Shown piece by piece: positions 1 to 64,000 of a stretch of 64,000 nucleotides of DNA; position 1 is the first letter of the stretch; each line of letters begins with the position of its first letter. Origin of the DNA: Bacteroidota bacterium (lineage in GTDB: Bacteria > Bacteroidota > Bacteroidia > Flavobacteriales > Flavobacteriaceae). The notes under the pieces are model-generated. The model ran no database searches. It saw only the letters and a list, made by a program, of their open reading frames with translations, and was not told the origin of the DNA. The position numbers were made by a program, and so were the translations under genes. The stretch spans positions 62,001 through 126,000 of the forward strand of contig JAQCFO010000002.1 in the NCBI GenBank assembly GCA_027619415.1. Reading direction: 5' to 3'.

Positions 1-203
1 CTTGAGCCTCCCTTGTCAAAAGCTACAGCTAAATGGTCCGGCTTTTCTCTTTTTATTAAGTCTAACAAAGAGTTCATAAAACCCATAATGGCACTAGTAT
101 CCATGCCTTTTGAGTTGATTCTTGGGTTTTTTATAAACGCATAGTAGCCTCTAAAAATTAAAGCATAAGCATCTATTAAAAATAATTTCTTTTTTGTTTG
201 CAT
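1..203 (-). CDS. polA: DNA polymerase I, N-terminal part (runs off window start)
   Basis: Reverse strand from ATG at 203 reads MQTKKKLFLIDAYALIFRGYYAFIKNPRINSKGMDTSAIMGFMNSLLDLIKREKPDHLAVAFDKGGS, the typical Bacteroidetes PolA 5'-3' exonuclease N-terminus; missing from the ORF track. Confidence 0.93.
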   Translation of the reverse strand, partial: MQTKKKLFLIDAYALIFRGYYAFIKNPRINSKGMDTSAIMGFMNSLLDLIKREKPDHLAVAFDKGGS

Positions 204-245
204 TTATATTTTTTACATTGGAGGGCTAATTTAAAAAATATAGCT

Positions 246-1487
246 TTGAGATGGACATTTCTTGTTATTGTATTGTTATTAATTGAAATATACGCATTTC
301 AAGCTTTTAAAACTGCTTTTAAAAACAACTGGACCTTAAAAGCTTATTTTATAACTAATGCTTTAATAATATTTAATTTAATCTTTAGACTCATAGTAAT
401 CAATAAAAATTCTTTAAGCTTTTCAGATGTTTTTTATAATTACCTTTCTATACCATTTGCTTTTTTCTTAATCCTACTTGTATTTAAATTAATTATTATT
501 TCATTTTTGTTTATTGAAGATTTTACAAGAATTATACATTCTATTTATAATTTTTTTATTAAATCAAACGAGTCAAATAAATTTTTTATTCAAAGAAGAA
601 ATTTTGTTAGTAAAATTGCTCTAATTATAGCTGCGTTGCCTATTCCTTTTGTTATTCACGGTATTTATAAGGGAAGACATAACTATAGGGTTTTGAAATA
701 TGAATTAGAATTTGATGATTTACCAGAAGAATTTGACGGCTATAAGCTTACGCACATTTCAGATATTCACTCAGGAAGTCTTGAAAAAATCAATAAAGTA
801 GAGTACGCAGTTGACTTAATTAATAAAGAAAATTCAGATTTAGTTCTTTTTACTGGAGATTTTGTGAATAATAAAGCAAATGAATTAATTAAATGGATGA
901 AAATTTTCTCTAAAATTAAAGCTAAGGACGGAAAGTATTCTGTATTAGGAAATCACGACTATGGGGATTATGTTAATTGGAAGTCAGATCAAGATAAAAA
1001 AGATAATTTCACTAATCTTTTAAATTTTCAAAAAGAAATGGGGTTTAATTTATTATTAAATGAAAACAAAAAAATACAATCTAATAATCAACATATTTAT
1101 TTGGTTGGTGTTGAAAATTGGGGAAAAGGAGGATTTAAGAAAAGTGGAGATATCGACAAGGCATGTGTAGGTTTAAATGATAAGGATTTTAAAATTGTTA
1201 TGAGTCACGATCCTTCTCATTGGGAGAAAGTATTAGTAAATCACAACACTCACTTTAATTTGACTTTAAGTGGACACACTCACGGCATGCAATTTGGAAT
1301 TGAAATACCAGGATGGATAAAATGGAGCCCTGTTAAATGGGTTTATAAATATTGGGCGGGGATGTATTTTGAGAAAATGCAGTATCTAAATGTAAATAGA
1401 GGATTTGGAGTTTTAGGCTTCCCGGGAAGGGTTGGAGTGTGGCCAGAAATATCTGTTATAACACTTAAAAAAACTTATATTTCTTAA
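246..1487 (+). CDS. Membrane-anchored metallophosphoesterase (YkuE/Calcineurin-like)
   Basis: N-terminal TM segments then HISDIHSGS, FTGDFVNN, LGNHDYGDY, SGHTHGMQFG metallophosphoesterase motifs; likely start is TTG at 246 (MRWTFLVIVLLLIEIYAFQAFKT) rather than 198, which would overlap polA. Confidence 0.85.
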   Translation: MRWTFLVIVLLLIEIYAFQAFKTAFKNNWTLKAYFITNALIIFNLIFRLIVINKNSLSFSDVFYNYLSIPFAFFLILLVFKLIIISFLFIEDFTRIIHSIYNFFIKSNESNKFFIQRRNFVSKIALIIAALPIPFVIHGIYKGRHNYRVLKYELEFDDLPEEFDGYKLTHISDIHSGSLEKINKVEYAVDLINKENSDLVLFTGDFVNNKANELIKWMKIFSKIKAKDGKYSVLGNHDYGDYVNWKSDQDKKDNFTNLLNFQKEMGFNLLLNENKKIQSNNQHIYLVGVENWGKGGFKKSGDIDKACVGLNDKDFKIVMSHDPSHWEKVLVNHNTHFNLTLSGHTHGMQFGIEIPGWIKWSPVKWVYKYWAGMYFEKMQYLNVNRGFGVLGFPGRVGVWPEISVITLKKTYIS

Positions 1488-1523
1488 AATGACTACTTTA
1501 GCATTAATTATAATCCTTGTCAT

Positions 1524-1820
1524 ATGTCAAAATTTGGTGAGCTCATCAATTTAGAAATTCCCATTTTATTAGATTTTTATGGTGATTGGGATGATTCTTC
1601 TAGCGCTATGCACCCTGTTTTAAGAGATGTTGCTGCTGCTATTGGAGATAAAGGGAAAGTAATAAAAATAAATGTTGATAAGAATAATGAATTAAAAGAG
1701 GCGTTAAGAGTCAAAGGGCTTCCAACTTTAATGATATATAAAGGAGGAAAAATGGTTTGGAGACAAAGCGGAGAGCAAGATGCTAATACTCTAATAAACC
1801 TTATTAATGACTTTATTTAA
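1524..1820 (+). CDS. Thioredoxin-family protein lacking the canonical CxxC
   Basis: Thioredoxin-fold pattern (LLDFYGDWDDSSSAMHPVL...KGLPTLMIYKGGKMVWRQSG); the active-site CxxC position is replaced by DDSSSA. Confidence 0.8.
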   Translation: MSKFGELINLEIPILLDFYGDWDDSSSAMHPVLRDVAAAIGDKGKVIKINVDKNNELKEALRVKGLPTLMIYKGGKMVWRQSGEQDANTLINLINDFI

Positions 1821-4800
1821 TATTTAATTTTTCATTTAAAACAAGAAAAGAATCTAACTCTGATTTTATAAAATCTTCATCTTTTCCATAATTTTTTAAA
1901 ATACTTATAATTGTACTGAATTGATAAATATCATTGGTAATATTTTCATTATAACTTCTCCTGTTTTCTTCTGACATTGAAATAAAAACCTCTAGTCTTT
2001 CGTTTAATTGAATAGAGATGTTTAAGTAAAGATCTTTAGCTACATTATATTCTTTAGAGCTGTACAATTCTTTTAAAAAGGGAATCATTAGAGTGTAATA
2101 CTCGTAATCTCCGTATAAATCCTTAACGTAATCAGAACTATTAATAAATTCTTTTATGGCTTTAGATTTCAAATTCCTATCATTTGATCCTAGCGAAGAT
2201 TCAACTAAAGTCCTGTACCTTTCAGTATCTGTAATTATATTTTCTGCATAAGTGTATATAGAAAATCTTTCATTTTTTGATTTTGAAGCTTGAGAATAGT
2301 AATTTAAATTCTCTTGATATTTTTTAGCTAACTTATTAAATAAGTCATCTCCTTTTTCAAAATTTTCAAGTTTATAATATGAAGAGATATAGGGTTCAAT
2401 CAAACTATAAAAACCAAAATAATCTATTGGCATTTTACTTATCGATAAATCTAAAATTTCTTCGGCTTTATTATCTTTACCCTCCTTCATTAATTCTAAA
2501 GCCAATCTATGTAAATTTCCTCTAAAAGAAATACTATTTTTTCTGGTTTCAGGGTCGTGATAAATTTCACTGCTTTCTGAGTTTCCCCATTCCCAGCCTT
2601 TTACAATTGAATACATTAAATCGGCATTAATTCTTCCAAGTTCATAGGGGTTGTTTTTGTTTATTTGAGTCTTTATAGGTACAAGTTTGTAAACTAGCCC
2701 ATCTAATTGAAGGTAATCCTTCATCCAAAGGTATTCAGCATCATTATAGCTCCCCCCAGTAAAATATATTGGTCTTTTCCAGTCGTTATTAGCTAAAATA
2801 TCTAGCATTAGTAATTGATTTTTATATAAACCGCTACTAGGAAGGTCAATATCAATATAGTCCAAAATTAAAGCAGAATCTTTTTCTTCTACTAAACCGC
2901 TTTCAAGCACATTTTTTTTATTAACCGAAACTCTTATTTTATTAGTAGGGTAATAAATCATATTTTGAGTAAACTTCGGAATATTTTCTAAGTCAGCTCC
3001 GTATTGATTTAACAGATTGCTGTATTTTGTTCGAGGATGGTCACTAGAAATCCAGTTCATAAAATCTTTAATATCCCACCTTGTTGAATCAATTAAAGCT
3101 TCGTGTTTAACATAGTCTCTTATTCCATAAGCATATTGTTTGTGGGTTAATTGTGATGGAATAGGACTACTATTATACGATCTTCTTTTCATTTGATCTA
3201 TGTACCAGTCAGTAGCAATTAGGCTGGTGTTGATTGTTCTTACGTCTGTTCTATAATTTTCTATTTCTTGAGCATACCACAATGCAAAGGTGTCATTGTC
3301 CCCAATTGTAAATATCATAGAATCCACTCCTTCTTTAATGGAATCTAAATATGCTTTTGAAAGGGATTGGGCAGTATACCTGTTAGATCGATCGTGATCA
3401 TCCCAGTTTTCAAATGCCATTAATAACGGAACTAACAATAGAGACAAAACCGTAAAAGGAATCGATATTTTACTTTTGACAAAAGATTGAATAAATTTAT
3501 TTAATGAGAAAATACTTAAACCAATAAAAATGCAAAAAACATAAAAAGACCCAACCAAGGCATAGTCCCTTTCCCTTGGCTCAAAAACTCTCTCATTTAC
3601 ATAAACTTTAAGAGCTAAGCCAGTAAAAAGAAATAACACAGTGACAATCCAAAAAAGATTTTTGTCTTTCTTGAAAAGAAAAAATAATCCAATGATTCCT
3701 AATAACAATGGCAGCATATAATACGTATTCCTTCCTTTATTATCTATTACATCTGATGGCAGGTTGGTTTGGGGGCCTAGCTTAAGTTCATCTATAAAGT
3801 CTATTCCACTTATCCAATTTCCATTTAAGACATCATATTTCCATTGAAGGTCATTTTGTTTTCCACTAAAATTCCACAAAAAATACCTCCAATACATTGA
3901 GCTCATTTGATATTGAAAAAGATATTTTAAATTTTGTATAAGTGTGGGTTTTTTTATATCTAAATAACCCCCGTATTCAGATAAAAATTTATGATAATTT
4001 TCGGAATCTACATCTCCCTCATTTACTTTTGTTTTAAAATCCGAAACCAATTGTAATAATTGGTTTTCAGTCTTAAATTCACGCTTAATCTCAAACTCTA
4101 AGAAGCCAAAATGTTTCATGTAATTTGAGGCATGTTCTGAGCTCCACATTCTTGGCAATAATCCAATATGCTCACTATTAGAGTTTATTTTTCCAGATTC
4201 CCAGTCATTGACTATTATATATTTTCCAGATTTGAGATCTTTTTCATACTTAGGTTTGTCATCTTTATAGGGATTGGCAGGATCTTGGCCTGCATAAGCA
4301 TCCGAAAACATTGGTCCATAAAATATGTGTGTATCCGGGTATTGTTCTAAGTTGTAATAAGCTAATAAAGCACGAGCATCTGAAGGAGCATTTTCATTGA
4401 TAACAGTATTAGCATTTGATCTAATAGGGATCATTAACCATGAAGAAAAACCGATAAAAACAAACATCACACAGAGTAATAAAGTATTTATTTTGATCCA
4501 ATTTCTTTTTCTAGTTATTTTAATCCCAGAATAAAATAATATGAGAATTAAAACAGCCGTAAAAACAGTGCCAGAATTAAAAGGGAGTCCAAAGCTGTTT
4601 ACGAATATGACTTCAAGGTTCCCAAAAAGACCTAATGTTGAAGGAAGTAATAGTTTAAATATGAATAGTAGTATTGTGACTGAAATAACATTAGCAATTA
4701 AAAAACTTTTAAAAGAAGGGTTGGGGTTTTTTTTAAAAAAATAAATCATTCCAATAGCAGGAATTGCTAATAGACCCATAAAATGAACTCCAAATGACAA

Positions 4801-5358
4801 GCCTATAACAAAAGATATTAATATCAGCCACTTATTGCCTCGTTCTGCGTCAATATTCTCTTCCCATTTGAAACCTAGCCAAAAAAGTAATGCCATAATC
4901 ATTGTAGCCATTGCGTAGACTTCTGCTTCAACGGCATTAAACCAAAAGCTGTCGGAAAATGTAAAACACATGGAACCAAGTAATGACGAACTAAGTATTA
5001 AGGAAGCTTTTGAATTAGAAATTGTTTCAGATTTTAAAATAAGTTTTTTCCCAATAATTGTTAAAGTGAAAAATAAAAAAAGTATAGTAAAAGCACTCGC
5101 TAACACAGACATCATATTTACCATAAATGCAATTTGATCTGAATCAGAGGCGAAAAAAGAAAAAAATGCCCCTAACATTTGAAAAAACGGAGCTCCAGGC
5201 GGGTGGCCTACTTGTAATTTAGCAGATGTTGAAATATATTCAGGCGCATCCCAATAACTCGCTGTAGGTTCAACAGTTAAAAAATAGGTAGTAAATGCAA
5301 TTAAAAATGCAATTAAACCAATGAAACTATTCCATTTTTCAAATTTTTTAATATTCAT
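1813..5358 (-). CDS. DUF2723 family multi-TM membrane protein (PMT/glycosyltransferase-like)
   Basis: N-terminus TYFLTVEPTASYWDAPEYISTSAKLQVGHPPGAPFFQMLG is characteristic of DUF2723; many TM segments plus C-terminal soluble region. Confidence 0.9.
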   Translation of the reverse strand: MNIKKFEKWNSFIGLIAFLIAFTTYFLTVEPTASYWDAPEYISTSAKLQVGHPPGAPFFQMLGAFFSFFASDSDQIAFMVNMMSVLASAFTILFLFFTLTIIGKKLILKSETISNSKASLILSSSLLGSMCFTFSDSFWFNAVEAEVYAMATMIMALLFWLGFKWEENIDAERGNKWLILISFVIGLSFGVHFMGLLAIPAIGMIYFFKKNPNPSFKSFLIANVISVTILLFIFKLLLPSTLGLFGNLEVIFVNSFGLPFNSGTVFTAVLILILFYSGIKITRKRNWIKINTLLLCVMFVFIGFSSWLMIPIRSNANTVINENAPSDARALLAYYNLEQYPDTHIFYGPMFSDAYAGQDPANPYKDDKPKYEKDLKSGKYIIVNDWESGKINSNSEHIGLLPRMWSSEHASNYMKHFGFLEFEIKREFKTENQLLQLVSDFKTKVNEGDVDSENYHKFLSEYGGYLDIKKPTLIQNLKYLFQYQMSSMYWRYFLWNFSGKQNDLQWKYDVLNGNWISGIDFIDELKLGPQTNLPSDVIDNKGRNTYYMLPLLLGIIGLFFLFKKDKNLFWIVTVLFLFTGLALKVYVNERVFEPRERDYALVGSFYVFCIFIGLSIFSLNKFIQSFVKSKISIPFTVLSLLLVPLLMAFENWDDHDRSNRYTAQSLSKAYLDSIKEGVDSMIFTIGDNDTFALWYAQEIENYRTDVRTINTSLIATDWYIDQMKRRSYNSSPIPSQLTHKQYAYGIRDYVKHEALIDSTRWDIKDFMNWISSDHPRTKYSNLLNQYGADLENIPKFTQNMIYYPTNKIRVSVNKKNVLESGLVEEKDSALILDYIDIDLPSSGLYKNQLLMLDILANNDWKRPIYFTGGSYNDAEYLWMKDYLQLDGLVYKLVPIKTQINKNNPYELGRINADLMYSIVKGWEWGNSESSEIYHDPETRKNSISFRGNLHRLALELMKEGKDNKAEEILDLSISKMPIDYFGFYSLIEPYISSYYKLENFEKGDDLFNKLAKKYQENLNYYSQASKSKNERFSIYTYAENIITDTERYRTLVESSLGSNDRNLKSKAIKEFINSSDYVKDLYGDYEYYTLMIPFLKELYSSKEYNVAKDLYLNISIQLNERLEVFISMSEENRRSYNENITNDIYQFSTIISILKNYGKDEDFIKSELDSFLVLNEKLNIK

Positions 5359-5437
5359 TTTTTAATATTTTTCAGATCAAAAATAAACAATAATCTCTAT
5401 TAAATTTTTACAATAACTTTTTTAAATTATAATTTAT

Positions 5438-5467
5438 TTGTCTAGCAAAAACTTTATACTAAATTTG
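5438..5467 (+). promoter_or_regulatory. Bacteroidetes-type promoter of tRNA-Gln (TTG-N19-TAAATTTG)
   Basis: TTG at 5438-5440, 19-nt spacer, TAAATTTG at 5460-5467, just upstream of the tRNA. Confidence 0.7.
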
Positions 5468-5480
5468 CCGGACTTTATAT

Positions 5481-5553
5481 TGGCCTATGGTGTAACTGGC
5501 AACACGCCTGGTTTTGGTCCAGGAGAGTCTAGGTTCGAGCCCTAGTAGGCCAA
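5481..5553 (+). tRNA. tRNA-Gln(TTG)
   Basis: Acceptor TGGCCTA/TAGGCCA, anticodon arm CCTGG-TTTTGGT-CCAGG with anticodon TTG, T-loop GGTTCGAGCC. Confidence 0.95.
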
Positions 5554-5602
5554 CTATAATTCATTATGTGGTTGTGTTTAAGTTTATTGTAATAGAATTT
5601 AT

Positions 5603-5610
5603 TATATTTG
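5603..5610 (+). promoter_or_regulatory. Putative -7 element (TATATTTG) for rimP-nusA-infB
   Basis: TATATTTG matches the Bacteroidetes TAnnTTTG -7 consensus, upstream of the leader hairpin and rimP. Confidence 0.6.
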
Positions 5611-5630
5611 CACAGCATTACTGAAAAATT

Positions 5631-5651
5631 GAGGGGGACACTGTCCCCCTC
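5631..5651 (+). promoter_or_regulatory. Perfect GC-rich hairpin in the rimP leader (GAGGGGGAC-ACT-GTCCCCCTC + T-rich)
   Basis: 9-bp perfect inverted repeat with 3-nt loop followed by TTTATT, between the -7 box and the rimP start. Confidence 0.75.
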
Positions 5652-5668
5652 TTTATTAAATATATAGT

Positions 5669-6130
5669 TTGAGAAAAGTTTTAGAAGATTTGATGGAAGA
5701 GTTTTTTATTGACAAGCCAACTCTGTTTTTGGTTGACTTCTCTATAGATTCTTCAAATAAAATTAACATCACTTTAGATGGAGATAACGGGGTTAAAATT
5801 ATAGATTGTGTTGGATTGACTAAATTTTTAAAAAAGAATTTGAATGAAGAATTAGATGATTTTTCTGTTGATGTTAGTTCAGCAGGACTTTTTTCACCTT
5901 TAGTTTCTCAAAGACAATTTATAAAAAATATTAAAAGAAAATTAAATGTCCTGTCTGTTGACGGAATTGAATTTATTGGAAATTTAACAGAAGTTAGTGA
6001 AAGTGAAATAACAATTGAGTGGATTGCTAGAGAAGCTAAACCAATTGGAAAGGGGAAGGTTTCAGTTAAAAAAAATAAATCAATTGCATTTGATAAGATA
6101 AAAAAAGCAAATTTAATAGTAGAATTTTAA
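5669..6130 (+). CDS. rimP: Ribosome maturation factor RimP
   Basis: DGDNGVKIIDCVGLTK...DFSVDVSSAGLFSPLVSQRQFIKNIKRKL; directly upstream of nusA-infB; TTG start. Confidence 0.9.
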   Translation: MRKVLEDLMEEFFIDKPTLFLVDFSIDSSNKINITLDGDNGVKIIDCVGLTKFLKKNLNEELDDFSVDVSSAGLFSPLVSQRQFIKNIKRKLNVLSVDGIEFIGNLTEVSESEITIEWIAREAKPIGKGKVSVKKNKSIAFDKIKKANLIVEF

Positions 6131-6141
6131 AACATAAGTAA

Positions 6142-7374
6142 ATGGAAAATTTAACCTTAATTGAATCATTTTCAGAATTTAAAAACGAAAAATTTATTGA
6201 CAGAGTAACTCTTATGTCTATTTTAGAAGAGGTCTTTAGAAACACTTTAAAGAGGAAATATGGTGATGACGATAATTTTGATATTATCATTAATCCTGAT
6301 AAAGGAGATTTAGAAATTTGGAGAAATAGAGTTGTTGTTAAAGATGATGCGGTTGAAGATGAAAATCAAGAAATAACCCTTACTGAAGCTAGAAAAATTG
6401 AACCAGATTTTGAAGTTGGTGAAGATGTTTCTGAAGAAGTTAAACTTGTTGATCTTGGCAGAAGAGTTGTTTTGTCACTTAGGCAAAATTTAGTTTCTAG
6501 AATTCAAGAGCATGATAATGGAATTGTATATAAGCAATTTGTAGATTTAATAGGGGAAATTTATACAGCTGAAGTTCATCATATTCGTCATAATGTTGTT
6601 ATTCTTTTGGATGATGAAGGAAATGAGCTAATAATGCCTAAAGACCGTCAAATTCCATCAGATTTTTACAGAAAAGGCGATAATGTTAGGGGGGTTATAG
6701 AATCTGTCGAGTTAAAAGGTAATAAGCCATCTATTGTGCTTTCAAGGACTTCTCCTAGATTTTTAGAAAAACTTTTTGAGCAAGATATTCCAGAAGTATT
6801 TGATGGATTAATATCAGTAAAAAAAGTTGTAAGAATACCTGGAGAAAAAGCCAAAGTAGCCGTTGATTCATATGATGATAGAATTGATCCAGTTGGAGCA
6901 TGTGTTGGAATGAAAGGTTCAAGAATTCATGGAATAGTAAGAGAGTTAGGCAATGAAAATATAGATGTAATAAACTACACGAGTAACATTCAGCTATTAA
7001 TAACTCGAGCTTTGAGTCCTGCAAAAATATCTTCTTTAAAAATTAACGAAGAAAAGAAAACCGTCGAAGCATTTATGGATCCAGACCAAGTTTCTAAAGC
7101 GATAGGTAGAGGAGGGCATAACATTAGACTAGCAGGTCAATTAACGGGTTATGAAATTGATGTTTATAGAGAAGGAGCTGAAGAAGATGTTGAATTAACA
7201 GAGTTTTCAGATGAAATTGAAAGTTGGGTTTTAGAAGAACTAAAAAAAGCTGGTTTAGATACTGCTAAAAGTGTTCTAGAGCAAGATGTGGAAGATTTAA
7301 TGAAAAGAACTGATTTAGAAGAAGAAACAATTCTAGAAATAAGAAAGGTATTAAGTGCTGAATTTTCAGAATAA
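6142..7374 (+). CDS. nusA: Transcription termination/antitermination factor NusA
   Basis: S1 and KH domain motifs ([36 protein letters not shown]). Confidence 0.97.
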
Positions 7375-7391
7375 AATTTTTATATTTTTTT

Positions 7392-10010
7392 ATGAGTGAA
7401 GTGAAATTAACTAGATTAAATAAGGCGCTACGAGAGTTTAACATATCTTTAGATAGAGCTGTTGAATTTTTAGCTTCAAATGATCACATTATTGAGGCAA
7501 GGCCAACAACTAAAATATCTGAAGAGCAGTATAATTTATTTTTGAATGAATTTAGCTCTGACAAATCTAATAAAGTTGAGTCTCATGATTTAAGTGAAGA
7601 AAAAAGAAAGCAAAAAGAAGAGTTAAGAATTCAAATAGAGAAAGAGCAAGAAGAGAAAATAAAAAATCAAAATGCATTAATTGAAGCAAGAGCTGAAGTC
7701 AAAAAGTCAGTTCAATTAGGAAAAATAGATTTAGATCAATTCAAAAAAAAATCAAAATCTCCTGTTGTTGAAAAATCTCCTAAAGTAGAAGAGGGTTTAA
7801 AAGAAATCAAAATAAAAAAAGTAGATTCAGAAAAAGTTGAGATTGTAATAGAGAAAAAAGTTGAGAGTAACATCAAGACACAATATAAAAAGCTAAGCGG
7901 TCTTAAGACTGTGGGTGATAAAATAAATTTAGATCAGTTCAAAAAATCAAAGCCTAGTAATGGAACTAATAAGCCTTCGTTTGGGTCGGCTAGTTCAAAA
8001 AGAAAAAGGATAAGAGTAACTAAAGATCCAGTTAAACCTAGTCCTGATTCTAAAAAAATAAATTTCACAAAACAACCAAAATCGAAAACTCTTTCTGTTG
8101 AGCCATCTGAGGTTGATGTTAAAAAACAAATAAGCGAAACTTTAAAGAAACTTCAAGGAAGATCCTCTACTTCAAAAGGAGCTAAATACAGAAAGGAAAA
8201 AAGAGATTTTCATAAATTTAAATCTGATGAAGATTTAGCTTTAAACGAAGCTGATAAAAAAACAATTAAGGTTACAGAATTTATTACTGTTGGTGAAGTT
8301 GCTACAATGATGAAAGTTACTTCTACTGATATTATTTCCACTTGTATGTCCTTAGGGATTATGGTAACAATGAACCAGAGACTTGATGCTGAAACTTTAA
8401 CTATTGTTGCCGATGAATTTGGATTTGAAGTAGAGTTTGTGACTGCTGATATTGAGGATTCTATTAAGGCAATAGAGGATGACCCGAAAGATTTACTTCC
8501 AAGGGCGCCAATTGTTACAGTTATGGGGCACGTAGATCATGGAAAAACTTCATTATTAGACTATATAAGAGAAGAGAATGTTATTGCTGGGGAGTCAGGT
8601 GGAATTACTCAACATATTGGGGCGTACAATGTAATATTAAAAGATGGTCAAAAAATTACTTTTTTAGACACTCCTGGACACGAAGCATTTACGGCCATGA
8701 GAGCTAGAGGGGTTCAACTCACGGATATAGTTATTATTGTTATTGCTGCAGATGATGATGTAATGCCTCAAACTAAGGAAGCGATTAGTCATGCTCAAGC
8801 AGCAGGGGTTCCTATTATTTTTGCAATAAATAAGATAGACAGACAGAACTCAAACCCTGATAAAATTAAAGAAAAACTTTCAGGAATGAACTTGTTAATT
8901 GAAGAATGGGGAGGAAAAATCCAATCTCATGATATTTCAGCGTTGAAAGGAACTGGTGTAGATGAATTGCTTGAAAAAGTTTTATTAGAGGCTGAATTTT
9001 TAGAACTAAAAGCTAACCCAGATAGATTAGCGATTGGAACAGTAGTGGAAGCTTTTTTAGATAAAGGCAAGGGCTATATGTCTACCATATTAATTCAAAC
9101 AGGAACTTTAAAGGTTGGAGATTATTTGTTAGCAGGACGGCATTCTGGTAAAGTAAAGGCTATGCAAGATGAAAGAGGAAATGCTATTATTGAAGCAGGG
9201 CCATCAATTCCTGTCTCTATATTAGGTCTTGATGGTGCCCCTCAAGCTGGAGATAAATTTAATGTTTTTGAAGATGAAAAAGAGGCAAAGCAAATCGCTG
9301 TTAAAAGAACGATACTTGTAAGAGAGCAATCAGTTAGAACTCAGAAGCATATTACTTTAGATGAAATAGGCAGAAGAATTGCTTTAGGAGACTTTAAAGA
9401 ATTAAATATAATTTTAAAAGGAGATGTGGATGGCTCTGTAGAGGCTTTGACTGATTCTTTTCAAAAGCTTTCTAATGAAGAAATACATGTTAATATAATT
9501 CATAAGGCCGTAGGAACCATTACTGAGTCAGATGTTCTTCTAGCTTCTGCTTCTGATGCGATTATTATTGGTTTCAATGTTAGACCAACAGGTAACGCTA
9601 GACAAATTGCAGATAAAGAAGAGATAGATATCAGGAATTATTCTATAATATATGACGCTATTAACGATCTTAAAGATGCAATGGAAGGGATGTTGTCTCC
9701 TGTGTTTAAAGAAGAAATATCAGGAAATGCAGAAATAAGGGAGACATTTAAAATTTCTAAAGTTGGAACTATTGCAGGTTGCATGGTTACAGATGGAAAG
9801 ATATTTAGAAATTCAAATATTAGAATTATCAGAGATGGGATTGTTGTTAACTCAGGAACCTTATCTGCTTTAAAGAGATTTAAAGACGATGCTAAAGAAG
9901 TTGCTAAGGGATATGAATGCGGTATTCAAATTAAAAATTATAATGACGTTAAAATTGGAGATGTTATTGAAGCTTATTCTGAATTAGAAGTTAAAAAGAA
10001 AATCAAATAA
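7392..10010 (+). CDS. infB: Translation initiation factor IF-2
   Basis: [41 protein letters not shown] motifs; long charged N-terminal region. Confidence 0.98.
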
Positions 10011-10385
10011 TCAATTAGGTTTAAGAATAAAAGCTGAAGAAAAATCTTTTTTTATCTTTTCTAACTCTTTTATAGCTTTAATTTTTGAAACGTACTTTCC
10101 AATTCGTATTTTATAATAAGGCGTTTCGAAACTAAAAAACAAGTCAGTATACTTTTTTATAAACGTTAAGCTATCCATTAATTTTTTCCCATCATTATAA
10201 TTCCCGTTAAAAACCTGAATTGTAAATTGGCCTGATGTAAATGTCTCGAAATTAACCTCTTTTTTTAGCTTTATTACTTTATCTAACTTAGAGTCTTGAT
10301 CTATTTTAATTGATCCGGTTTGAGAAAAAGAATAAAAAAAAGTTATAAGAAAAGCAAAATGCGTTAAGTTGTTTAAAGCTTTCAT
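10011..10385 (-). CDS. SPOR-domain-like secreted protein
   Basis: Signal peptide then SGQFTIQVFNGNYNDGKKLMDSL...YYKIRIGKYVSKIKAIKELEKIKKDFSSAFILKPN; position next to infB is common in flavobacteria. Confidence 0.65.
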   Translation of the reverse strand: MKALNNLTHFAFLITFFYSFSQTGSIKIDQDSKLDKVIKLKKEVNFETFTSGQFTIQVFNGNYNDGKKLMDSLTFIKKYTDLFFSFETPYYKIRIGKYVSKIKAIKELEKIKKDFSSAFILKPN

Positions 10386-10515
10386 TTAACAACAAATATA
10401 AATTAAATTAATAATTTATATTGAAAAATACTTTTGATTTTTAAAACAACTATTTAGAATCGTTATAAATTATAAATTAGACCTGTCTTGGGTTTTTAAA
10501 ATCATTCTTCTGTTG

Positions 10516-10523
10516 TATTTTTG
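10516..10523 (+). promoter_or_regulatory. Putative -7 element (TATTTTTG) for the act/cox operon
   Basis: TATTTTTG about 35 bp upstream of the first gene; candidate TTG at 10488-10490 has a long (25 nt) spacer. Confidence 0.45.
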
Positions 10524-10558
10524 GCATCTAATTTTGATACAATTTTTTTAAATTGTTA

Positions 10559-11872
10559 ATGGAAGGAAAAACAATATTATTGAAAGAATTTCTTAACCTC
10601 TTCTCAAACTTCAGAGCCCTTAGATTGTTGGCCCTTAACCTAGCGTTATTATTAGCCACTTCTTTAAGCATTTCATCTCAAGAAATTGATATTTCAAAAG
10701 GAAAAAGTTTATTTAACGCGAACTGTGCTTCATGTCATAAACTAAATAAAAAATTAATTGGACCTGCTTTAAAAGGTGTTTCAAGTAAATATGAAAAGGA
10801 GTGGTTGTATTCCTGGATAAAAAACAGTGCTGCTCTAATTAAATCTGGAGATGATCAAGCTGTTGCTATTTATGAAGAGTATGATAAAGTAGCTATGAAT
10901 TCGTTCCCTCAATTATCTAATGAGGATATGGATAATATTCTGGAATACACTGATTATACTCCGCCAGCTGCAATTGCTAGTTCTGCAGGGAACTCTAGTA
11001 ACGTTAATCAAAGTAGTTCATCTTCTTTTACAAATGACTTAGTGCTTGTTCTACTTTTATTAGTTCTGGCTGTATTAGTAACAATGTTGTTTTTAGTGAC
11101 AAAAACTTTAAAAAGATTAGCTTCAGATAAAGGAATTGAGATAAATGAAAAAAAATCTTCAGGGACTCCTATTTGGGAGAGGTTTATTAAAAATCAATTT
11201 TTAGTATTTGTATCTGTTATTTTATTACTTCTGTCTAGTGCTTATTTTGCTTATGGATATTTTATGCAAATTGGTGTTGATCAGGGTTATATGCCTGTTC
11301 AACCCATTCATTATTCTCATAAAATTCATGCTGGAGAAAATGAAATAGAATGTCAGTACTGTCATTCATCAGCTAGAATTTCAAAACATTCTGGAATTCC
11401 TTCTCTTAATGTTTGTATGAATTGCCATGAAAATATTGCAGATTATAACGGAGAAGAAGATTTAGAAAAAGGCTATACCAAAGATTTTTATACTAACGAA
11501 ATTAAAAAGCTATACAAAGCTGTCGGTTGGGACGAAACCACACTATCTTACACTGGAGATACTGAGCCGGTAAAGTGGGTTAGAATACACAATTTACCTG
11601 ATTTCGTTTATTTTAATCACTCACAGCACGTAACTGTTGCTGGAATTGAATGTCAAAAATGTCATGGTCCAGTTGAGGAAATGGAAATACTTTATCAGTA
11701 TTCTCCTTTAACAATGGGCTGGTGCATTAATTGTCATAGAGAGTCTAATATTAAGGTTAAAGACAATGATTATTACACTAAGATACATGAAGAATTGTCT
11801 AAAAAATATGGGGTTGAAGAATTGACTGCTGCTCAAATGGGTGGTTTAGAATGTGGAAAATGTCATTATTAA
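10559..11872 (+). CDS. actA: Alternative complex III multiheme cytochrome ActA (fused N-terminal monoheme domain)
   Basis: Six CxxCH motifs (CASCH, CQYCH, CMNCH, CQKCH, CINCH, CGKCH), TM region, first in an actABCDEF order. Confidence 0.9.
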   Translation: MEGKTILLKEFLNLFSNFRALRLLALNLALLLATSLSISSQEIDISKGKSLFNANCASCHKLNKKLIGPALKGVSSKYEKEWLYSWIKNSAALIKSGDDQAVAIYEEYDKVAMNSFPQLSNEDMDNILEYTDYTPPAAIASSAGNSSNVNQSSSSSFTNDLVLVLLLLVLAVLVTMLFLVTKTLKRLASDKGIEINEKKSSGTPIWERFIKNQFLVFVSVILLLLSSAYFAYGYFMQIGVDQGYMPVQPIHYSHKIHAGENEIECQYCHSSARISKHSGIPSLNVCMNCHENIADYNGEEDLEKGYTKDFYTNEIKKLYKAVGWDETTLSYTGDTEPVKWVRIHNLPDFVYFNHSQHVTVAGIECQKCHGPVEEMEILYQYSPLTMGWCINCHRESNIKVKDNDYYTKIHEELSKKYGVEELTAAQMGGLECGKCHY

Positions 11873-11889
11873 ATCAATATAAATATTAA

Positions 11890-14800
11890 ATGGGGAGCCA
11901 TAAAAAATATTGGAAAAGTGAACTAGAATTATCGGAAGATAATTCAATAGTTGAGAACCTTAAAAACAATGAGTTTGCAAGCGAATTACCTGTTGATAAT
12001 TTTTTAGAAGATAAAAACACTCTTCAAGATACAAGCACTAATAGAAGAGACTTTTTAAAGTATCTTGGGTTTAGTACAGCTGCAGCCACTTTAGCTAGTT
12101 GTGAAGGTCCAGTACATAAATCAATTCCATATGTTGTTCAGCCAGAACAAATTAGACCAGGAATTTCAAATTTTTATGCTACTTCAATTTCAGATGGATT
12201 TGATTTTGCAAATGTTCTTGTAAAAACCAGAGAAGGGAGACCTATAAAGATCGAAAAAAATTCTAAATCTGAAAGTCATGGTCCTAATGCTAGGGTTCAT
12301 GCTTCGGTATTATCAATGTATGATAGTTCTAGAATTCAAGGTCCAACAATGGATGGCCAAAATGTTAGTTGGGAACAATTTAATTTGAATATTTCTGCTC
12401 AATTAAAATTAATGAGTACTTCAAATAAAAAAGTTGTGTTGTTAACTCAAACTTTTTCCAGCCCAACGACTGATTTAATTATCGAGCAATTCATTAGTAA
12501 TTTTCCAAATATTAAGCATGTTGTTTATGATACTATTTCTGAATCTAAAGCTTTAGATGCATTTGAACTTAGCTATAACGTAAGAGCTCTTCCAACTTAT
12601 GATTTTTCTAAAGCGGATGTTATTGTTTCTGTTGGGGCTGATATTTTAGGGGATTGGCAAGGCGGAGGTTTTAGTTCAGGATATTCTAAATCTAGAATCC
12701 CTAAAAAAGGAAAAATGTCTAAACATTTTCAAATAGAGGCTAATATGTCTCTTTCTGGAGCAAATGCAGATGTTAGAATTCCTTTAAAGCCTTCAGCCCA
12801 AAAGAAAGCGCTATTAAAAATATATGAATATATTTCTGGAGAAAACACAAATGTTTCAGTTGATGAAAAATTAGATAAAAAATTAAAATCTATTGCTTAC
12901 AGTCTAAAAAAATCTGCAGGCAAAGGAGTTTTTGTCACTGGAATTGATGATGTTGACGCACAAGTTTTAGCCCTTAAAATAAATCAACTTATTAATAGTG
13001 AAGTAATAAACACCAGTAAGCTTAATTTGACCAGACAAGGGGATGATAAAAAAGTTTCACAACTGGTAAGAGATATCTCTAATAATAAAATTGACGGCTT
13101 GATTATGGCTGGAGTAAATCCTTGCTATACTCTATCAAATTTTAAAGAATTTAATGACGCATTAAAATCACTTGATTTCTCGGTTTGTTTCTCAATGAAC
13201 AATAATGAAACTGCAATTTTGTCCAAGTGGGTAGCGGCAACTCCTCATTATTTAGAATCCTGGGGTGATGTTGAAATGAAATCTGGGGATTTTAGTTTAG
13301 TTCAACCTACAATTAAACCGCTCTTTGATACTCGACAATTTCAAGAAGTTTTGTTAAACTGGTCAGAAATTTCTAGTTCATTTTATGATGAACTTAAGTC
13401 TAACTGGAATAAAACTATTTTAAAAGGTTTATCATGGAATCAAGCGTTACATGATGGAGTTTTTTCTAAAAACAAACCTTCTAATAGATCTTTTGTAAAA
13501 TTAGATTTATCTTCTAGAATAAGTAAACTTAACGATCCTAATATAGGAGATTTTGAATTGACTCTTTATTCGAAAATCTCAATGGGTGATGGAAGTCAAG
13601 CTAACAATCCTTGGCTTCAAGAAATGCCTGATCCGATCACTAGAGTGTCTTGGGATAATTACTTAACAGTTTCAAAATCTGACGCTAAAAAATTAGGATT
13701 AAAAAACATCAATGAATCTAATGGTGCTTTAAATAGTAATTACGCTAACGTTAAAGTTGATGGTAGTTCGCTAAAAATCCCCGTAGTTATTCAACCAGGC
13801 CAAGCTAAAGGTTCGGTTGGTCTTTCTTTTGGATACGGAAGAAGTAACGGAGTTAAAAGCGAGTTGCAAACTGGCGTAAATGGATATGATTTATATAAAG
13901 ATTTTGTAAATGTTCAAAATGTTTCCATCGAGTCTGTTAATGAAACTCATGAATTTGCTTGTGTTCAATTACACAACACGTTAATGGGACGAGGAGATAT
14001 TATAAAAGAAACAACTTTAGAAATTTTTAACACAAAAAAATCTAGTGAATGGAATCATGTTCCTCAAGTGTCTCTAAATCATATTGAAACACCAGTTACA
14101 TCTCCTGATGTTGATATATGGAATGAATTTGACAGATCAATTGGGCACCACTTTAACCTCTCAATTGATTTAAATGGTTGCACCGGATGCGGAGCTTGCG
14201 TTATAGCTTGTCATGCAGAAAATAATGTGCCTGTAGTTGGAAAAAGTGAAGTAAGAAGATCAAGAGATATGCATTGGCTTAGAATAGACAGGTATTATTC
14301 TTCTCAAGAATCATTTTCAGAAGACAATGAGACTAAAGACAATATTAGCGGAATAAAAGAATCGATTTCTGTTTTTGGAGAAATGGAAAATCCTTCTGAA
14401 AACCCACAGGTTGCTTTTCAACCTGTCATGTGCCAACATTGTAATCATGCTCCTTGCGAAACGGTATGTCCAGTAGCTGCTACTACACATAGTAGACAAG
14501 GTCAAAACCATATGGCTTATAACAGGTGTGTTGGAACAAGGTATTGTGCAAACAATTGCCCATATAAAGTTCGAAGATTTAATTGGTTCCTTTATAGTGA
14601 TAATAACGAATTTGACTTCAACATGAATGATGATTTAGGTAAAATGGTACTTAACCCAGATGTTGTTGTAAGATCGAGGGGTGTTATGGAAAAATGTTCT
14701 ATGTGTATTCAGAAAACACAAAAAACAATTTTAGACGCTAAGCTAGATGGTAGAGTTATTAAAGATGGAGAATTTCAAACGGCTTGTTCCTCAGCATGTG

Positions 14801-14946
14801 ATTCTGGAGCGATAGTTTTTGGAGATATTAATGACAAAGAAAGTGAAGTTTTAAAACTAAAAGAAGATGATAGAATGTATCATCTTTTAGAGAGTGTTGG
14901 TACAAAACCAAATGTTGTGTATCAGGTAAAAGTTAGAAACACGTAA
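11890..14946 (+). CDS. actB: Alternative complex III ActB, TAT-variant molybdopterin-like/4Fe-4S ferredoxin fusion
   Basis: RRDFLKYLGFSTAAATLASCEGP; ferredoxin cysteine clusters CTGCGACVIACHAENN, CQHCNHAPCETVCPVAA, CVGTRYCANNCPYKVRRFNW, CSMCIQKTQ. Confidence 0.93.
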   Translation: MGSHKKYWKSELELSEDNSIVENLKNNEFASELPVDNFLEDKNTLQDTSTNRRDFLKYLGFSTAAATLASCEGPVHKSIPYVVQPEQIRPGISNFYATSISDGFDFANVLVKTREGRPIKIEKNSKSESHGPNARVHASVLSMYDSSRIQGPTMDGQNVSWEQFNLNISAQLKLMSTSNKKVVLLTQTFSSPTTDLIIEQFISNFPNIKHVVYDTISESKALDAFELSYNVRALPTYDFSKADVIVSVGADILGDWQGGGFSSGYSKSRIPKKGKMSKHFQIEANMSLSGANADVRIPLKPSAQKKALLKIYEYISGENTNVSVDEKLDKKLKSIAYSLKKSAGKGVFVTGIDDVDAQVLALKINQLINSEVINTSKLNLTRQGDDKKVSQLVRDISNNKIDGLIMAGVNPCYTLSNFKEFNDALKSLDFSVCFSMNNNETAILSKWVAATPHYLESWGDVEMKSGDFSLVQPTIKPLFDTRQFQEVLLNWSEISSSFYDELKSNWNKTILKGLSWNQALHDGVFSKNKPSNRSFVKLDLSSRISKLNDPNIGDFELTLYSKISMGDGSQANNPWLQEMPDPITRVSWDNYLTVSKSDAKKLGLKNINESNGALNSNYANVKVDGSSLKIPVVIQPGQAKGSVGLSFGYGRSNGVKSELQTGVNGYDLYKDFVNVQNVSIESVNETHEFACVQLHNTLMGRGDIIKETTLEIFNTKKSSEWNHVPQVSLNHIETPVTSPDVDIWNEFDRSIGHHFNLSIDLNGCTGCGACVIACHAENNVPVVGKSEVRRSRDMHWLRIDRYYSSQESFSEDNETKDNISGIKESISVFGEMENPSENPQVAFQPVMCQHCNHAPCETVCPVAATTHSRQGQNHMAYNRCVGTRYCANNCPYKVRRFNWFLYSDNNEFDFNMNDDLGKMVLNPDVVVRSRGVMEKCSMCIQKTQKTILDAKLDGRVIKDGEFQTACSSACDSGAIVFGDINDKESEVLKLKEDDRMYHLLESVGTKPNVVYQVKVRNT

Positions 14947-14963
14947 AAAGATAAAATAATTAT

Positions 14964-16349
14964 ATGTCATCTCATTACGAAGCACCTATTAGAAAGCCTT
15001 TAGTAACTGGCAACAAGTCATATCATGATGTTTCAGTTGACATTTCTGCTGCTGTTGAAGGAAAAGCTAATAAACAATGGTGGATAGTTTTTTCAATTGC
15101 ATTAGTTGCATTTTTATGGGGCTTAGGATGTATGATTTATACTATTTCGACAGGAATTGGAGTCTGGGGGTTGAATAAAACAGTTGGCTGGGCATGGGAT
15201 ATTACAAATTTTGTATGGTGGATTGGTATTGGACACGCTGGCACACTTATTTCAGCCGTATTATTATTATTTAGACAAAAATGGAGAATGGCTATTAATA
15301 GATCTGCTGAAGCCATGACTATTTTTTCTGTTATGCAAGCAGGATTATTTCCTATAATTCACATGGGAAGACCATGGCTTGGATATTGGGTTCTTCCTAT
15401 TCCGAATGCCTACGGCTCGTTGTGGGTTAACTTTAATTCTCCATTACTTTGGGATGTTTTCGCAATATCAACGTATTTATCAGTCTCACTAGTTTTTTGG
15501 TGGACAGGACTACTACCCGATTTTGCAATGATTAGAGATAGAGCTGTTAAGCCATTTCAAAAGAAAATTTACAGTTTGGTAAGTTTTGGTTGGACTGGAA
15601 GAGCAAAAGATTGGCAAAGATTTGAAGAGGTTTCATTGGTGTTAGCAGGATTAGCAACCCCTTTAGTTTTGTCTGTTCACACAATAGTATCCTTTGATTT
15701 TGCTACTTCTGTTATACCAGGTTGGCATACTACAATTTTTCCGCCATATTTTGTAGCTGGAGCTATTTTTTCAGGCTTTGCAATGGTAAATACTTTGTTA
15801 ATTATAATGAGAAAGGTTTCAAATTTAGAAAACTATATAACTGTCCAGCACATAGAGTTAATGAATATTGTAATTATGATTACAGGGTCTATTGTTGGTA
15901 CAGCCTATATCACAGAGTTATTTATGGCTTGGTATTCTGGAGTAGAATATGAACAATATGCCTTTTTAAATAGAGCTACTGGTCCTTATTGGTGGGCTTA
16001 TTTGTCTATGATGACTTGTAATGTATTTTCTCCACAATTAATGTGGATTAAAAAACTTAGAACCAGTATTTTATTTTCATTTTTTATATCAATAGTTGTA
16101 AATATCGGAATGTGGTTTGAAAGATTTGTCATTATAGTTACATCTCTTCATAGAGATTATTTACCATCATCATGGACAATGTTTACTCCTACATTTGTTG
16201 ATATAGGAATTTTTATAGGTACAATTGGATTCTTTTTTGTGTTGTTCTTACTTTACGCAAGAACATTCCCTGTAATAGCTCAAGCTGAAGTAAAAACTAT
16301 TTTAAAAACGTCAGGAGATAATTATAAAAAATTAAGAGATAAAAAATAA
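14964..16349 (+). CDS. actC: Alternative complex III ActC, NrfD-like polytopic subunit
   Basis: NrfD/PsrC-like TM protein (GIGHAGTLISAVLLLFRQKWRMAINRSAEAMTIF). Confidence 0.93.
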   Translation: MSSHYEAPIRKPLVTGNKSYHDVSVDISAAVEGKANKQWWIVFSIALVAFLWGLGCMIYTISTGIGVWGLNKTVGWAWDITNFVWWIGIGHAGTLISAVLLLFRQKWRMAINRSAEAMTIFSVMQAGLFPIIHMGRPWLGYWVLPIPNAYGSLWVNFNSPLLWDVFAISTYLSVSLVFWWTGLLPDFAMIRDRAVKPFQKKIYSLVSFGWTGRAKDWQRFEEVSLVLAGLATPLVLSVHTIVSFDFATSVIPGWHTTIFPPYFVAGAIFSGFAMVNTLLIIMRKVSNLENYITVQHIELMNIVIMITGSIVGTAYITELFMAWYSGVEYEQYAFLNRATGPYWWAYLSMMTCNVFSPQLMWIKKLRTSILFSFFISIVVNIGMWFERFVIIVTSLHRDYLPSSWTMFTPTFVDIGIFIGTIGFFFVLFLLYARTFPVIAQAEVKTILKTSGDNYKKLRDKK

Positions 16350-16882
16350 TGTCTGAGAAAATTTTACATGCCGTGTATGATGACGATGACAAGCTTATAG
16401 AAGCGGTCAAAGAGATAAGAGCTTCTAATTATAAGATTGATGAAGTTTACACTCCATTTCCCGTGCATGGTCTAGATAAAGCTCTAGGACTTGAGCCTAC
16501 TAGATTAGCTATTCTGTCTTTTATATACGGTTGTATAGGTTTTGGTTTTGCCATTTTTATGATGAATTATATTATGATTGCAGACTGGCCTCAAAATATT
16601 GGTGGAAAACCTAGTTTTTCATTTTTAGAAAATATGCCATCTTTTGTCCCGATTATTTTCGAATTAACCGTGTTTTTTGCTGCTCATTTAATGGTTATTA
16701 CTTTTTATTTAAGAAGCAAATTATGGCCATTTAAAGATGCAGAAAATCCAATTCCAGAAACTACAGATGACAAGTTTTTGATTGAAATAAAATTTCATGA
16801 CGATGGAAAGGATTTAAAAGCTGTAGTTGAAAAAACAGATGTATTAGAGATTAGAGTAATTGAAAATAAAGATTCTAAGTAA
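16349..16882 (+). CDS. actD: Alternative complex III ActD (DUF3341)
   Basis: YDDDDKLIEAVKEIRASNYKIDEVYTPFPVHGLDKALGL. Confidence 0.92.
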   Translation: MSEKILHAVYDDDDKLIEAVKEIRASNYKIDEVYTPFPVHGLDKALGLEPTRLAILSFIYGCIGFGFAIFMMNYIMIADWPQNIGGKPSFSFLENMPSFVPIIFELTVFFAAHLMVITFYLRSKLWPFKDAENPIPETTDDKFLIEIKFHDDGKDLKAVVEKTDVLEIRVIENKDSK

Positions 16883-17433
16883 TGAAGAAATTAACTTTTT
16901 ATAGCTTAATGATAGTTTTTAGTCTTATGACTCTTTCATGCTTTGATAATTCAAAACCTAATTATCAATTTTTCCCAAACATGTATGAATCAGTAGGTTA
17001 TAGTACTTACGAACAGTCTGACGCTTTTGCTAATGGTATTGAAGCTCAGTTACCTGCTGAAGGAAGTATTCCAAGAGGTTGGGTTCCTTATGAGTACGAA
17101 GACACTAACGAAGGGTATGAATTAGCTAAAAATAATTTGATGTCTCCGTTAAAGCTTTCAGAAAAAAACATTAAAAAAGGAAAAGAGCTATACAATATAT
17201 ATTGTGCGGTTTGTCATGGTCCAAAAGGAGATGGACAGGGTATCCTTATGAAAAGAGAAAAATTTCTTGGCATACCTAGTTATTATGATAGGGATATAAC
17301 AGAAGGTAGTATTTACCATGTTTTAATGTATGGGAAAAATTTAATGGGTTCTCATGCAGGTCAAGTGAATTCTAATGAGAGATGGCAAATATCTCAATAT
17401 GTAATTAGTCTAAGAGAGAAATTAATAAAATAA
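16882..17433 (+). CDS. actE: Alternative complex III ActE, monoheme c-type cytochrome lipoprotein
   Basis: YNIYCAVCHGPKGDGQG; lipobox-like LSCF; operon context. Confidence 0.9.
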   Translation: MKKLTFYSLMIVFSLMTLSCFDNSKPNYQFFPNMYESVGYSTYEQSDAFANGIEAQLPAEGSIPRGWVPYEYEDTNEGYELAKNNLMSPLKLSEKNIKKGKELYNIYCAVCHGPKGDGQGILMKREKFLGIPSYYDRDITEGSIYHVLMYGKNLMGSHAGQVNSNERWQISQYVISLREKLIK

Positions 17434-17436
17434 TTA

Positions 17437-18795
17437 ATGTATAAGTTTACAAAAAATATTAAAATCTTTTCGCTTACCCTTATTTTTTTAGGCGCTCTTG
17501 GCCTTGGCTATGGATTTTATTCTGCTCCAAGTTCTGTAGAAGAGGCAAAAGAAATGGTTTCTAATTCACATGGTGATTCTCACGAAGAAGAATTCTTATC
17601 TCATGATGAAGATAAAAACAAAGACTCACATGAAAAAGAAGTAGCTCATTCTAATTCAACAGAACTAGGTTCTCATTCTTCCCCAGACTCTTCTCATGAT
17701 AAACACCTTTTAAATCAGTTACAAAATAGACCTTGGGCTGCATTATATGTCGCGGCATTATTTTTTATGATGCTTTCTTTAGGAACATTAGCTTTTTACG
17801 CTATACAAAGAGCGTCTCAGGCAGGTTGGTCGCCTATTTTATTTAGAGTAATGGAAGGTATAACAGCTTATCTTTTACCTGGAACTTTGATTATTTTGAT
17901 TATTTTAATTCTTTCATCAATGCATTTAAATCATTTGTTTGTTTGGATGGATCCTGAAGTGGTTGAGCATGATAAAATTATTCAAGCAAAATCAGGATAT
18001 TTAAACTCACCTTTTTTAATTGCTAGAGCTATTTTTTATATTTTAGGATGGAATCTTTACAGATATTATTCTCGTAAACTTTCATTAGCTCAAGATAATT
18101 CAAATGATATTTCAAATCATAAAAAGAACTTTCAGATATCGGCTGGGTTTTTAGCTTTCTTTATTGTCACTGAATCTATGATGTCTTGGGATTGGATAAT
18201 GTCTGTTGACCCACATTGGTTCAGTACATTATTTGGTTGGTACGTTTTTGCAAGTATGTTTGTGTCTGGAATTACAGTTATAGCTCTAGTCACTATTTAT
18301 TTAAAATCTAAAGGCTATTTAGAAAAAGTGAATCATAATCATATTCACGATTTAGGGAAATTTATGTTTGGAGTCAGTATTTTTTGGGCTTACTTATGGT
18401 TTTCTCAATTCATGCTTATTTGGTATGCTAATATTCCTGAAGAAGTAACTTATTTTATAACTAGAATAGAAGATTATAATTTACCTTTTTTCGGTATGAT
18501 AGCTTTAAATCTTATTTTCCCTTTCTTACTTCTTATGAATAGTGATTACAAAAGAGTTAATTGGTTTATTGTAATGACAGGAATTATCATTTTAATTGGC
18601 CATTACATTGATGTGTTTAACATGATTATGCCAGGCACGGTAGGAGATCAGTGGTTTATAGGTATTCCAGAAATATCAGGGATTTTATTTTTTAGCGGAT
18701 TATTTATTTATGTAGTTTTTAATAGTCTTTCAAAAGTTCCTTTAGAGCCATCAGGAGATCCCCTTATTAAAGAAAGCGAAAAATTTGAATATTAA
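17437..18795 (+). CDS. actF: Alternative complex III ActF, quinol:cytochrome c oxidoreductase membrane subunit
   Basis: Polytopic protein with SMMSWDWIMSVDPHWFSTLFGWYVFAS; His-rich N-terminal region. Confidence 0.9.
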   Translation: MYKFTKNIKIFSLTLIFLGALGLGYGFYSAPSSVEEAKEMVSNSHGDSHEEEFLSHDEDKNKDSHEKEVAHSNSTELGSHSSPDSSHDKHLLNQLQNRPWAALYVAALFFMMLSLGTLAFYAIQRASQAGWSPILFRVMEGITAYLLPGTLIILIILILSSMHLNHLFVWMDPEVVEHDKIIQAKSGYLNSPFLIARAIFYILGWNLYRYYSRKLSLAQDNSNDISNHKKNFQISAGFLAFFIVTESMMSWDWIMSVDPHWFSTLFGWYVFASMFVSGITVIALVTIYLKSKGYLEKVNHNHIHDLGKFMFGVSIFWAYLWFSQFMLIWYANIPEEVTYFITRIEDYNLPFFGMIALNLIFPFLLLMNSDYKRVNWFIVMTGIIILIGHYIDVFNMIMPGTVGDQWFIGIPEISGILFFSGLFIYVVFNSLSKVPLEPSGDPLIKESEKFEY

Positions 18796-18804
18796 TTTTT
18801 TTAA

Positions 18805-19881
18805 ATGACAGTATTACTAACAATAACAATTCTAATTTTAACTAGTGTAGCTATCTGGCAGATCACCAAAATATTTGAATTGTCCCAAATGGGATTAAAA
18901 AAAGACGATTCACAGATAGCAACTGATAAAGACAATGACCTTCATGGAAAGTTAATGTTTGCTTTTTTAGTTTTTATATATCTTGTTACGATATATTGTT
19001 TTTGGGCTTATTCTAAGGTTCTTCTTCCTGAGTCAGCTTCTGAACATGGAACTGAATACGATACATTACTTTGGGTTTCTTTTGCAATAATTTTATTTGC
19101 ACAAACACTAACTCAGGCTGTTTTACACTACTTTGCTTTTAAATATAGAGGCATCAATAATAGAAAAGCTTACTTTTTTACTCATGATAATAAATTAGAA
19201 TTGGTTTGGACGGTTATTCCCGCTATTGTTTTTTTTGTTTTAATTATATATGGAATGATTACTTGGGGGCAAATCATGAATTTTAATGAAGAAGATGAAG
19301 ATGCATTAGTAATTGAATTATATGCTCAACAGTGGAATTGGAAAGCAAGATACGGAGGAGAGGATAATGTTTTAGGAGACGCTAATGTTAGATTTTTAAA
19401 TGATTTTGACGGAAAAAATGCTGTTGGAATTGACTCTTCTGATCCAAATGGAATGGATGACTTTGTTGTTACTCAAGAATTTCATTTACCTGTTAATAGA
19501 AAGGTGATTTTTAAAATGAGATCTCAAGATGTTCTTCATTCAGCGTATATGCCTCACTTTAGGGCTCAAATGAACTGTGTTCCTGGAATGATTACAGAAT
19601 TTTCTTTTACACCTACAATTACTACTGAAGAAATGAGAGGCAATTCTGATGTAGTGGCTAAGGTTAATAGAATTAATAAAATTAGATATGATAAAAGTCA
19701 GGAGCTAATTTCTAATGGTGATGAAGCTCTAGATTCTTATCAATTTGACTACTTATTATTGTGTGCAAAAATCTGTGGAACTTCCCACTATAATATGCAA
19801 ATGAAAATAGTGGTAGAGTCTGAAAAAGATTATAATAAATGGAAAGCTCAACAGCAAACATTTTCTGAAATAATTCAATAA
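18805..19881 (+). CDS. coxB: Cytochrome c oxidase subunit II
   Basis: LELVWTVIPAIVF; CuA site region DVLHSAYMPHFRAQMNCVPGM...LLCAKICGTSHYNMQ. Confidence 0.95.
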   Translation: MTVLLTITILILTSVAIWQITKIFELSQMGLKKDDSQIATDKDNDLHGKLMFAFLVFIYLVTIYCFWAYSKVLLPESASEHGTEYDTLLWVSFAIILFAQTLTQAVLHYFAFKYRGINNRKAYFFTHDNKLELVWTVIPAIVFFVLIIYGMITWGQIMNFNEEDEDALVIELYAQQWNWKARYGGEDNVLGDANVRFLNDFDGKNAVGIDSSDPNGMDDFVVTQEFHLPVNRKVIFKMRSQDVLHSAYMPHFRAQMNCVPGMITEFSFTPTITTEEMRGNSDVVAKVNRINKIRYDKSQELISNGDEALDSYQFDYLLLCAKICGTSHYNMQMKIVVESEKDYNKWKAQQQTFSEIIQ

Positions 19882-19887
19882 ATTAAT

Positions 19888-21684
19888 ATGTCAGTAGCTA
19901 CAAATATTTCTAATTCTGGTCATGATGAACATCATCATCATAAAGAAACTTTTATAACTAAATATATTTTTAGTCAAGACCATAAAATGATTGCTAAGCA
20001 ATATCTAATTGTTGGTGTATTGTTTATGGGATTTATTGGTGTTGCAATGTCATTATTATTTAGATTACAATTAGCTTGGCCTGAACAATCTTTCGCTGTA
20101 TTCGACATATTTTTAGGCGATTGGGCTCCTGAAGGAGTTATGGATCCTAACATTTACTTAGCCCTGGTTACCATTCATGGAACAATTATGGTCTTTTTTG
20201 TATTGACTGCAGGTCTTAGTGGGACATTTAGTAATTTATTAATTCCACTTCAAATTGGAGCTAGAGACATGGCTTCTGGGCTTTTAAACATGATTTCTTT
20301 TTGGTTATTTTTTCTTTCGAGCATGATAATGTTGGCTTCATTATTTGTTGAAGCTGGACCAGCTGCGGCAGGTTGGACAATTTATCCACCTTTAAGTGCT
20401 CTTCCGCAAGCACAACCAGGTTCTGGAATGGGAATGACCTTATGGCTAATATCTATGGCGATTTTCGTTGCCTCATCTTTATTAGGATCATTAAATTATA
20501 TAGTAACAGTTATTAATTTAAGAACTAAAGGAATGTCTATGTTTAGACTTCCTTTAACTATATGGGCATTTTTTGTAACTGCTATAATTGGCGTTATTTC
20601 ATTTCCTGTTTTATTATCTGCTGCTTTATTACTAATTATGGATAGAAGCTTTGGAACTTCTTTCTTTTTATCTGATATTTTTGTTCAAGGTGAAGTTTTG
20701 CATTATCAAGGAGGATCGCCAGTATTATTTGAACATTTATTTTGGTTCTTAGGTCACCCAGAAGTTTATATTGTTCTTTTGCCAGCACTTGGTATTACTT
20801 CTGAAATTATTGCTACTAATTCCCGAAAACCAATTTTTGGATATAGAGCAATGGTTGCTTCAATTTTGGCTATAGCATTTTTATCTACAGTTGTTTGGGG
20901 TCATCATATGTTTATTTCTGGAATGAATCCTTTTTTAGGTTCAGTTTTCACATTTACAACTCTTTTAATAGCTATACCTTCTGCTGTTAAGGCATTCAAT
21001 TATATAACCACTCTATGGAAAGGAAACCTTCAGTTTAATACTGGCATGCTTTTTTCAATTGGATTGGTTTCAACTTTTATTACTGGAGGTTTGACAGGAA
21101 TTATATTAGGAGATAGTACTTTAGATATTAATATTCACGACACATATTTTGTAGTGGCTCACTTTCACTTAGTAATGGGTGTATCGGCTTTATACGGATT
21201 ATTTGCCGGGATTTATCACTGGTTTCCAAAATTATTTGGAAGAATGATGAATAAAAATTTAGGTTATATTCACTTTTGGGTAACTGCAATTGCAGCTTAT
21301 GGAGTGTTTTTTCCTATGCATTTTATAGGGATGGCAGGACTGCCTAGAAGGTATTATACTAATACTGCTTTTCCTTATTTTGATGATTTGGCAAATATTA
21401 ATGTAGTAATTACAGTTTTTGCACTATTAGCTGGAGCAGCTCAATTAATATTTTTATATAATTTCATATCTAGTATGTTTTTCGGAAAAAAAGCAGAAAA
21501 AAATCCTTGGAAATCTACAACTTTAGAATGGACTGCCCCCGTTGAACACATGCATGGAAATTGGCCAGGTGAAATTCCGCATATTCATAGATGGGCATAT
21601 GACTATAGTAAGCCAGGTCATAAAGAAGATTTTGTCCCTCAGACTACTCCTATTGGCAAAAACGAAGTTGAAACGGAACATTAA
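19888..21684 (+). CDS. coxA: Cytochrome c oxidase subunit I
   Basis: WFLGHPEVYIVLLPALGI, VVWGHHMF, HDTYFVVAHFHLVMG. Confidence 0.98.
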   Translation: MSVATNISNSGHDEHHHHKETFITKYIFSQDHKMIAKQYLIVGVLFMGFIGVAMSLLFRLQLAWPEQSFAVFDIFLGDWAPEGVMDPNIYLALVTIHGTIMVFFVLTAGLSGTFSNLLIPLQIGARDMASGLLNMISFWLFFLSSMIMLASLFVEAGPAAAGWTIYPPLSALPQAQPGSGMGMTLWLISMAIFVASSLLGSLNYIVTVINLRTKGMSMFRLPLTIWAFFVTAIIGVISFPVLLSAALLLIMDRSFGTSFFLSDIFVQGEVLHYQGGSPVLFEHLFWFLGHPEVYIVLLPALGITSEIIATNSRKPIFGYRAMVASILAIAFLSTVVWGHHMFISGMNPFLGSVFTFTTLLIAIPSAVKAFNYITTLWKGNLQFNTGMLFSIGLVSTFITGGLTGIILGDSTLDINIHDTYFVVAHFHLVMGVSALYGLFAGIYHWFPKLFGRMMNKNLGYIHFWVTAIAAYGVFFPMHFIGMAGLPRRYYTNTAFPYFDDLANINVVITVFALLAGAAQLIFLYNFISSMFFGKKAEKNPWKSTTLEWTAPVEHMHGNWPGEIPHIHRWAYDYSKPGHKEDFVPQTTPIGKNEVETEH

Positions 21685-21727
21685 TATTATCTAACTTGTT
21701 TATTAAATAAGGGTTTGCCTTTTTGCT

Positions 21728-21735
21728 TATCTTTG
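21728..21735 (+). promoter_or_regulatory. Putative -7 element (TATCTTTG) for ruvB
   Basis: TATCTTTG ends 6 nt before the ruvB ATG at 21741. Confidence 0.5.
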
Positions 21736-21740
21736 ATTTA

Positions 21741-22763
21741 ATGAACGAAAATTTAGACCCTTCGGACTCCAATTGTACAGGTGAAGAATTAGAAATTGAC
21801 AAAGCATTAAGACCTTTGTCGTTTGATGATTTTGCAGGACAGGAGCAGATTTTAAATAATTTAAAAATATTTGTTGAGGCATGTAATCAGAGGTCCGATG
21901 CTTTGGATCATACACTTTTTCACGGCCCTCCAGGGCTTGGTAAAACTACTTTAGCTCACATTTTAGCCAATGAGCTTGGTGTTAACTTAAAAGTAACTTC
22001 AGGGCCTGTTTTAGATAAGCCAGGAGATCTTGCAGGTTTGTTAACTAATCTAGAACCAAGAGACGTGCTTTTTATAGATGAAATCCATAGATTAAGTCCT
22101 GTAGTTGAAGAATATCTTTATTCTGCAATGGAAGATTATAAAATTGATATAATGATTGAGTCAGGGCCTAATGCAAGATCAGTTCAAATAAATCTCAACC
22201 CCTTTACATTAATTGGAGCTACTACAAGATCGGGTTTGTTAACAGCTCCAATGAGAGCGAGATTTGGGATCAATAGTAGGTTAGAGTATTACAATACAGA
22301 AATCCTTTCAGCTATAGTAGAAAGAAGCTCAGAAATATTAGATATTGAAATTAATGTAAAAGCAGCAATTGAGATTGCTGGTAGAAGTAGAGGAACACCA
22401 AGAATTTCAAATTCTTTATTAAGAAGAGTAAGAGATTTTGCTCAAATAAAAGGGAATGGAAAGATTGATTTGGAAATAACAAGATATGCTTTAAAATCTC
22501 TTAATGTCGATAAACATGGTTTAGATGAAATGGATAATAAAATCTTAATGACTTTAATTGACAAATTCAAAGGTGGTCCTGTCGGGATTAGTACTCTTTC
22601 TACTGCCGTTTCTGAAAGTTCAGAAACTTTAGAAGAAGTATATGAGCCTTTTTTAATCCAACAAGGTTTTATAATTAGAACTCCTAGAGGAAGAGAAGTT
22701 ACTAAGCTGGCATATGATCATTTAGGCAAGAAAAAATCTAACTCTCAAGACGAATTATTCTAA
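21741..22763 (+). CDS. ruvB: Holliday junction branch migration helicase RuvB
   Basis: [52 protein letters not shown]; start set to ATG 21741. Confidence 0.97.
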
Positions 22764-22802
22764 TCAAATTCTTAATTTAAATAATAACAAACCTATATAG
22801 TA

Positions 22803-24047
22803 ATGGAAGAAAATAGAATTTTTTATGACTTTTTAATAACTTTAAAATTTCCAGAATTTTATGCAGAGATGATTAATCTAATAGTTTTGAGTTTAATTGT
22901 TTTGCTGATATCTTTTATTTTAAATTTTTTGTCGAAAATAATTATTTCTAACTTTTTTGTCAAACTTTCTTCAAAAACCACAAATAATTTTGATGACTAT
23001 TTGATCTCTAACCGTGCACAAATTTATATTTCTAAATTAATTCCAGTTTTATTTATTTATTGGGTCATTCCTTTTTGGTTAATGGGATTTGAATCATTTA
23101 TTAATTACGCAACACTTTTCATTGAGATATATTCTATCCTATTAATTATCTGGACAATAAGAAGTTTTTTAAGATCAGTTAAGGATTACTTAAAAACAAT
23201 AGATTCTTTAAAAGACAAGCCTGTTGAAAGTTTTATTCAGGTATGTTTAATAGTTGTTTGGTTTCTCGGAATTTTAATTATTTTTTCGTTAATAACTGGA
23301 AAAGAAATAAGTACTTTTTTAACTGCCATGGGTGCCTTGTCAGCAGTAATTTTGTTGATATTTAAAGACACTATTCTAGGTTTTGTAGCAAGCATTCAGT
23401 TAAGCGCTAATGATTTAATAAGGATTGGAGATTGGGTTACTATGGAAAAATACGGAGCGGATGGGGACGTTATTGAAATAAATTTAAATTCCGTTAAGAT
23501 TCAAAATTTTGATAAAACCATTACTACCATTCCAACGTATAAATTGATTTCAGATTCATTTAAAAATTGGAGAGGAATGAGCGATTCTAATGTGAGAAGA
23601 ATTAAAAGATCTTTACTCATTAAAGGATCTTCAATTAAATTTTTAAATGAGCATGACGTTAGTAAATTAAAAAAAGTCAAATTAATTGAAGATTATATTA
23701 TAAAAAAAGAAATAGAAATATTAGAATTTAATCAAAATTTAAAAGTTGACAATTCTTCTCTAATAAATGGAAGAAACTTGACTAACCTTGGTGTGTTTAG
23801 AATATATGTTGAAGAATTTTTAGATAAAAACCCCTCAATTAATAGTGAAATGACTTTGATGTGTAGACAATTAATCCCAACCTCCCAGGGGGTTCCTTTA
23901 GAAATTTACGCTTTTAGTAAAGAACAAGAATGGAAAAGATATGAAGATATAATGTCAGATATATTTGATCATTTATTGGCTTCTTTAAAGACATTTAAAT
24001 TAGAGTTGTTTGAACTACCATCGTCACTTAATAATAATTTAAAATGA
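22803..24047 (+). CDS. Mechanosensitive ion channel (MscS/YbdG-like)
   Basis: TM region then IQLSANDLIRIGDWVTMEKYGADGDVIEINLNSVKIQNFDKTITTIPTYKLI. Confidence 0.9.
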   Translation: MEENRIFYDFLITLKFPEFYAEMINLIVLSLIVLLISFILNFLSKIIISNFFVKLSSKTTNNFDDYLISNRAQIYISKLIPVLFIYWVIPFWLMGFESFINYATLFIEIYSILLIIWTIRSFLRSVKDYLKTIDSLKDKPVESFIQVCLIVVWFLGILIIFSLITGKEISTFLTAMGALSAVILLIFKDTILGFVASIQLSANDLIRIGDWVTMEKYGADGDVIEINLNSVKIQNFDKTITTIPTYKLISDSFKNWRGMSDSNVRRIKRSLLIKGSSIKFLNEHDVSKLKKVKLIEDYIIKKEIEILEFNQNLKVDNSSLINGRNLTNLGVFRIYVEEFLDKNPSINSEMTLMCRQLIPTSQGVPLEIYAFSKEQEWKRYEDIMSDIFDHLLASLKTFKLELFELPSSLNNNLK

Positions 24048-24550
24048 ATAAAATAATAACCAGTTTTTTTTTATTTTTTGTGATTCTTTCTTACTCTCAA
24101 AATATAGATGAATCTAATTGTACTTCTATTTATTTAATAAGACATGCAGAAAAAATTAGAGAAAATAAAAAAGATAAAAATCCTCATTTAAATCCCAAAG
24201 GGTTAATTAGAGCAGGAAAATGGAATGATTTTTTCAATAATGTAAAATTTGATGCAGTCTATTCAACCGATTATTTTAGAACAAAAGAGACCGCCTATCC
24301 TATCTTAAATTATGATCAAGAAATTAAAATTTATAATCCGTCTTTAATTAGTTACAAAAATTTTATTGAACTTAATAAGGGTAAAACAGTATTAGTAGTA
24401 GGTCATAGTAATACAATACCAGACTTTGTAAATAAAATTTTAGAAAAAAGTATTTACAATAATATTGAGGATAGTAATAATTCTAATCTGTATTTCATTA
24501 ACAAATGCGATGGAGAAGTTTTATTTCATGCATTGTATTATGTTAACTAA
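24044..24550 (+). CDS. Secreted/periplasmic histidine phosphatase (SixA/PGM-like)
   Basis: IYLIRHAEK, VVGHSNTIPDFV motifs after a signal peptide. Confidence 0.88.
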   Translation: MNKIITSFFLFFVILSYSQNIDESNCTSIYLIRHAEKIRENKKDKNPHLNPKGLIRAGKWNDFFNNVKFDAVYSTDYFRTKETAYPILNYDQEIKIYNPSLISYKNFIELNKGKTVLVVGHSNTIPDFVNKILEKSIYNNIEDSNNSNLYFINKCDGEVLFHALYYVN

Positions 24551-24559
24551 ATTTTAGAA

Positions 24560-25543
24560 ATGAGTTTTATTAATTACCCTAAGGTTGAATTACATGTTCA
24601 TTTGGATTGCTGCTTAAGTTTTGAAGTGGTGAAAAAACTAAGCCCTAATACTTCTAAGAAAAATTATTCAGAAAATTTCATTGGGACAAACTGTAGTTGT
24701 CTAAAAGACTACATTAATTGCGCAGATAATGCGGTAGAATTAATGCAAACTAAAGAAGAATTAGAACTAGTAACGATTGATTTATTTGACCAATTAAAGA
24801 AGGATAATGTTATTTACGTAGAAATTCGGTTTGCTCCATTGCTTCACATCAATAAAGGGCTTTCATCAGATGAAGTAGTGGATATAGTTAGTAAAATAAC
24901 ACTTGAACAAAGTAAAATATCTGGGATTCAAGCAGGGTTGATACTATGCACGCTGAGACATTACAGTAGTTCTCAAAGTATGGAAACAGTCCGTTTGGTT
25001 AATAAATTTAAAAACGCAAATGTAGTTGGCTTTGATATCGCTGCTGATGAAGCGGGGTACCCTTTAGATATGCATATCGATGCCTTTAAATTTGCTTCTA
25101 AAAATAAAATATTTTGCACTGCTCATGCAGGTGAGGCTTTAGGTTGTAAGAGTATTTTAGAAACTCTAAACAAAATCAAACCATCTAGAATTGGACACGG
25201 AGTTAGAAGTATAGAGGACGACGAACTTTTAGCCAAGCTAAAAAGCGAAAAGATTCATTTAGAATTATGTCCGACAAGTAATATAGTAACAAAAGTTTAT
25301 AATAATTTTAAAGATCATCCAATAGATGCATTTTTTAAAAAAGGACTTTCGATTAGTGTTAACTCTGATGGAAGAACAATTTCAAATACTTCTTTAAATA
25401 AAGAATATGATAGGATTAAAAATTATTTTAGTTGGTCAAATAAAGACTTTCTTAAGTGTAATATTAATGCAATGAAAGCCTCTTTTACAGATAACAAAAC
25501 AAAAGATAAAATCATCTCTCTGTTAGAAATCGCTTATATATAA
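24560..25543 (+). CDS. add: Adenosine deaminase family protein
   Basis: PKVELHVHLDCCL, TAHAGEALG, RIGHGVRS, ELCPTSNIVT, SVNSDGRT. Confidence 0.88.
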   Translation: MSFINYPKVELHVHLDCCLSFEVVKKLSPNTSKKNYSENFIGTNCSCLKDYINCADNAVELMQTKEELELVTIDLFDQLKKDNVIYVEIRFAPLLHINKGLSSDEVVDIVSKITLEQSKISGIQAGLILCTLRHYSSSQSMETVRLVNKFKNANVVGFDIAADEAGYPLDMHIDAFKFASKNKIFCTAHAGEALGCKSILETLNKIKPSRIGHGVRSIEDDELLAKLKSEKIHLELCPTSNIVTKVYNNFKDHPIDAFFKKGLSISVNSDGRTISNTSLNKEYDRIKNYFSWSNKDFLKCNINAMKASFTDNKTKDKIISLLEIAYI

Positions 25544-25549
25544 ATACGT

Positions 25550-26218
25550 ATGATAGCAACCATTTCTTTTTTTAAATATAATAAGAATAAGTTTTGGGCA
25601 TTTACCCAAATGCATTATGCATTCGAAAAAATGAACAAAACACCTAATCTAAAGTTTTTTAAATTACTTGGAACTGGATCAGGAAATGGATTTAGTTTGT
25701 TTCCAGATTTCTCTACTTATTCAATTTTATGTGTATGGGAAAATAAAAGCTCTGCTTTAAACTTTATTAATGAAAGTCAGCACGCGTTATCTATTTCTGA
25801 AATGGCATATTCAAGAAAAGATTTTCTTCTAAATCCAATTAAAAGTCATGGAAAATGGAATGGTATTAATCCATTTAAAACTGATTCGGAAAGGATTAAT
25901 AAAGATTCTAAAATAGGAATTATTACTAGAGCTACAGTTAATGCAAGCAGAATGCTAGAGTTCTGGAAATCTGTCCCAGACGCTTCAAATGCAATAAAAA
26001 ATGCAACGGGTGTAGAATGGTTTAAAGGAATAGGAGAATGGCCATTTATCCAGCAAGCTACTTTTAGTGTTTGGGATAATTTAGAGTCAGTTAAAAATTT
26101 CGCATATAACAGCGGATCTCACGCGGAGATAATTAAGAAAACTAGAAAAAGAAAGTGGTATAAAGAAGATCTTTTTGCTAGGTTTGAGATTATGGATTCG
26201 TATTATAAAATTTTTTAA
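25550..26218 (+). CDS. CrtA-like carotenoid monooxygenase (spheroidene monooxygenase family)
   Basis: FFKLLGTGSGNGFSLFPDFSTYSILCVWENKSSA...RATVNASRMLEFWKSVPDAS...EWPFIQQATFSVWDNLESVKNFAY; adjacent to crtD/cruF-like genes. Confidence 0.8.
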   Translation: MIATISFFKYNKNKFWAFTQMHYAFEKMNKTPNLKFFKLLGTGSGNGFSLFPDFSTYSILCVWENKSSALNFINESQHALSISEMAYSRKDFLLNPIKSHGKWNGINPFKTDSERINKDSKIGIITRATVNASRMLEFWKSVPDASNAIKNATGVEWFKGIGEWPFIQQATFSVWDNLESVKNFAYNSGSHAEIIKKTRKRKWYKEDLFARFEIMDSYYKIF

Positions 26219-26221
26219 AAT

Positions 26222-27688
26222 TTGAAAAAAGTCATAATAATTGGGTCTGGACTAGCTGGAATAGCTACTAGTATTAGATTAAAATATTTGGGTTATGATG
26301 TTCAAGTTTTTGAAAACAATGAATATCCTGGAGGAAAAATTTCTAGTTTTAAATTAGGGTCATATAGGTTTGATGCGGGCCCATCATTGCTTACTATGCC
26401 TCATTTTATAGATGAGTTATTCGAATTATTTGATGAAAATCCTAAAGAACACTTTTTGTATAAAAAGAAGAATATTTCATGTAAATATTATTGGGAAGAT
26501 GGAGTTGTAATAAATGCCTTTAGCGATAAATTAAAGTTCTCTAAAGAAATAGAAGATAAACTTGGGGTAGACTCTAAAACTATTTTGAATTACTTGGATA
26601 AAGCAAAAAAAAAATATGATTTAACTAAAAGTATTTTTTTAGAAAAATCTTTACATAAAATAAAGACATTTTTTTCAAAAGACGTTTTAAAAGGGTTGTT
26701 AAACTTGAATCTGTTTCAAATTAATCAGTCATTAAATCAGGTTAATTTGAGTGAGTTAAAAGAACCTCATTTAATCCAGTTGTTTAATAGGTTTGCTACC
26801 TATAACGGCTCTTCACCATACAAAACACCAGGCATGATGACCTTGATTCAACACCTTGAGCAGTATTATGGAACGTTTGTAGCAAAAAATGGAATGGTAG
26901 ATATTACCAACTCTTTATTTAAATTAGCTAAAAATCAAGGAGTTAAGTTTCATTTCAATAATTTTGTTACTGAAATTTTAGTATCAAACAATCAAGCAAT
27001 AGGGGTTAGTGTTGGTGAAAAAAAATATTTTTCCAACTGTGTTGTCTCTAATATGGATGTGGTACCTACTTATCGAAAGTTATTAAAAAAACATCCAGAA
27101 CCTTCAATCGCTTTAAATCAAGAAAGATCAAGCTCCGCTCTTATATTTTATTGGGGAATTAAAAAAGAGTTCAAAGAATTGGAACTGCACAACATCTTTT
27201 TTTCTAAGAATTATAAAGAAGAATTTAATTCAATTTTTGAAAAAAAAGAAATTTATGATGATCCAACCGTATACGTTAATATAACTTCAAAAGATGTTAT
27301 TGGAGATGCTCCTAAAGGATCTGAAAATTGGTTTGTGATGATTAATGCACCACATGATAATGATCAGGATTGGGAGTTGATTAAAGAAAACATTAGAAAA
27401 AGAACAATTGAAAAGCTCAATAGAATACTTAAAGTAAATATTGAAGAATTTATTGAGTTCGAAAAAGTTTATACTCCAAAAAACCTGCAACAAAACACGC
27501 AGTCTTACTTAGGCTCTCTTTACGGTTCTTCAAGCAATAATAAGTTGTCAGCTTTTTTAAGACATCCAAATTTTTCAAAAGAAATTTTAAATCTATATTT
27601 TTGCGGGGGGAGTGTTCATCCGGGTGGAGGAATTCCACTTTGTTTATTGTCAGCAAAAATAGTTTCTAATATTATAAAAAATAAATGA
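26222..27688 (+). CDS. Phytoene desaturase-family FAD protein, likely 1-hydroxycarotenoid 3,4-desaturase (CrtD-like)
   Basis: IIGSGLAGIATSIRLKYLGYDVQVFENNEYPGGKISS; RFDAGPSLLTMP; C-terminal FCGGSVHPGGGIPLCLLSAKI; TTG start. Confidence 0.85.
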   Translation: MKKVIIIGSGLAGIATSIRLKYLGYDVQVFENNEYPGGKISSFKLGSYRFDAGPSLLTMPHFIDELFELFDENPKEHFLYKKKNISCKYYWEDGVVINAFSDKLKFSKEIEDKLGVDSKTILNYLDKAKKKYDLTKSIFLEKSLHKIKTFFSKDVLKGLLNLNLFQINQSLNQVNLSELKEPHLIQLFNRFATYNGSSPYKTPGMMTLIQHLEQYYGTFVAKNGMVDITNSLFKLAKNQGVKFHFNNFVTEILVSNNQAIGVSVGEKKYFSNCVVSNMDVVPTYRKLLKKHPEPSIALNQERSSSALIFYWGIKKEFKELELHNIFFSKNYKEEFNSIFEKKEIYDDPTVYVNITSKDVIGDAPKGSENWFVMINAPHDNDQDWELIKENIRKRTIEKLNRILKVNIEEFIEFEKVYTPKNLQQNTQSYLGSLYGSSSNNKLSAFLRHPNFSKEILNLYFCGGSVHPGGGIPLCLLSAKIVSNIIKNK

Positions 27689-28335
27689 AAATTTTATTTC
27701 CTCAAAACACTAATACTACTATTTCAATTTTCATAATTTGGTTATTTCATTTATGTGGACTACTAGGGATTTTGTACGGGAACAGGGAGTTGTTTATTGC
27801 TTTTACACCAATAAATCTTTTTGTTTCATTTGCACTTTTATTTATTAATCAAGTAGAGTTAGATAGGAAAAATCTTTTAGCTGGTTTAGCTATTTTTTTA
27901 ATTGGTATGATTTCTGAAATTCTAGGAGTTCAGTATGGTTTTATTTTTGGAGATTATATTTACTTAAACAATTTAGGGTATAAGATTCTGGGTGTGCCAA
28001 TTATGATTGGAGTTAACTGGATTATATTAACTTATATAACAGGATCTTTTTCTAATTACATTTTTAATAACAATAAAAAAATAGCAGTTGTATTTGGAGC
28101 TATTTTAATGGTTGTTTTAGATCTATTAATTGAACCTGTTGCACCTGAATTGGGTTTTTGGGCATTTGATTCAATATATGCGCCTCTTCAAAATTATATA
28201 GGCTGGTTTATAATTGGGTTATTTGTCCAGATAATATATCATTACTCAATAGATAAAAAAGACACAACCTTTTCTTTTCATTTGCTTTTAGTCCAATTTA
28301 TTTTTTTTACATTATTAAACTTTATAGCCCTGTAG
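27685..28335 (+). CDS. Carotenoid biosynthesis protein, CruF-like carotenoid 1,2-hydratase
   Basis: Polytopic protein with EILGVQYGFIFGDYIYLNNLGYKILGVPIMIGVNWIILTY...DLLIEPVAPELGFW; overlaps crtD stop. Confidence 0.82.
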   Translation: MKILFPQNTNTTISIFIIWLFHLCGLLGILYGNRELFIAFTPINLFVSFALLFINQVELDRKNLLAGLAIFLIGMISEILGVQYGFIFGDYIYLNNLGYKILGVPIMIGVNWIILTYITGSFSNYIFNNNKKIAVVFGAILMVVLDLLIEPVAPELGFWAFDSIYAPLQNYIGWFIIGLFVQIIYHYSIDKKDTTFSFHLLLVQFIFFTLLNFIAL

Positions 28336-28397
28336 TTCAACGGATAGAATAGAAGTTTCCTAAACTTTAGATCTAGGTTCGATTCCTAGCAGGGCTA
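28326..28397 (+). tRNA. tRNA-Arg(CCT)
   Basis: Acceptor AGCCCTG/CAGGGCT, D-arm GTTC..GAAT, anticodon arm GAAGT-TTCCTAA-ACTTT (anticodon CCT), T-arm CTAGG-TTCGATT-CCTAG. Confidence 0.92.
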
Positions 28398-28557
28398 CAA
28401 TATAGCCTAAACTAATTTCTAATCTGATAATCATGCAGGTATAGATATAAGATTATATCCTCTAATTGATAGACATTAAACCTAGATTGATAGAATTTTT
28501 TTAAAACCATTATTAATAATTTATTATATTGGATTATTCAATTCAATAAAAACTATA

Positions 28558-30060
28558 ATGAAATTTAGATTTCTTACAATTGTCCTGTTCGTTTTCCTGA
28601 CAACTAGTTCTTATACTCAACAGTTAAAACTTGAAAAACATCCTGAAGAAAACCAATTATTTGCACGCGATACAAATGATAACGCATCTGTCGTTTTTTC
28701 TGGAACAGTAAGTGCGGATAACGATATTAATATACTGAGTTTAAAAGTATATAAGGATGGAATTTTATTTGAAGAAATAGTTCCTGAAATTGATAATAAT
28801 AAATTTAATTTTTCAACAATAATTAAGGCTGGTTTATTTCAGTATAAATTTGAGCTATATCATCAAACCGATGGTGTTAAGAAACTTTCTTTTATCGCAG
28901 ATAATGTAGTTTGTGGTGATGCGTATATTATTACAGGCCAATCAAATTCTCATGCAAGTAGCTTACAATCAAATTATTCAAGTCCATTTTGTAGAAGTTT
29001 TGGAGTAAAAACTGGTTATGAAAAATATTCTGATACTGATAAAAAAACTAGATGGGGCTTAGCAACTGGAAATTGTAAAAACTGCGAAGGCGAAGGATGG
29101 GAAAAAGGGTATGATGGTGGTTGGTTTACCAAAATACAACATGGTGTTGGAGTTTGGGGAATGGAATTAGCAAAATTATTAGTTGAGAAACATAAGATCC
29201 CTGTATGTATTATTAACGGAGGAAGTGGCTCTTCAACTATTGAAGAAAATATGCTATTTCCTGAAAAAAGTTCACTAGAAACTAGTTTTGGCAGGTTAGC
29301 TTATAGAGTGGATCAAGCAGGTCTTAAGAATGGAATTAAGGCTATCTTCTACCATCAAGGTGAGTCAGATTCTGACAAACGCTATTTATCATATGCAGAT
29401 AAGTTTGACAGATTAAATAAAGATTGGAAACGAGTTTATAAAGGATTAGAAAAAATATATTTATTTCAGATACACCCTGGCTGTGGATCTAGTTTTCAAT
29501 CGGAATTACGTGAAATTCAAAATCAGATTTTTAAGCGCTATGACTATGTAGAAATAATGTCTACTACAGGCGTTATTGGCCACGATGGTTGTCATTTTTC
29601 ATATGAGGGATATAAAGAATTTGCCCAGAGAATACTGCCTTTGGTTTCTAGAGATTTTTTTGAAGAAAAACAAACATCTATCATTACCCCTCCTCAATTA
29701 TTGAATGCTTATTACAGTGGAAAAAAAGAAATAACATTACTTTTTGATCAAGCAATTGAAATAGAGGAAGTCCTAGAGTTAAAAGGAGTTAAATATTTCT
29801 CAAAGGATCAGTTTTTTTTTAGTATCGAAAAGAATTCAGCTCTTATAAATGGAGACGTAAAAAGAATAATTTTAAAAGACAAACAAATTATAATTAAATT
29901 AAAAAGTGATAAAAAATATTCTACAGTTACCTGGTTACCTAATAAAGAATACTTGAATACAAATAATATATTCAACGGGCCATGGATTAAAGGATTGAAA
30001 AATAAGATTGGTGCTCTAAGCTTTAATAGAAGAATTATAAATAACATTGATCAGCTATAA
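28558..30060 (+). CDS. SGNH/sialate O-acetylesterase-like carbohydrate esterase (DUF303/CE6-like)
   Basis: Signal peptide; GDAYIITGQSNSHAS, INGGSGSSTIEENM, IFYHQGESDSD, DGCHFSYEGYKEFA catalytic blocks. Confidence 0.82.
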   Translation: MKFRFLTIVLFVFLTTSSYTQQLKLEKHPEENQLFARDTNDNASVVFSGTVSADNDINILSLKVYKDGILFEEIVPEIDNNKFNFSTIIKAGLFQYKFELYHQTDGVKKLSFIADNVVCGDAYIITGQSNSHASSLQSNYSSPFCRSFGVKTGYEKYSDTDKKTRWGLATGNCKNCEGEGWEKGYDGGWFTKIQHGVGVWGMELAKLLVEKHKIPVCIINGGSGSSTIEENMLFPEKSSLETSFGRLAYRVDQAGLKNGIKAIFYHQGESDSDKRYLSYADKFDRLNKDWKRVYKGLEKIYLFQIHPGCGSSFQSELREIQNQIFKRYDYVEIMSTTGVIGHDGCHFSYEGYKEFAQRILPLVSRDFFEEKQTSIITPPQLLNAYYSGKKEITLLFDQAIEIEEVLELKGVKYFSKDQFFFSIEKNSALINGDVKRIILKDKQIIIKLKSDKKYSTVTWLPNKEYLNTNNIFNGPWIKGLKNKIGALSFNRRIINNIDQL

Positions 30061-30130
30061 TTTCCAGTCAAGAATTTAATTCTAAACTAGGTTAGTCATG
30101 TGTTTTTATAGAAATAAATCAAGAAAATTA

Positions 30131-30607
30131 TTATTTCGTAACTGTCAATTTTCCGCTATTAAAGTTTGCCGTATAGCATTTCAAAGCGCCACCTGCAGTG
30201 CCTGCTGTCGAACAATCAGTAGGATAAGAGTTTCCGTGAGCACCACAAACAAACTTGTCTACTGAGCTATTATAACTCCATTGACTTTGATTGCCTTGAT
30301 GAGGGCAAGTATTAGTAAATGCTCTATATGTAGAAGCATCTATTTTTAATAAAAGCATTCCTTGTGATCCGAAATTAATCCAGCCATTACTGTTTAATGA
30401 ACTAAATGAAGAGTGATTCAAATCAATTACAACAGTGTTCCCGTTAACAGTATATCCTTTAGAACTACTATCCCCACCATTAGACGAAGAATCTTCTTCA
30501 CCCCCAGATGAGCATGCCTCTAACATAGTTACTCCAAAAAATGCAAGGGCAACAGAGGGACATACTTTTTTTAAAAAATCTCTTCTTTTGTTTTTCATAT
30601 TACTCAA
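30131..30607 (-). CDS. Rieske [2Fe-2S] protein, Tat/lipoprotein signal
   Basis: KNKRRDFLKK...LEACSSGG, then NTCPHQGNQSQW and VCGAHGNSYPTDC (CxH...CxxH Rieske ligands). Confidence 0.88.
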   Translation of the reverse strand: MSNMKNKRRDFLKKVCPSVALAFFGVTMLEACSSGGEEDSSSNGGDSSSKGYTVNGNTVVIDLNHSSFSSLNSNGWINFGSQGMLLLKIDASTYRAFTNTCPHQGNQSQWSYNSSVDKFVCGAHGNSYPTDCSTAGTAGGALKCYTANFNSGKLTVTK

Positions 30608-30839
30608 AACTATGAATTATTTTTATTAAAATTATTTAAATAAGCTAGATTTACATTTAAATTAATTATAACCAAATAGCTAATTGTTATGGGCATTTCA
30701 GCTTTAGACATTATTTTTTTCATTTCGTGCCGTCTTAACACTTTTGAGATTATCTGAATATTTATAATTTCATCTATGATAAAAAAACAATTACATTTTA
30801 TACATTATAAGTCAATTCGTTTTAAAAGATTATTTTATT

Positions 30840-31118
30840 GATAAAGCAATGGATGCTGCTGTTGTATCTAACATTACAGATCTAGCCTAATTAGCTTTGA
30901 TTGAAGCGCAGGCATATCCTCACTTTTTAGATGTAATGGCAATATTGTTTATATTGAATATTATAATTATGCTGATTATTGGAAAATTATATCCAACAGA
31001 GTATGCTTTTGTGCATGATTACACAAAACAGGTAGACATCACTCCATGGAAATATACAAAACTTGTTGGAGGAATTATTTGTGTCATAGTGATTGGTATT
31101 TATATATATTTTGCATAA
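30840..31118 (+). pseudogene. C-terminal remnant of a sodium/solute symporter (SSS family)
   Basis: In-frame DKAMDAAVVSNITDLA*LALIEAQAYPHFLDVMAILFILNIIIMLIIGKLYPTEYAFVHDYTKQVDITPWKYTKLVGGIICVIVIGIYIYFA; TAA at 30888; no intact N-terminus upstream. Confidence 0.7.
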
Positions 31119-31149
31119 AAACATTCTATTGTAAAGTATATCCTTATGT

Positions 31150-31390
31150 ATTTCATGAGAAAAAGACGGAAAAAATAAATGTGCAGAAGATTATTTTTTA
31201 GCTGGAAGGCCACTTTCCTGACGGACAGTTGGAGCTTTGATTATAGCCGATAACATATCAGTTAGTAATTTGTTGCTGTGAACGGACTTGCTGTTGGCTT
31301 GGCTACTTTATGGATTTTACTTTTTATATAATTACTGCTTTTTTATATTCATTACTGTGCTAATATGAACCTATACATATCTGTTTTTAT
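31150..31390 (+). pseudogene. N-terminal remnant of an SSS-family symporter with stops and frameshift
   Basis: KKTEKNKCAEDYFLAGRPLS*RTVGALIIADNIS followed in another frame by NGLAVGLATLWILLFI*, resembling the SSS signature EDYFLAGRSLPWW.VGASLIAANIS....GFAIGLA. Confidence 0.6.
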
Positions 31391-31446
31391 TTGATTAATT
31401 TAATTTATTATAAGTTTGTGTTTAAATACTATCTAAAAATACTTAA

Positions 31447-34260
31447 GTGCTTGATTATCAGAGATATTTAAAACATTTTTTATTATTCAGTCTGCTTTCA
31501 TTTAGCATGCAGTCCCAGTTGTTGCCACCTATACAATCTTATTTGCCTAAAGATTATAACGGAGCCAACCAAAACTGGATGATTACCCAGTCTAAGGATA
31601 GAGAAATCTTTATTGCCAATAGTTCAGGTCTTCTAACCTTTAATGGTTCTAGATGGAACATGTTCTTTTCCAAAAATGGTTCTATTATCCGTTCGACAAA
31701 ATTCATAGACAATCGAGTTTACACTGGATCATATCAGGATTTTGGATATTGGGAAAAAACAAATAAAGGCTCATACGTCTACACTTCTTTGGTTGAAAAA
31801 TCAAAATTAATTATTGATACTGATGAGGAGTTTTGGGATGTCTTAGATTATGATGATTGGATTATTTTTCAATCATTGTCAAGATTAATAATGTTTAATA
31901 AGGTTTCAGAAAAAATAGAATTTTTTGATCCTAATGAAGAAATATCTAATTCTTTTATTGTTGACTCAAGACTCTATTTTACTTTAAAATCTGGACTGTA
32001 TATTTTTCAAAATGGTGATAAAGTCCTCTTGTCAAGTGACCTTAGGTTAATTGATGGTAATAATTCTCATCATATCGTTAGTATGTTTAAGAATAATAAA
32101 AACCTTATTTTAATTACTGATGAATTAGAATCTTTTGAATTATATCCAAATGGAGTATTGTTGCCTTGGAATATTTCTTCTAATATTTTAAATGAAGGAA
32201 ATATTGTTTATAGCGCCATTAGATTAAAAGACAATAGCTTCGCAATAGGCACAGTTGGTCAGGGAGTTATTTTACTAAATGACAAAGGATCTTATTTAAA
32301 TACTATTGATAAATCAAGAGGGATCGGAAATAATACTGTTTTATCAGTTTTTGAAGATTTGAATTCGAATATTTGGTTAGCCCTGGATAATGGGATTTCT
32401 GTAATAAACAGTAAATCTCCGTTTCAGATTTTTAATGATTACGATGGAGTCTTAGGCACTGTTTATGCTTCTAAACACTATAATGACTTTCTTTATATTG
32501 GAACTAATCAAGGGCTGTTTTATAAAAAATATAATTCTACTGACCCTTTTAAAATAATAGAGAACACGTCTGGTCAAGTTTGGAGTTTATCTGTAATAAA
32601 TGATCAGTTGTTTTGTGGGCATAATGAAGGGGCGTTTCAAGTCCTTAATAACCAAGCATATAAAATTGATGAAACTTCTGGAAGCTGGGCTTTTAGAGCA
32701 ATCCCTGATGAATCTAATTTAATTTTAGAGGGTAGTTATTATGGTTTTAAAATTTTAAAAAAAGATAATGGCAGATGGAAAGTTCGAAATAAAATAAATG
32801 GTTTTGAGACTTCTTCTAGGCTTTTTGAGATTGCTAAAAATAAAAAAGTAATTGTAAGCCATGGATATAAAGGAGTATATAGTCTTTCTTTTTCTAAAGA
32901 TTATAACGATTTATTAAATGTCAAAATAGATACTTCGGTTTCTATTGGAGGTAACGTGAGCTTAGGGAAGTTTGATGACAATATTTATTATAATTATGAT
33001 AAAGGGTTTTATAAATATAATTCCAAGAGTGATAATTTTGAGAAAGATGCTTTACTTTCAGAATTGTCTTCAAAAGAATTGATTAATGGTATAATAATTA
33101 ACGATGATGACGGTAAGTTTTGGATGTTTTCGAAAAGTTACATGAACTATATGACTAAAGATTTTGTTTCCAATGAAAGAAAAATTAAGTCTATTTTGTT
33201 TCCTGAAAAATTAAGAAAAACAGTATTTGAAAATATTTCAATAACAAAAGATAAGCACTATATATTAGGGACTAACAACGGATATATAGATTTTAATTTA
33301 GAAACTTATTCTCAAGTTACTCCAGATATAATAATTGAAAAAGTCGAAGCTAGTGAGATTAATAACAATACAGTTGCACTAAACTTATTTAATAGAGCTG
33401 AATTAGATTATAATTATAATAATGTAAAGATTAGTTTTAATACCAGGAATTATTATAAATTTCAAACAGTAGAATATCGATATTTATTAGAAGGTTATTT
33501 AGATCAGTGGAGCCCCCTTACAGAAGATTCAGAAGTTGTATTTAGCAATTTAAAGCCTGGCGATTACTTTTTCAAAGTTAAATCCTATTTTGGCGGAGTT
33601 GTATCATCTGATGAAAAAACTTTTGAGTTTTCTATACAACCTCCATGGTACTGGTCAAACTTTATGATTACGAATTACATTTTGACATTGTTAATTGCCA
33701 TTTTCCTTATTAATAGAGCCTACATTAAGTTCTATAGGAACAAAGAAGAAAAGATCATTAGAGTTAATCAAAATAAATTAAAACTAAAAGAAATTGAAAA
33801 GAAGCAGGCTCTTATTTCTATTGAAAACAATAAATTACAAGATGATATAGAGGCAAAGAACAGAGAGTTGGCTATTTCAACAATGAGCATGATTAAGAAG
33901 AATCAATTTTTAAGTAAGATAAAATTGGATCTTAAAAAAATTGAACCTACTAAAAATGTTTTCTCTGTAATTAAAATGATAGATAGAAATCTTAACAACA
34001 AAGATGATTGGAAGTTTTTTAAAGAAGCTTTTAACAACGCTGATCAAGATTTTCTAAAAAAAGTTAAACAAACGCATCCTTCGCTTACAAATAATGATTT
34101 AAGACTATGTGCATATCTACGTTTAAACCTTTCTTCAAAAGATATATCACCTTTACTAAATATCTCTTTAAGTAGCGTAGAAATTAAGAGATATAGACTT
34201 CGAAAAAAGATGAACCTTACGCGTAATGAGGGACTTACGGACCATTTGTTAAGTTTATAA
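31447..34260 (+). CDS. SusR-type membrane one-component regulator: two-component-regulator propeller, Y_Y_Y domain, TM, coiled coil, LuxR-type HTH
   Basis: Propeller repeats (NTVLSVFEDLNSNIWLALDNGISVIN), YRYLLEGYLDQWSPLTEDSEVVFSNLKPGDYFFKVKS, TM ITNYILTLLIAIFLINRAYI, HTH NDLRLCAYLRLNLSSKDISPLLNISLSSVEIKRYRLRKKM. Confidence 0.9.
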   Translation: MLDYQRYLKHFLLFSLLSFSMQSQLLPPIQSYLPKDYNGANQNWMITQSKDREIFIANSSGLLTFNGSRWNMFFSKNGSIIRSTKFIDNRVYTGSYQDFGYWEKTNKGSYVYTSLVEKSKLIIDTDEEFWDVLDYDDWIIFQSLSRLIMFNKVSEKIEFFDPNEEISNSFIVDSRLYFTLKSGLYIFQNGDKVLLSSDLRLIDGNNSHHIVSMFKNNKNLILITDELESFELYPNGVLLPWNISSNILNEGNIVYSAIRLKDNSFAIGTVGQGVILLNDKGSYLNTIDKSRGIGNNTVLSVFEDLNSNIWLALDNGISVINSKSPFQIFNDYDGVLGTVYASKHYNDFLYIGTNQGLFYKKYNSTDPFKIIENTSGQVWSLSVINDQLFCGHNEGAFQVLNNQAYKIDETSGSWAFRAIPDESNLILEGSYYGFKILKKDNGRWKVRNKINGFETSSRLFEIAKNKKVIVSHGYKGVYSLSFSKDYNDLLNVKIDTSVSIGGNVSLGKFDDNIYYNYDKGFYKYNSKSDNFEKDALLSELSSKELINGIIINDDDGKFWMFSKSYMNYMTKDFVSNERKIKSILFPEKLRKTVFENISITKDKHYILGTNNGYIDFNLETYSQVTPDIIIEKVEASEINNNTVALNLFNRAELDYNYNNVKISFNTRNYYKFQTVEYRYLLEGYLDQWSPLTEDSEVVFSNLKPGDYFFKVKSYFGGVVSSDEKTFEFSIQPPWYWSNFMITNYILTLLIAIFLINRAYIKFYRNKEEKIIRVNQNKLKLKEIEKKQALISIENNKLQDDIEAKNRELAISTMSMIKKNQFLSKIKLDLKKIEPTKNVFSVIKMIDRNLNNKDDWKFFKEAFNNADQDFLKKVKQTHPSLTNNDLRLCAYLRLNLSSKDISPLLNISLSSVEIKRYRLRKKMNLTRNEGLTDHLLSL

Positions 34261-34282
34261 AAATTAATAATTTTATAAACTT
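34251..34282 (+). terminator. AT-only hairpin overlapping the regulator stop codon
   Basis: AAGTTTATAAAA - ATTAATAA - TTTTATAAACTT. Confidence 0.45.
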
Positions 34283-34419
34283 AACTTAACATTACCTTTA
34301 CATGTTTTGTTTTAGATTATATTGAGATTTAGTTTATAATCCTGTTTATTGTCATTTTAACAACATTTAACACCTTTAATTTATGTTTTTGATAAGATTG
34401 CATTCTTTTTAATGTGATT

Positions 34420-34450
34420 TTGACAATTCTGTATAGGTTATTTATGTTTG
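34420..34450 (+). promoter_or_regulatory. Putative susC promoter (TTG-N20-TATGTTTG)
   Basis: TTG 34420-34422 and TATGTTTG 34443-34450, about 50 nt upstream of the SusC ATG. Confidence 0.65.
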
Positions 34451-34499
34451 CCATACAATTTATTTCGATTAAGTTTATTTTATTAAATAAAAACAATAT

Positions 34500-37400
34500 A
34501 TGAAAACAAAATTTTTATCCTTAATTATCTTATTTGGATCTTTTATTATGGTAGCTCAAGATGTTACTTTAAATGGATCTGTATTGGATGCATCTACTGA
34601 TGGTCCTTTACCCGGTGTAAGTGTTGTAATTAGCGGTTCTCAATCAGGTACAACTACAGACTTTAATGGAAATTTTAGTCTTAAGGGAGTTTCTATTGGA
34701 GACGTTATTCAATTCTCTTACATTGGTTATATAACTCAAGAAGTTACTATTGGTAATCCACTAAACCTTATGGTTTATCTACAGGAAGATGTCGAATCTT
34801 TAGATGAGGTAATACTTGTTGGTTATAGTAGTCAGAAATCATCTAATATTTCTGGTTCAGTTTCAGTTGTTTCTAGTGATGACGTTGAGAAACTTAAGCC
34901 ACTAAGAGTAGAAGATGCTTTACAAGGTCAAGCTGGGCTTAATGTTATTTCTAGCGGTTCTCCTGGTGGCAAGCCTTCAGTGTTAATAAGAGGGATTACT
35001 TCTTTTTCAGGAACTGATCCTTTAGTTGTTATTGACGGTATTAATTCTTCTTTATTTGATATGGATGCTATTAATCCTGCTAATATTGAAAGTTTAACAG
35101 TTTTAAAAGATGCTTCTACAACTGCTCTTTATGGAGTTAGAGGTGGGAATGGTGTAATAGTTATTACTACAAAATCAGGAAATAAAAATCAAGAAACAAT
35201 TTTTTCATTAGATACTTCATTTGGTATGCAGCATGTTACGAAATATATAAATGTTTTAAATGCTTCACAATATGCAGCTATTTTAAATGAGGGTAGTGTA
35301 TCTTCTGGTGGACCAATACTTTTTTCTGACATTTCAAATTTAGGTGTAGGTACTGATTGGCAAAAAAAATTATTTGAGCCTGCTCCTATTTCGACCACTA
35401 ATTTTTCTGCTTCTGGAGGAGGTGATAAAACAACATATTTTCTTTCTGCAGGTTACACATCACAAGAAGGAGTTGCAGCTGGAGGAGACAAAGACTTTTT
35501 TGATGTAGCAACCTTTACGGCTAACTTTTCTTCTGATATTTCAGATAATTTAAAAGCGATTGTTCATACAAAGTATTCTAATCTTCAAGGAAATGGTCTT
35601 GGTGGAAATCAAATTTTTAATGCTTTAAATTTTGATCCTACTGTTAAACAGATGCCTTTTGAAGCGTATGGAATGAGTAGCACTATTACTCAAGAAGTTA
35701 TCAATCCACTTGCTGGAGTTTCTAACTCATACAGTGATAATAAAACAGATAAATTGATTGGTAAAATAGAATTACAATATCAATTAATGGATAATTTTAA
35801 AATCACTTCTAGACTAGGTTATTCTAGTGTTTGGCAACAACAAAAGGGTTTTACTCCACTTCAATTTTATGGAATAGGACATAATAGAACTAACGCAAAT
35901 ATAGATTTAACACCTAGGACAGAAGATGATCATAACAGAGTTTCTGAAACCAAACAAAATTGGTTTAACTATTCATATGAACTATTTGGGAATTATGATT
36001 TTAGTTTGAACGATGAACATAATTTCAATGTTTTTGCAGGATTTACAATTGGTAAAGGAACAAACAATGGTCTTAGTGGAAGCAATGTTGATGTTCCTTT
36101 TAATTCTTGGACTTATGCAGATTTAAGTTCAGCTTCTGGTGGTATGGAAGATCAATCTACTTCTTCTTGGCAGAGTGTTAGTAGAAGTGTTTCTCTAATG
36201 GGAAGAGTAGAGTATGATTTTCAAGAGAAATATTTAGCTTCTTTAACAGTTAGAAGAGATGGTTCAACAAGTTTTGGAATAAATAATAAGTTTGCAATTT
36301 TCCCTTCTGCATCTATAGGTTGGGTAACATCAAATGAAGAATTCTTCAATTCCTCAACTATTGACTTTTTAAAATTAAGAGCCAGTTACGGAACTGTAGG
36401 TAATGACAATGCTTCTCCTCAATTTGGAACTATTTCAACTTTTCCAAAATACACATTTGGACAAACTATTTATTCAGGATCGACATTATTAGGGATTCCT
36501 AATAATGATGTTTCATGGGAGAATCAAACACAGACAAACATTGGGGTTGATTTAAGAATGTTTGATTCTAAACTTAAATTTACGGCTGATTATTTTATTA
36601 AAACAGTTGATGACTTATTATTTAGTCCAACGTTATCACTTTATTTAGGTATTCCAAGCTATCCAGTAGCAAACATTGGTAAAACCGAAACAAAAGGATA
36701 TGAAATTAGTTTATCGTATGGCGATGAAATCACAGAAAACATAAGTTTCAATACAACGTTTAATTTTACGACTGCTGAAAATTTAGTTAAAGAAATTAAT
36801 AATGGAGATAAGTATATTTGGGGAAGTGGTTACGGAATTCCTTATACTAATTTAACTCAATTTAGACAAGGTGAATCACCTGGTATATTCTGGGGTTATA
36901 AAACTAATGGCATTTTCCAAAATCAAGCTGACGTATCTAATCATGCCACTCAATCAAATGCCCAACCAGGAGATATTAGATTTGTTGACGTTGATGGTAA
37001 TGGAATAATTGATGCTGAAGACAGAACTAAAATAGGAGACCCATTCCCTGACTTTACATTGGGTTGGAATTTTGCTTTAACAGTTTCGGACTTTGACTTG
37101 GCAGTTTTTACTTACGCTTCTGTTGGAAATGATATTTTTAGAGGTTACGAAAGAGGTTTAAACTATACTAACAAATTTGCTTCAGTTTTAAATAGATGGA
37201 CAGGTGAAGGCACCAGCAATTTAGAGCCTAGATATTCTTTTGTAGATGCTAACAATAATAGTAGAGCTTCTGATAGATACGTTGAAGACGGAAGTTTTGT
37301 GAAAATAAAAAATATTCAGTTTGGATATAATTTTCCTGAAACTGCAGCTTCTAAGTTAGGCCTTAGTAGTTTAAGAGTTTATGCTCTTGCTAAAAATGCT

Positions 37401-37535
37401 TTTACATTCACTGACTACACGGGTTATGATCCTGAAATTTCAAACGGTGGAAGTCCAGTCCTTGATACAGGAGTGGATAGAGGAACATACCCTTCTCCAA
37501 GTATTATTTCACTTGGTTTAAATCTTAAATTTTAA
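34500..37535 (+). CDS. SusC/RagA-family TonB-dependent outer membrane receptor
   Basis: Carboxypeptidase-D-like N-domain, TonB plug VEDALQGQAGLNVISSGSPGGKPSVLIRGITSFSGTDPLVVIDGI, TTALYGVRGGNGVIVITTKSG. Confidence 0.97.
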   Translation: MKTKFLSLIILFGSFIMVAQDVTLNGSVLDASTDGPLPGVSVVISGSQSGTTTDFNGNFSLKGVSIGDVIQFSYIGYITQEVTIGNPLNLMVYLQEDVESLDEVILVGYSSQKSSNISGSVSVVSSDDVEKLKPLRVEDALQGQAGLNVISSGSPGGKPSVLIRGITSFSGTDPLVVIDGINSSLFDMDAINPANIESLTVLKDASTTALYGVRGGNGVIVITTKSGNKNQETIFSLDTSFGMQHVTKYINVLNASQYAAILNEGSVSSGGPILFSDISNLGVGTDWQKKLFEPAPISTTNFSASGGGDKTTYFLSAGYTSQEGVAAGGDKDFFDVATFTANFSSDISDNLKAIVHTKYSNLQGNGLGGNQIFNALNFDPTVKQMPFEAYGMSSTITQEVINPLAGVSNSYSDNKTDKLIGKIELQYQLMDNFKITSRLGYSSVWQQQKGFTPLQFYGIGHNRTNANIDLTPRTEDDHNRVSETKQNWFNYSYELFGNYDFSLNDEHNFNVFAGFTIGKGTNNGLSGSNVDVPFNSWTYADLSSASGGMEDQSTSSWQSVSRSVSLMGRVEYDFQEKYLASLTVRRDGSTSFGINNKFAIFPSASIGWVTSNEEFFNSSTIDFLKLRASYGTVGNDNASPQFGTISTFPKYTFGQTIYSGSTLLGIPNNDVSWENQTQTNIGVDLRMFDSKLKFTADYFIKTVDDLLFSPTLSLYLGIPSYPVANIGKTETKGYEISLSYGDEITENISFNTTFNFTTAENLVKEINNGDKYIWGSGYGIPYTNLTQFRQGESPGIFWGYKTNGIFQNQADVSNHATQSNAQPGDIRFVDVDGNGIIDAEDRTKIGDPFPDFTLGWNFALTVSDFDLAVFTYASVGNDIFRGYERGLNYTNKFASVLNRWTGEGTSNLEPRYSFVDANNNSRASDRYVEDGSFVKIKNIQFGYNFPETAASKLGLSSLRVYALAKNAFTFTDYTGYDPEISNGGSPVLDTGVDRGTYPSPSIISLGLNLKF

Positions 37536-37546
37536 AAATATATCAC

Positions 37547-39013
37547 ATGAAAAATAAATTTTTTAATAACATTTTAATTGTCATTCTTTCTTTAGGTTTT
37601 TTTAGCTGTGAAGATTACGTTGACTATGAAGCATCTGAAGGATATACTATCGTTGCAGATGATTATTTTAAAACTTCTGCTGATTATGAAGCAGCTTTGA
37701 TTGGAACTTACGACGTTCTTCAATGGAATATTTATAGTATAATGATTGGAGATATAGCTTCTGACAACTCATTATGCGGTGGAGAAAGTGCTACTGATGT
37801 TGTTGGATTACAAAAAATCGATGACATGATTCATGATCCAGTTAACGATCAATTAACTTCAACTTGGAAATGGATGTATGAAGGCATTAATAGAGCTAAC
37901 TACTTAGTTGAAAATAAAGATAAAATGCAGTTTTCTAGAAAAGCTGAGCTTTATGGAGAAGTAGAATTTTTAAGAGCTTATTTTTATTTTGAACTAGTTA
38001 AAATTTTTGGTGATGTTCCGTTATTTACTACATCAAGATTAACTGCAGGAGATTCTGCTACTTTATCAAGATCTCCAAAAGCAGATGTTTATTCTCAAAT
38101 TGAGAAAGATTTACAAGCAGCTATAGCTGTACTCCCAGCTTCAAAAAGTACAGATGGTAGAGCTACTTCTTTTACTGCTCATGCTTTACTTGGTAAAGTT
38201 TATCTATATCAAAATAAATTTGATGAGGCAGCTAATATTTTAGAGCCTTTGATTGGACTTTACACGCTTCCTGATAATCCGCAAGATGTGTTTTTAACAT
38301 CGGGTGAAAATGGACCTGAGGCTGTTTTTGAAGTGCAACATTCTAAAAATTCTAACTGGTGGGATTGGGGATTTCCTCAAGGATCTGAAGGAAGTTTTGG
38401 TATTATTCACCACGGAATTAGAGGATATAACGGTACGGTTTACGCTGCAGGATGGAGTTTTAACCTTCCTTCCAAAGATCTTTTTGATGCTTATGCTAAT
38501 GGAGACAAAAGAAAGAAAACAGCCGTATTAGATATAGTTGCTTGGGCAGCTGAAACTGGAGCAGAATATACATCTGCGTATGAACACACAGGATATTATA
38601 ATCATAAATATATTCCAAGAGCTGGTTCGAGTGCTGCTCAACAAGAATTGAATTATGAAAATAATTATAGAGCGATTCGATATGCGGATGTTCTATTAAT
38701 GGCTGCTGAAGCTAATAACAGAAAATCGAATTCAGAGGATACTAAAGCTCAAAATTATTTAAATCAAGTTAGAGCTAGAGCATTTGGAGATGATTCAAAA
38801 GCTTCTTCTTCCACAGGAACTGCTTTAACTAGTGAAATTTGGGAAGAAAGAAGATTAGAGCTAGCTATGGAAGGTCACAGATTTTTTGATTTAGTAAGAA
38901 CAGGAGAAGCTTCTACTAAAATATCAGGCTTTGTTGCTGGAAAGCATGAAGTATTTCCAATTCCTCAAACAGAAATTGATATTTCTGGGTTAATTCAAAA
39001 TTCAGGATACTAA
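37547..39013 (+). CDS. RagB/SusD-family nutrient-binding outer membrane lipoprotein
   Basis: Lipobox SC, GEVEFLRAYFYFELVKIFGDVPLFT, RYADVLLMAAEAN, EERRLELAMEGHRFFDLVRTG. Confidence 0.96.
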   Translation: MKNKFFNNILIVILSLGFFSCEDYVDYEASEGYTIVADDYFKTSADYEAALIGTYDVLQWNIYSIMIGDIASDNSLCGGESATDVVGLQKIDDMIHDPVNDQLTSTWKWMYEGINRANYLVENKDKMQFSRKAELYGEVEFLRAYFYFELVKIFGDVPLFTTSRLTAGDSATLSRSPKADVYSQIEKDLQAAIAVLPASKSTDGRATSFTAHALLGKVYLYQNKFDEAANILEPLIGLYTLPDNPQDVFLTSGENGPEAVFEVQHSKNSNWWDWGFPQGSEGSFGIIHHGIRGYNGTVYAAGWSFNLPSKDLFDAYANGDKRKKTAVLDIVAWAAETGAEYTSAYEHTGYYNHKYIPRAGSSAAQQELNYENNYRAIRYADVLLMAAEANNRKSNSEDTKAQNYLNQVRARAFGDDSKASSSTGTALTSEIWEERRLELAMEGHRFFDLVRTGEASTKISGFVAGKHEVFPIPQTEIDISGLIQNSGY

Positions 39014-39030
39014 TTTTATAAATAAATAAT

Positions 39031-41568
39031 ATGAAAAAAATAAATAAAATATTTACATTTTTTTTCTTGATCACAGCCTTTATTGGTTGTCAAGAGGATT
39101 TTTTGGAGGAAGTTGATTTTGTAATCGAAGCTCCTGCAAACGTTACTGCTAATTTTGTAATTACTCAAGATAATACAGGTTTAGTAACCATTACTCCTCA
39201 AGCAGAAGGAGCTACTAGTTTTGTCATTAATTCTTTTGGTGATGGCTCTTCAGATGCAGCTAATGATATTATGCCTGGCACAAGTGTTAGTCATACTTAT
39301 ACTGAAGGCACATTTGATGTTAGTTTAACGGCCAATGGACTTAATGGATTAAAGACATCTGCTACTGTGCCATTAACAGTTTCTTTCAGAGCACCAGAAA
39401 ATTTAACTTTAATACTAGCACCTGAAGCATTAACTCTTACGGTTTCAGCTAAAGCTGATTTTGCAACTTATTTTCACGTATACTTTGGAATAGAAGGAGA
39501 AGATCCTGTTGAGTTAGCTGTTGATGGATCGGTAAATTATACTTATCCAACTGGAGGTGATTATGATGTAAAAGTTATTGCTTTTAGTGGTGGCTCTGCT
39601 ACAACTGAAAAAACAGAAACGGTAACTATGTTTACAGAAACCTTATTGCCTGTAGACTTTGAGAGTTTTGACACGAATGTTTTTATAAGTTTTGGAGGAA
39701 CAAGTAATAGTGTTATCGACAATCCTGATTCATCTGGAAATTCATCAGCTAAAGTTGGAAAAGTTGTTAAAGGAGCTGGAGAAACTTGGGCAGGAAATGT
39801 CATTACAACTACTAATCCAATAAAAGATTTATCTATAAAAAATCAAATTAAAGTTAAGGTTTGGTCTCCTAGAGCCGGAGGAACTATGACGATGAAACTA
39901 GAAAACATCGATGATGCCGCTGTAAACAGCGGAGAAATTTCAGCAACTTTATCTGGAAATAAAGGTTGGGAAGAGGTTATTTTTGATATGAGTGCTATTG
40001 ATTCATCTAAAGAATATAGAAAAATAGTTTGGTTCTTTGATTTAGGAACTATGGGTGAAGGTGGTGATGACTGGACTTTTTATGTTGATGATTTTTCACA
40101 AGATGCAAAAGTTACAGAACCTTTAACAGCAGCTCCTAAACCACTTGCTCATCCAGACAATGTAGTTTCAATTTTTAGTAACCAGTATACTAATGTAAAT
40201 GTGTCTGAGTGGAATCCTAATTGGGGTCAATCAACAACATTAGAAACTGTCAAAATTGAGGGTAATGAAACTCTTTTATATCAAAACTTAAATTATTCAG
40301 GTTTGGTAACTAACTACGATCCTGGCACAGCTCTTACAGGTAAAACTTATGTTCATTTTGATTATTGGACAGTAGACGCAACCAAGCTAGGCTTAAAATT
40401 AGTTAATACAGCTTATGGTGATGGAGATCCTAAAAAAGAAGCGCTTGTTTCTGTTGATGCTATTACAAAAGGGGAGTGGGTAAGTGTAGATATTCCACTT
40501 TCTGACTACACAAATGACACTGCTAAGTTCATGCAGTTAGTTTGGGATGGTAGTGCCTCAAAAATTTGGATAGATAATCTATATTTCTATAACTTACCAT
40601 CAGATGCTCCTGCTGCTGCTGCTGCTGCACCTTCGGTTGCTTCAGATGACGTTATTTCTATTTATAGCGATAGTTATACTAATGAAAATGTGTCTGAGTG
40701 GAATCCTGACTGGGGTCAATCAACAACACTAGAAACGGTAACTATTGACGGGAATAATATTTTAAAGTATTCTAATTTAAATTATTCAGGTTTAGTTACT
40801 AATTACGATCCTGGTACAGATATCAGTTCTATGAACTATGTTCATTTTGATTATTGGACTAAGGATGCTACAAAACTTGGTTTAAAGCTAGTCAACACTG
40901 CTCATGCAAATAATGATGAAGGAAAAAAAGAAGCGCTTGTTTTTGCACCTGCAATAGTTAAGGGTGGTTGGGTAAGTGTAGATATCCCGCTTTCTGATTA
41001 TACTAACGACACTGCTAAGTTCATGCAATTAGTTTGGGATGGTAATGGTACGGTTTACATAGACAATTTATACTTCTATGAGAACAAACCAACTGTAGCT
41101 CCTGCAGCACCATCAGCTGCTGCTTCTGATGTTACTTCAATTTTTAGTGATAGTTATACTAATGAAAATGTGTCTGAGTGGAATCCTGACTGGGGTCAAT
41201 CAACAACACTAGAAACAGTAACTATTGATGGGAATAGTATATTAAAGTATTCTAATTTAAATTATTCAGGTTTAGTTACTAATTACGATCCTGGAACAGA
41301 TATTTCTACTAAGACTCACGTTCATTTTGATTATTGGACGCCAAATTCATCAAAACTTGGTTTAAAGCTAGTTAACACTGCTCATGCAGATAATGATGAA
41401 GGGAAAAAAGAAGCGCTTGTTTTGGTTAGTTCTGTTAACAAAGGTGGTTGGGTAAGTGTAGATATCCCGCTTTCTGATTATACTAACGACACTGCTAAGT
41501 TCATGCAATTAGTTTGGGATGGTAATGGTACGGTTTACATAGACAATTTATATTTTGTTAAAAAATAA
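39031..41568 (+). CDS. Surface glycan-binding lipoprotein: two PKD-like domains, one CBM-like domain, three tandem CBM-like repeats
   Basis: Lipobox IGC; three copies of VSEWNPxWGQSTTLETV...YSGLVTNYDPGT...DYW...LGLKLVNTA...SVDIPLSDYTNDTAKFMQLVWDG...IDNLYF. Confidence 0.85.
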   Translation: MKKINKIFTFFFLITAFIGCQEDFLEEVDFVIEAPANVTANFVITQDNTGLVTITPQAEGATSFVINSFGDGSSDAANDIMPGTSVSHTYTEGTFDVSLTANGLNGLKTSATVPLTVSFRAPENLTLILAPEALTLTVSAKADFATYFHVYFGIEGEDPVELAVDGSVNYTYPTGGDYDVKVIAFSGGSATTEKTETVTMFTETLLPVDFESFDTNVFISFGGTSNSVIDNPDSSGNSSAKVGKVVKGAGETWAGNVITTTNPIKDLSIKNQIKVKVWSPRAGGTMTMKLENIDDAAVNSGEISATLSGNKGWEEVIFDMSAIDSSKEYRKIVWFFDLGTMGEGGDDWTFYVDDFSQDAKVTEPLTAAPKPLAHPDNVVSIFSNQYTNVNVSEWNPNWGQSTTLETVKIEGNETLLYQNLNYSGLVTNYDPGTALTGKTYVHFDYWTVDATKLGLKLVNTAYGDGDPKKEALVSVDAITKGEWVSVDIPLSDYTNDTAKFMQLVWDGSASKIWIDNLYFYNLPSDAPAAAAAAPSVASDDVISIYSDSYTNENVSEWNPDWGQSTTLETVTIDGNNILKYSNLNYSGLVTNYDPGTDISSMNYVHFDYWTKDATKLGLKLVNTAHANNDEGKKEALVFAPAIVKGGWVSVDIPLSDYTNDTAKFMQLVWDGNGTVYIDNLYFYENKPTVAPAAPSAAASDVTSIFSDSYTNENVSEWNPDWGQSTTLETVTIDGNSILKYSNLNYSGLVTNYDPGTDISTKTHVHFDYWTPNSSKLGLKLVNTAHADNDEGKKEALVLVSSVNKGGWVSVDIPLSDYTNDTAKFMQLVWDGNGTVYIDNLYFVKK
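40162..41562 (+). repeat. Three tandem domain-sized repeats (starts 40162, 40651, 41131; periods 489 and 480 bp)
   Basis: Long near-identical DNA blocks, e.g. gtgtctgagtggaatcctgactggggtcaatcaacaacactagaaac in copies 2 and 3. Confidence 0.92.
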
Positions 41569-41589
41569 AAACATTAAAATTAAAAAATT

Positions 41590-42468
41590 ATGAAAAAAAT
41601 AAAATTTTTATTTAAATCAGTTTTCATTTTAGCTACTCTTACTCTAGTAAGTTGTGAAGAAGAAAACTATGAATTTGGTGCTATAGTTGCTCCATCTAGT
41701 GTTAACATTACTGCTGAAATAGTAGGTGTTGATGAGGCTAACCCTAATGGAGATGGAAGCGGAACAGTTCACTTTAATGTAAGTGCAGATAACGCATTAA
41801 ATTATAAGCTGTTATTTGATGGGACTGAAACAATGGTGCCTTCAGGACAACACACAATGAATTTTAGTGTTACAGGTACTCATATTTATGTTGTAACTGC
41901 TGTTGCAATCGGAACAGGTGGGACTACTTCGATGAAATCTATTGCTGTAAAGGTTTTCGCGAATTATTCGCCTCAACCAGAATTTTTAACTAACCTTACT
42001 AGTAATTCTTCAAGAACATGGAGGTTAAATACAGATGTTGGTGGACATGTTGGAGTTGGACCTGCAGATTCAACCTCTCCAATTTGGTATTCCGCAGATC
42101 CAAATAGTAGAGCAAGTTATGGATCAGATGATGATACTTGGACATTTAGTTTAACAGGAAAAGGATATACTCATACAACAAACGGAGGATGTGCTGTGAA
42201 ATTCGAATATGCAGGTGATGTTGGTGGTACTGATGACCCAGTAGATAATACTCACTCAAATTTCCCTGTTGAAAATTACTCTGGAACATGGAATGTTGCA
42301 GCTCCTGGAGGAGTAGAAGTATTAACATTTTCTGGAATTGGTCATGTAGCATTGTATACTGGAACACATGACTATACGATTGTATTTCCAACTAGTAATA
42401 CCATGGAACTTACTACTACTGATGATTTAGGTAGAAAATGGTATTTCAAACTAATAGCAGTTGATTAA
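41590..42468 (+). CDS. PUL surface lipoprotein (PKD-like domain + SKTWR-type beta domain), SGBP candidate
   Basis: Lipobox VSC; TAEIVGVDEANPNGDGSGTVHF...NSSRTWRLN...DDTWTFSLTGKGYTH...LTFSGIGHVALYTGTHDYTI; located between SusD and GH16. Confidence 0.75.
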   Translation: MKKIKFLFKSVFILATLTLVSCEEENYEFGAIVAPSSVNITAEIVGVDEANPNGDGSGTVHFNVSADNALNYKLLFDGTETMVPSGQHTMNFSVTGTHIYVVTAVAIGTGGTTSMKSIAVKVFANYSPQPEFLTNLTSNSSRTWRLNTDVGGHVGVGPADSTSPIWYSADPNSRASYGSDDDTWTFSLTGKGYTHTTNGGCAVKFEYAGDVGGTDDPVDNTHSNFPVENYSGTWNVAAPGGVEVLTFSGIGHVALYTGTHDYTIVFPTSNTMELTTTDDLGRKWYFKLIAVD

Positions 42469-42491
42469 TTAATTTTTGTTTAATTCTTTTT

Positions 42492-42529
42492 AAAAAACTG
42501 AAAGCGTCTTATACACTTTCAGTTTTTTT
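42492..42529 (+). terminator. Intrinsic terminator/attenuator inside the PUL
   Basis: AAAAAACTGAAAG - 11 nt loop - CTTTCAGTTTTTT, perfect 13-bp inverted repeat ending in T-run. Confidence 0.8.
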
Positions 42530-42588
42530 AAAATGACTATAGACATAACTACTAATTAAGTAAATCAATACTTTACAACTTTATCAAT

Positions 42589-44196
42589 TTGAAACTAGTA
42601 TTAAAATTATTTTTTCTTATAAATATTTTTACTTTCTGCTCTAGTGGAGATTCAGACGGTGGAGATGGATCAGGGCCCGTTGATCCGCCTACTGAAATTA
42701 AGCCATTAAACTTACAATTGACAGCTATTATAGTTGGTTCAGATTCTAATAACCCAAACGGAGATGGTTCAGGAACAGTTAAGTTTACTGCGACTGCAAC
42801 TAATGCTGTTTCGTATAGCTTTAGGTTTGGAACCGGAGATTCTAAAACTAGTACAGGATCTACTGATTACACATATAAAGAAGTTGGAACTAAAACATAC
42901 AATATCAAGGTAATCGCCTACTCTTCTACTAGTCATTATATTAGTGTGGATAAAACAATTACTGTTTATGTTAAACCTGAATCTGAGCAAACTCTTTTAG
43001 AATTATTAGCAGGTAGTTCATCTAAAACCTGGCGAATTAACTCTGCTCAAGATGCTCATTTTTCTAATGGTGTTCAAGATAAGCGATATTCAACTTATTG
43101 GGAAGCTTATGCTTTTTCTAAATCAAATACTGGGTTTTACGATGATGAATATACTTTTAATATTAATGGAACTTATTCTCACAAAACAAACGAAACTGTA
43201 TTTGGAAAGGGCCACCATCTAAATGATGATTTTGGCTATACTTCCCAATCACCAAATGGCGATGGTGATATAGAGAATTATCCACTAAATAATTATCAAA
43301 CAACATTTTCAGCAAAAAAAGAAGATGATCTTGATAAAATTGAATTTGACGATAAAGGTTTTGTTGGTTTTTATGTTGGAGAGCATAGTTATACAATAGA
43401 ATGCCATGATTCAGAAAATATTTATTTAAGAACAGTTGATGACCAGGATATTGCTTGGTATGTATGGCTTACCACTAACACTGTTTCAAGTACTAGTCCT
43501 AGGGATCAATTTTCTAGTTTAGTTTGGTCTGATGAATTTGATTACGAAGGTGCCATTGACTCTGATAAATGGGTTCATGAAGTTGGGGATAGTTGGTATA
43601 ATAATGAAGTTCAATCTTACACAAGTAGATTAGATAATTCTAAAGTGGAAGATGGAAAATTAAAAATCATAGCTAAAAAGGAATCTTATAATGGAAATAA
43701 TTATACTTCCGCTAGAATTATTTCTAATACTAAAAAAGATTTTACTTATGGAAGAGTTGATATAAAGGCGAAAATTCCTGGAAAAAAGGGAGCCTGGCCA
43801 GCGTTATGGCTATTAGGCTCGAATTTCAGAACGGTTACTTGGCCTGCGTGTGGAGAAATAGACATTTTAGAAGCGGCTCAGTCAAATAATTTTAAAGTTC
43901 AATCTACAGTACATCATCCTGATAATTATGGTGCAGGTGATTCTCATATTAGTAATGATTATAATGATATCACTGAATTTTTTCATGTTTATTCACTTGT
44001 TTGGACTAAACAGGCACTAACATTTTATGTTGATGACAAGCCACATCATATAGTTGGAAATTCTTGTGCTCTCCCATTTAATTGGAATCAGTTTATCATT
44101 TTAAACGTTGCCATGGGAGGAACTATGGGAGGCGAAATTGCACCTGATTTTGACAATGATATAATGGAGATTGAATATGTGAGAATTTATCAATAG
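42589..44196 (+). CDS. GH16-family beta-glucanase (laminarinase-like) with N-terminal SGBP-like module
   Basis: C-terminal GH16: LVWSDEFDYEGAIDSDKW, WPALWLLG, GEIDILEAA (ExDxxE), VHHPDNYGAGDSH; TTG start, lipobox FCSS. Confidence 0.92.
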   Translation: MKLVLKLFFLINIFTFCSSGDSDGGDGSGPVDPPTEIKPLNLQLTAIIVGSDSNNPNGDGSGTVKFTATATNAVSYSFRFGTGDSKTSTGSTDYTYKEVGTKTYNIKVIAYSSTSHYISVDKTITVYVKPESEQTLLELLAGSSSKTWRINSAQDAHFSNGVQDKRYSTYWEAYAFSKSNTGFYDDEYTFNINGTYSHKTNETVFGKGHHLNDDFGYTSQSPNGDGDIENYPLNNYQTTFSAKKEDDLDKIEFDDKGFVGFYVGEHSYTIECHDSENIYLRTVDDQDIAWYVWLTTNTVSSTSPRDQFSSLVWSDEFDYEGAIDSDKWVHEVGDSWYNNEVQSYTSRLDNSKVEDGKLKIIAKKESYNGNNYTSARIISNTKKDFTYGRVDIKAKIPGKKGAWPALWLLGSNFRTVTWPACGEIDILEAAQSNNFKVQSTVHHPDNYGAGDSHISNDYNDITEFFHVYSLVWTKQALTFYVDDKPHHIVGNSCALPFNWNQFIILNVAMGGTMGGEIAPDFDNDIMEIEYVRIYQ

Positions 44197-44224
44197 AAGA
44201 ATTGGTTATTTATAAAATTTTAGA

Positions 44225-47200
44225 ATGACTAATAGTAAAATATATTTAGGAAATACAGAAGCTCATCTTTCTAAAAAAGAAGTTAATGGAGAGTTGACAA
44301 CAATACAAGGCGAAGAGTTTTATAAAATTTCTAACGTTGATTCGATGCGTCCTTTTTTTATGAGCATTGTAAGTAATTCTAACCATTGGATGTTTATATC
44401 AAGCACAGGAAGTTTGTCGGCAGGAAGAAAGAATAGTGATTCAGCTTTATTTCCTTATTATACTGACGATAAAATTACGGAATCTGAAGAAGTTACAGGT
44501 AGCAAAACCTTATTACTTGTTTCAAAAAGTGACAAAACATTTCTTTGGGAGCCTTTTTCTAGAAAACTTAGTAGTATATATAAATTAACACGAAACCTTT
44601 ATAAAAACTCAATAGGTAATAAAATAATTTTTGAAGAAATTAATCACGATTTAGAATTGAAATTTTCTTATCAATGGAATTTAAGTGATAAGTATGGCTT
44701 TGTTAGAAAATCGAATATAACGAATAATGGATCATCAGATGTTGAGTTAGGTTTACTGGATGGGATACAAAATATTGTTCCAAGTGGGGTTAATGAAGAA
44801 CTTCAAAATAGATCTAGTAATCTAGTTGATGCTTATAAGAAGTGTGAGCTTGAAACCGACACAGGGCTAGGTGTTTACTCTTTAAGCGCTATTATAGTTG
44901 ATAAGGCTGAACCTAGTGAAGCTTTAAAAGCTAATACTGTATGGTCTTATGGTTTAGAAAATACTAAGTATTTACTTTCTTCTTTACAAATTGAAAATTT
45001 TAGAAGAGGAGAAGAATTAATACAAGAAGAAGACATTAGAGCTGAAAAAGGAGCTTATTTCCTCAACACAACATTAAAACTTCCTAAAAATAAATCAAAA
45101 AATTGGTTTATAGTAGCTAATTTAAATCAAACAGCTTCTGATTTAGTTTATATAAAAGAAATTATTAAAAAGAATTCAAGTGTAGCGGAACATGTTGAAA
45201 ATGACATTCAATACGGATCAAAAAATTTAATAGAAATAGCAGGGTCCTGTGATGGAATTCAAATGTCTTTTGATAAGCTTAGAAATATTCGTCACTTTTC
45301 TAACACCATATTTAATGTAATGCGTGGAGGAATTATTGATAATAATTATCAAATTGAAAAGTCTGATTTTATTCCATACATAGCCAAAGCAAATAAAAAA
45401 GTATATAATGATAATGTTAATACACTAAATACTCTTCCAATCCTATTTTCTTTAGAAAACCTGAAACTTCATTACTTAAATAATGACGACACTGATTTTG
45501 AGCGTTTATGTTTGGAATATTTGCCTTTAAAATTTAGTAGAAGGCATGGAGACCCTAGTCGTCCATGGAATAAATTTTCAATAAATACTAAGAGTGAATA
45601 CGATGGATCTAAAATTTTAGATTACCAAGGGAATTGGAGAGATATATTTCAGAATTGGGAATCATTAGCGCATTCTTATCCAGAATTTATTGATGGGATG
45701 ATTCATAAATTTTTGAATGCTACTACATTTGAGGGTTACAACCCTTATAGAGTTACTAAAGACGGCTTTGACTGGGAAACGGTAGAGCCTGACAATCCTT
45801 GGGCTTATATTGGCTATTGGGGAGATCATCAAATTATTTATCTTCTTAAATTTTTAGAATTTATTGAAGATTATTACCCTAGTAGACTGTTAAATTACTT
45901 TTCGAAAAATGTATTTGTATATGCTAATGTTCCTTATAAAATAAAAAGTTATGAAGAGATTTTAGTGGATTCTAAAAATACTATTGATTTTGATCACGAA
46001 AACGAAAAGAAAATTCAAAATAATAGGAAAGAAATAGGAGTAGATGGAGCTCTTTTAAAGGATCCTGGCAATAATATTTATAAAGTAAATTTTATTGAAA
46101 AGATTTTAGCTACTGTTTTATCAAAACTTTCAAACTTTATTCCTGAAGGAGGTATATGGATGAATACTCAACGACCTGAGTGGAATGATGCTAATAATGC
46201 GTTAGTAGGAAATGGCGTATCAATGGTAACGCTTTATTATTTAAGAAGGTTTTTAAACTTTTTTGATAAGACTCTTAATAAGAGTAAGATTGATAAGGTC
46301 AGTATCTCTTTAGAATTGTTTAATTTTTATAATGAAATTCACACGGCTTTTCAGGATAATAAACACCTTCTTTCAAAAGACATTTCCGATATTGATCGCA
46401 AAGTCATATTAGATCTTCTTGGAAAGGCAGGAAGTATTTACAGAAATAACATTTATAATGATGGGTTTTCATTAGGTAAGCAAAATTTATCAATAGAAGA
46501 ATTAAAAAGTTTTATTAAAATTTCTTTAGCATTTTTAGATCATTCTATTTTGGCTAATAAAAGAAAGGATAACCTATACCACGCTTACAATTTAATGTCA
46601 CTACAAGAAAATGGTAAGGTAATTATTTCAAGTTTACCAGAAATGTTAGAAGGTCAAGTAGCGATATTAAGCTCAGGATACCTATCAGCAAGCGAAAGTT
46701 TAAAAGTGTTGGATAGTTTAAAGCAAAGTAAATTATTTAGAAAAGATCAATCTAGCTACACCTTATACCCTAATAAAGATTTAGGTCGCTTTATTGACAA
46801 AAATAATATTGTTAAAGAGAATGTTCTAAAGTCAACTTTATTACAAAAGTTAATTGAAGATGGTAATACTCAAATTATTAATAAAGATTTATTGGGTGGA
46901 TACCATTTTAATGGAAATTTCAATAACGCAAACTGTTTAATGAAAGCTTTAAAAAGGCTTCCTGATCATTATAATAGTCTTGTAAAAAATGAGATGTCAA
47001 AAATTCTTCAAATTTTTGAGCAAGTGTTTGATCATAAATCCTTCACAGGAAGATCAGGAACGTTTTTTGGATATGAAGGTTTGGGATCTATTTATTGGCA
47101 TATGGTTTCAAAGCTTTTATTAGCAGTACTTGAAGTCATCAAATCAGCTATTCAGCAAAATGAAGATAAAGCAATAGTTAATAAGTTAATTGATCATTAT

Positions 47201-47692
47201 TTTGAAATTAACGATGGAATTGGAGTAAAAAAATCTCCTGAATTATATGGGGCTTTTCCAACAGATCCTTATTCGCACACTCCAGAAGGAAAGGGGGCGC
47301 AACAACCCGGGATGACAGGTCAAGTAAAAGAGGACTTGTTAAGTAGGTTTGGAGAACTAGGTATTCAAATTGACAAGGGAGTAATTTGCTTTAACCCTGA
47401 AATTTTAAAAAATGAAGAGTTTTTAAATAAGACTCAAATATTTAATTATATAAATCTTGATAAAAAAAGTAGCTCAATTAAGCTAGAAAAGAACTCATTA
47501 GGATTTACATATTGTCAAGTCCCCATTATATATCAAAAGTCAACTGCTTCAAAAATCACAGTTTATTTAAATAATGGAAAATCTATTGAATTTAATGGCA
47601 AAAAGCTAAATGATAAAATAAGTTCTAAAGTTTTTAAAAGAACAGATGAAGTGAATAAGATTGTAGTATTTGTTGTTAAAAATCATTTTTAA
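44225..47692 (+). CDS. Candidate cytoplasmic inverting glycoside phosphorylase (GH94/GH149/GH161-like), beta-1,3-glucan phosphorylase candidate
   Basis: No signal peptide; WMFISSTGSLSAGRKNSDSALFPYYTDDKI, QGNWRDIFQNWE, NPWAYIGYWGDHQIIYLLKFLE, RPEWNDANNALVGNGVSM (cf. GH94 DWNDG catalytic Asp block); laminarin-PUL context. Confidence 0.65.
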   Translation: MTNSKIYLGNTEAHLSKKEVNGELTTIQGEEFYKISNVDSMRPFFMSIVSNSNHWMFISSTGSLSAGRKNSDSALFPYYTDDKITESEEVTGSKTLLLVSKSDKTFLWEPFSRKLSSIYKLTRNLYKNSIGNKIIFEEINHDLELKFSYQWNLSDKYGFVRKSNITNNGSSDVELGLLDGIQNIVPSGVNEELQNRSSNLVDAYKKCELETDTGLGVYSLSAIIVDKAEPSEALKANTVWSYGLENTKYLLSSLQIENFRRGEELIQEEDIRAEKGAYFLNTTLKLPKNKSKNWFIVANLNQTASDLVYIKEIIKKNSSVAEHVENDIQYGSKNLIEIAGSCDGIQMSFDKLRNIRHFSNTIFNVMRGGIIDNNYQIEKSDFIPYIAKANKKVYNDNVNTLNTLPILFSLENLKLHYLNNDDTDFERLCLEYLPLKFSRRHGDPSRPWNKFSINTKSEYDGSKILDYQGNWRDIFQNWESLAHSYPEFIDGMIHKFLNATTFEGYNPYRVTKDGFDWETVEPDNPWAYIGYWGDHQIIYLLKFLEFIEDYYPSRLLNYFSKNVFVYANVPYKIKSYEEILVDSKNTIDFDHENEKKIQNNRKEIGVDGALLKDPGNNIYKVNFIEKILATVLSKLSNFIPEGGIWMNTQRPEWNDANNALVGNGVSMVTLYYLRRFLNFFDKTLNKSKIDKVSISLELFNFYNEIHTAFQDNKHLLSKDISDIDRKVILDLLGKAGSIYRNNIYNDGFSLGKQNLSIEELKSFIKISLAFLDHSILANKRKDNLYHAYNLMSLQENGKVIISSLPEMLEGQVAILSSGYLSASESLKVLDSLKQSKLFRKDQSSYTLYPNKDLGRFIDKNNIVKENVLKSTLLQKLIEDGNTQIINKDLLGGYHFNGNFNNANCLMKALKRLPDHYNSLVKNEMSKILQIFEQVFDHKSFTGRSGTFFGYEGLGSIYWHMVSKLLLAVLEVIKSAIQQNEDKAIVNKLIDHYFEINDGIGVKKSPELYGAFPTDPYSHTPEGKGAQQPGMTGQVKEDLLSRFGELGIQIDKGVICFNPEILKNEEFLNKTQIFNYINLDKKSSSIKLEKNSLGFTYCQVPIIYQKSTASKITVYLNNGKSIEFNGKKLNDKISSKVFKRTDEVNKIVVFVVKNHF

Positions 47693-48990
47693 TGACAATT
47701 GGATTAAATAATAATAAAATGAAAGATATCTTAGGATATAACGTTGTGTTGCTATTATCAATTAGCATTTTATTTTTCTCATGTGAAAACAAAAAAGAGT
47801 TAAGTATAGGAGATAAATCAGCATCTGAAATCTTAGGGAATTCAAGTTATTTAGCAATTTCTTATGGGGGTTATCGCGAAAAAACTCGTGATATTCAGCC
47901 TACAATTTCTGAGTTGAAAGAGGATCTTAAAATTTTATCTGCCATGGGAGTGAAAATTTTAAAAACCTATAATTTACAATTAGAACAAGCCCCAAATATT
48001 TTAAAAGCAATTAGAGAGTTAAAAACAGAAGATTCATCTTTTGAAATGTATGTTAAATTAGGCGCTTGGATTGATTGTGAAAACGCATGGACTTCAAGCC
48101 CTAATCATGATAAAGGAGATGAGTCTGCTAACTCGATTGAAATTCAAAAAGCAATAAGTTTAGCAAATAGATATCCAGATATTGTAAAAATTATTGCTGT
48201 AGGAAATGAAGCGATGGTTCATTGGGCATCGAGTTATTATGTACAGCCTTCAGTTATTTTAAAATGGGTAAATCATCTACAAGATTTAAAAAATAAAAAT
48301 AAACTTCCCAAAACCCTTTGGATAACAAGCTCAGATAATTTTGCATCTTGGGGAGGGGGAGACTCTTCTTATCACACAAAAGATCTGACTGCTCTTATTA
48401 ATGCAGTAGATTATGTTTCTATGCATACATATGCATTTCATGACACTCATTATAATTCAAGCTTTTGGAAATTAAGGGAAAAGGATAAAAAACAATTTTC
48501 AGATTTCGATCTAATAGAAAAATCCATGGAAAATGTTTACCTCCATGCTGTTAGTCAATATAATAGTGTTAAAAATTACATTGATAGTCTTGGAATTAAT
48601 AAGCCAATTCACATTGGAGAACTAGGATGGGCTACAGTCTCTAGTGACTTGTATGGCAAAAATGGAACTCATGCAGCTGATGAATTCAAGCAAGCTATAT
48701 ATTACAAGAGAATGCGTGAATGGACTAATAAAGAAGAAATTTCTTGTTTTTATTTTGAAGCATTTAATGAGCATTGGAAAGACGGAAATCCAAATGGTTC
48801 AGAAAATAATTTTGGATTATTTACAGTTGATGGAAAAGCAAAATATGCTCTTTGGGATAGTGTAGATAAAGGAGTCTTTAAAGGATTGACTAGAAACGGA
48901 AATTTTATAAAAAAAACATATAACGGGGTTTTGGAAAATTTACAAAAAGATGTATTAATCCCCGCAGAAACAAAATCAAATCAAAATTAG
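47692..48990 (+). CDS. GH17-like glucan beta-1,3-glucosidase, lipoprotein
   Basis: Lipobox FSCEN; IIAVGNEAMVHW (acid/base NE) and PIHIGELGWAT (nucleophile E). Confidence 0.82.
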   Translation: MTIGLNNNKMKDILGYNVVLLLSISILFFSCENKKELSIGDKSASEILGNSSYLAISYGGYREKTRDIQPTISELKEDLKILSAMGVKILKTYNLQLEQAPNILKAIRELKTEDSSFEMYVKLGAWIDCENAWTSSPNHDKGDESANSIEIQKAISLANRYPDIVKIIAVGNEAMVHWASSYYVQPSVILKWVNHLQDLKNKNKLPKTLWITSSDNFASWGGGDSSYHTKDLTALINAVDYVSMHTYAFHDTHYNSSFWKLREKDKKQFSDFDLIEKSMENVYLHAVSQYNSVKNYIDSLGINKPIHIGELGWATVSSDLYGKNGTHAADEFKQAIYYKRMREWTNKEEISCFYFEAFNEHWKDGNPNGSENNFGLFTVDGKAKYALWDSVDKGVFKGLTRNGNFIKKTYNGVLENLQKDVLIPAETKSNQN

Positions 48991-48996
48991 AAATAA

Positions 48997-50004
48997 GTGA
49001 AAATAATTAATCTATTTATAGTCTTCGTTTCAATTATATTAAATGAAGGTACGGTCTATCACGATAATAAAACAGATAAAGTAACAACGTCAAACAGACA
49101 ATTATTAGTTAATAATGTTCCTTATTTTATAAAAGGAGTTTGTTATCATCCTGTCCCAAAAGGAAGTACTAAAAGAAGCTTTAGTAAAATAGATCAAGAT
49201 CTTAACTTAATGGGAGAGGCAGGAATTAATACTATTAGAGTTTACGAACCAATTGATCAGATTGAGATCCTAAATAAAATTGACCAAGCTGGAATTAAAG
49301 TAATTATAAGTTTTGGATTTAATCAAGGAGGTAATTATGATATTTATTCTGGAACTTTTATTGATTATATAAATAAATTTAAAAATCATAATGCTATTTT
49401 GTTTTGGGAATTAGGTAATGAGTACAACTATCATCCTGAATGGTTTGGCGGTGATTTGAAAAATTGGTACGATGAACTTAATAAATCTGCACTTATAATT
49501 AAAGAAAATGATAAAAATCATCCTGTAGCTACAGCACATGGAGAATTACCTAATTCAAAAGCTTTAAGCTCTAATCCTAATATAGATATTTGGGGATTAA
49601 ACGTTTATAGGTGGGATGATCCTTCTACAATTTTTAAGCAATGGGAATTATTAAGTGATAAGCCAGTTTATCTTTCTGAATCAGGTGCAGATAGTTATAT
49701 GACTATCGAAAAAGATGGTTATTCTAAAGGAGAAAATCAAAAAGCACAAGCTGATGCAAATTCTAAAATAATTGATGCTGTCTTTCAAAATTCTGATATT
49801 GTTTCTGGGCTGTTTATTTTTTCATTTTTAGATGGCTTATGGAAGGCTGGGAACCCGGATAAACAAGATGTTGGCGGATGGGCCCCTAACAGTATGGGGA
49901 TTCCATATGATGGCGCTCCAAATGAAGAATTTTGGGGGATTTTGGATATAGAAAGAAATAAAAAAGAAACATTTAACGTATTAAAGGAAAAGTTTAACAA
50001 ATAA
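48997..50004 (+). CDS. Clan GH-A TIM-barrel glycoside hydrolase (GH2/GH5/GH72-like, family unresolved)
   Basis: FIKGVCYHPVPKGS, AGINTIRVYEP, FWELGNEYNYHPEWFGG, PVYLSESGADSY, PNEEFWGILDIERN; GTG start. Confidence 0.7.
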   Translation: MKIINLFIVFVSIILNEGTVYHDNKTDKVTTSNRQLLVNNVPYFIKGVCYHPVPKGSTKRSFSKIDQDLNLMGEAGINTIRVYEPIDQIEILNKIDQAGIKVIISFGFNQGGNYDIYSGTFIDYINKFKNHNAILFWELGNEYNYHPEWFGGDLKNWYDELNKSALIIKENDKNHPVATAHGELPNSKALSSNPNIDIWGLNVYRWDDPSTIFKQWELLSDKPVYLSESGADSYMTIEKDGYSKGENQKAQADANSKIIDAVFQNSDIVSGLFIFSFLDGLWKAGNPDKQDVGGWAPNSMGIPYDGAPNEEFWGILDIERNKKETFNVLKEKFNK

Positions 50005-50068
50005 AATAATAAAAAACAGTGATAAATCTTAAAGTAATTCAAGTGATTGTTATTAAAACTAATAAAAC

Positions 50069-51493
50069 ATGATGAATTCTAGTTCAGATCCGCTAATCAA
50101 GGTTCCAATGAATCAAAAGATTGCTTTTGGTTTTGGTATGCTTGCAAATCAAATGTTTCCAGCTTTAATAGGTATTTTTATTGTGGTGCTAGTTCAGAAT
50201 TTGGGGTTTCCTGGATGGATGTGGGGTGTGGTATCTCTAGCTCCAAGATTTTTCGATTCTATCACCGATCCAATCATGGGCTTTATTTCAGATAATACAA
50301 AATCTAAATGGGGACGACGAAGACAGTATGTTTTTATTGGCTCAATAATAATGGGAATTTCTTTCATAATTATGTGGCAGTTATATGTAAATAATGGAGT
50401 CGACTATAATTTTGTATATTTTTTATTTTGGTCCTTTATTTTTTATCTAGGCTATACTATTTATAGTGTGCCTTACGTTGCTATGGGTTATGAGATGAGT
50501 GATAACTTTCATGAACGCACCAACATAATGGCTGTTGCTCAGTGGATTGGACAATGGGCATGGGTTATAGCACCATGGCTTTGGGTAATCATGTATGATA
50601 ATAGTTTGTTTGAATCTGCTGAAGCTGCAGTAAGAGAGTTAGCGGTTTGGGTTGGAATAGCTTGTATGATTTTTGCGATGATTCCTGCAATATTTATAAA
50701 GAGTGAATCTACTCTAAAAAAAGATTACGTGCCATTAACTATCAAAAATATCGGAGGAAGTTTGAAAGAAATTAGAAATGGGTTTGTAGAAGCATTTAAG
50801 TCTAAACCATTTAGAAAACTTTGCATTTCGACTTTTTTCATTTTTAATGCTTTCAACACTGTTGCAGGTTTTACATTTTTTATTATTGTTTATTATTTAT
50901 TTAATGGAAATGCTGGCGATGCGAGTATTTGGCCTACATTATTTGGAAGTTGTGGCGCTTTAATCACTACTTTTTTAGTTATTCCTATAGTTACATTAAT
51001 GTCAAAAAAATTAGGTAAAAAGAAAGCGTTTTTAATTTCTCAGAGCATATCTATTGTCGGATATATAATGTTTTGGTTTTTGTTTATTCCTGGAAAGCCC
51101 TACATGTTTTTATTTGCCTTACCATTTTTCTCTTTTGGGATAGGAGGATTATTTACTTTAATGATGTCAATGACTGCTGATGTAATTGACTTAGATGAGC
51201 TTAATACAGGTAAAAGACGAGAAGGGATTTTTGGAGCTATTTATTGGTGGATGGTAAAATTTGGCTTTGCTATTGCTGGAGGCTTATCTGGAGTAATTCT
51301 CTCATTAGTTGGATTTACTTCAGGCGCAGTAACACAACCTGAAGAAGCTATAATCGGACTACGTTTATTTTTTTCAGGGTTACCAATACTTGGAACCTTA
51401 ATTGCTATTTATGTGATGAGAGACTACGAAATTACAGAAGAAAAAACGATAGAAGTTTCTAAAATTTTAAAAAATAGAAAGATAAACAAATAG
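50069..51493 (+). CDS. MFS/GPH-type sugar transporter
   Basis: DSITDPIMGFISDNTKSKWGRRRQYVFIGSIIMG; TM-rich; last gene of PUL. Confidence 0.92.
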   Translation: MMNSSSDPLIKVPMNQKIAFGFGMLANQMFPALIGIFIVVLVQNLGFPGWMWGVVSLAPRFFDSITDPIMGFISDNTKSKWGRRRQYVFIGSIIMGISFIIMWQLYVNNGVDYNFVYFLFWSFIFYLGYTIYSVPYVAMGYEMSDNFHERTNIMAVAQWIGQWAWVIAPWLWVIMYDNSLFESAEAAVRELAVWVGIACMIFAMIPAIFIKSESTLKKDYVPLTIKNIGGSLKEIRNGFVEAFKSKPFRKLCISTFFIFNAFNTVAGFTFFIIVYYLFNGNAGDASIWPTLFGSCGALITTFLVIPIVTLMSKKLGKKKAFLISQSISIVGYIMFWFLFIPGKPYMFLFALPFFSFGIGGLFTLMMSMTADVIDLDELNTGKRREGIFGAIYWWMVKFGFAIAGGLSGVILSLVGFTSGAVTQPEEAIIGLRLFFSGLPILGTLIAIYVMRDYEITEEKTIEVSKILKNRKINK

Positions 51494-51565
51494 TTAATTT
51501 TTTTTTATTTTAAAGTTTATTAGCATCCTAATACTATTGTTAAACTTAATTAAAAAGCATTATTT

Positions 51566-51590
51566 TTAAATTAAATTAAATTAAATTAAA
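51566..51590 (+). repeat. Pentanucleotide microsatellite (TTAAA)x5 abutting a start codon
   Basis: ttaaattaaattaaattaaattaaa followed by tg of ATG at 51590. Confidence 0.9.
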
Positions 51591-52084
51591 TGAGATTTTT
51601 TTTGATAATTTTATTATTGTTGGTTTCTTGCTCTAAATCAGTAAAGAAAACAGAACCAACGATTAAGACAATTAATTATTTAAAATTGAATTCTTTTGTT
51701 AAAGATTCTTTACCTATTTTTCTTGATTTAGATTCTCAATACAATCAAGTATTTAATTTATGGGGAGATATTGATGTGTTGAAAAAAGCTTCTACACTTT
51801 CAAAGATTGATACAAGACAATTACTGTATTTTATAGAACCCTATAGTTTAGAAATAGATAAAATTAATGAAATTCATATCCCTACTGTTTTAAATACCCC
51901 ATCAATAATTGGTAGATTGAGAGTTTTTAAAACAGACGTATTGAAAATCGACACTAAAGAAGATCTAAATAATAATAACTTAAAAGATTTTAAAGAGAAT
52001 CTTTTAAAAATAACAGATTCTTATAATGCACTAATTAGAAGAATGAATGCAGTTGCAAAGGAAAGCGTTGAGATTAATAATTAA
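51590..52084 (+). CDS. Hypothetical lipoprotein
   Basis: MRFFLIILLLLVSCSKS lipoprotein signal; no family recognised. Confidence 0.7.
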   Translation: MRFFLIILLLLVSCSKSVKKTEPTIKTINYLKLNSFVKDSLPIFLDLDSQYNQVFNLWGDIDVLKKASTLSKIDTRQLLYFIEPYSLEIDKINEIHIPTVLNTPSIIGRLRVFKTDVLKIDTKEDLNNNNLKDFKENLLKITDSYNALIRRMNAVAKESVEINN

Positions 52085-52121
52085 TGAGAAGAATTTAAAT
52101 TTGACAAGAAATCAAGTTTAA

Positions 52122-53810
52122 TTATTCCTTTAATTGTTTTGATTCGTTGAGCTTTGCAAGCTGAAGTTCAATTTCTTGATCTTCAATTTTTCTAAAAAGT
52201 AATGAGCTTTTTTCAATTTTATAAGAAACTATCGGAGAATCTTTAGAAATAGAGCTCCATTCAATACTCTTTATATTGAAGATTGTTTTAAGTTTTTCAG
52301 ATGTATTAGGCAAAAAAGGCTCGCAAACCAAACCTAGAACACCACAGATTTGCAAACTAATGTTCATTATAGTTTTTACCTTTTCAGAATCCTCTGTTTT
52401 AATTAATTTCCAAGGCTCTTCGTCAGCAAGATATTTGTTACCTAACCTTGCTAAATCAATAATGATATTAACAGCTTCTCTAAACTTGAATTTGTCAATA
52501 GAATCACCGATTTTCTTTGGAAAAGAATATATTTCACTGATTAAATCTTGTTCCTTATCATTTAAAGCTCCAATTGAAGGAACTTTACTGGCATAATATT
52601 TTTGAGTTAATACAACTACTCTATTTATAAAGTTTCCTAAAATAGCCACTAATTCATTATTGTTTTTAGCTTGAAAATCTTTCCAAGTAAAGTCATTGTC
52701 TTTATTTTCTGGAGCATTAGCTGTTAAGACGTATCTTAAAGTATCTTGCATTTCAGGAAAATCTTCCATATACTCATGAAGCCAAATTGCCCAATTTTTT
52801 GATGTAGATATTTTCTTTCCTTCTAAGTTCAAAAATTCATTAGCTGGAACATTAGTTGGTAAAATATATTTGTTTGAAGCTTTTAATATTGATGGGAAAA
52901 TAATACAATGAAATACAATATTGTCTTTGCCTATGAAATGCACAAGCTCTGTTTTGGGATCTTGCCAGTAAGGCTTCCAATCAATTTTTTCTCTTTTAGC
53001 CCACTCTTTTGTAGCTGAAATATATCCAATTGGTGCATCAAACCAGACATATAACACTTTTCCTATTGCCTCTTTAATGGGAACAGGAATTCCCCAATCT
53101 AAATCTCTAGTAATGGCGCGAGGCTTTAAACCTTCTTGTATCCATGATTTAACTTGACCGAAAACATTTGATTTCCACTCATCTTTTTTTTCAATTAAAA
53201 ACCATTCTTTTAAAAAAGGTTCAAAGTTATTTAATGGTAAGAACCAGTGTTTGGTTTTCTTTAATGTAGGTTTATTTCCACTTAATTTAGATCTAGGATT
53301 TATTAGCTCGTTAGGATTAAGCGTTGATCCGCAGTTTTCACATTGATCTCCGTAAGCACCATCAAAATTACATTTAGGACATTCCCCTTCAACAAATCTG
53401 TCAGCCAAAAACTGTTTTTCTGAAGCATCGTATAGTTGGTCAGATTCTTTTTCGATAAAAATATTCTTATCATTTAAATCTTTAAAAAACCCTGAAGCAG
53501 TTTCGTGATGAATTTTTGAAGAAGTTCTAGAGTAATTATCAAAAGAAATTCCAAAATTAATAAAGGATTCTTTTATGATAAAATGATATTTGTCAATAAT
53601 ATTTTGAGCAGTAGTCCCCTCTTTTTTTGCTCTAATAGGAATTGCAGCTCCGTGTTCGTCACTTCCACAAACAAAACAAACATCATGCCCTGAAAGCCTT
53701 AGATATCTAGAATATATATCTGCTGGAATATAAGCCCCAGCTAAATGGCCAATGTGTATAGGTCCATTTGCATATGGCAAGGCTGATGTAATGGTGTATC
53801 TTTTTTTCAC
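52122..53810 (-). CDS. metG: Methionyl-tRNA synthetase (short form without C-terminal tRNA-binding domain)
   Basis: [44 protein letters not shown], zinc-knuckle cysteines [18 protein letters not shown]. Confidence 0.95.
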
Positions 53811-53938
53811 TTTTATTATTGTATTGTAAAAATAATCATTTAAATTTTTCTTTTAGCATTATTGTAACCTGATCTGAATAGTCAAATGTTATATTTGTAA
53901 TTATTTGTTTTATTTATAACAAATAATAACTGGATTAC

Positions 53939-53946
53939 TATATTTG
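53939..53946 (+). promoter_or_regulatory. Putative -7 element (TATATTTG)
   Basis: TATATTTG ends 7 nt before the ATG at 53953. Confidence 0.5.
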
Positions 53947-53952
53947 CATAAT

Positions 53953-54609
53953 ATGAAAACGATTTCTTCTGCAGTTGAAGATTATATAAAATCTAAGCCT
54001 TTTTTAATTTCAGCTTTATCTCAAGGAATTATAAACTTGACTTCACTTTCTAGAATTATTAAGACAGAAATACAATTATCCTTAAGAAAAGAAGTTAGAT
54101 ACGGGGCTATAGTTATGGCCTTGAAAAGACTTTCCAGCGAATTAGAATTTAGAACTACATATAAAATTGTAAAAATTATTAAAGATATCGGGGATATTAC
54201 CGTTCGATCCTCACTCATTGATTATAATTTTAAAGTTTCTGATACACTTTTAAGTAACCAGGCTAAACTTTTGTCGAAAGTAGATAATAAAGATGATTTT
54301 TATACTTCATCTAGGGGAGTAAACGAATGTAACATAGTAGTAAGCGGAAACTTATCCTCTTTAGTTGAAACAATCCTTAAGGAAGAAATTTGTATTTCTA
54401 AGCAAAGTAATTTATCATCAATTTCCATAAAACTGCCTGCTGAAAACATATCAATTCCGGGAGTGTATTATTTTGTGTTTCAAAGACTTTCATGGGAAGG
54501 AATTAATATATATGAAGTTATCTCAACTTCTAATGAGTTTACTATTTTAGTTAACGAAGAGCAAGTGGATAAAGCATTTAGAGTAGTTAAAAATTTAAAA
54601 AATCTCTAA
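53953..54609 (+). CDS. Protein with C-terminal ACT-like domain (aspartokinase-type ACT), function unknown
   Basis: C-terminus IPGVYYFVFQRLSWEGINIYEVISTSNEFTILVNEEQVDKAFRVV resembles ACT domains; start set to ATG 53953 (track uses TTG 53944 inside the -7 box). Confidence 0.6.
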   Translation: MKTISSAVEDYIKSKPFLISALSQGIINLTSLSRIIKTEIQLSLRKEVRYGAIVMALKRLSSELEFRTTYKIVKIIKDIGDITVRSSLIDYNFKVSDTLLSNQAKLLSKVDNKDDFYTSSRGVNECNIVVSGNLSSLVETILKEEICISKQSNLSSISIKLPAENISIPGVYYFVFQRLSWEGINIYEVISTSNEFTILVNEEQVDKAFRVVKNLKNL

Positions 54610-57600
54610 ATAATTTATTGCTTGAGTTATTGATTTCACTTCATTAAAAATCAACAAAAGCTTTTCTTTATCATTCTTTTTTTTCTCTTTAATATGACAT
54701 ATTTTAGGATTTTTTTGGATGCTTAATAATGTTTGACGAAATTTTTCTGTCTTATAATAATTGTCTTCTTTATTTGAAACAAATTGACAGATCATTTTAT
54801 TGTTCTTTAAAATTATTTTTTCAAACCCAATTTTAATTCCAAGCCACTTGAGCTCAATTGTTTTTATTAAATCAATTGATTGATAAGGCAATTTTCCAAA
54901 GCGATCTTCTAAAGTATTTACAAATTGATTTAGCTCATCATTAGTGGTGATTTCTGATAATTTTTGATATTGATTTAGCCTTTCTTTTACGTTGTTAATA
55001 TAATTATCTGGAAATAAAACCTCTAAATCAGTGTCGATTTGAAAATTCGTAATTCTATTTTCATTGATAGAATCTTCATCAAATAAATCGTTAAAATCTT
55101 TTGCTTTGAGTTCTTCAATAGCTTCTTTCAAAATTTTTTGATAAGTTTCAAAACCAATATCATTTATAAATCCACTTTGCTCAGCACCTAGCAAATCTCC
55201 TGCCCCCCTTATTTCTAAATCTTTCATGGCTATATGAAATCCAGAACCTAATTCAGTATGTTGTTCTATTGCTTCAATTCTTTTTCTAGCTTCTTTTGTC
55301 ATTGAAGAAAATGGAGAAGTTATGAAATAGCAAAATGCTTTTTTATTACTTCTTCCAACTCTTCCTCTCATTTGATGGAGATCACTAAGTCCAAAATTTT
55401 GAGCATTATTTATAAATATAGTATTGGCATTAGGAACATCTAAACCGCTTTCGATTATTGTTGTAGAAACTAAAACATCAAATTTCCCATTAATGAAATC
55501 TAGCATAGTTTTTTCAAGTTTTTTCCCCTCTAGTCTACCATGAACAATTTTAATTTCTGCACTTGGAACTAGTCTAGAAATCATAGTACTTACTTCTTGT
55601 ATGTTTTCAATTCTGTTGTGCACAAAAAATACTTGACCTCCTCTTTGAATTTCGAAATTAATTGCTTCAGAAATTATTTCTTCGTCAAAAGAAATAACAT
55701 TGCTATCAATAGGAAATCTGTTTTGAGGAGGAGTATTAATTATAGATAAATCTCTTGCAGACATTAAGCTATATTGTAATGTTCTAGGGATAGGAGTTGC
55801 TGTTAAAGTTAAAACATCAATGTTTTCTTTTAAAGATCTTATTTTTTCTTTAACGCTAACTCCAAATTTCTGTTCTTCATCTACAATTAATAACCCTAAG
55901 TTTTTAAATTCAATATTTTTATTTACAAGTTGATGTGTGCCAATTATTAGATCAATTTTACCTGAATTAATTTCACTAACAATAGTATTCTTTTCTTTAT
56001 TAGATCGAAATCTGTTTAAATAATCAATTGTTACAGGGAATTCTTTTAACCTTTTAGAGAAAGTTTTATAATGTTGAAACGCAAGAATTGTAGTAGGAAC
56101 TAATATAGCTACTTGCTTTCCGTTATCTATTGCTTTAAATGCAGCTCTAATTGCGATTTCTGTTTTTCCAAACCCAACATCACCACAAACCAGCCGATCC
56201 ATAGGCTGTAAGCTTTCCATGTCATTTTTTATATCGATTGTAGATTTTAGTTGGTCAGGTGTGTCTTCATAAAGAAAAGAAGCTTCAAGTTCGTATTGAA
56301 TAGATGAATCCGGTCCATATTGAAATCCCTTTTTTAATTTTCTTTTTGCATAAGCCTCAATTAAATTAAATGCAATCTGCTTAACTCTACTTTTTGCTTT
56401 TAATTTAATTTTTTTCCAAGCTCCTGATCCAAGTTTAAAAATTTTTGGCTTTGTTCCATCTTTTCCATTGTACTTGCAAATTTTATGGATTAAGTGAATG
56501 CTAACATAAAGAGTGTCTCTATCGCCATAAGTAAGCTTAATAGCCTCCTGAATTTTATCATTTACTTTAATCTTTTTTAGTCCACCAAAAACTCCAATTC
56601 CATGATCAATATGGGTTACATAATCACCTATTTCTAATTGATTAAGTTCATTTAAACTCACTCTTTTTTTAGCAGAAAATCCTGAGTTTATTTTGAATTT
56701 ATGGTATCTATCAAATATTTCATGATCAGAATAGCAAACTTCTTTTTCATCATTATTTACATACCCTTTATAAATAGGCTTTTCAATTAAGATAATATTT
56801 AATAGGGTTTCATTTTGTTCAAAAATCTCTTTAAATCTATTAATTTGATTTTTTGAGCTACAGAAAATTCTAATAGAATATCCTTTTTCTTTGTAATTAA
56901 TTAAATTTTCAATTAAAAGATTAAACTTTTTATTAAATGTAGGTTGTGGAATAATGTTAAAATCATATTGTTTCTCACTTTTATTACCATTTAGAGTAAT
57001 TACTGAAAATTTTTTTAAATCAGATAATAATGAGTCTCCGTTATAAAAAAGTTCATTTATTCTTTCTGAATTAAACTCATTTTGAGATAATTTGGACTCA
57101 GTTAAATGACTATGCAAACCTTTTAATTCATCTTTTAAAAACGTAAGATTTTCTGTAATTAAAACACTACTTGCGCTTATAAAACTAAAAATATCCTCTC
57201 TATTGTAACTGCTTTCTTTATTATCTAAAGCAGCTAAAATCTCGATAATTTCAAAGGTGTTATTTGAAACCTGAGATTCAACATCAAAAGTTCTTATGCT
57301 TTCCACTTCATCTCCAAAAAATTCAATTCTGTAAGGCAAATTATTTGAATAAGAAAATATATCCACTATTCCTCCTCTAACTGAAAAATCACCTGGTTCA
57401 AGCACAAAATCTTCTCTATTAAATTCGAAGTGAAATAATTGTTCGTTTAAAACATCAAGATTTAAAACTTGGCCTTTATAGATTTTTAAAATCCTTTTAT
57501 TAATTTCTTTTTTTTGAATAATTTTTTCAAAAATTGCTTCAGGATATGTCACAATTATTTGAGAATTATTTTTTGAATTTAAATTTTTTATTACTTCAGT

Positions 57601-57927
57601 TCTTTGAAAAACACTTTGACTATTCGTTTTAGTAAAATCTTTATATCTATTATAACTGCTAGGGAAAAAAGAGCAATATTTTTTCTCCATAAAATTTTCT
57701 AAATCATTAAAATGATAGACGGCCGATTCTTTGTCATTTAGTACCCATAATAAATTTCTTTTTGAATCAAAAAGTTGATTTATTAAAAATGATTTAGATG
57801 AACCATAAAGCCCATTTAAATTATAATTATCTTGAGATTGAGCAATAGAATTTTGTAGTTTCTGAATTTTCAGAGACTTTAAAAAGGGTAAGGAATTTGG
57901 ATTATTACCCGCTTTTTTCATTGTCAC
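54595..57927 (-). CDS. mfd: Transcription-repair coupling factor Mfd
   Basis: DYVTHIDHGIGVFGGLKKI, RLVCGDVGFGKTEIAIRAAFKA, TLTATPIPRTLQYS, QMRGRVGRSNKKAFCYF. Confidence 0.97.
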   Translation of the reverse strand: MTMKKAGNNPNSLPFLKSLKIQKLQNSIAQSQDNYNLNGLYGSSKSFLINQLFDSKRNLLWVLNDKESAVYHFNDLENFMEKKYCSFFPSSYNRYKDFTKTNSQSVFQRTEVIKNLNSKNNSQIIVTYPEAIFEKIIQKKEINKRILKIYKGQVLNLDVLNEQLFHFEFNREDFVLEPGDFSVRGGIVDIFSYSNNLPYRIEFFGDEVESIRTFDVESQVSNNTFEIIEILAALDNKESSYNREDIFSFISASSVLITENLTFLKDELKGLHSHLTESKLSQNEFNSERINELFYNGDSLLSDLKKFSVITLNGNKSEKQYDFNIIPQPTFNKKFNLLIENLINYKEKGYSIRIFCSSKNQINRFKEIFEQNETLLNIILIEKPIYKGYVNNDEKEVCYSDHEIFDRYHKFKINSGFSAKKRVSLNELNQLEIGDYVTHIDHGIGVFGGLKKIKVNDKIQEAIKLTYGDRDTLYVSIHLIHKICKYNGKDGTKPKIFKLGSGAWKKIKLKAKSRVKQIAFNLIEAYAKRKLKKGFQYGPDSSIQYELEASFLYEDTPDQLKSTIDIKNDMESLQPMDRLVCGDVGFGKTEIAIRAAFKAIDNGKQVAILVPTTILAFQHYKTFSKRLKEFPVTIDYLNRFRSNKEKNTIVSEINSGKIDLIIGTHQLVNKNIEFKNLGLLIVDEEQKFGVSVKEKIRSLKENIDVLTLTATPIPRTLQYSLMSARDLSIINTPPQNRFPIDSNVISFDEEIISEAINFEIQRGGQVFFVHNRIENIQEVSTMISRLVPSAEIKIVHGRLEGKKLEKTMLDFINGKFDVLVSTTIIESGLDVPNANTIFINNAQNFGLSDLHQMRGRVGRSNKKAFCYFITSPFSSMTKEARKRIEAIEQHTELGSGFHIAMKDLEIRGAGDLLGAEQSGFINDIGFETYQKILKEAIEELKAKDFNDLFDEDSINENRITNFQIDTDLEVLFPDNYINNVKERLNQYQKLSEITTNDELNQFVNTLEDRFGKLPYQSIDLIKTIELKWLGIKIGFEKIILKNNKMICQFVSNKEDNYYKTEKFRQTLLSIQKNPKICHIKEKKKNDKEKLLLIFNEVKSITQAINYLEIF

Positions 57928-58012
57928 AAATATCTATAAAATTGTTATACAATTAATGAATTTGTGAATTTTAAATTGATTGGATTACTTTTGTCTAAAT
58001 ATATTAATGTAA

Positions 58013-58489
58013 ATGAATTTAGTAATTAGAAAAGCTGAGAAAAATGACATGATTTCTGTTTTATTATTAATAAAGGAGCTAGCTGAATTTGAACGTGAGC
58101 CTCTTGCTGTTGAGTTGACACAAAATGATTTAATAAGGGATGGTTTTTCAAACTCTTTATTTGTATGCTTTGTAGCTGTTCTAAATGATACAATCGTAGG
58201 AATGTCTTTAGGCTATCCAAGATATTCAACATGGAAGGGAGCAACAATGCATTTAGAAGATTTAATAGTTACTCAAAAGTTTAGGTCAAAAGGTATTGGA
58301 AACACTTTATTTTCTAATTTCATTAAATATTCTCATTCTAAAGGTGTGAAAAGAGTAGAGTGGTCAGTCTTAAACTGGAATGTTAATGCAATTAAATTTT
58401 ATGAATCTAACGGAGCTGTAGTTTCTGATGAATGGAAAATTGTACAAATGGATGAAGAATCTATTAATAATTTTATATTAAATACATGA
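58013..58489 (+). CDS. GNAT-family N-acetyltransferase (diamine acetyltransferase-like)
   Basis: MHLEDLIVTQKFRSKGIGNTLFSNFIKYS; NWNVNAIKFYESNGA. Confidence 0.88.
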   Translation: MNLVIRKAEKNDMISVLLLIKELAEFEREPLAVELTQNDLIRDGFSNSLFVCFVAVLNDTIVGMSLGYPRYSTWKGATMHLEDLIVTQKFRSKGIGNTLFSNFIKYSHSKGVKRVEWSVLNWNVNAIKFYESNGAVVSDEWKIVQMDEESINNFILNT

Positions 58490-59736
58490 AAATATTCAAA
58501 TTTGGTGGAGCATCTGTTAAGGATGCAAATGGTGTAGAAAATTTAATTTCAGTTCTAAATAAAACAGGATACGATCAAATCTTAGTGATTGTATCTGCTA
58601 TGGGGAAAACAACTAATGCATTAGAGTTAGTTGTAAAAAATTATTTTTCAAATAAAGACGAATTACAATATTCTTTAAACGAGGTTTTTAAATTTCATAA
58701 TGAAATTGTTTTAACTCTTTTTTCTAATAATAAATATGAAATTTTTGATGAGATCAACGAAATTTTTAATAACCTAAGAGGTTTTTTAAAACGAAATAAA
58801 TCTCCTAATTATTCTTTTGTTTACGATCAAATAGTTAGTCAAGGAGAACTTCTTTCAACTAAGATAGTTAGCGCTTATTTGAATTATAAAAATATAAAAT
58901 CTAATTGGGTAGATTCTAGGGAACTTATAAAGACTGACTCTAACTATAGAGATGCCAATTTAAAATGGGATCTTACACAAAAAAACATTTTAAAAAAAAT
59001 TGATAATAAAATTTTAAATGTAACGCAAGGCTTTATTGCTAGTAACGAAAATAATTTTAATACAACTTTAGGCAGAGAAGGGTCCGATTATTCTGCGGCA
59101 ATTTATGCTTACTGCTTAAATGCTGAATCAGTTACAATTTGGAAGGATGTTCCAGGAGTATTAAACGCAGATCCAAGAGTGTTTAAAAAAACACAACTAT
59201 TACAGGAAATATCTTATACAGAAGCAATTGAGTTAGCATTTTATGGAGCTTCTGTAATTCACCCTAAAACTTTACAACCTTTACAAAAGAAGGAAATCCC
59301 ATTATATGTGAAATCTTTTTTGGATCCAAATTCAGATGGAACATCAATATCAAGGGGAGTAAAAATTAAACCTGAAGTGCCTTGTTTTATAGTAAAAAGA
59401 AATCTTAATCTTTTAAAATTATCTTCTTTGGATTTTTCTTTTATTGTAGAAGATAATATTAGCGAAATATTCCAAATTTTACACGAAAATAAAATGAAAG
59501 TTGATTTAATTCAAAATTCTGCAATTAGCTTTTCTGTTTGTATTTATGACAAATACAATAGATTAAAAGAACTATTGTCAATTTTGAAAGCGACTTTTAA
59601 AGTAGAATGTACTGAAGGGGTTAGTTTATTTACAATAAGACACTTTAAAGAAAATTCTGCTAATGAAATTTTAAAAAAAAATCAATTGCTTTTAGAACAA
59701 AGAACTAACGAAGTTCTTCAATTAGTAGTTAGGTAG
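58486..59736 (+). CDS. Aspartate kinase (monofunctional)
   Basis: KFGGASVKDANGVENL, LGREGSDYSAAIYAYCLNAESVTIWKDVPGVLNADPRV, ELAFYGASVIHPKTLQPL. Confidence 0.93.
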   Translation: MKIFKFGGASVKDANGVENLISVLNKTGYDQILVIVSAMGKTTNALELVVKNYFSNKDELQYSLNEVFKFHNEIVLTLFSNNKYEIFDEINEIFNNLRGFLKRNKSPNYSFVYDQIVSQGELLSTKIVSAYLNYKNIKSNWVDSRELIKTDSNYRDANLKWDLTQKNILKKIDNKILNVTQGFIASNENNFNTTLGREGSDYSAAIYAYCLNAESVTIWKDVPGVLNADPRVFKKTQLLQEISYTEAIELAFYGASVIHPKTLQPLQKKEIPLYVKSFLDPNSDGTSISRGVKIKPEVPCFIVKRNLNLLKLSSLDFSFIVEDNISEIFQILHENKMKVDLIQNSAISFSVCIYDKYNRLKELLSILKATFKVECTEGVSLFTIRHFKENSANEILKKNQLLLEQRTNEVLQLVVR

Positions 59737-60145
59737 TTAAAAAATATTCTTGGCAAAAATCAATTGTAAATTTTTTGATTTCATTTCTACATTTGTCATA
59801 ATCATCGTCACTAGAGTTTATTATTATTGAAGGATCAAAAAAATTTTGATGAATCTTAATGGCATTTTTAGAAGGAAAAAAAGGACAATTTTCATTAGCA
59901 TGGTTACAGACAGTAATGATGAAGTCAAAATTAATATCGAAATATTCTTTAATATTATTTGAAGTGTTTTTAGAAATGTCGACACTATCTCTACTCATAG
60001 TTTCAACAGCATTTCTATTTAAGCCATGGGTCTCAATTCCAGCACTGTATACATTTGCTTTATTTTTTAATAATTTAGAAAAATAGCCATCAGCAATTTG
60101 ACTTCTACAGGAATTACCTGTACATAATATTAAAATATTTTTCAT
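59729..60145 (-). CDS. Arsenate reductase/LMW protein tyrosine phosphatase family (thioredoxin-coupled ArsC-like)
   Basis: ILCTGNSCRSQIADGY P-loop and CNHANENC redox cysteine pair spaced as in pI258-type ArsC. Confidence 0.85.
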   Translation of the reverse strand: MKNILILCTGNSCRSQIADGYFSKLLKNKANVYSAGIETHGLNRNAVETMSRDSVDISKNTSNNIKEYFDINFDFIITVCNHANENCPFFPSKNAIKIHQNFFDPSIIINSSDDDYDKCRNEIKKFTIDFCQEYFLTT

Positions 60146-61077
60146 TCTAGTTTTTTGATTTTATCTATTGCTACTTTTACTAATTCAATTTTGCTTTCTT
60201 TTGTCCACCCTGCAATATGTGGAGTTATGATAACATTATCTGATTCCATCAAATATTTTAAACTATCATCTTTTGGATTGGAAAGATTTTCAAAAGAACT
60301 TTTCTCAAATTCTAAAACATCTAAAGCCACTCCTAATATTTTTTTTTCTTTTAAAGCTTCAATTAGGTGATTTGTGTTAACGCACTTTCCTCTAGCCGTA
60401 TTAATTAACCAGAAAGGTTTAGCGCAGTTATTGATAAAATCTTGATTGATAATCCCAATTGACTCTTTTGTAAGTGAAGTGTGTAAGCTAACGATATCAG
60501 CTAATTTTTGAATTTCTTTTAATGAAACTGATTTTGCATTTTCATCTTCTAGACCAGTTTTAACATCAAAAAAAATCACGTTTACATTAAAGCCAGATAA
60601 TTTTTTAGAAAAACTCTTCCCAGTGTTCCCGTAACCAATTAGTCCGATAGTTTTATTTTGTAATTCGCATCCTCTATTAGGTTCTCTAGACCAAATGCCT
60701 TTTGAAAATTCTCTATCAGATTTAGTAATATTATTCATCAAAGAAAGAAGCATTCCAATAGCATGCTCTCCAACCGCATTTGAATTGCCTTCTGGAGTGG
60801 AAATAATTTTAATATTTTTTAATTTGGCGAAAGCCACATCGATGTTTTCAATACCTGATCCAATTCTCGCTATAAATTTAATATTCTTTGCTTTATTCAG
60901 GAAAACTTCATCTATCACAAATCTACTTCGAATTATTATTCCGGTATAATTATCTAGCTTATTTTCTATTTCCTTTTTTGAGGATTTAAAATCAAAATCA
61001 TTAATATATCCTAATTTTTCTAATTCATCGTATAAATAAGAGTGCGTGCAATCTAAATGAAGAATTTTCATTTGCAT
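60142..61077 (-). CDS. D-2-hydroxyacid / phosphoglycerate dehydrogenase family protein
   Basis: ARIGSGIENIDVAFAK, NAVGEHAIGMLLSLMNN, GLIGYGNTGKSF, NTARGKCVNTNHLIEAL, ITPHIAGWT. Confidence 0.9.
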   Translation of the reverse strand: MQMKILHLDCTHSYLYDELEKLGYINDFDFKSSKKEIENKLDNYTGIIIRSRFVIDEVFLNKAKNIKFIARIGSGIENIDVAFAKLKNIKIISTPEGNSNAVGEHAIGMLLSLMNNITKSDREFSKGIWSREPNRGCELQNKTIGLIGYGNTGKSFSKKLSGFNVNVIFFDVKTGLEDENAKSVSLKEIQKLADIVSLHTSLTKESIGIINQDFINNCAKPFWLINTARGKCVNTNHLIEALKEKKILGVALDVLEFEKSSFENLSNPKDDSLKYLMESDNVIITPHIAGWTKESKIELVKVAIDKIKKLE

Positions 61078-62432
61078 TAAAGTAAAAATATTTTAGCAAT
61101 ATAAAAGAAAAGAAAAATTCCAAAAATATCATTGCTAGTTGTAATAAAAGGACCTGTAGCGATAGCAGGATCTATTCCTCTTTTATTTAAAATTATAGGA
61201 ATAGAAGTCCCTATTAGCGCTGCAACTACTATAACACATAACATAGAAATGGAAATAACAAAACTTAATTCAATGGGTTGATTTATAGCTATACCAAACA
61301 GCATAGTAAATAAACTTAAAATGATACCATTTATTAAACTAAGTCCCAACTCTTTAATTAGTCTTTGAAGAAGACTCCCCCTTACAATGTCATTAGCAAG
61401 CCCTTGAACAATTATAGCTGAAGATTGAACTCCTACATTACCTGCCATAGCTGCTATTAATGGAGTAAAGAAAAATAGAGTTTTATAATTTGGATTAGTC
61501 ATAAATTCTTCAAAACCTTCTAAAATAAAAACACTACCTAAACCACCAACTAAACCTAAAAAAAGCCAAGGCAATCTAGCTTTTGTAAGTTCAAATATTG
61601 AGTCATCTGCTTCTACATCTCCTTGAATACCTGCAGCCAGTAAATAATCTTCTTCGGCCTCATCTTTAATAAAATCCACAATATCATCAATGGTGATTCT
61701 ACCAACTAAATGTTTTTTATCATCAATAACTGGAATAGCTTCCAAATCATACTTAGACATTATTTTAGCGACATCTTCTCCCTTTTCTAAAACATTAACA
61801 GAATCAACATTAGAAATATAAATGTCTTTAATTTTATTTTTAGAAGGAGCAATTATTAGATCTTTTAAAGATAATCTTCCAATTAATTTTTCTTTGTTAT
61901 CAACAACATATATGGAATGTACACGAGTTACGTTTTCGCCTTGTTTTTTAATTTCACTTAAGCATCTTAAAACAGTCCAATTTTCATTTGCTTTAACAAG
62001 TTCTTTAGCCATTAGACCTCCAGCACAATCTTCTTCATAAGATAGAAGTTCAATTAAATCATCAGCTAAATTACCATCACTTATTTCACTAATAACTTTT
62101 TCCTTTCTTTCATCCGAAAGTTCGGCTAGAATGTCGGCAGCATCATCACTATCAAGCTCTTTAATTCCATCAGCAATTTCTTTAATTGAAAGAGATTCAA
62201 GAATTTTTTCCCTTATATCCTCATCTAATTCAGTTAAAATTTCAGAAGTTTTTTCACTATCGAAAAGTTTTATTAAATAAACCCCCTGTTCTTTGCTAAG
62301 TTCATTAATAATTTCTGCCAGATCTGCAAAATGAATATCCTGGACCAATTTTATTAAAGTGACATTTTTTTTTGCTAAAATTAAATCCGCAATTTTTTTT
62401 AATAAAAGTTCACTAAGTTGAAATGATTCCAT
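61077..62432 (-). CDS. mgtE: Magnesium transporter MgtE
   Basis: MgtE N-domain, CBS pair, C-terminal TM (PLIAAMAGNVGVQSSAIIVQGLA, DPAIATGPFITTSNDIFGI). Confidence 0.95.
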   Translation of the reverse strand: MESFQLSELLLKKIADLILAKKNVTLIKLVQDIHFADLAEIINELSKEQGVYLIKLFDSEKTSEILTELDEDIREKILESLSIKEIADGIKELDSDDAADILAELSDERKEKVISEISDGNLADDLIELLSYEEDCAGGLMAKELVKANENWTVLRCLSEIKKQGENVTRVHSIYVVDNKEKLIGRLSLKDLIIAPSKNKIKDIYISNVDSVNVLEKGEDVAKIMSKYDLEAIPVIDDKKHLVGRITIDDIVDFIKDEAEEDYLLAAGIQGDVEADDSIFELTKARLPWLFLGLVGGLGSVFILEGFEEFMTNPNYKTLFFFTPLIAAMAGNVGVQSSAIIVQGLANDIVRGSLLQRLIKELGLSLINGIILSLFTMLFGIAINQPIELSFVISISMLCVIVVAALIGTSIPIILNKRGIDPAIATGPFITTSNDIFGIFLFFYIAKIFLL

Positions 62433-63192
62433 TTTTTATAGTATTAGTAAGCCAGATAAATTCATCAACACTAAGTGTTTCTGGACGTCTTCCAAAGATA
62501 ACATCTTCTTTTATATTATCACTTAAATTAAATGTTTTTAGACTGTTTCTAAGTGTTTTACGACGTTGTTGAAATGAAGTTTTAACTACTTTAAAAAATA
62601 GTTCTTCATCACAGTTTAGATTAGTTTCTTTTTTTTTTATTAATTTAATTACACCAGAATTAACTTTAGGTGGTGGAGAAAAATAATCTGGTGATAATGA
62701 AAACAAGAATTCGGTATTGTAGAATGCTTGAACTAGTACTGACAAAATACCATAGATTTTTGACCCTGGTGGTGCACAAACTCTTTTAGCTACTTCTAAT
62801 TGAAACATCCCCACTAATTGATCAACTATACTTTTATTTTCTAACATTTTAAATAATATTTGAGAGGAAATATTATAAGGAAAATTGCCAATCATGCCAA
62901 TTGGAGAATCAAATTCTTTTAAATTAATTTTTAAAAAATCCTTTTCAATTATGTTTTCATTTAAATCAATATACTTTTTATTTAGATATTTTACTGATTC
63001 AAAATCAATTTCAACAAGTTTTAGTTTTTTTTTAAAAGGGATAAGATGATCAGTTAAAACACCCATTCCAGGGCCGATCTCTATTATACTTTTTAAATCA
63101 TCATGATTTAATGCATCAACAATTTTTTTAGCAATATTAGAATCTTTTAAAAAATGCTGTCCTAATTTTTTTTTTGGTTTTAATTCTTTCAA
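62413..63192 (-). CDS. ksgA: 16S rRNA (adenine1518/1519-N6) dimethyltransferase KsgA/RsmA
   Basis: KKKLGQHFLKDSNIAKKIV, IEIGPGMGVLTDHL, IGNFPYNISSQILFKM, SFQQRRKTLRNSL. Confidence 0.97.
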   Translation of the reverse strand: MKELKPKKKLGQHFLKDSNIAKKIVDALNHDDLKSIIEIGPGMGVLTDHLIPFKKKLKLVEIDFESVKYLNKKYIDLNENIIEKDFLKINLKEFDSPIGMIGNFPYNISSQILFKMLENKSIVDQLVGMFQLEVAKRVCAPPGSKIYGILSVLVQAFYNTEFLFSLSPDYFSPPPKVNSGVIKLIKKKETNLNCDEELFFKVVKTSFQQRRKTLRNSLKTFNLSDNIKEDVIFGRRPETLSVDEFIWLTNTIKNGIIST

Positions 63193-63203
63193 TTTAAAGA
63201 ATT

Positions 63204-64000
63204 TTAAATTTTTTCAAAACCAGTGTACGGAACGAGTGCTTTTGGAATGTGGATACCATCATTTTTTTGATAATTTTCTAAAATACATGCAACTATTCTT
63301 GGAAGTGCAAGTGAACTTCCGTTTAGGGTGTGAGCTAAGACTTTGTTTTCCCCTTTATCTATTCTTAATTTCAACCTATTAGATTGGAAAGATTCAAAAT
63401 TGGATACTGAGCTAACCTCTAGCCACCTTTTTTGGGCGGCAGAGTAAACTTCAAAGTCGTAGGTTAAGCAAGAAGTAAAGCCTAAATCTCCTCCGCAGAG
63501 TCTAAGAATTCTAAACGGCAAATCCAATTCTTCTAGAATACCTTTAACGTGATCAACCATGCTATCTAATGCTCGATAAGAATTTTCAGGATCTTCAATT
63601 CTAACTATTTCAACTTTATCAAATTGATGAAGCCTGTTTAAGCCCCTTACATGAGAGCCATAGCTACCAGCTTCTCTTCTAAAGCATGGTGTGTAACTTG
63701 TTAGGCAGATAGGTAATTCAGAAGCTTTAACAATGGTATTTCTAAAAATATTTGTAACTGGGACTTCAGCAGTAGGCGCTAAATAAAGGTTATCTTCTTT
63801 TATATAATACATTTGGCCTTCCTTGTCAGGGAGCTGTCCGGTAGCAGTGCCAGAGTCTTCATTAACAAGTATAGGAACTTGAAACTCTTTATATCCTGCA
63901 TTGGTGTTTTTGTCTAAAAAATAATTAATTAATGCTCTTTGTAACTTTGCCCCTTTGTCTTTGTATACTGGAAATCCTGCTCCTGTAATTTTATTTCCTA
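63204..64000 (-). CDS. serS: Serine--tRNA ligase, C-terminal part (continues beyond window end)
   Basis: Reading frame continues upstream of the track ORF to the window edge (GNKITGAGFPVYKDKGAKLQRALINYFLDKNTNAGYKEFQVPILVNEDSGTATGQLPDKEGQMYYIKEDN...FRREAGSYGSHVRGLNRLHQFDKVEI). Confidence 0.96.
   Translation of the reverse strand, partial: GNKITGAGFPVYKDKGAKLQRALINYFLDKNTNAGYKEFQVPILVNEDSGTATGQLPDKEGQMYYIKEDNLYLAPTAEVPVTNIFRNTIVKASELPICLTSYTPCFRREAGSYGSHVRGLNRLHQFDKVEIVRIEDPENSYRALDSMVDHVKGILEELDLPFRILRLCGGDLGFTSCLTYDFEVYSAAQKRWLEVSSVSNFESFQSNRLKLRIDKGENKVLAHTLNGSSLALPRIVACILENYQKNDGIHIPKALVPYTGFEKI

Follow-up and report, generated by a model that had tools for sequence, protein, structure and literature searches.

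The window, a 64,000-nucleotide stretch of a Bacteroidota genome, holds a co-directional cluster in which SusC/D, GH16, GH149, GH17 and MFS genes make up the variant 1 laminarin PUL gene set. Judged from its predicted gene products, the cluster at 44225-51493 is a laminarin PUL of an already published kind. The features are as follows.

31447..34260, + strand: Y_Y_Y/LuxR-type putative PUL regulator, 937 aa (PF07495, 6.2e-10; PF00196, weak)
34500..37535, + strand: SusC-like TonB-dependent outer-membrane importer (sequence and position; copy in relative L033 90% identical)
37547..39013, + strand: SusD-like lipoprotein (sequence and position; 19-homologue tree)
39031..41568, + strand: PKD-domain lipoprotein, 845 aa, probable surface glycan-binding protein (PF00801, 3.6e-6)
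41590..42468, + strand: 292-aa PUL lipoprotein (kept between SusD and GH16 in relatives)
42589..44196, + strand: GH16 lipoprotein, predicted endo-beta-1,3-glucanase (laminarinase) (PF00722, 2.1e-22; PDB 4bq1, 6.4e-54)
44225..47692, + strand: predicted GH149 beta-1,3-glucan phosphorylase, 1155 aa, without signal peptide (NF058639, 1772.6 bits; PDB 6hq6)
47692..48990, + strand: GH17 lipoprotein, relative of FbGH17A (PDB 6fcg, 6.2e-166, 555.8 bits; PF00332, 2.9e-7)
48997..50004, + strand: secreted 335-aa GH2/GH158-like TIM-barrel candidate glycosidase (PF02836, 2.7e-10; alignment; Foldseek)
50011..50067, + strand: 57-nt 3' remnant of a GH30 beta-glucosidase gene lost by deletion (43/57 positions agree with the L033 GH30 tail)
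50069..51493, + strand: GPH-type MFS symporter, predicted inner-membrane oligosaccharide importer (PF13347, 1.1e-67; TIGR00792)
51590..52084, + strand: 164-aa lipoprotein (lip164), right edge of the exchangeable segment (neighbour order across genomes)
52122..53810, - strand: MetG, right chromosomal flank common to GH3-type and GH149-type loci (tblastn of flanks)

A preliminary description of this DNA had noted a signal-less 1155-aa ORF between a GH16 and a GH17-like lipoprotein, in a PUL with an MFS importer. All of these genes are present as described, and the GH17 start overlaps the GH149 stop (at 47692). The best PDB match of the GH16 protein, 4bq1, is an endo-1,3-beta-glucanase, and its closest solved relatives are of the same type. 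PDB 6FCG, matched by the GH17 protein, is the Formosa laminarinase FbGH17A (PMC6246565). The symporter reached 186 bits against TIGR00792, under the cut-off of 231. Note that the GH16 and GH17 products might, instead of laminarin, be mixed-linkage glucans or beta-1,3-glucans of another kind.

The GH149 phosphorylase

The 1155-aa protein matched the NCBIfam GH149 equivalog NF058639 over residues 17-1150, far above the cut-off of 1150 bits, and was matched end to end by Pro_7066 (PDB 6hq6; 1559.3 bits over 1149 residues). The active site of Pro_7066 comprises RD 470-471, WND 651-653 and H959 (PMC6771811). The corresponding residues here, R472-D473, W653-N654-D655 and H959, are invariant in 81 homologues; R472, D473 and H959 are the predicted phosphate/Glc1P residues, and D655 is the predicted catalytic residue. 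Together with the two full-length matches, these correspondences identify the ORF as a GH149 enzyme whose predicted activity is that of a beta-1,3-glucan phosphorylase. Both motif blocks singled out initially are in place: RPEWNDANNALVG begins at residue 650, that is nt 46172 as given, and QGNWRDIFQNWE begins at nt 45626, within one codon of the earlier figure of about 45629. GNWRDI begins at residue 469.

The preliminary description had pointed to resemblance with GH94, GH149 and GH161 phosphorylases, and HMM searching bore this out for GH149, at a level well outside the reach of chance. Pfam contained no family model matching the ORF. Likeness to GH161 was remote only (chain 9qqk, 9.8e-13), and membership of GH94 was rejected, as neither a Pfam family nor a clear GH94 chain came up to threshold. 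Chain 9h8v, named cellobiose phosphorylase, matched only remotely (1.8e-12), at the level of the GH161 chain. The N-terminus is not hydrophobic (maximum 12-residue Kyte-Doolittle value -0.16, versus a median of 2.8 for GH17 lipoproteins), and the enzyme is probably cytoplasmic.

The GH149 reaction is reversible, and in vitro Pro_7066 builds oligosaccharides that reach DP 11 (PMC5827456), so that GH149 might be thought to run in reverse in vivo, making beta-1,3-oligosaccharides from Glc1P for storage or export. The gene, however, belongs to an operon for import and breakdown that also encodes endo-glucanases and SusC/D. Moreover, the phosphorolytic direction is normally the one favoured by cytoplasmic phosphate. 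We regard synthesis as the most improbable of the readings considered here and proceed with GH149 as a degradative enzyme.

GH30 and other glucosidases

GH149 is carried by 52 of the 151 genomes of the family. From 80 named GH149 loci, the 63 with at least 8 kb downstream were used for neighbour counts. MFS was present in 63/63, GH17A in 59/63, GH30 in 53/63 and GH17B in 52/63, whereas a GH2-like gene was found in 15/63 and GH3 in only 13/63. Thus, GH30 normally works alongside GH149, and the proposal that GH149 replaces GH30 was rejected on the ground of their coexistence. FbGH30 has been reported as a debranching enzyme that removes beta-1,6 branches (PMC6246565).

In the window, the space between the GH2-like gene and MFS retains the GH30-like 3' end listed above, whose alignment score was reached in 0/2000 shuffles. 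In L127, a second genome of the genus, the remnant lies at the same junction and is clearer (55/68; composition-matched null 0/300). A 5' remnant in this gap was not above chance (1941/2000 shuffles reached the score). L033, the nearest relative by GH149 (92%), retains GH30. GH30 was lost from this genome by a separate deletion that left a scar. In the GH16 tree the window pairs with L033 as its nearest neighbour, yet the scar is common to the window and L127. The MFS proteins of L033 and L127 agree with one another at 93% identity, but that of the window reaches just 70% against either. These relationships indicate that this end of the cassette has recombined.

The genome that contains the window was checked family by family; its assembly comprises 1.66 Mb in 61 contigs and is 86% complete. 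At that completeness it contained no GH1, no GH30 at the locus or elsewhere, and no BglX-type GH3. Its GH17 count is one, the PUL copy. The sole GH3 (L002) is NagZ-like, with the NagZ motif KHFPGHGDTSTDSH and a beta-lactamase domain; its best NCBIfam match is beta-N-acetylhexosaminidase at 148 bits, below the cut-off of 207, with 102 bits for BglX. As far as the incomplete assembly allows, neither the PUL nor the genome thus appears to encode a GH1, a GH30 or a beta-glucosidase-type GH3, in agreement with the initial statement that the PUL lacks a beta-glucosidase. Phosphoglucomutase-type proteins were found. A search of this 86% complete genome for glucokinases, covering the ROK and Glk families, returned none.

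The 335-aa protein has a hydrophobic N-terminus, with a lipobox in its relatives. Across 16 relatives Glu142 and Glu228 do not vary; they are expected to serve as the clan-A acid/base and nucleophile. The nearest Foldseek matches of its AlphaFold2 model (mean pLDDT 81) were GH158, GH2 and GH157 structures (TM 0.55-0.69), with GH158 and GH157 structures among them solved with laminari-oligosaccharides, and a profile search gave a GH158 hit (1.9e-15 over 168 positions). This secreted, clan-A-like candidate glycosidase could have exo activity, releasing glucose; with GH30 gone, it might, speculatively, carry out whatever trimming or debranching is still required.

GH149 might then be an accessory salvage enzyme, most glucose being freed in the periplasm by the GH2-like enzyme or an unseen beta-glucosidase and imported as glucose. 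Such a role would be compatible with the signal-type N-terminus of the GH2-like relatives, with the presence of both clan-A glutamates and with nearest folds that include the beta-1,3-glucan-active GH158 and GH157. However, the solved fold relatives are remote (about 20% identity) and include endo-acting families, and the search described above, in an incomplete assembly, found no ROK or Glk glucokinase for free glucose. We consider an accessory role unlikely and prefer GH149 phosphorolysis as the end of the pathway.

The GH3 and GH149 sites within the genus

GH149 is present in 10 of the 22 genomes of the genus, in only 3 of them at this site. The other 7 carry it at a second locus, where GH30 and GH17B accompany it if the contig extends far enough to show them. 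A BglX-like GH3 was found in 0/10 GH149-positive versus 8/12 GH149-negative genomes (Fisher p = 0.0017, uncorrected for relatedness, although the counts are phylogenetically non-independent), and none of the genus genomes had a second, BglX-like GH3 beside GH149.

In 6 of the 8 BglX-bearing relatives the GH3 occupies the same PUL or the same slot on the chromosome. The gene order in L141 is SusC-SusD-PKD-PKD-GH16-GH3-lip164-MetG-ACT-Mfd-GNAT, with GH3 where GH149-GH17A-GH2like-MFS stands in the window; an additional gene on the reverse strand precedes MetG. L139 and L143 have the right flank through Mfd in common with the window, and flanking genes place their GH3 at the same site. The downstream genes lip164-MetG-Mfd thus put GH3 at the exact window site in three genomes (L139, L141 and L143), where lip164 adjoins GH3; in the window, L033 and L127 it adjoins MFS on the 3' side. 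L140, L142 and L145 have a GH16-GH3 arrangement in common. The GH3 proteins of L141 and L143 scored 763.7 and 754 bits against BglX (cut-off 666) and start with lipoprotein-type signal sequences. An SSS-family sodium symporter adjoins GH3 or the neighbouring GH16 in 4 genomes (family match run on the copy of L139 alone).

Both the GH16 and the MetG tree join the GH3-bearing L139 to the GH149-bearing clade as its sister (support 94/93 and 94/94), and further GH3-bearing genomes fall outside the two. This topology suggests, with moderate support, that GH3 is the older state at the site. No remnants of the GH149 cassette were found in GH3-type loci, nor of GH3 in GH149-type loci; the exchange thus left no detected scar apart from that of GH30. 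The cassette had no match among phage records and no mobile context was seen; plasmid matches were distant homologues (<60% identity).

The window and most of its relatives are metagenome genomes with fragmented contigs, in which GH30 absence and GH3 exchange could in principle arise as assembly or binning artefacts. This is highly improbable, as the GH30 scar lies at an identical junction in two genomes (the window and L127) and in five (L033, L139, L141, L143 and the window) the GH3-type or GH149-type locus runs uninterrupted through MetG, in four of these to the end of Mfd as well.

By same-site comparison inside the genus, the predicted GH149 therefore stands in for GH3 only: of the earlier proposal that it replaces GH3/GH30, the GH3 half holds and the GH30 half does not. 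The comparison suggests that hydrolysis in the periplasm and phosphorolysis in the cytoplasm have been exchanged for one another. On balance we favour a reading in which, within this one genus of marine Flavobacteriaceae with small genomes, a hydrolytic end (a BglX-type GH3 in the periplasm, beside an SSS sugar symporter in some of the genomes) and a phosphorolytic end (GPH symporter and cytoplasmic GH149) were swapped at one site between GH16 and lip164-MetG, never both being found. The GH149 clade would later have lost GH30, possibly becoming reliant on phosphorolysis, since the window's genome had no ROK or Glk glucokinase detected in it. In the GH149 and laminarin-PUL literature compared, we found no description of the GH30 deletion scar or of the same-site GH3/GH149 exchange in one genus.

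Predicted pathway and relation to known systems

Very probably, 44225-51493 represents a laminarin PUL in its phosphorolytic form, with the GH149 cassette and BglX-type GH3 as alternative ends of one pathway. In the proposed scheme, surface GH16 would cut laminarin, SusC/D would take up the pieces, and periplasmic GH17, perhaps also the GH2-like enzyme, would trim them. We infer that the GPH/MFS symporter moves laminari-oligosaccharides into the cytoplasm. There GH149, using inorganic phosphate, would convert an oligosaccharide to alpha-glucose-1-phosphate and a shorter chain, and phosphoglucomutase would pass Glc1P on as Glc6P into glycolysis without glucokinase ATP. The predicted ATP saving per n-mer is n-1 compared with hydrolysis followed by glucokinase.

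Laminarin is among the ocean's most abundant sugars. A same-site exchange of hydrolase and phosphorylase in otherwise near-identical loci amounts to a natural experiment, which lets one ask directly whether phosphorolysis brings small, fast bloom bacteria a measurable gain in energy or uptake. The GH2-like enzyme, kept in a lineage that has lost its GH30, stands out as a target for characterisation.

The phosphorolytic laminarin pathway is not new, and both enzyme and pathway were correctly identified from the raw sequence in the preliminary description. GH149 in flavobacterial laminarin PULs is known biology, published in 2018: it has been reported in Bacteroidetes PULs (PMC5827456) and in a Formosa laminarin PUL (PMC6246565). 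Variant 1 laminarin PULs of bloom MAGs with GH149 are highly expressed (PMC10108472), and GH3 takes the place of GH149 in some Muricauda laminarin clusters (PMC13188888).

The ORF resembles Pro_7066 (PDB 6HQ6/6HQ8; PMC5827456, PMC6771811) over its full length, in domain length and in the RD/WND/His site, and both proteins are without a targeting peptide. At the surface site, Pro_7066 has E990 and Y993 where the ORF has D990 and F993, and E994 is kept; changes of the D990 and F993 type are common among the 81 relatives (34/81 and 15/81, respectively). Laminaribiose is phosphorolysed by Pro_7066, which uses acceptors from Glc to G6 about equally well (PMC5827456); therefore, one GH149 could finish the chain. 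The GH161 and GH94 beta-1,3-glucan phosphorylases have the (alpha/alpha)6 clan and reaction type in common with GH149, and GH161 works only on acceptors of DP>=2 (PMC6484121).

At the level of the locus, variant 1 PULs (Formosa, PMC6246565; bloom MAGs, PMC10108472; Muricauda, PMC13188888) share the SusC/D, GH16, GH149, GH17A and MFS block with the window. They usually also carry GH30_1, GH17B and an MFS-GH17 fusion, whereas the window locus is without all three and has a GH30 scar only. The GH3+GH16 laminarin PUL, variant A (PMC6794258), has the same SusC/D-PKD-GH16 chassis and, within the genus, the same chromosomal site. It ends in a BglX-type GH3 lipoprotein, adjoined by an SSS symporter in some genomes, whereas the window locus ends in GH149 and a GPH symporter.

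GH3 at the site of the GH149 cassette, and symporter genes near GH3

Judging from the flanking genes, the chromosomal site of the GH149 cassette of the window is the site of a BglX-type GH3 in three stretches from genomes of the same genus (L139, L141 and L143). The flanks comprise lip164 (a 164-aa lipoprotein gene), MetG, an ACT-domain protein and Mfd, and in L139 and L141 also GH16.

L139:9588-11876, BglX-type GH3 lipoprotein
L141:9500-11785, BglX-type GH3 lipoprotein
L143:9383-11683, BglX-type GH3 lipoprotein
L139:6594-8264, SSS-family sodium symporter (PF00474, TIGR00813), close to GH3

Equivalents of the symporter also lie close to GH3 in L137, L138 and L143, and it is a plausible candidate for the glucose importer of the hydrolytic, GH3-terminated form of the PUL. 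Neither ROK (PF00480) nor Glk (PF02685) glucokinase was detected in the window's own genome (86% complete assembly), nor was Glk among 22 genomes of the genus. The single GH3/beta-lactamase gene of the window's genome (L002:1372-3564) ends early within a poly-A stretch (KKKKKN), possibly through a frameshift or assembly error.

Possible GH5 remnants beside lip164

L033:18705-19590, frameshifted GH5 pseudogene (PF00150), between MFS and lip164
L141:11785-12024, C-terminal tail resembling the L033 pseudogene (AATTYYWRVKTSDG...), between GH3 and lip164

The similarity suggests common descent of the two loci from one that formerly carried GH5.

Second GH149 location and variation within the cassette

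Seven same-genus genomes (L123-L126, L128-L130) carry GH149-GH17A-GH2like-GH30-MFS-GH17B at a second location, some of these clusters being truncated by contig or region ends; SusC/D was absent from the stretches read.

The GH2-like protein of the window (window:48997-50004) lacks the lipobox cysteine that most relatives have (LNEG at this position, LSES in L033), and therefore may be soluble or anchored in another way.

The MFS genes of L033 and L127 share 93% identity, but the window's MFS gene (window:50069-51493) is only 70% identical to either of them, whereas the adjoining genes are 84-93% identical. This sequence pattern indicates recombination within the cassette.
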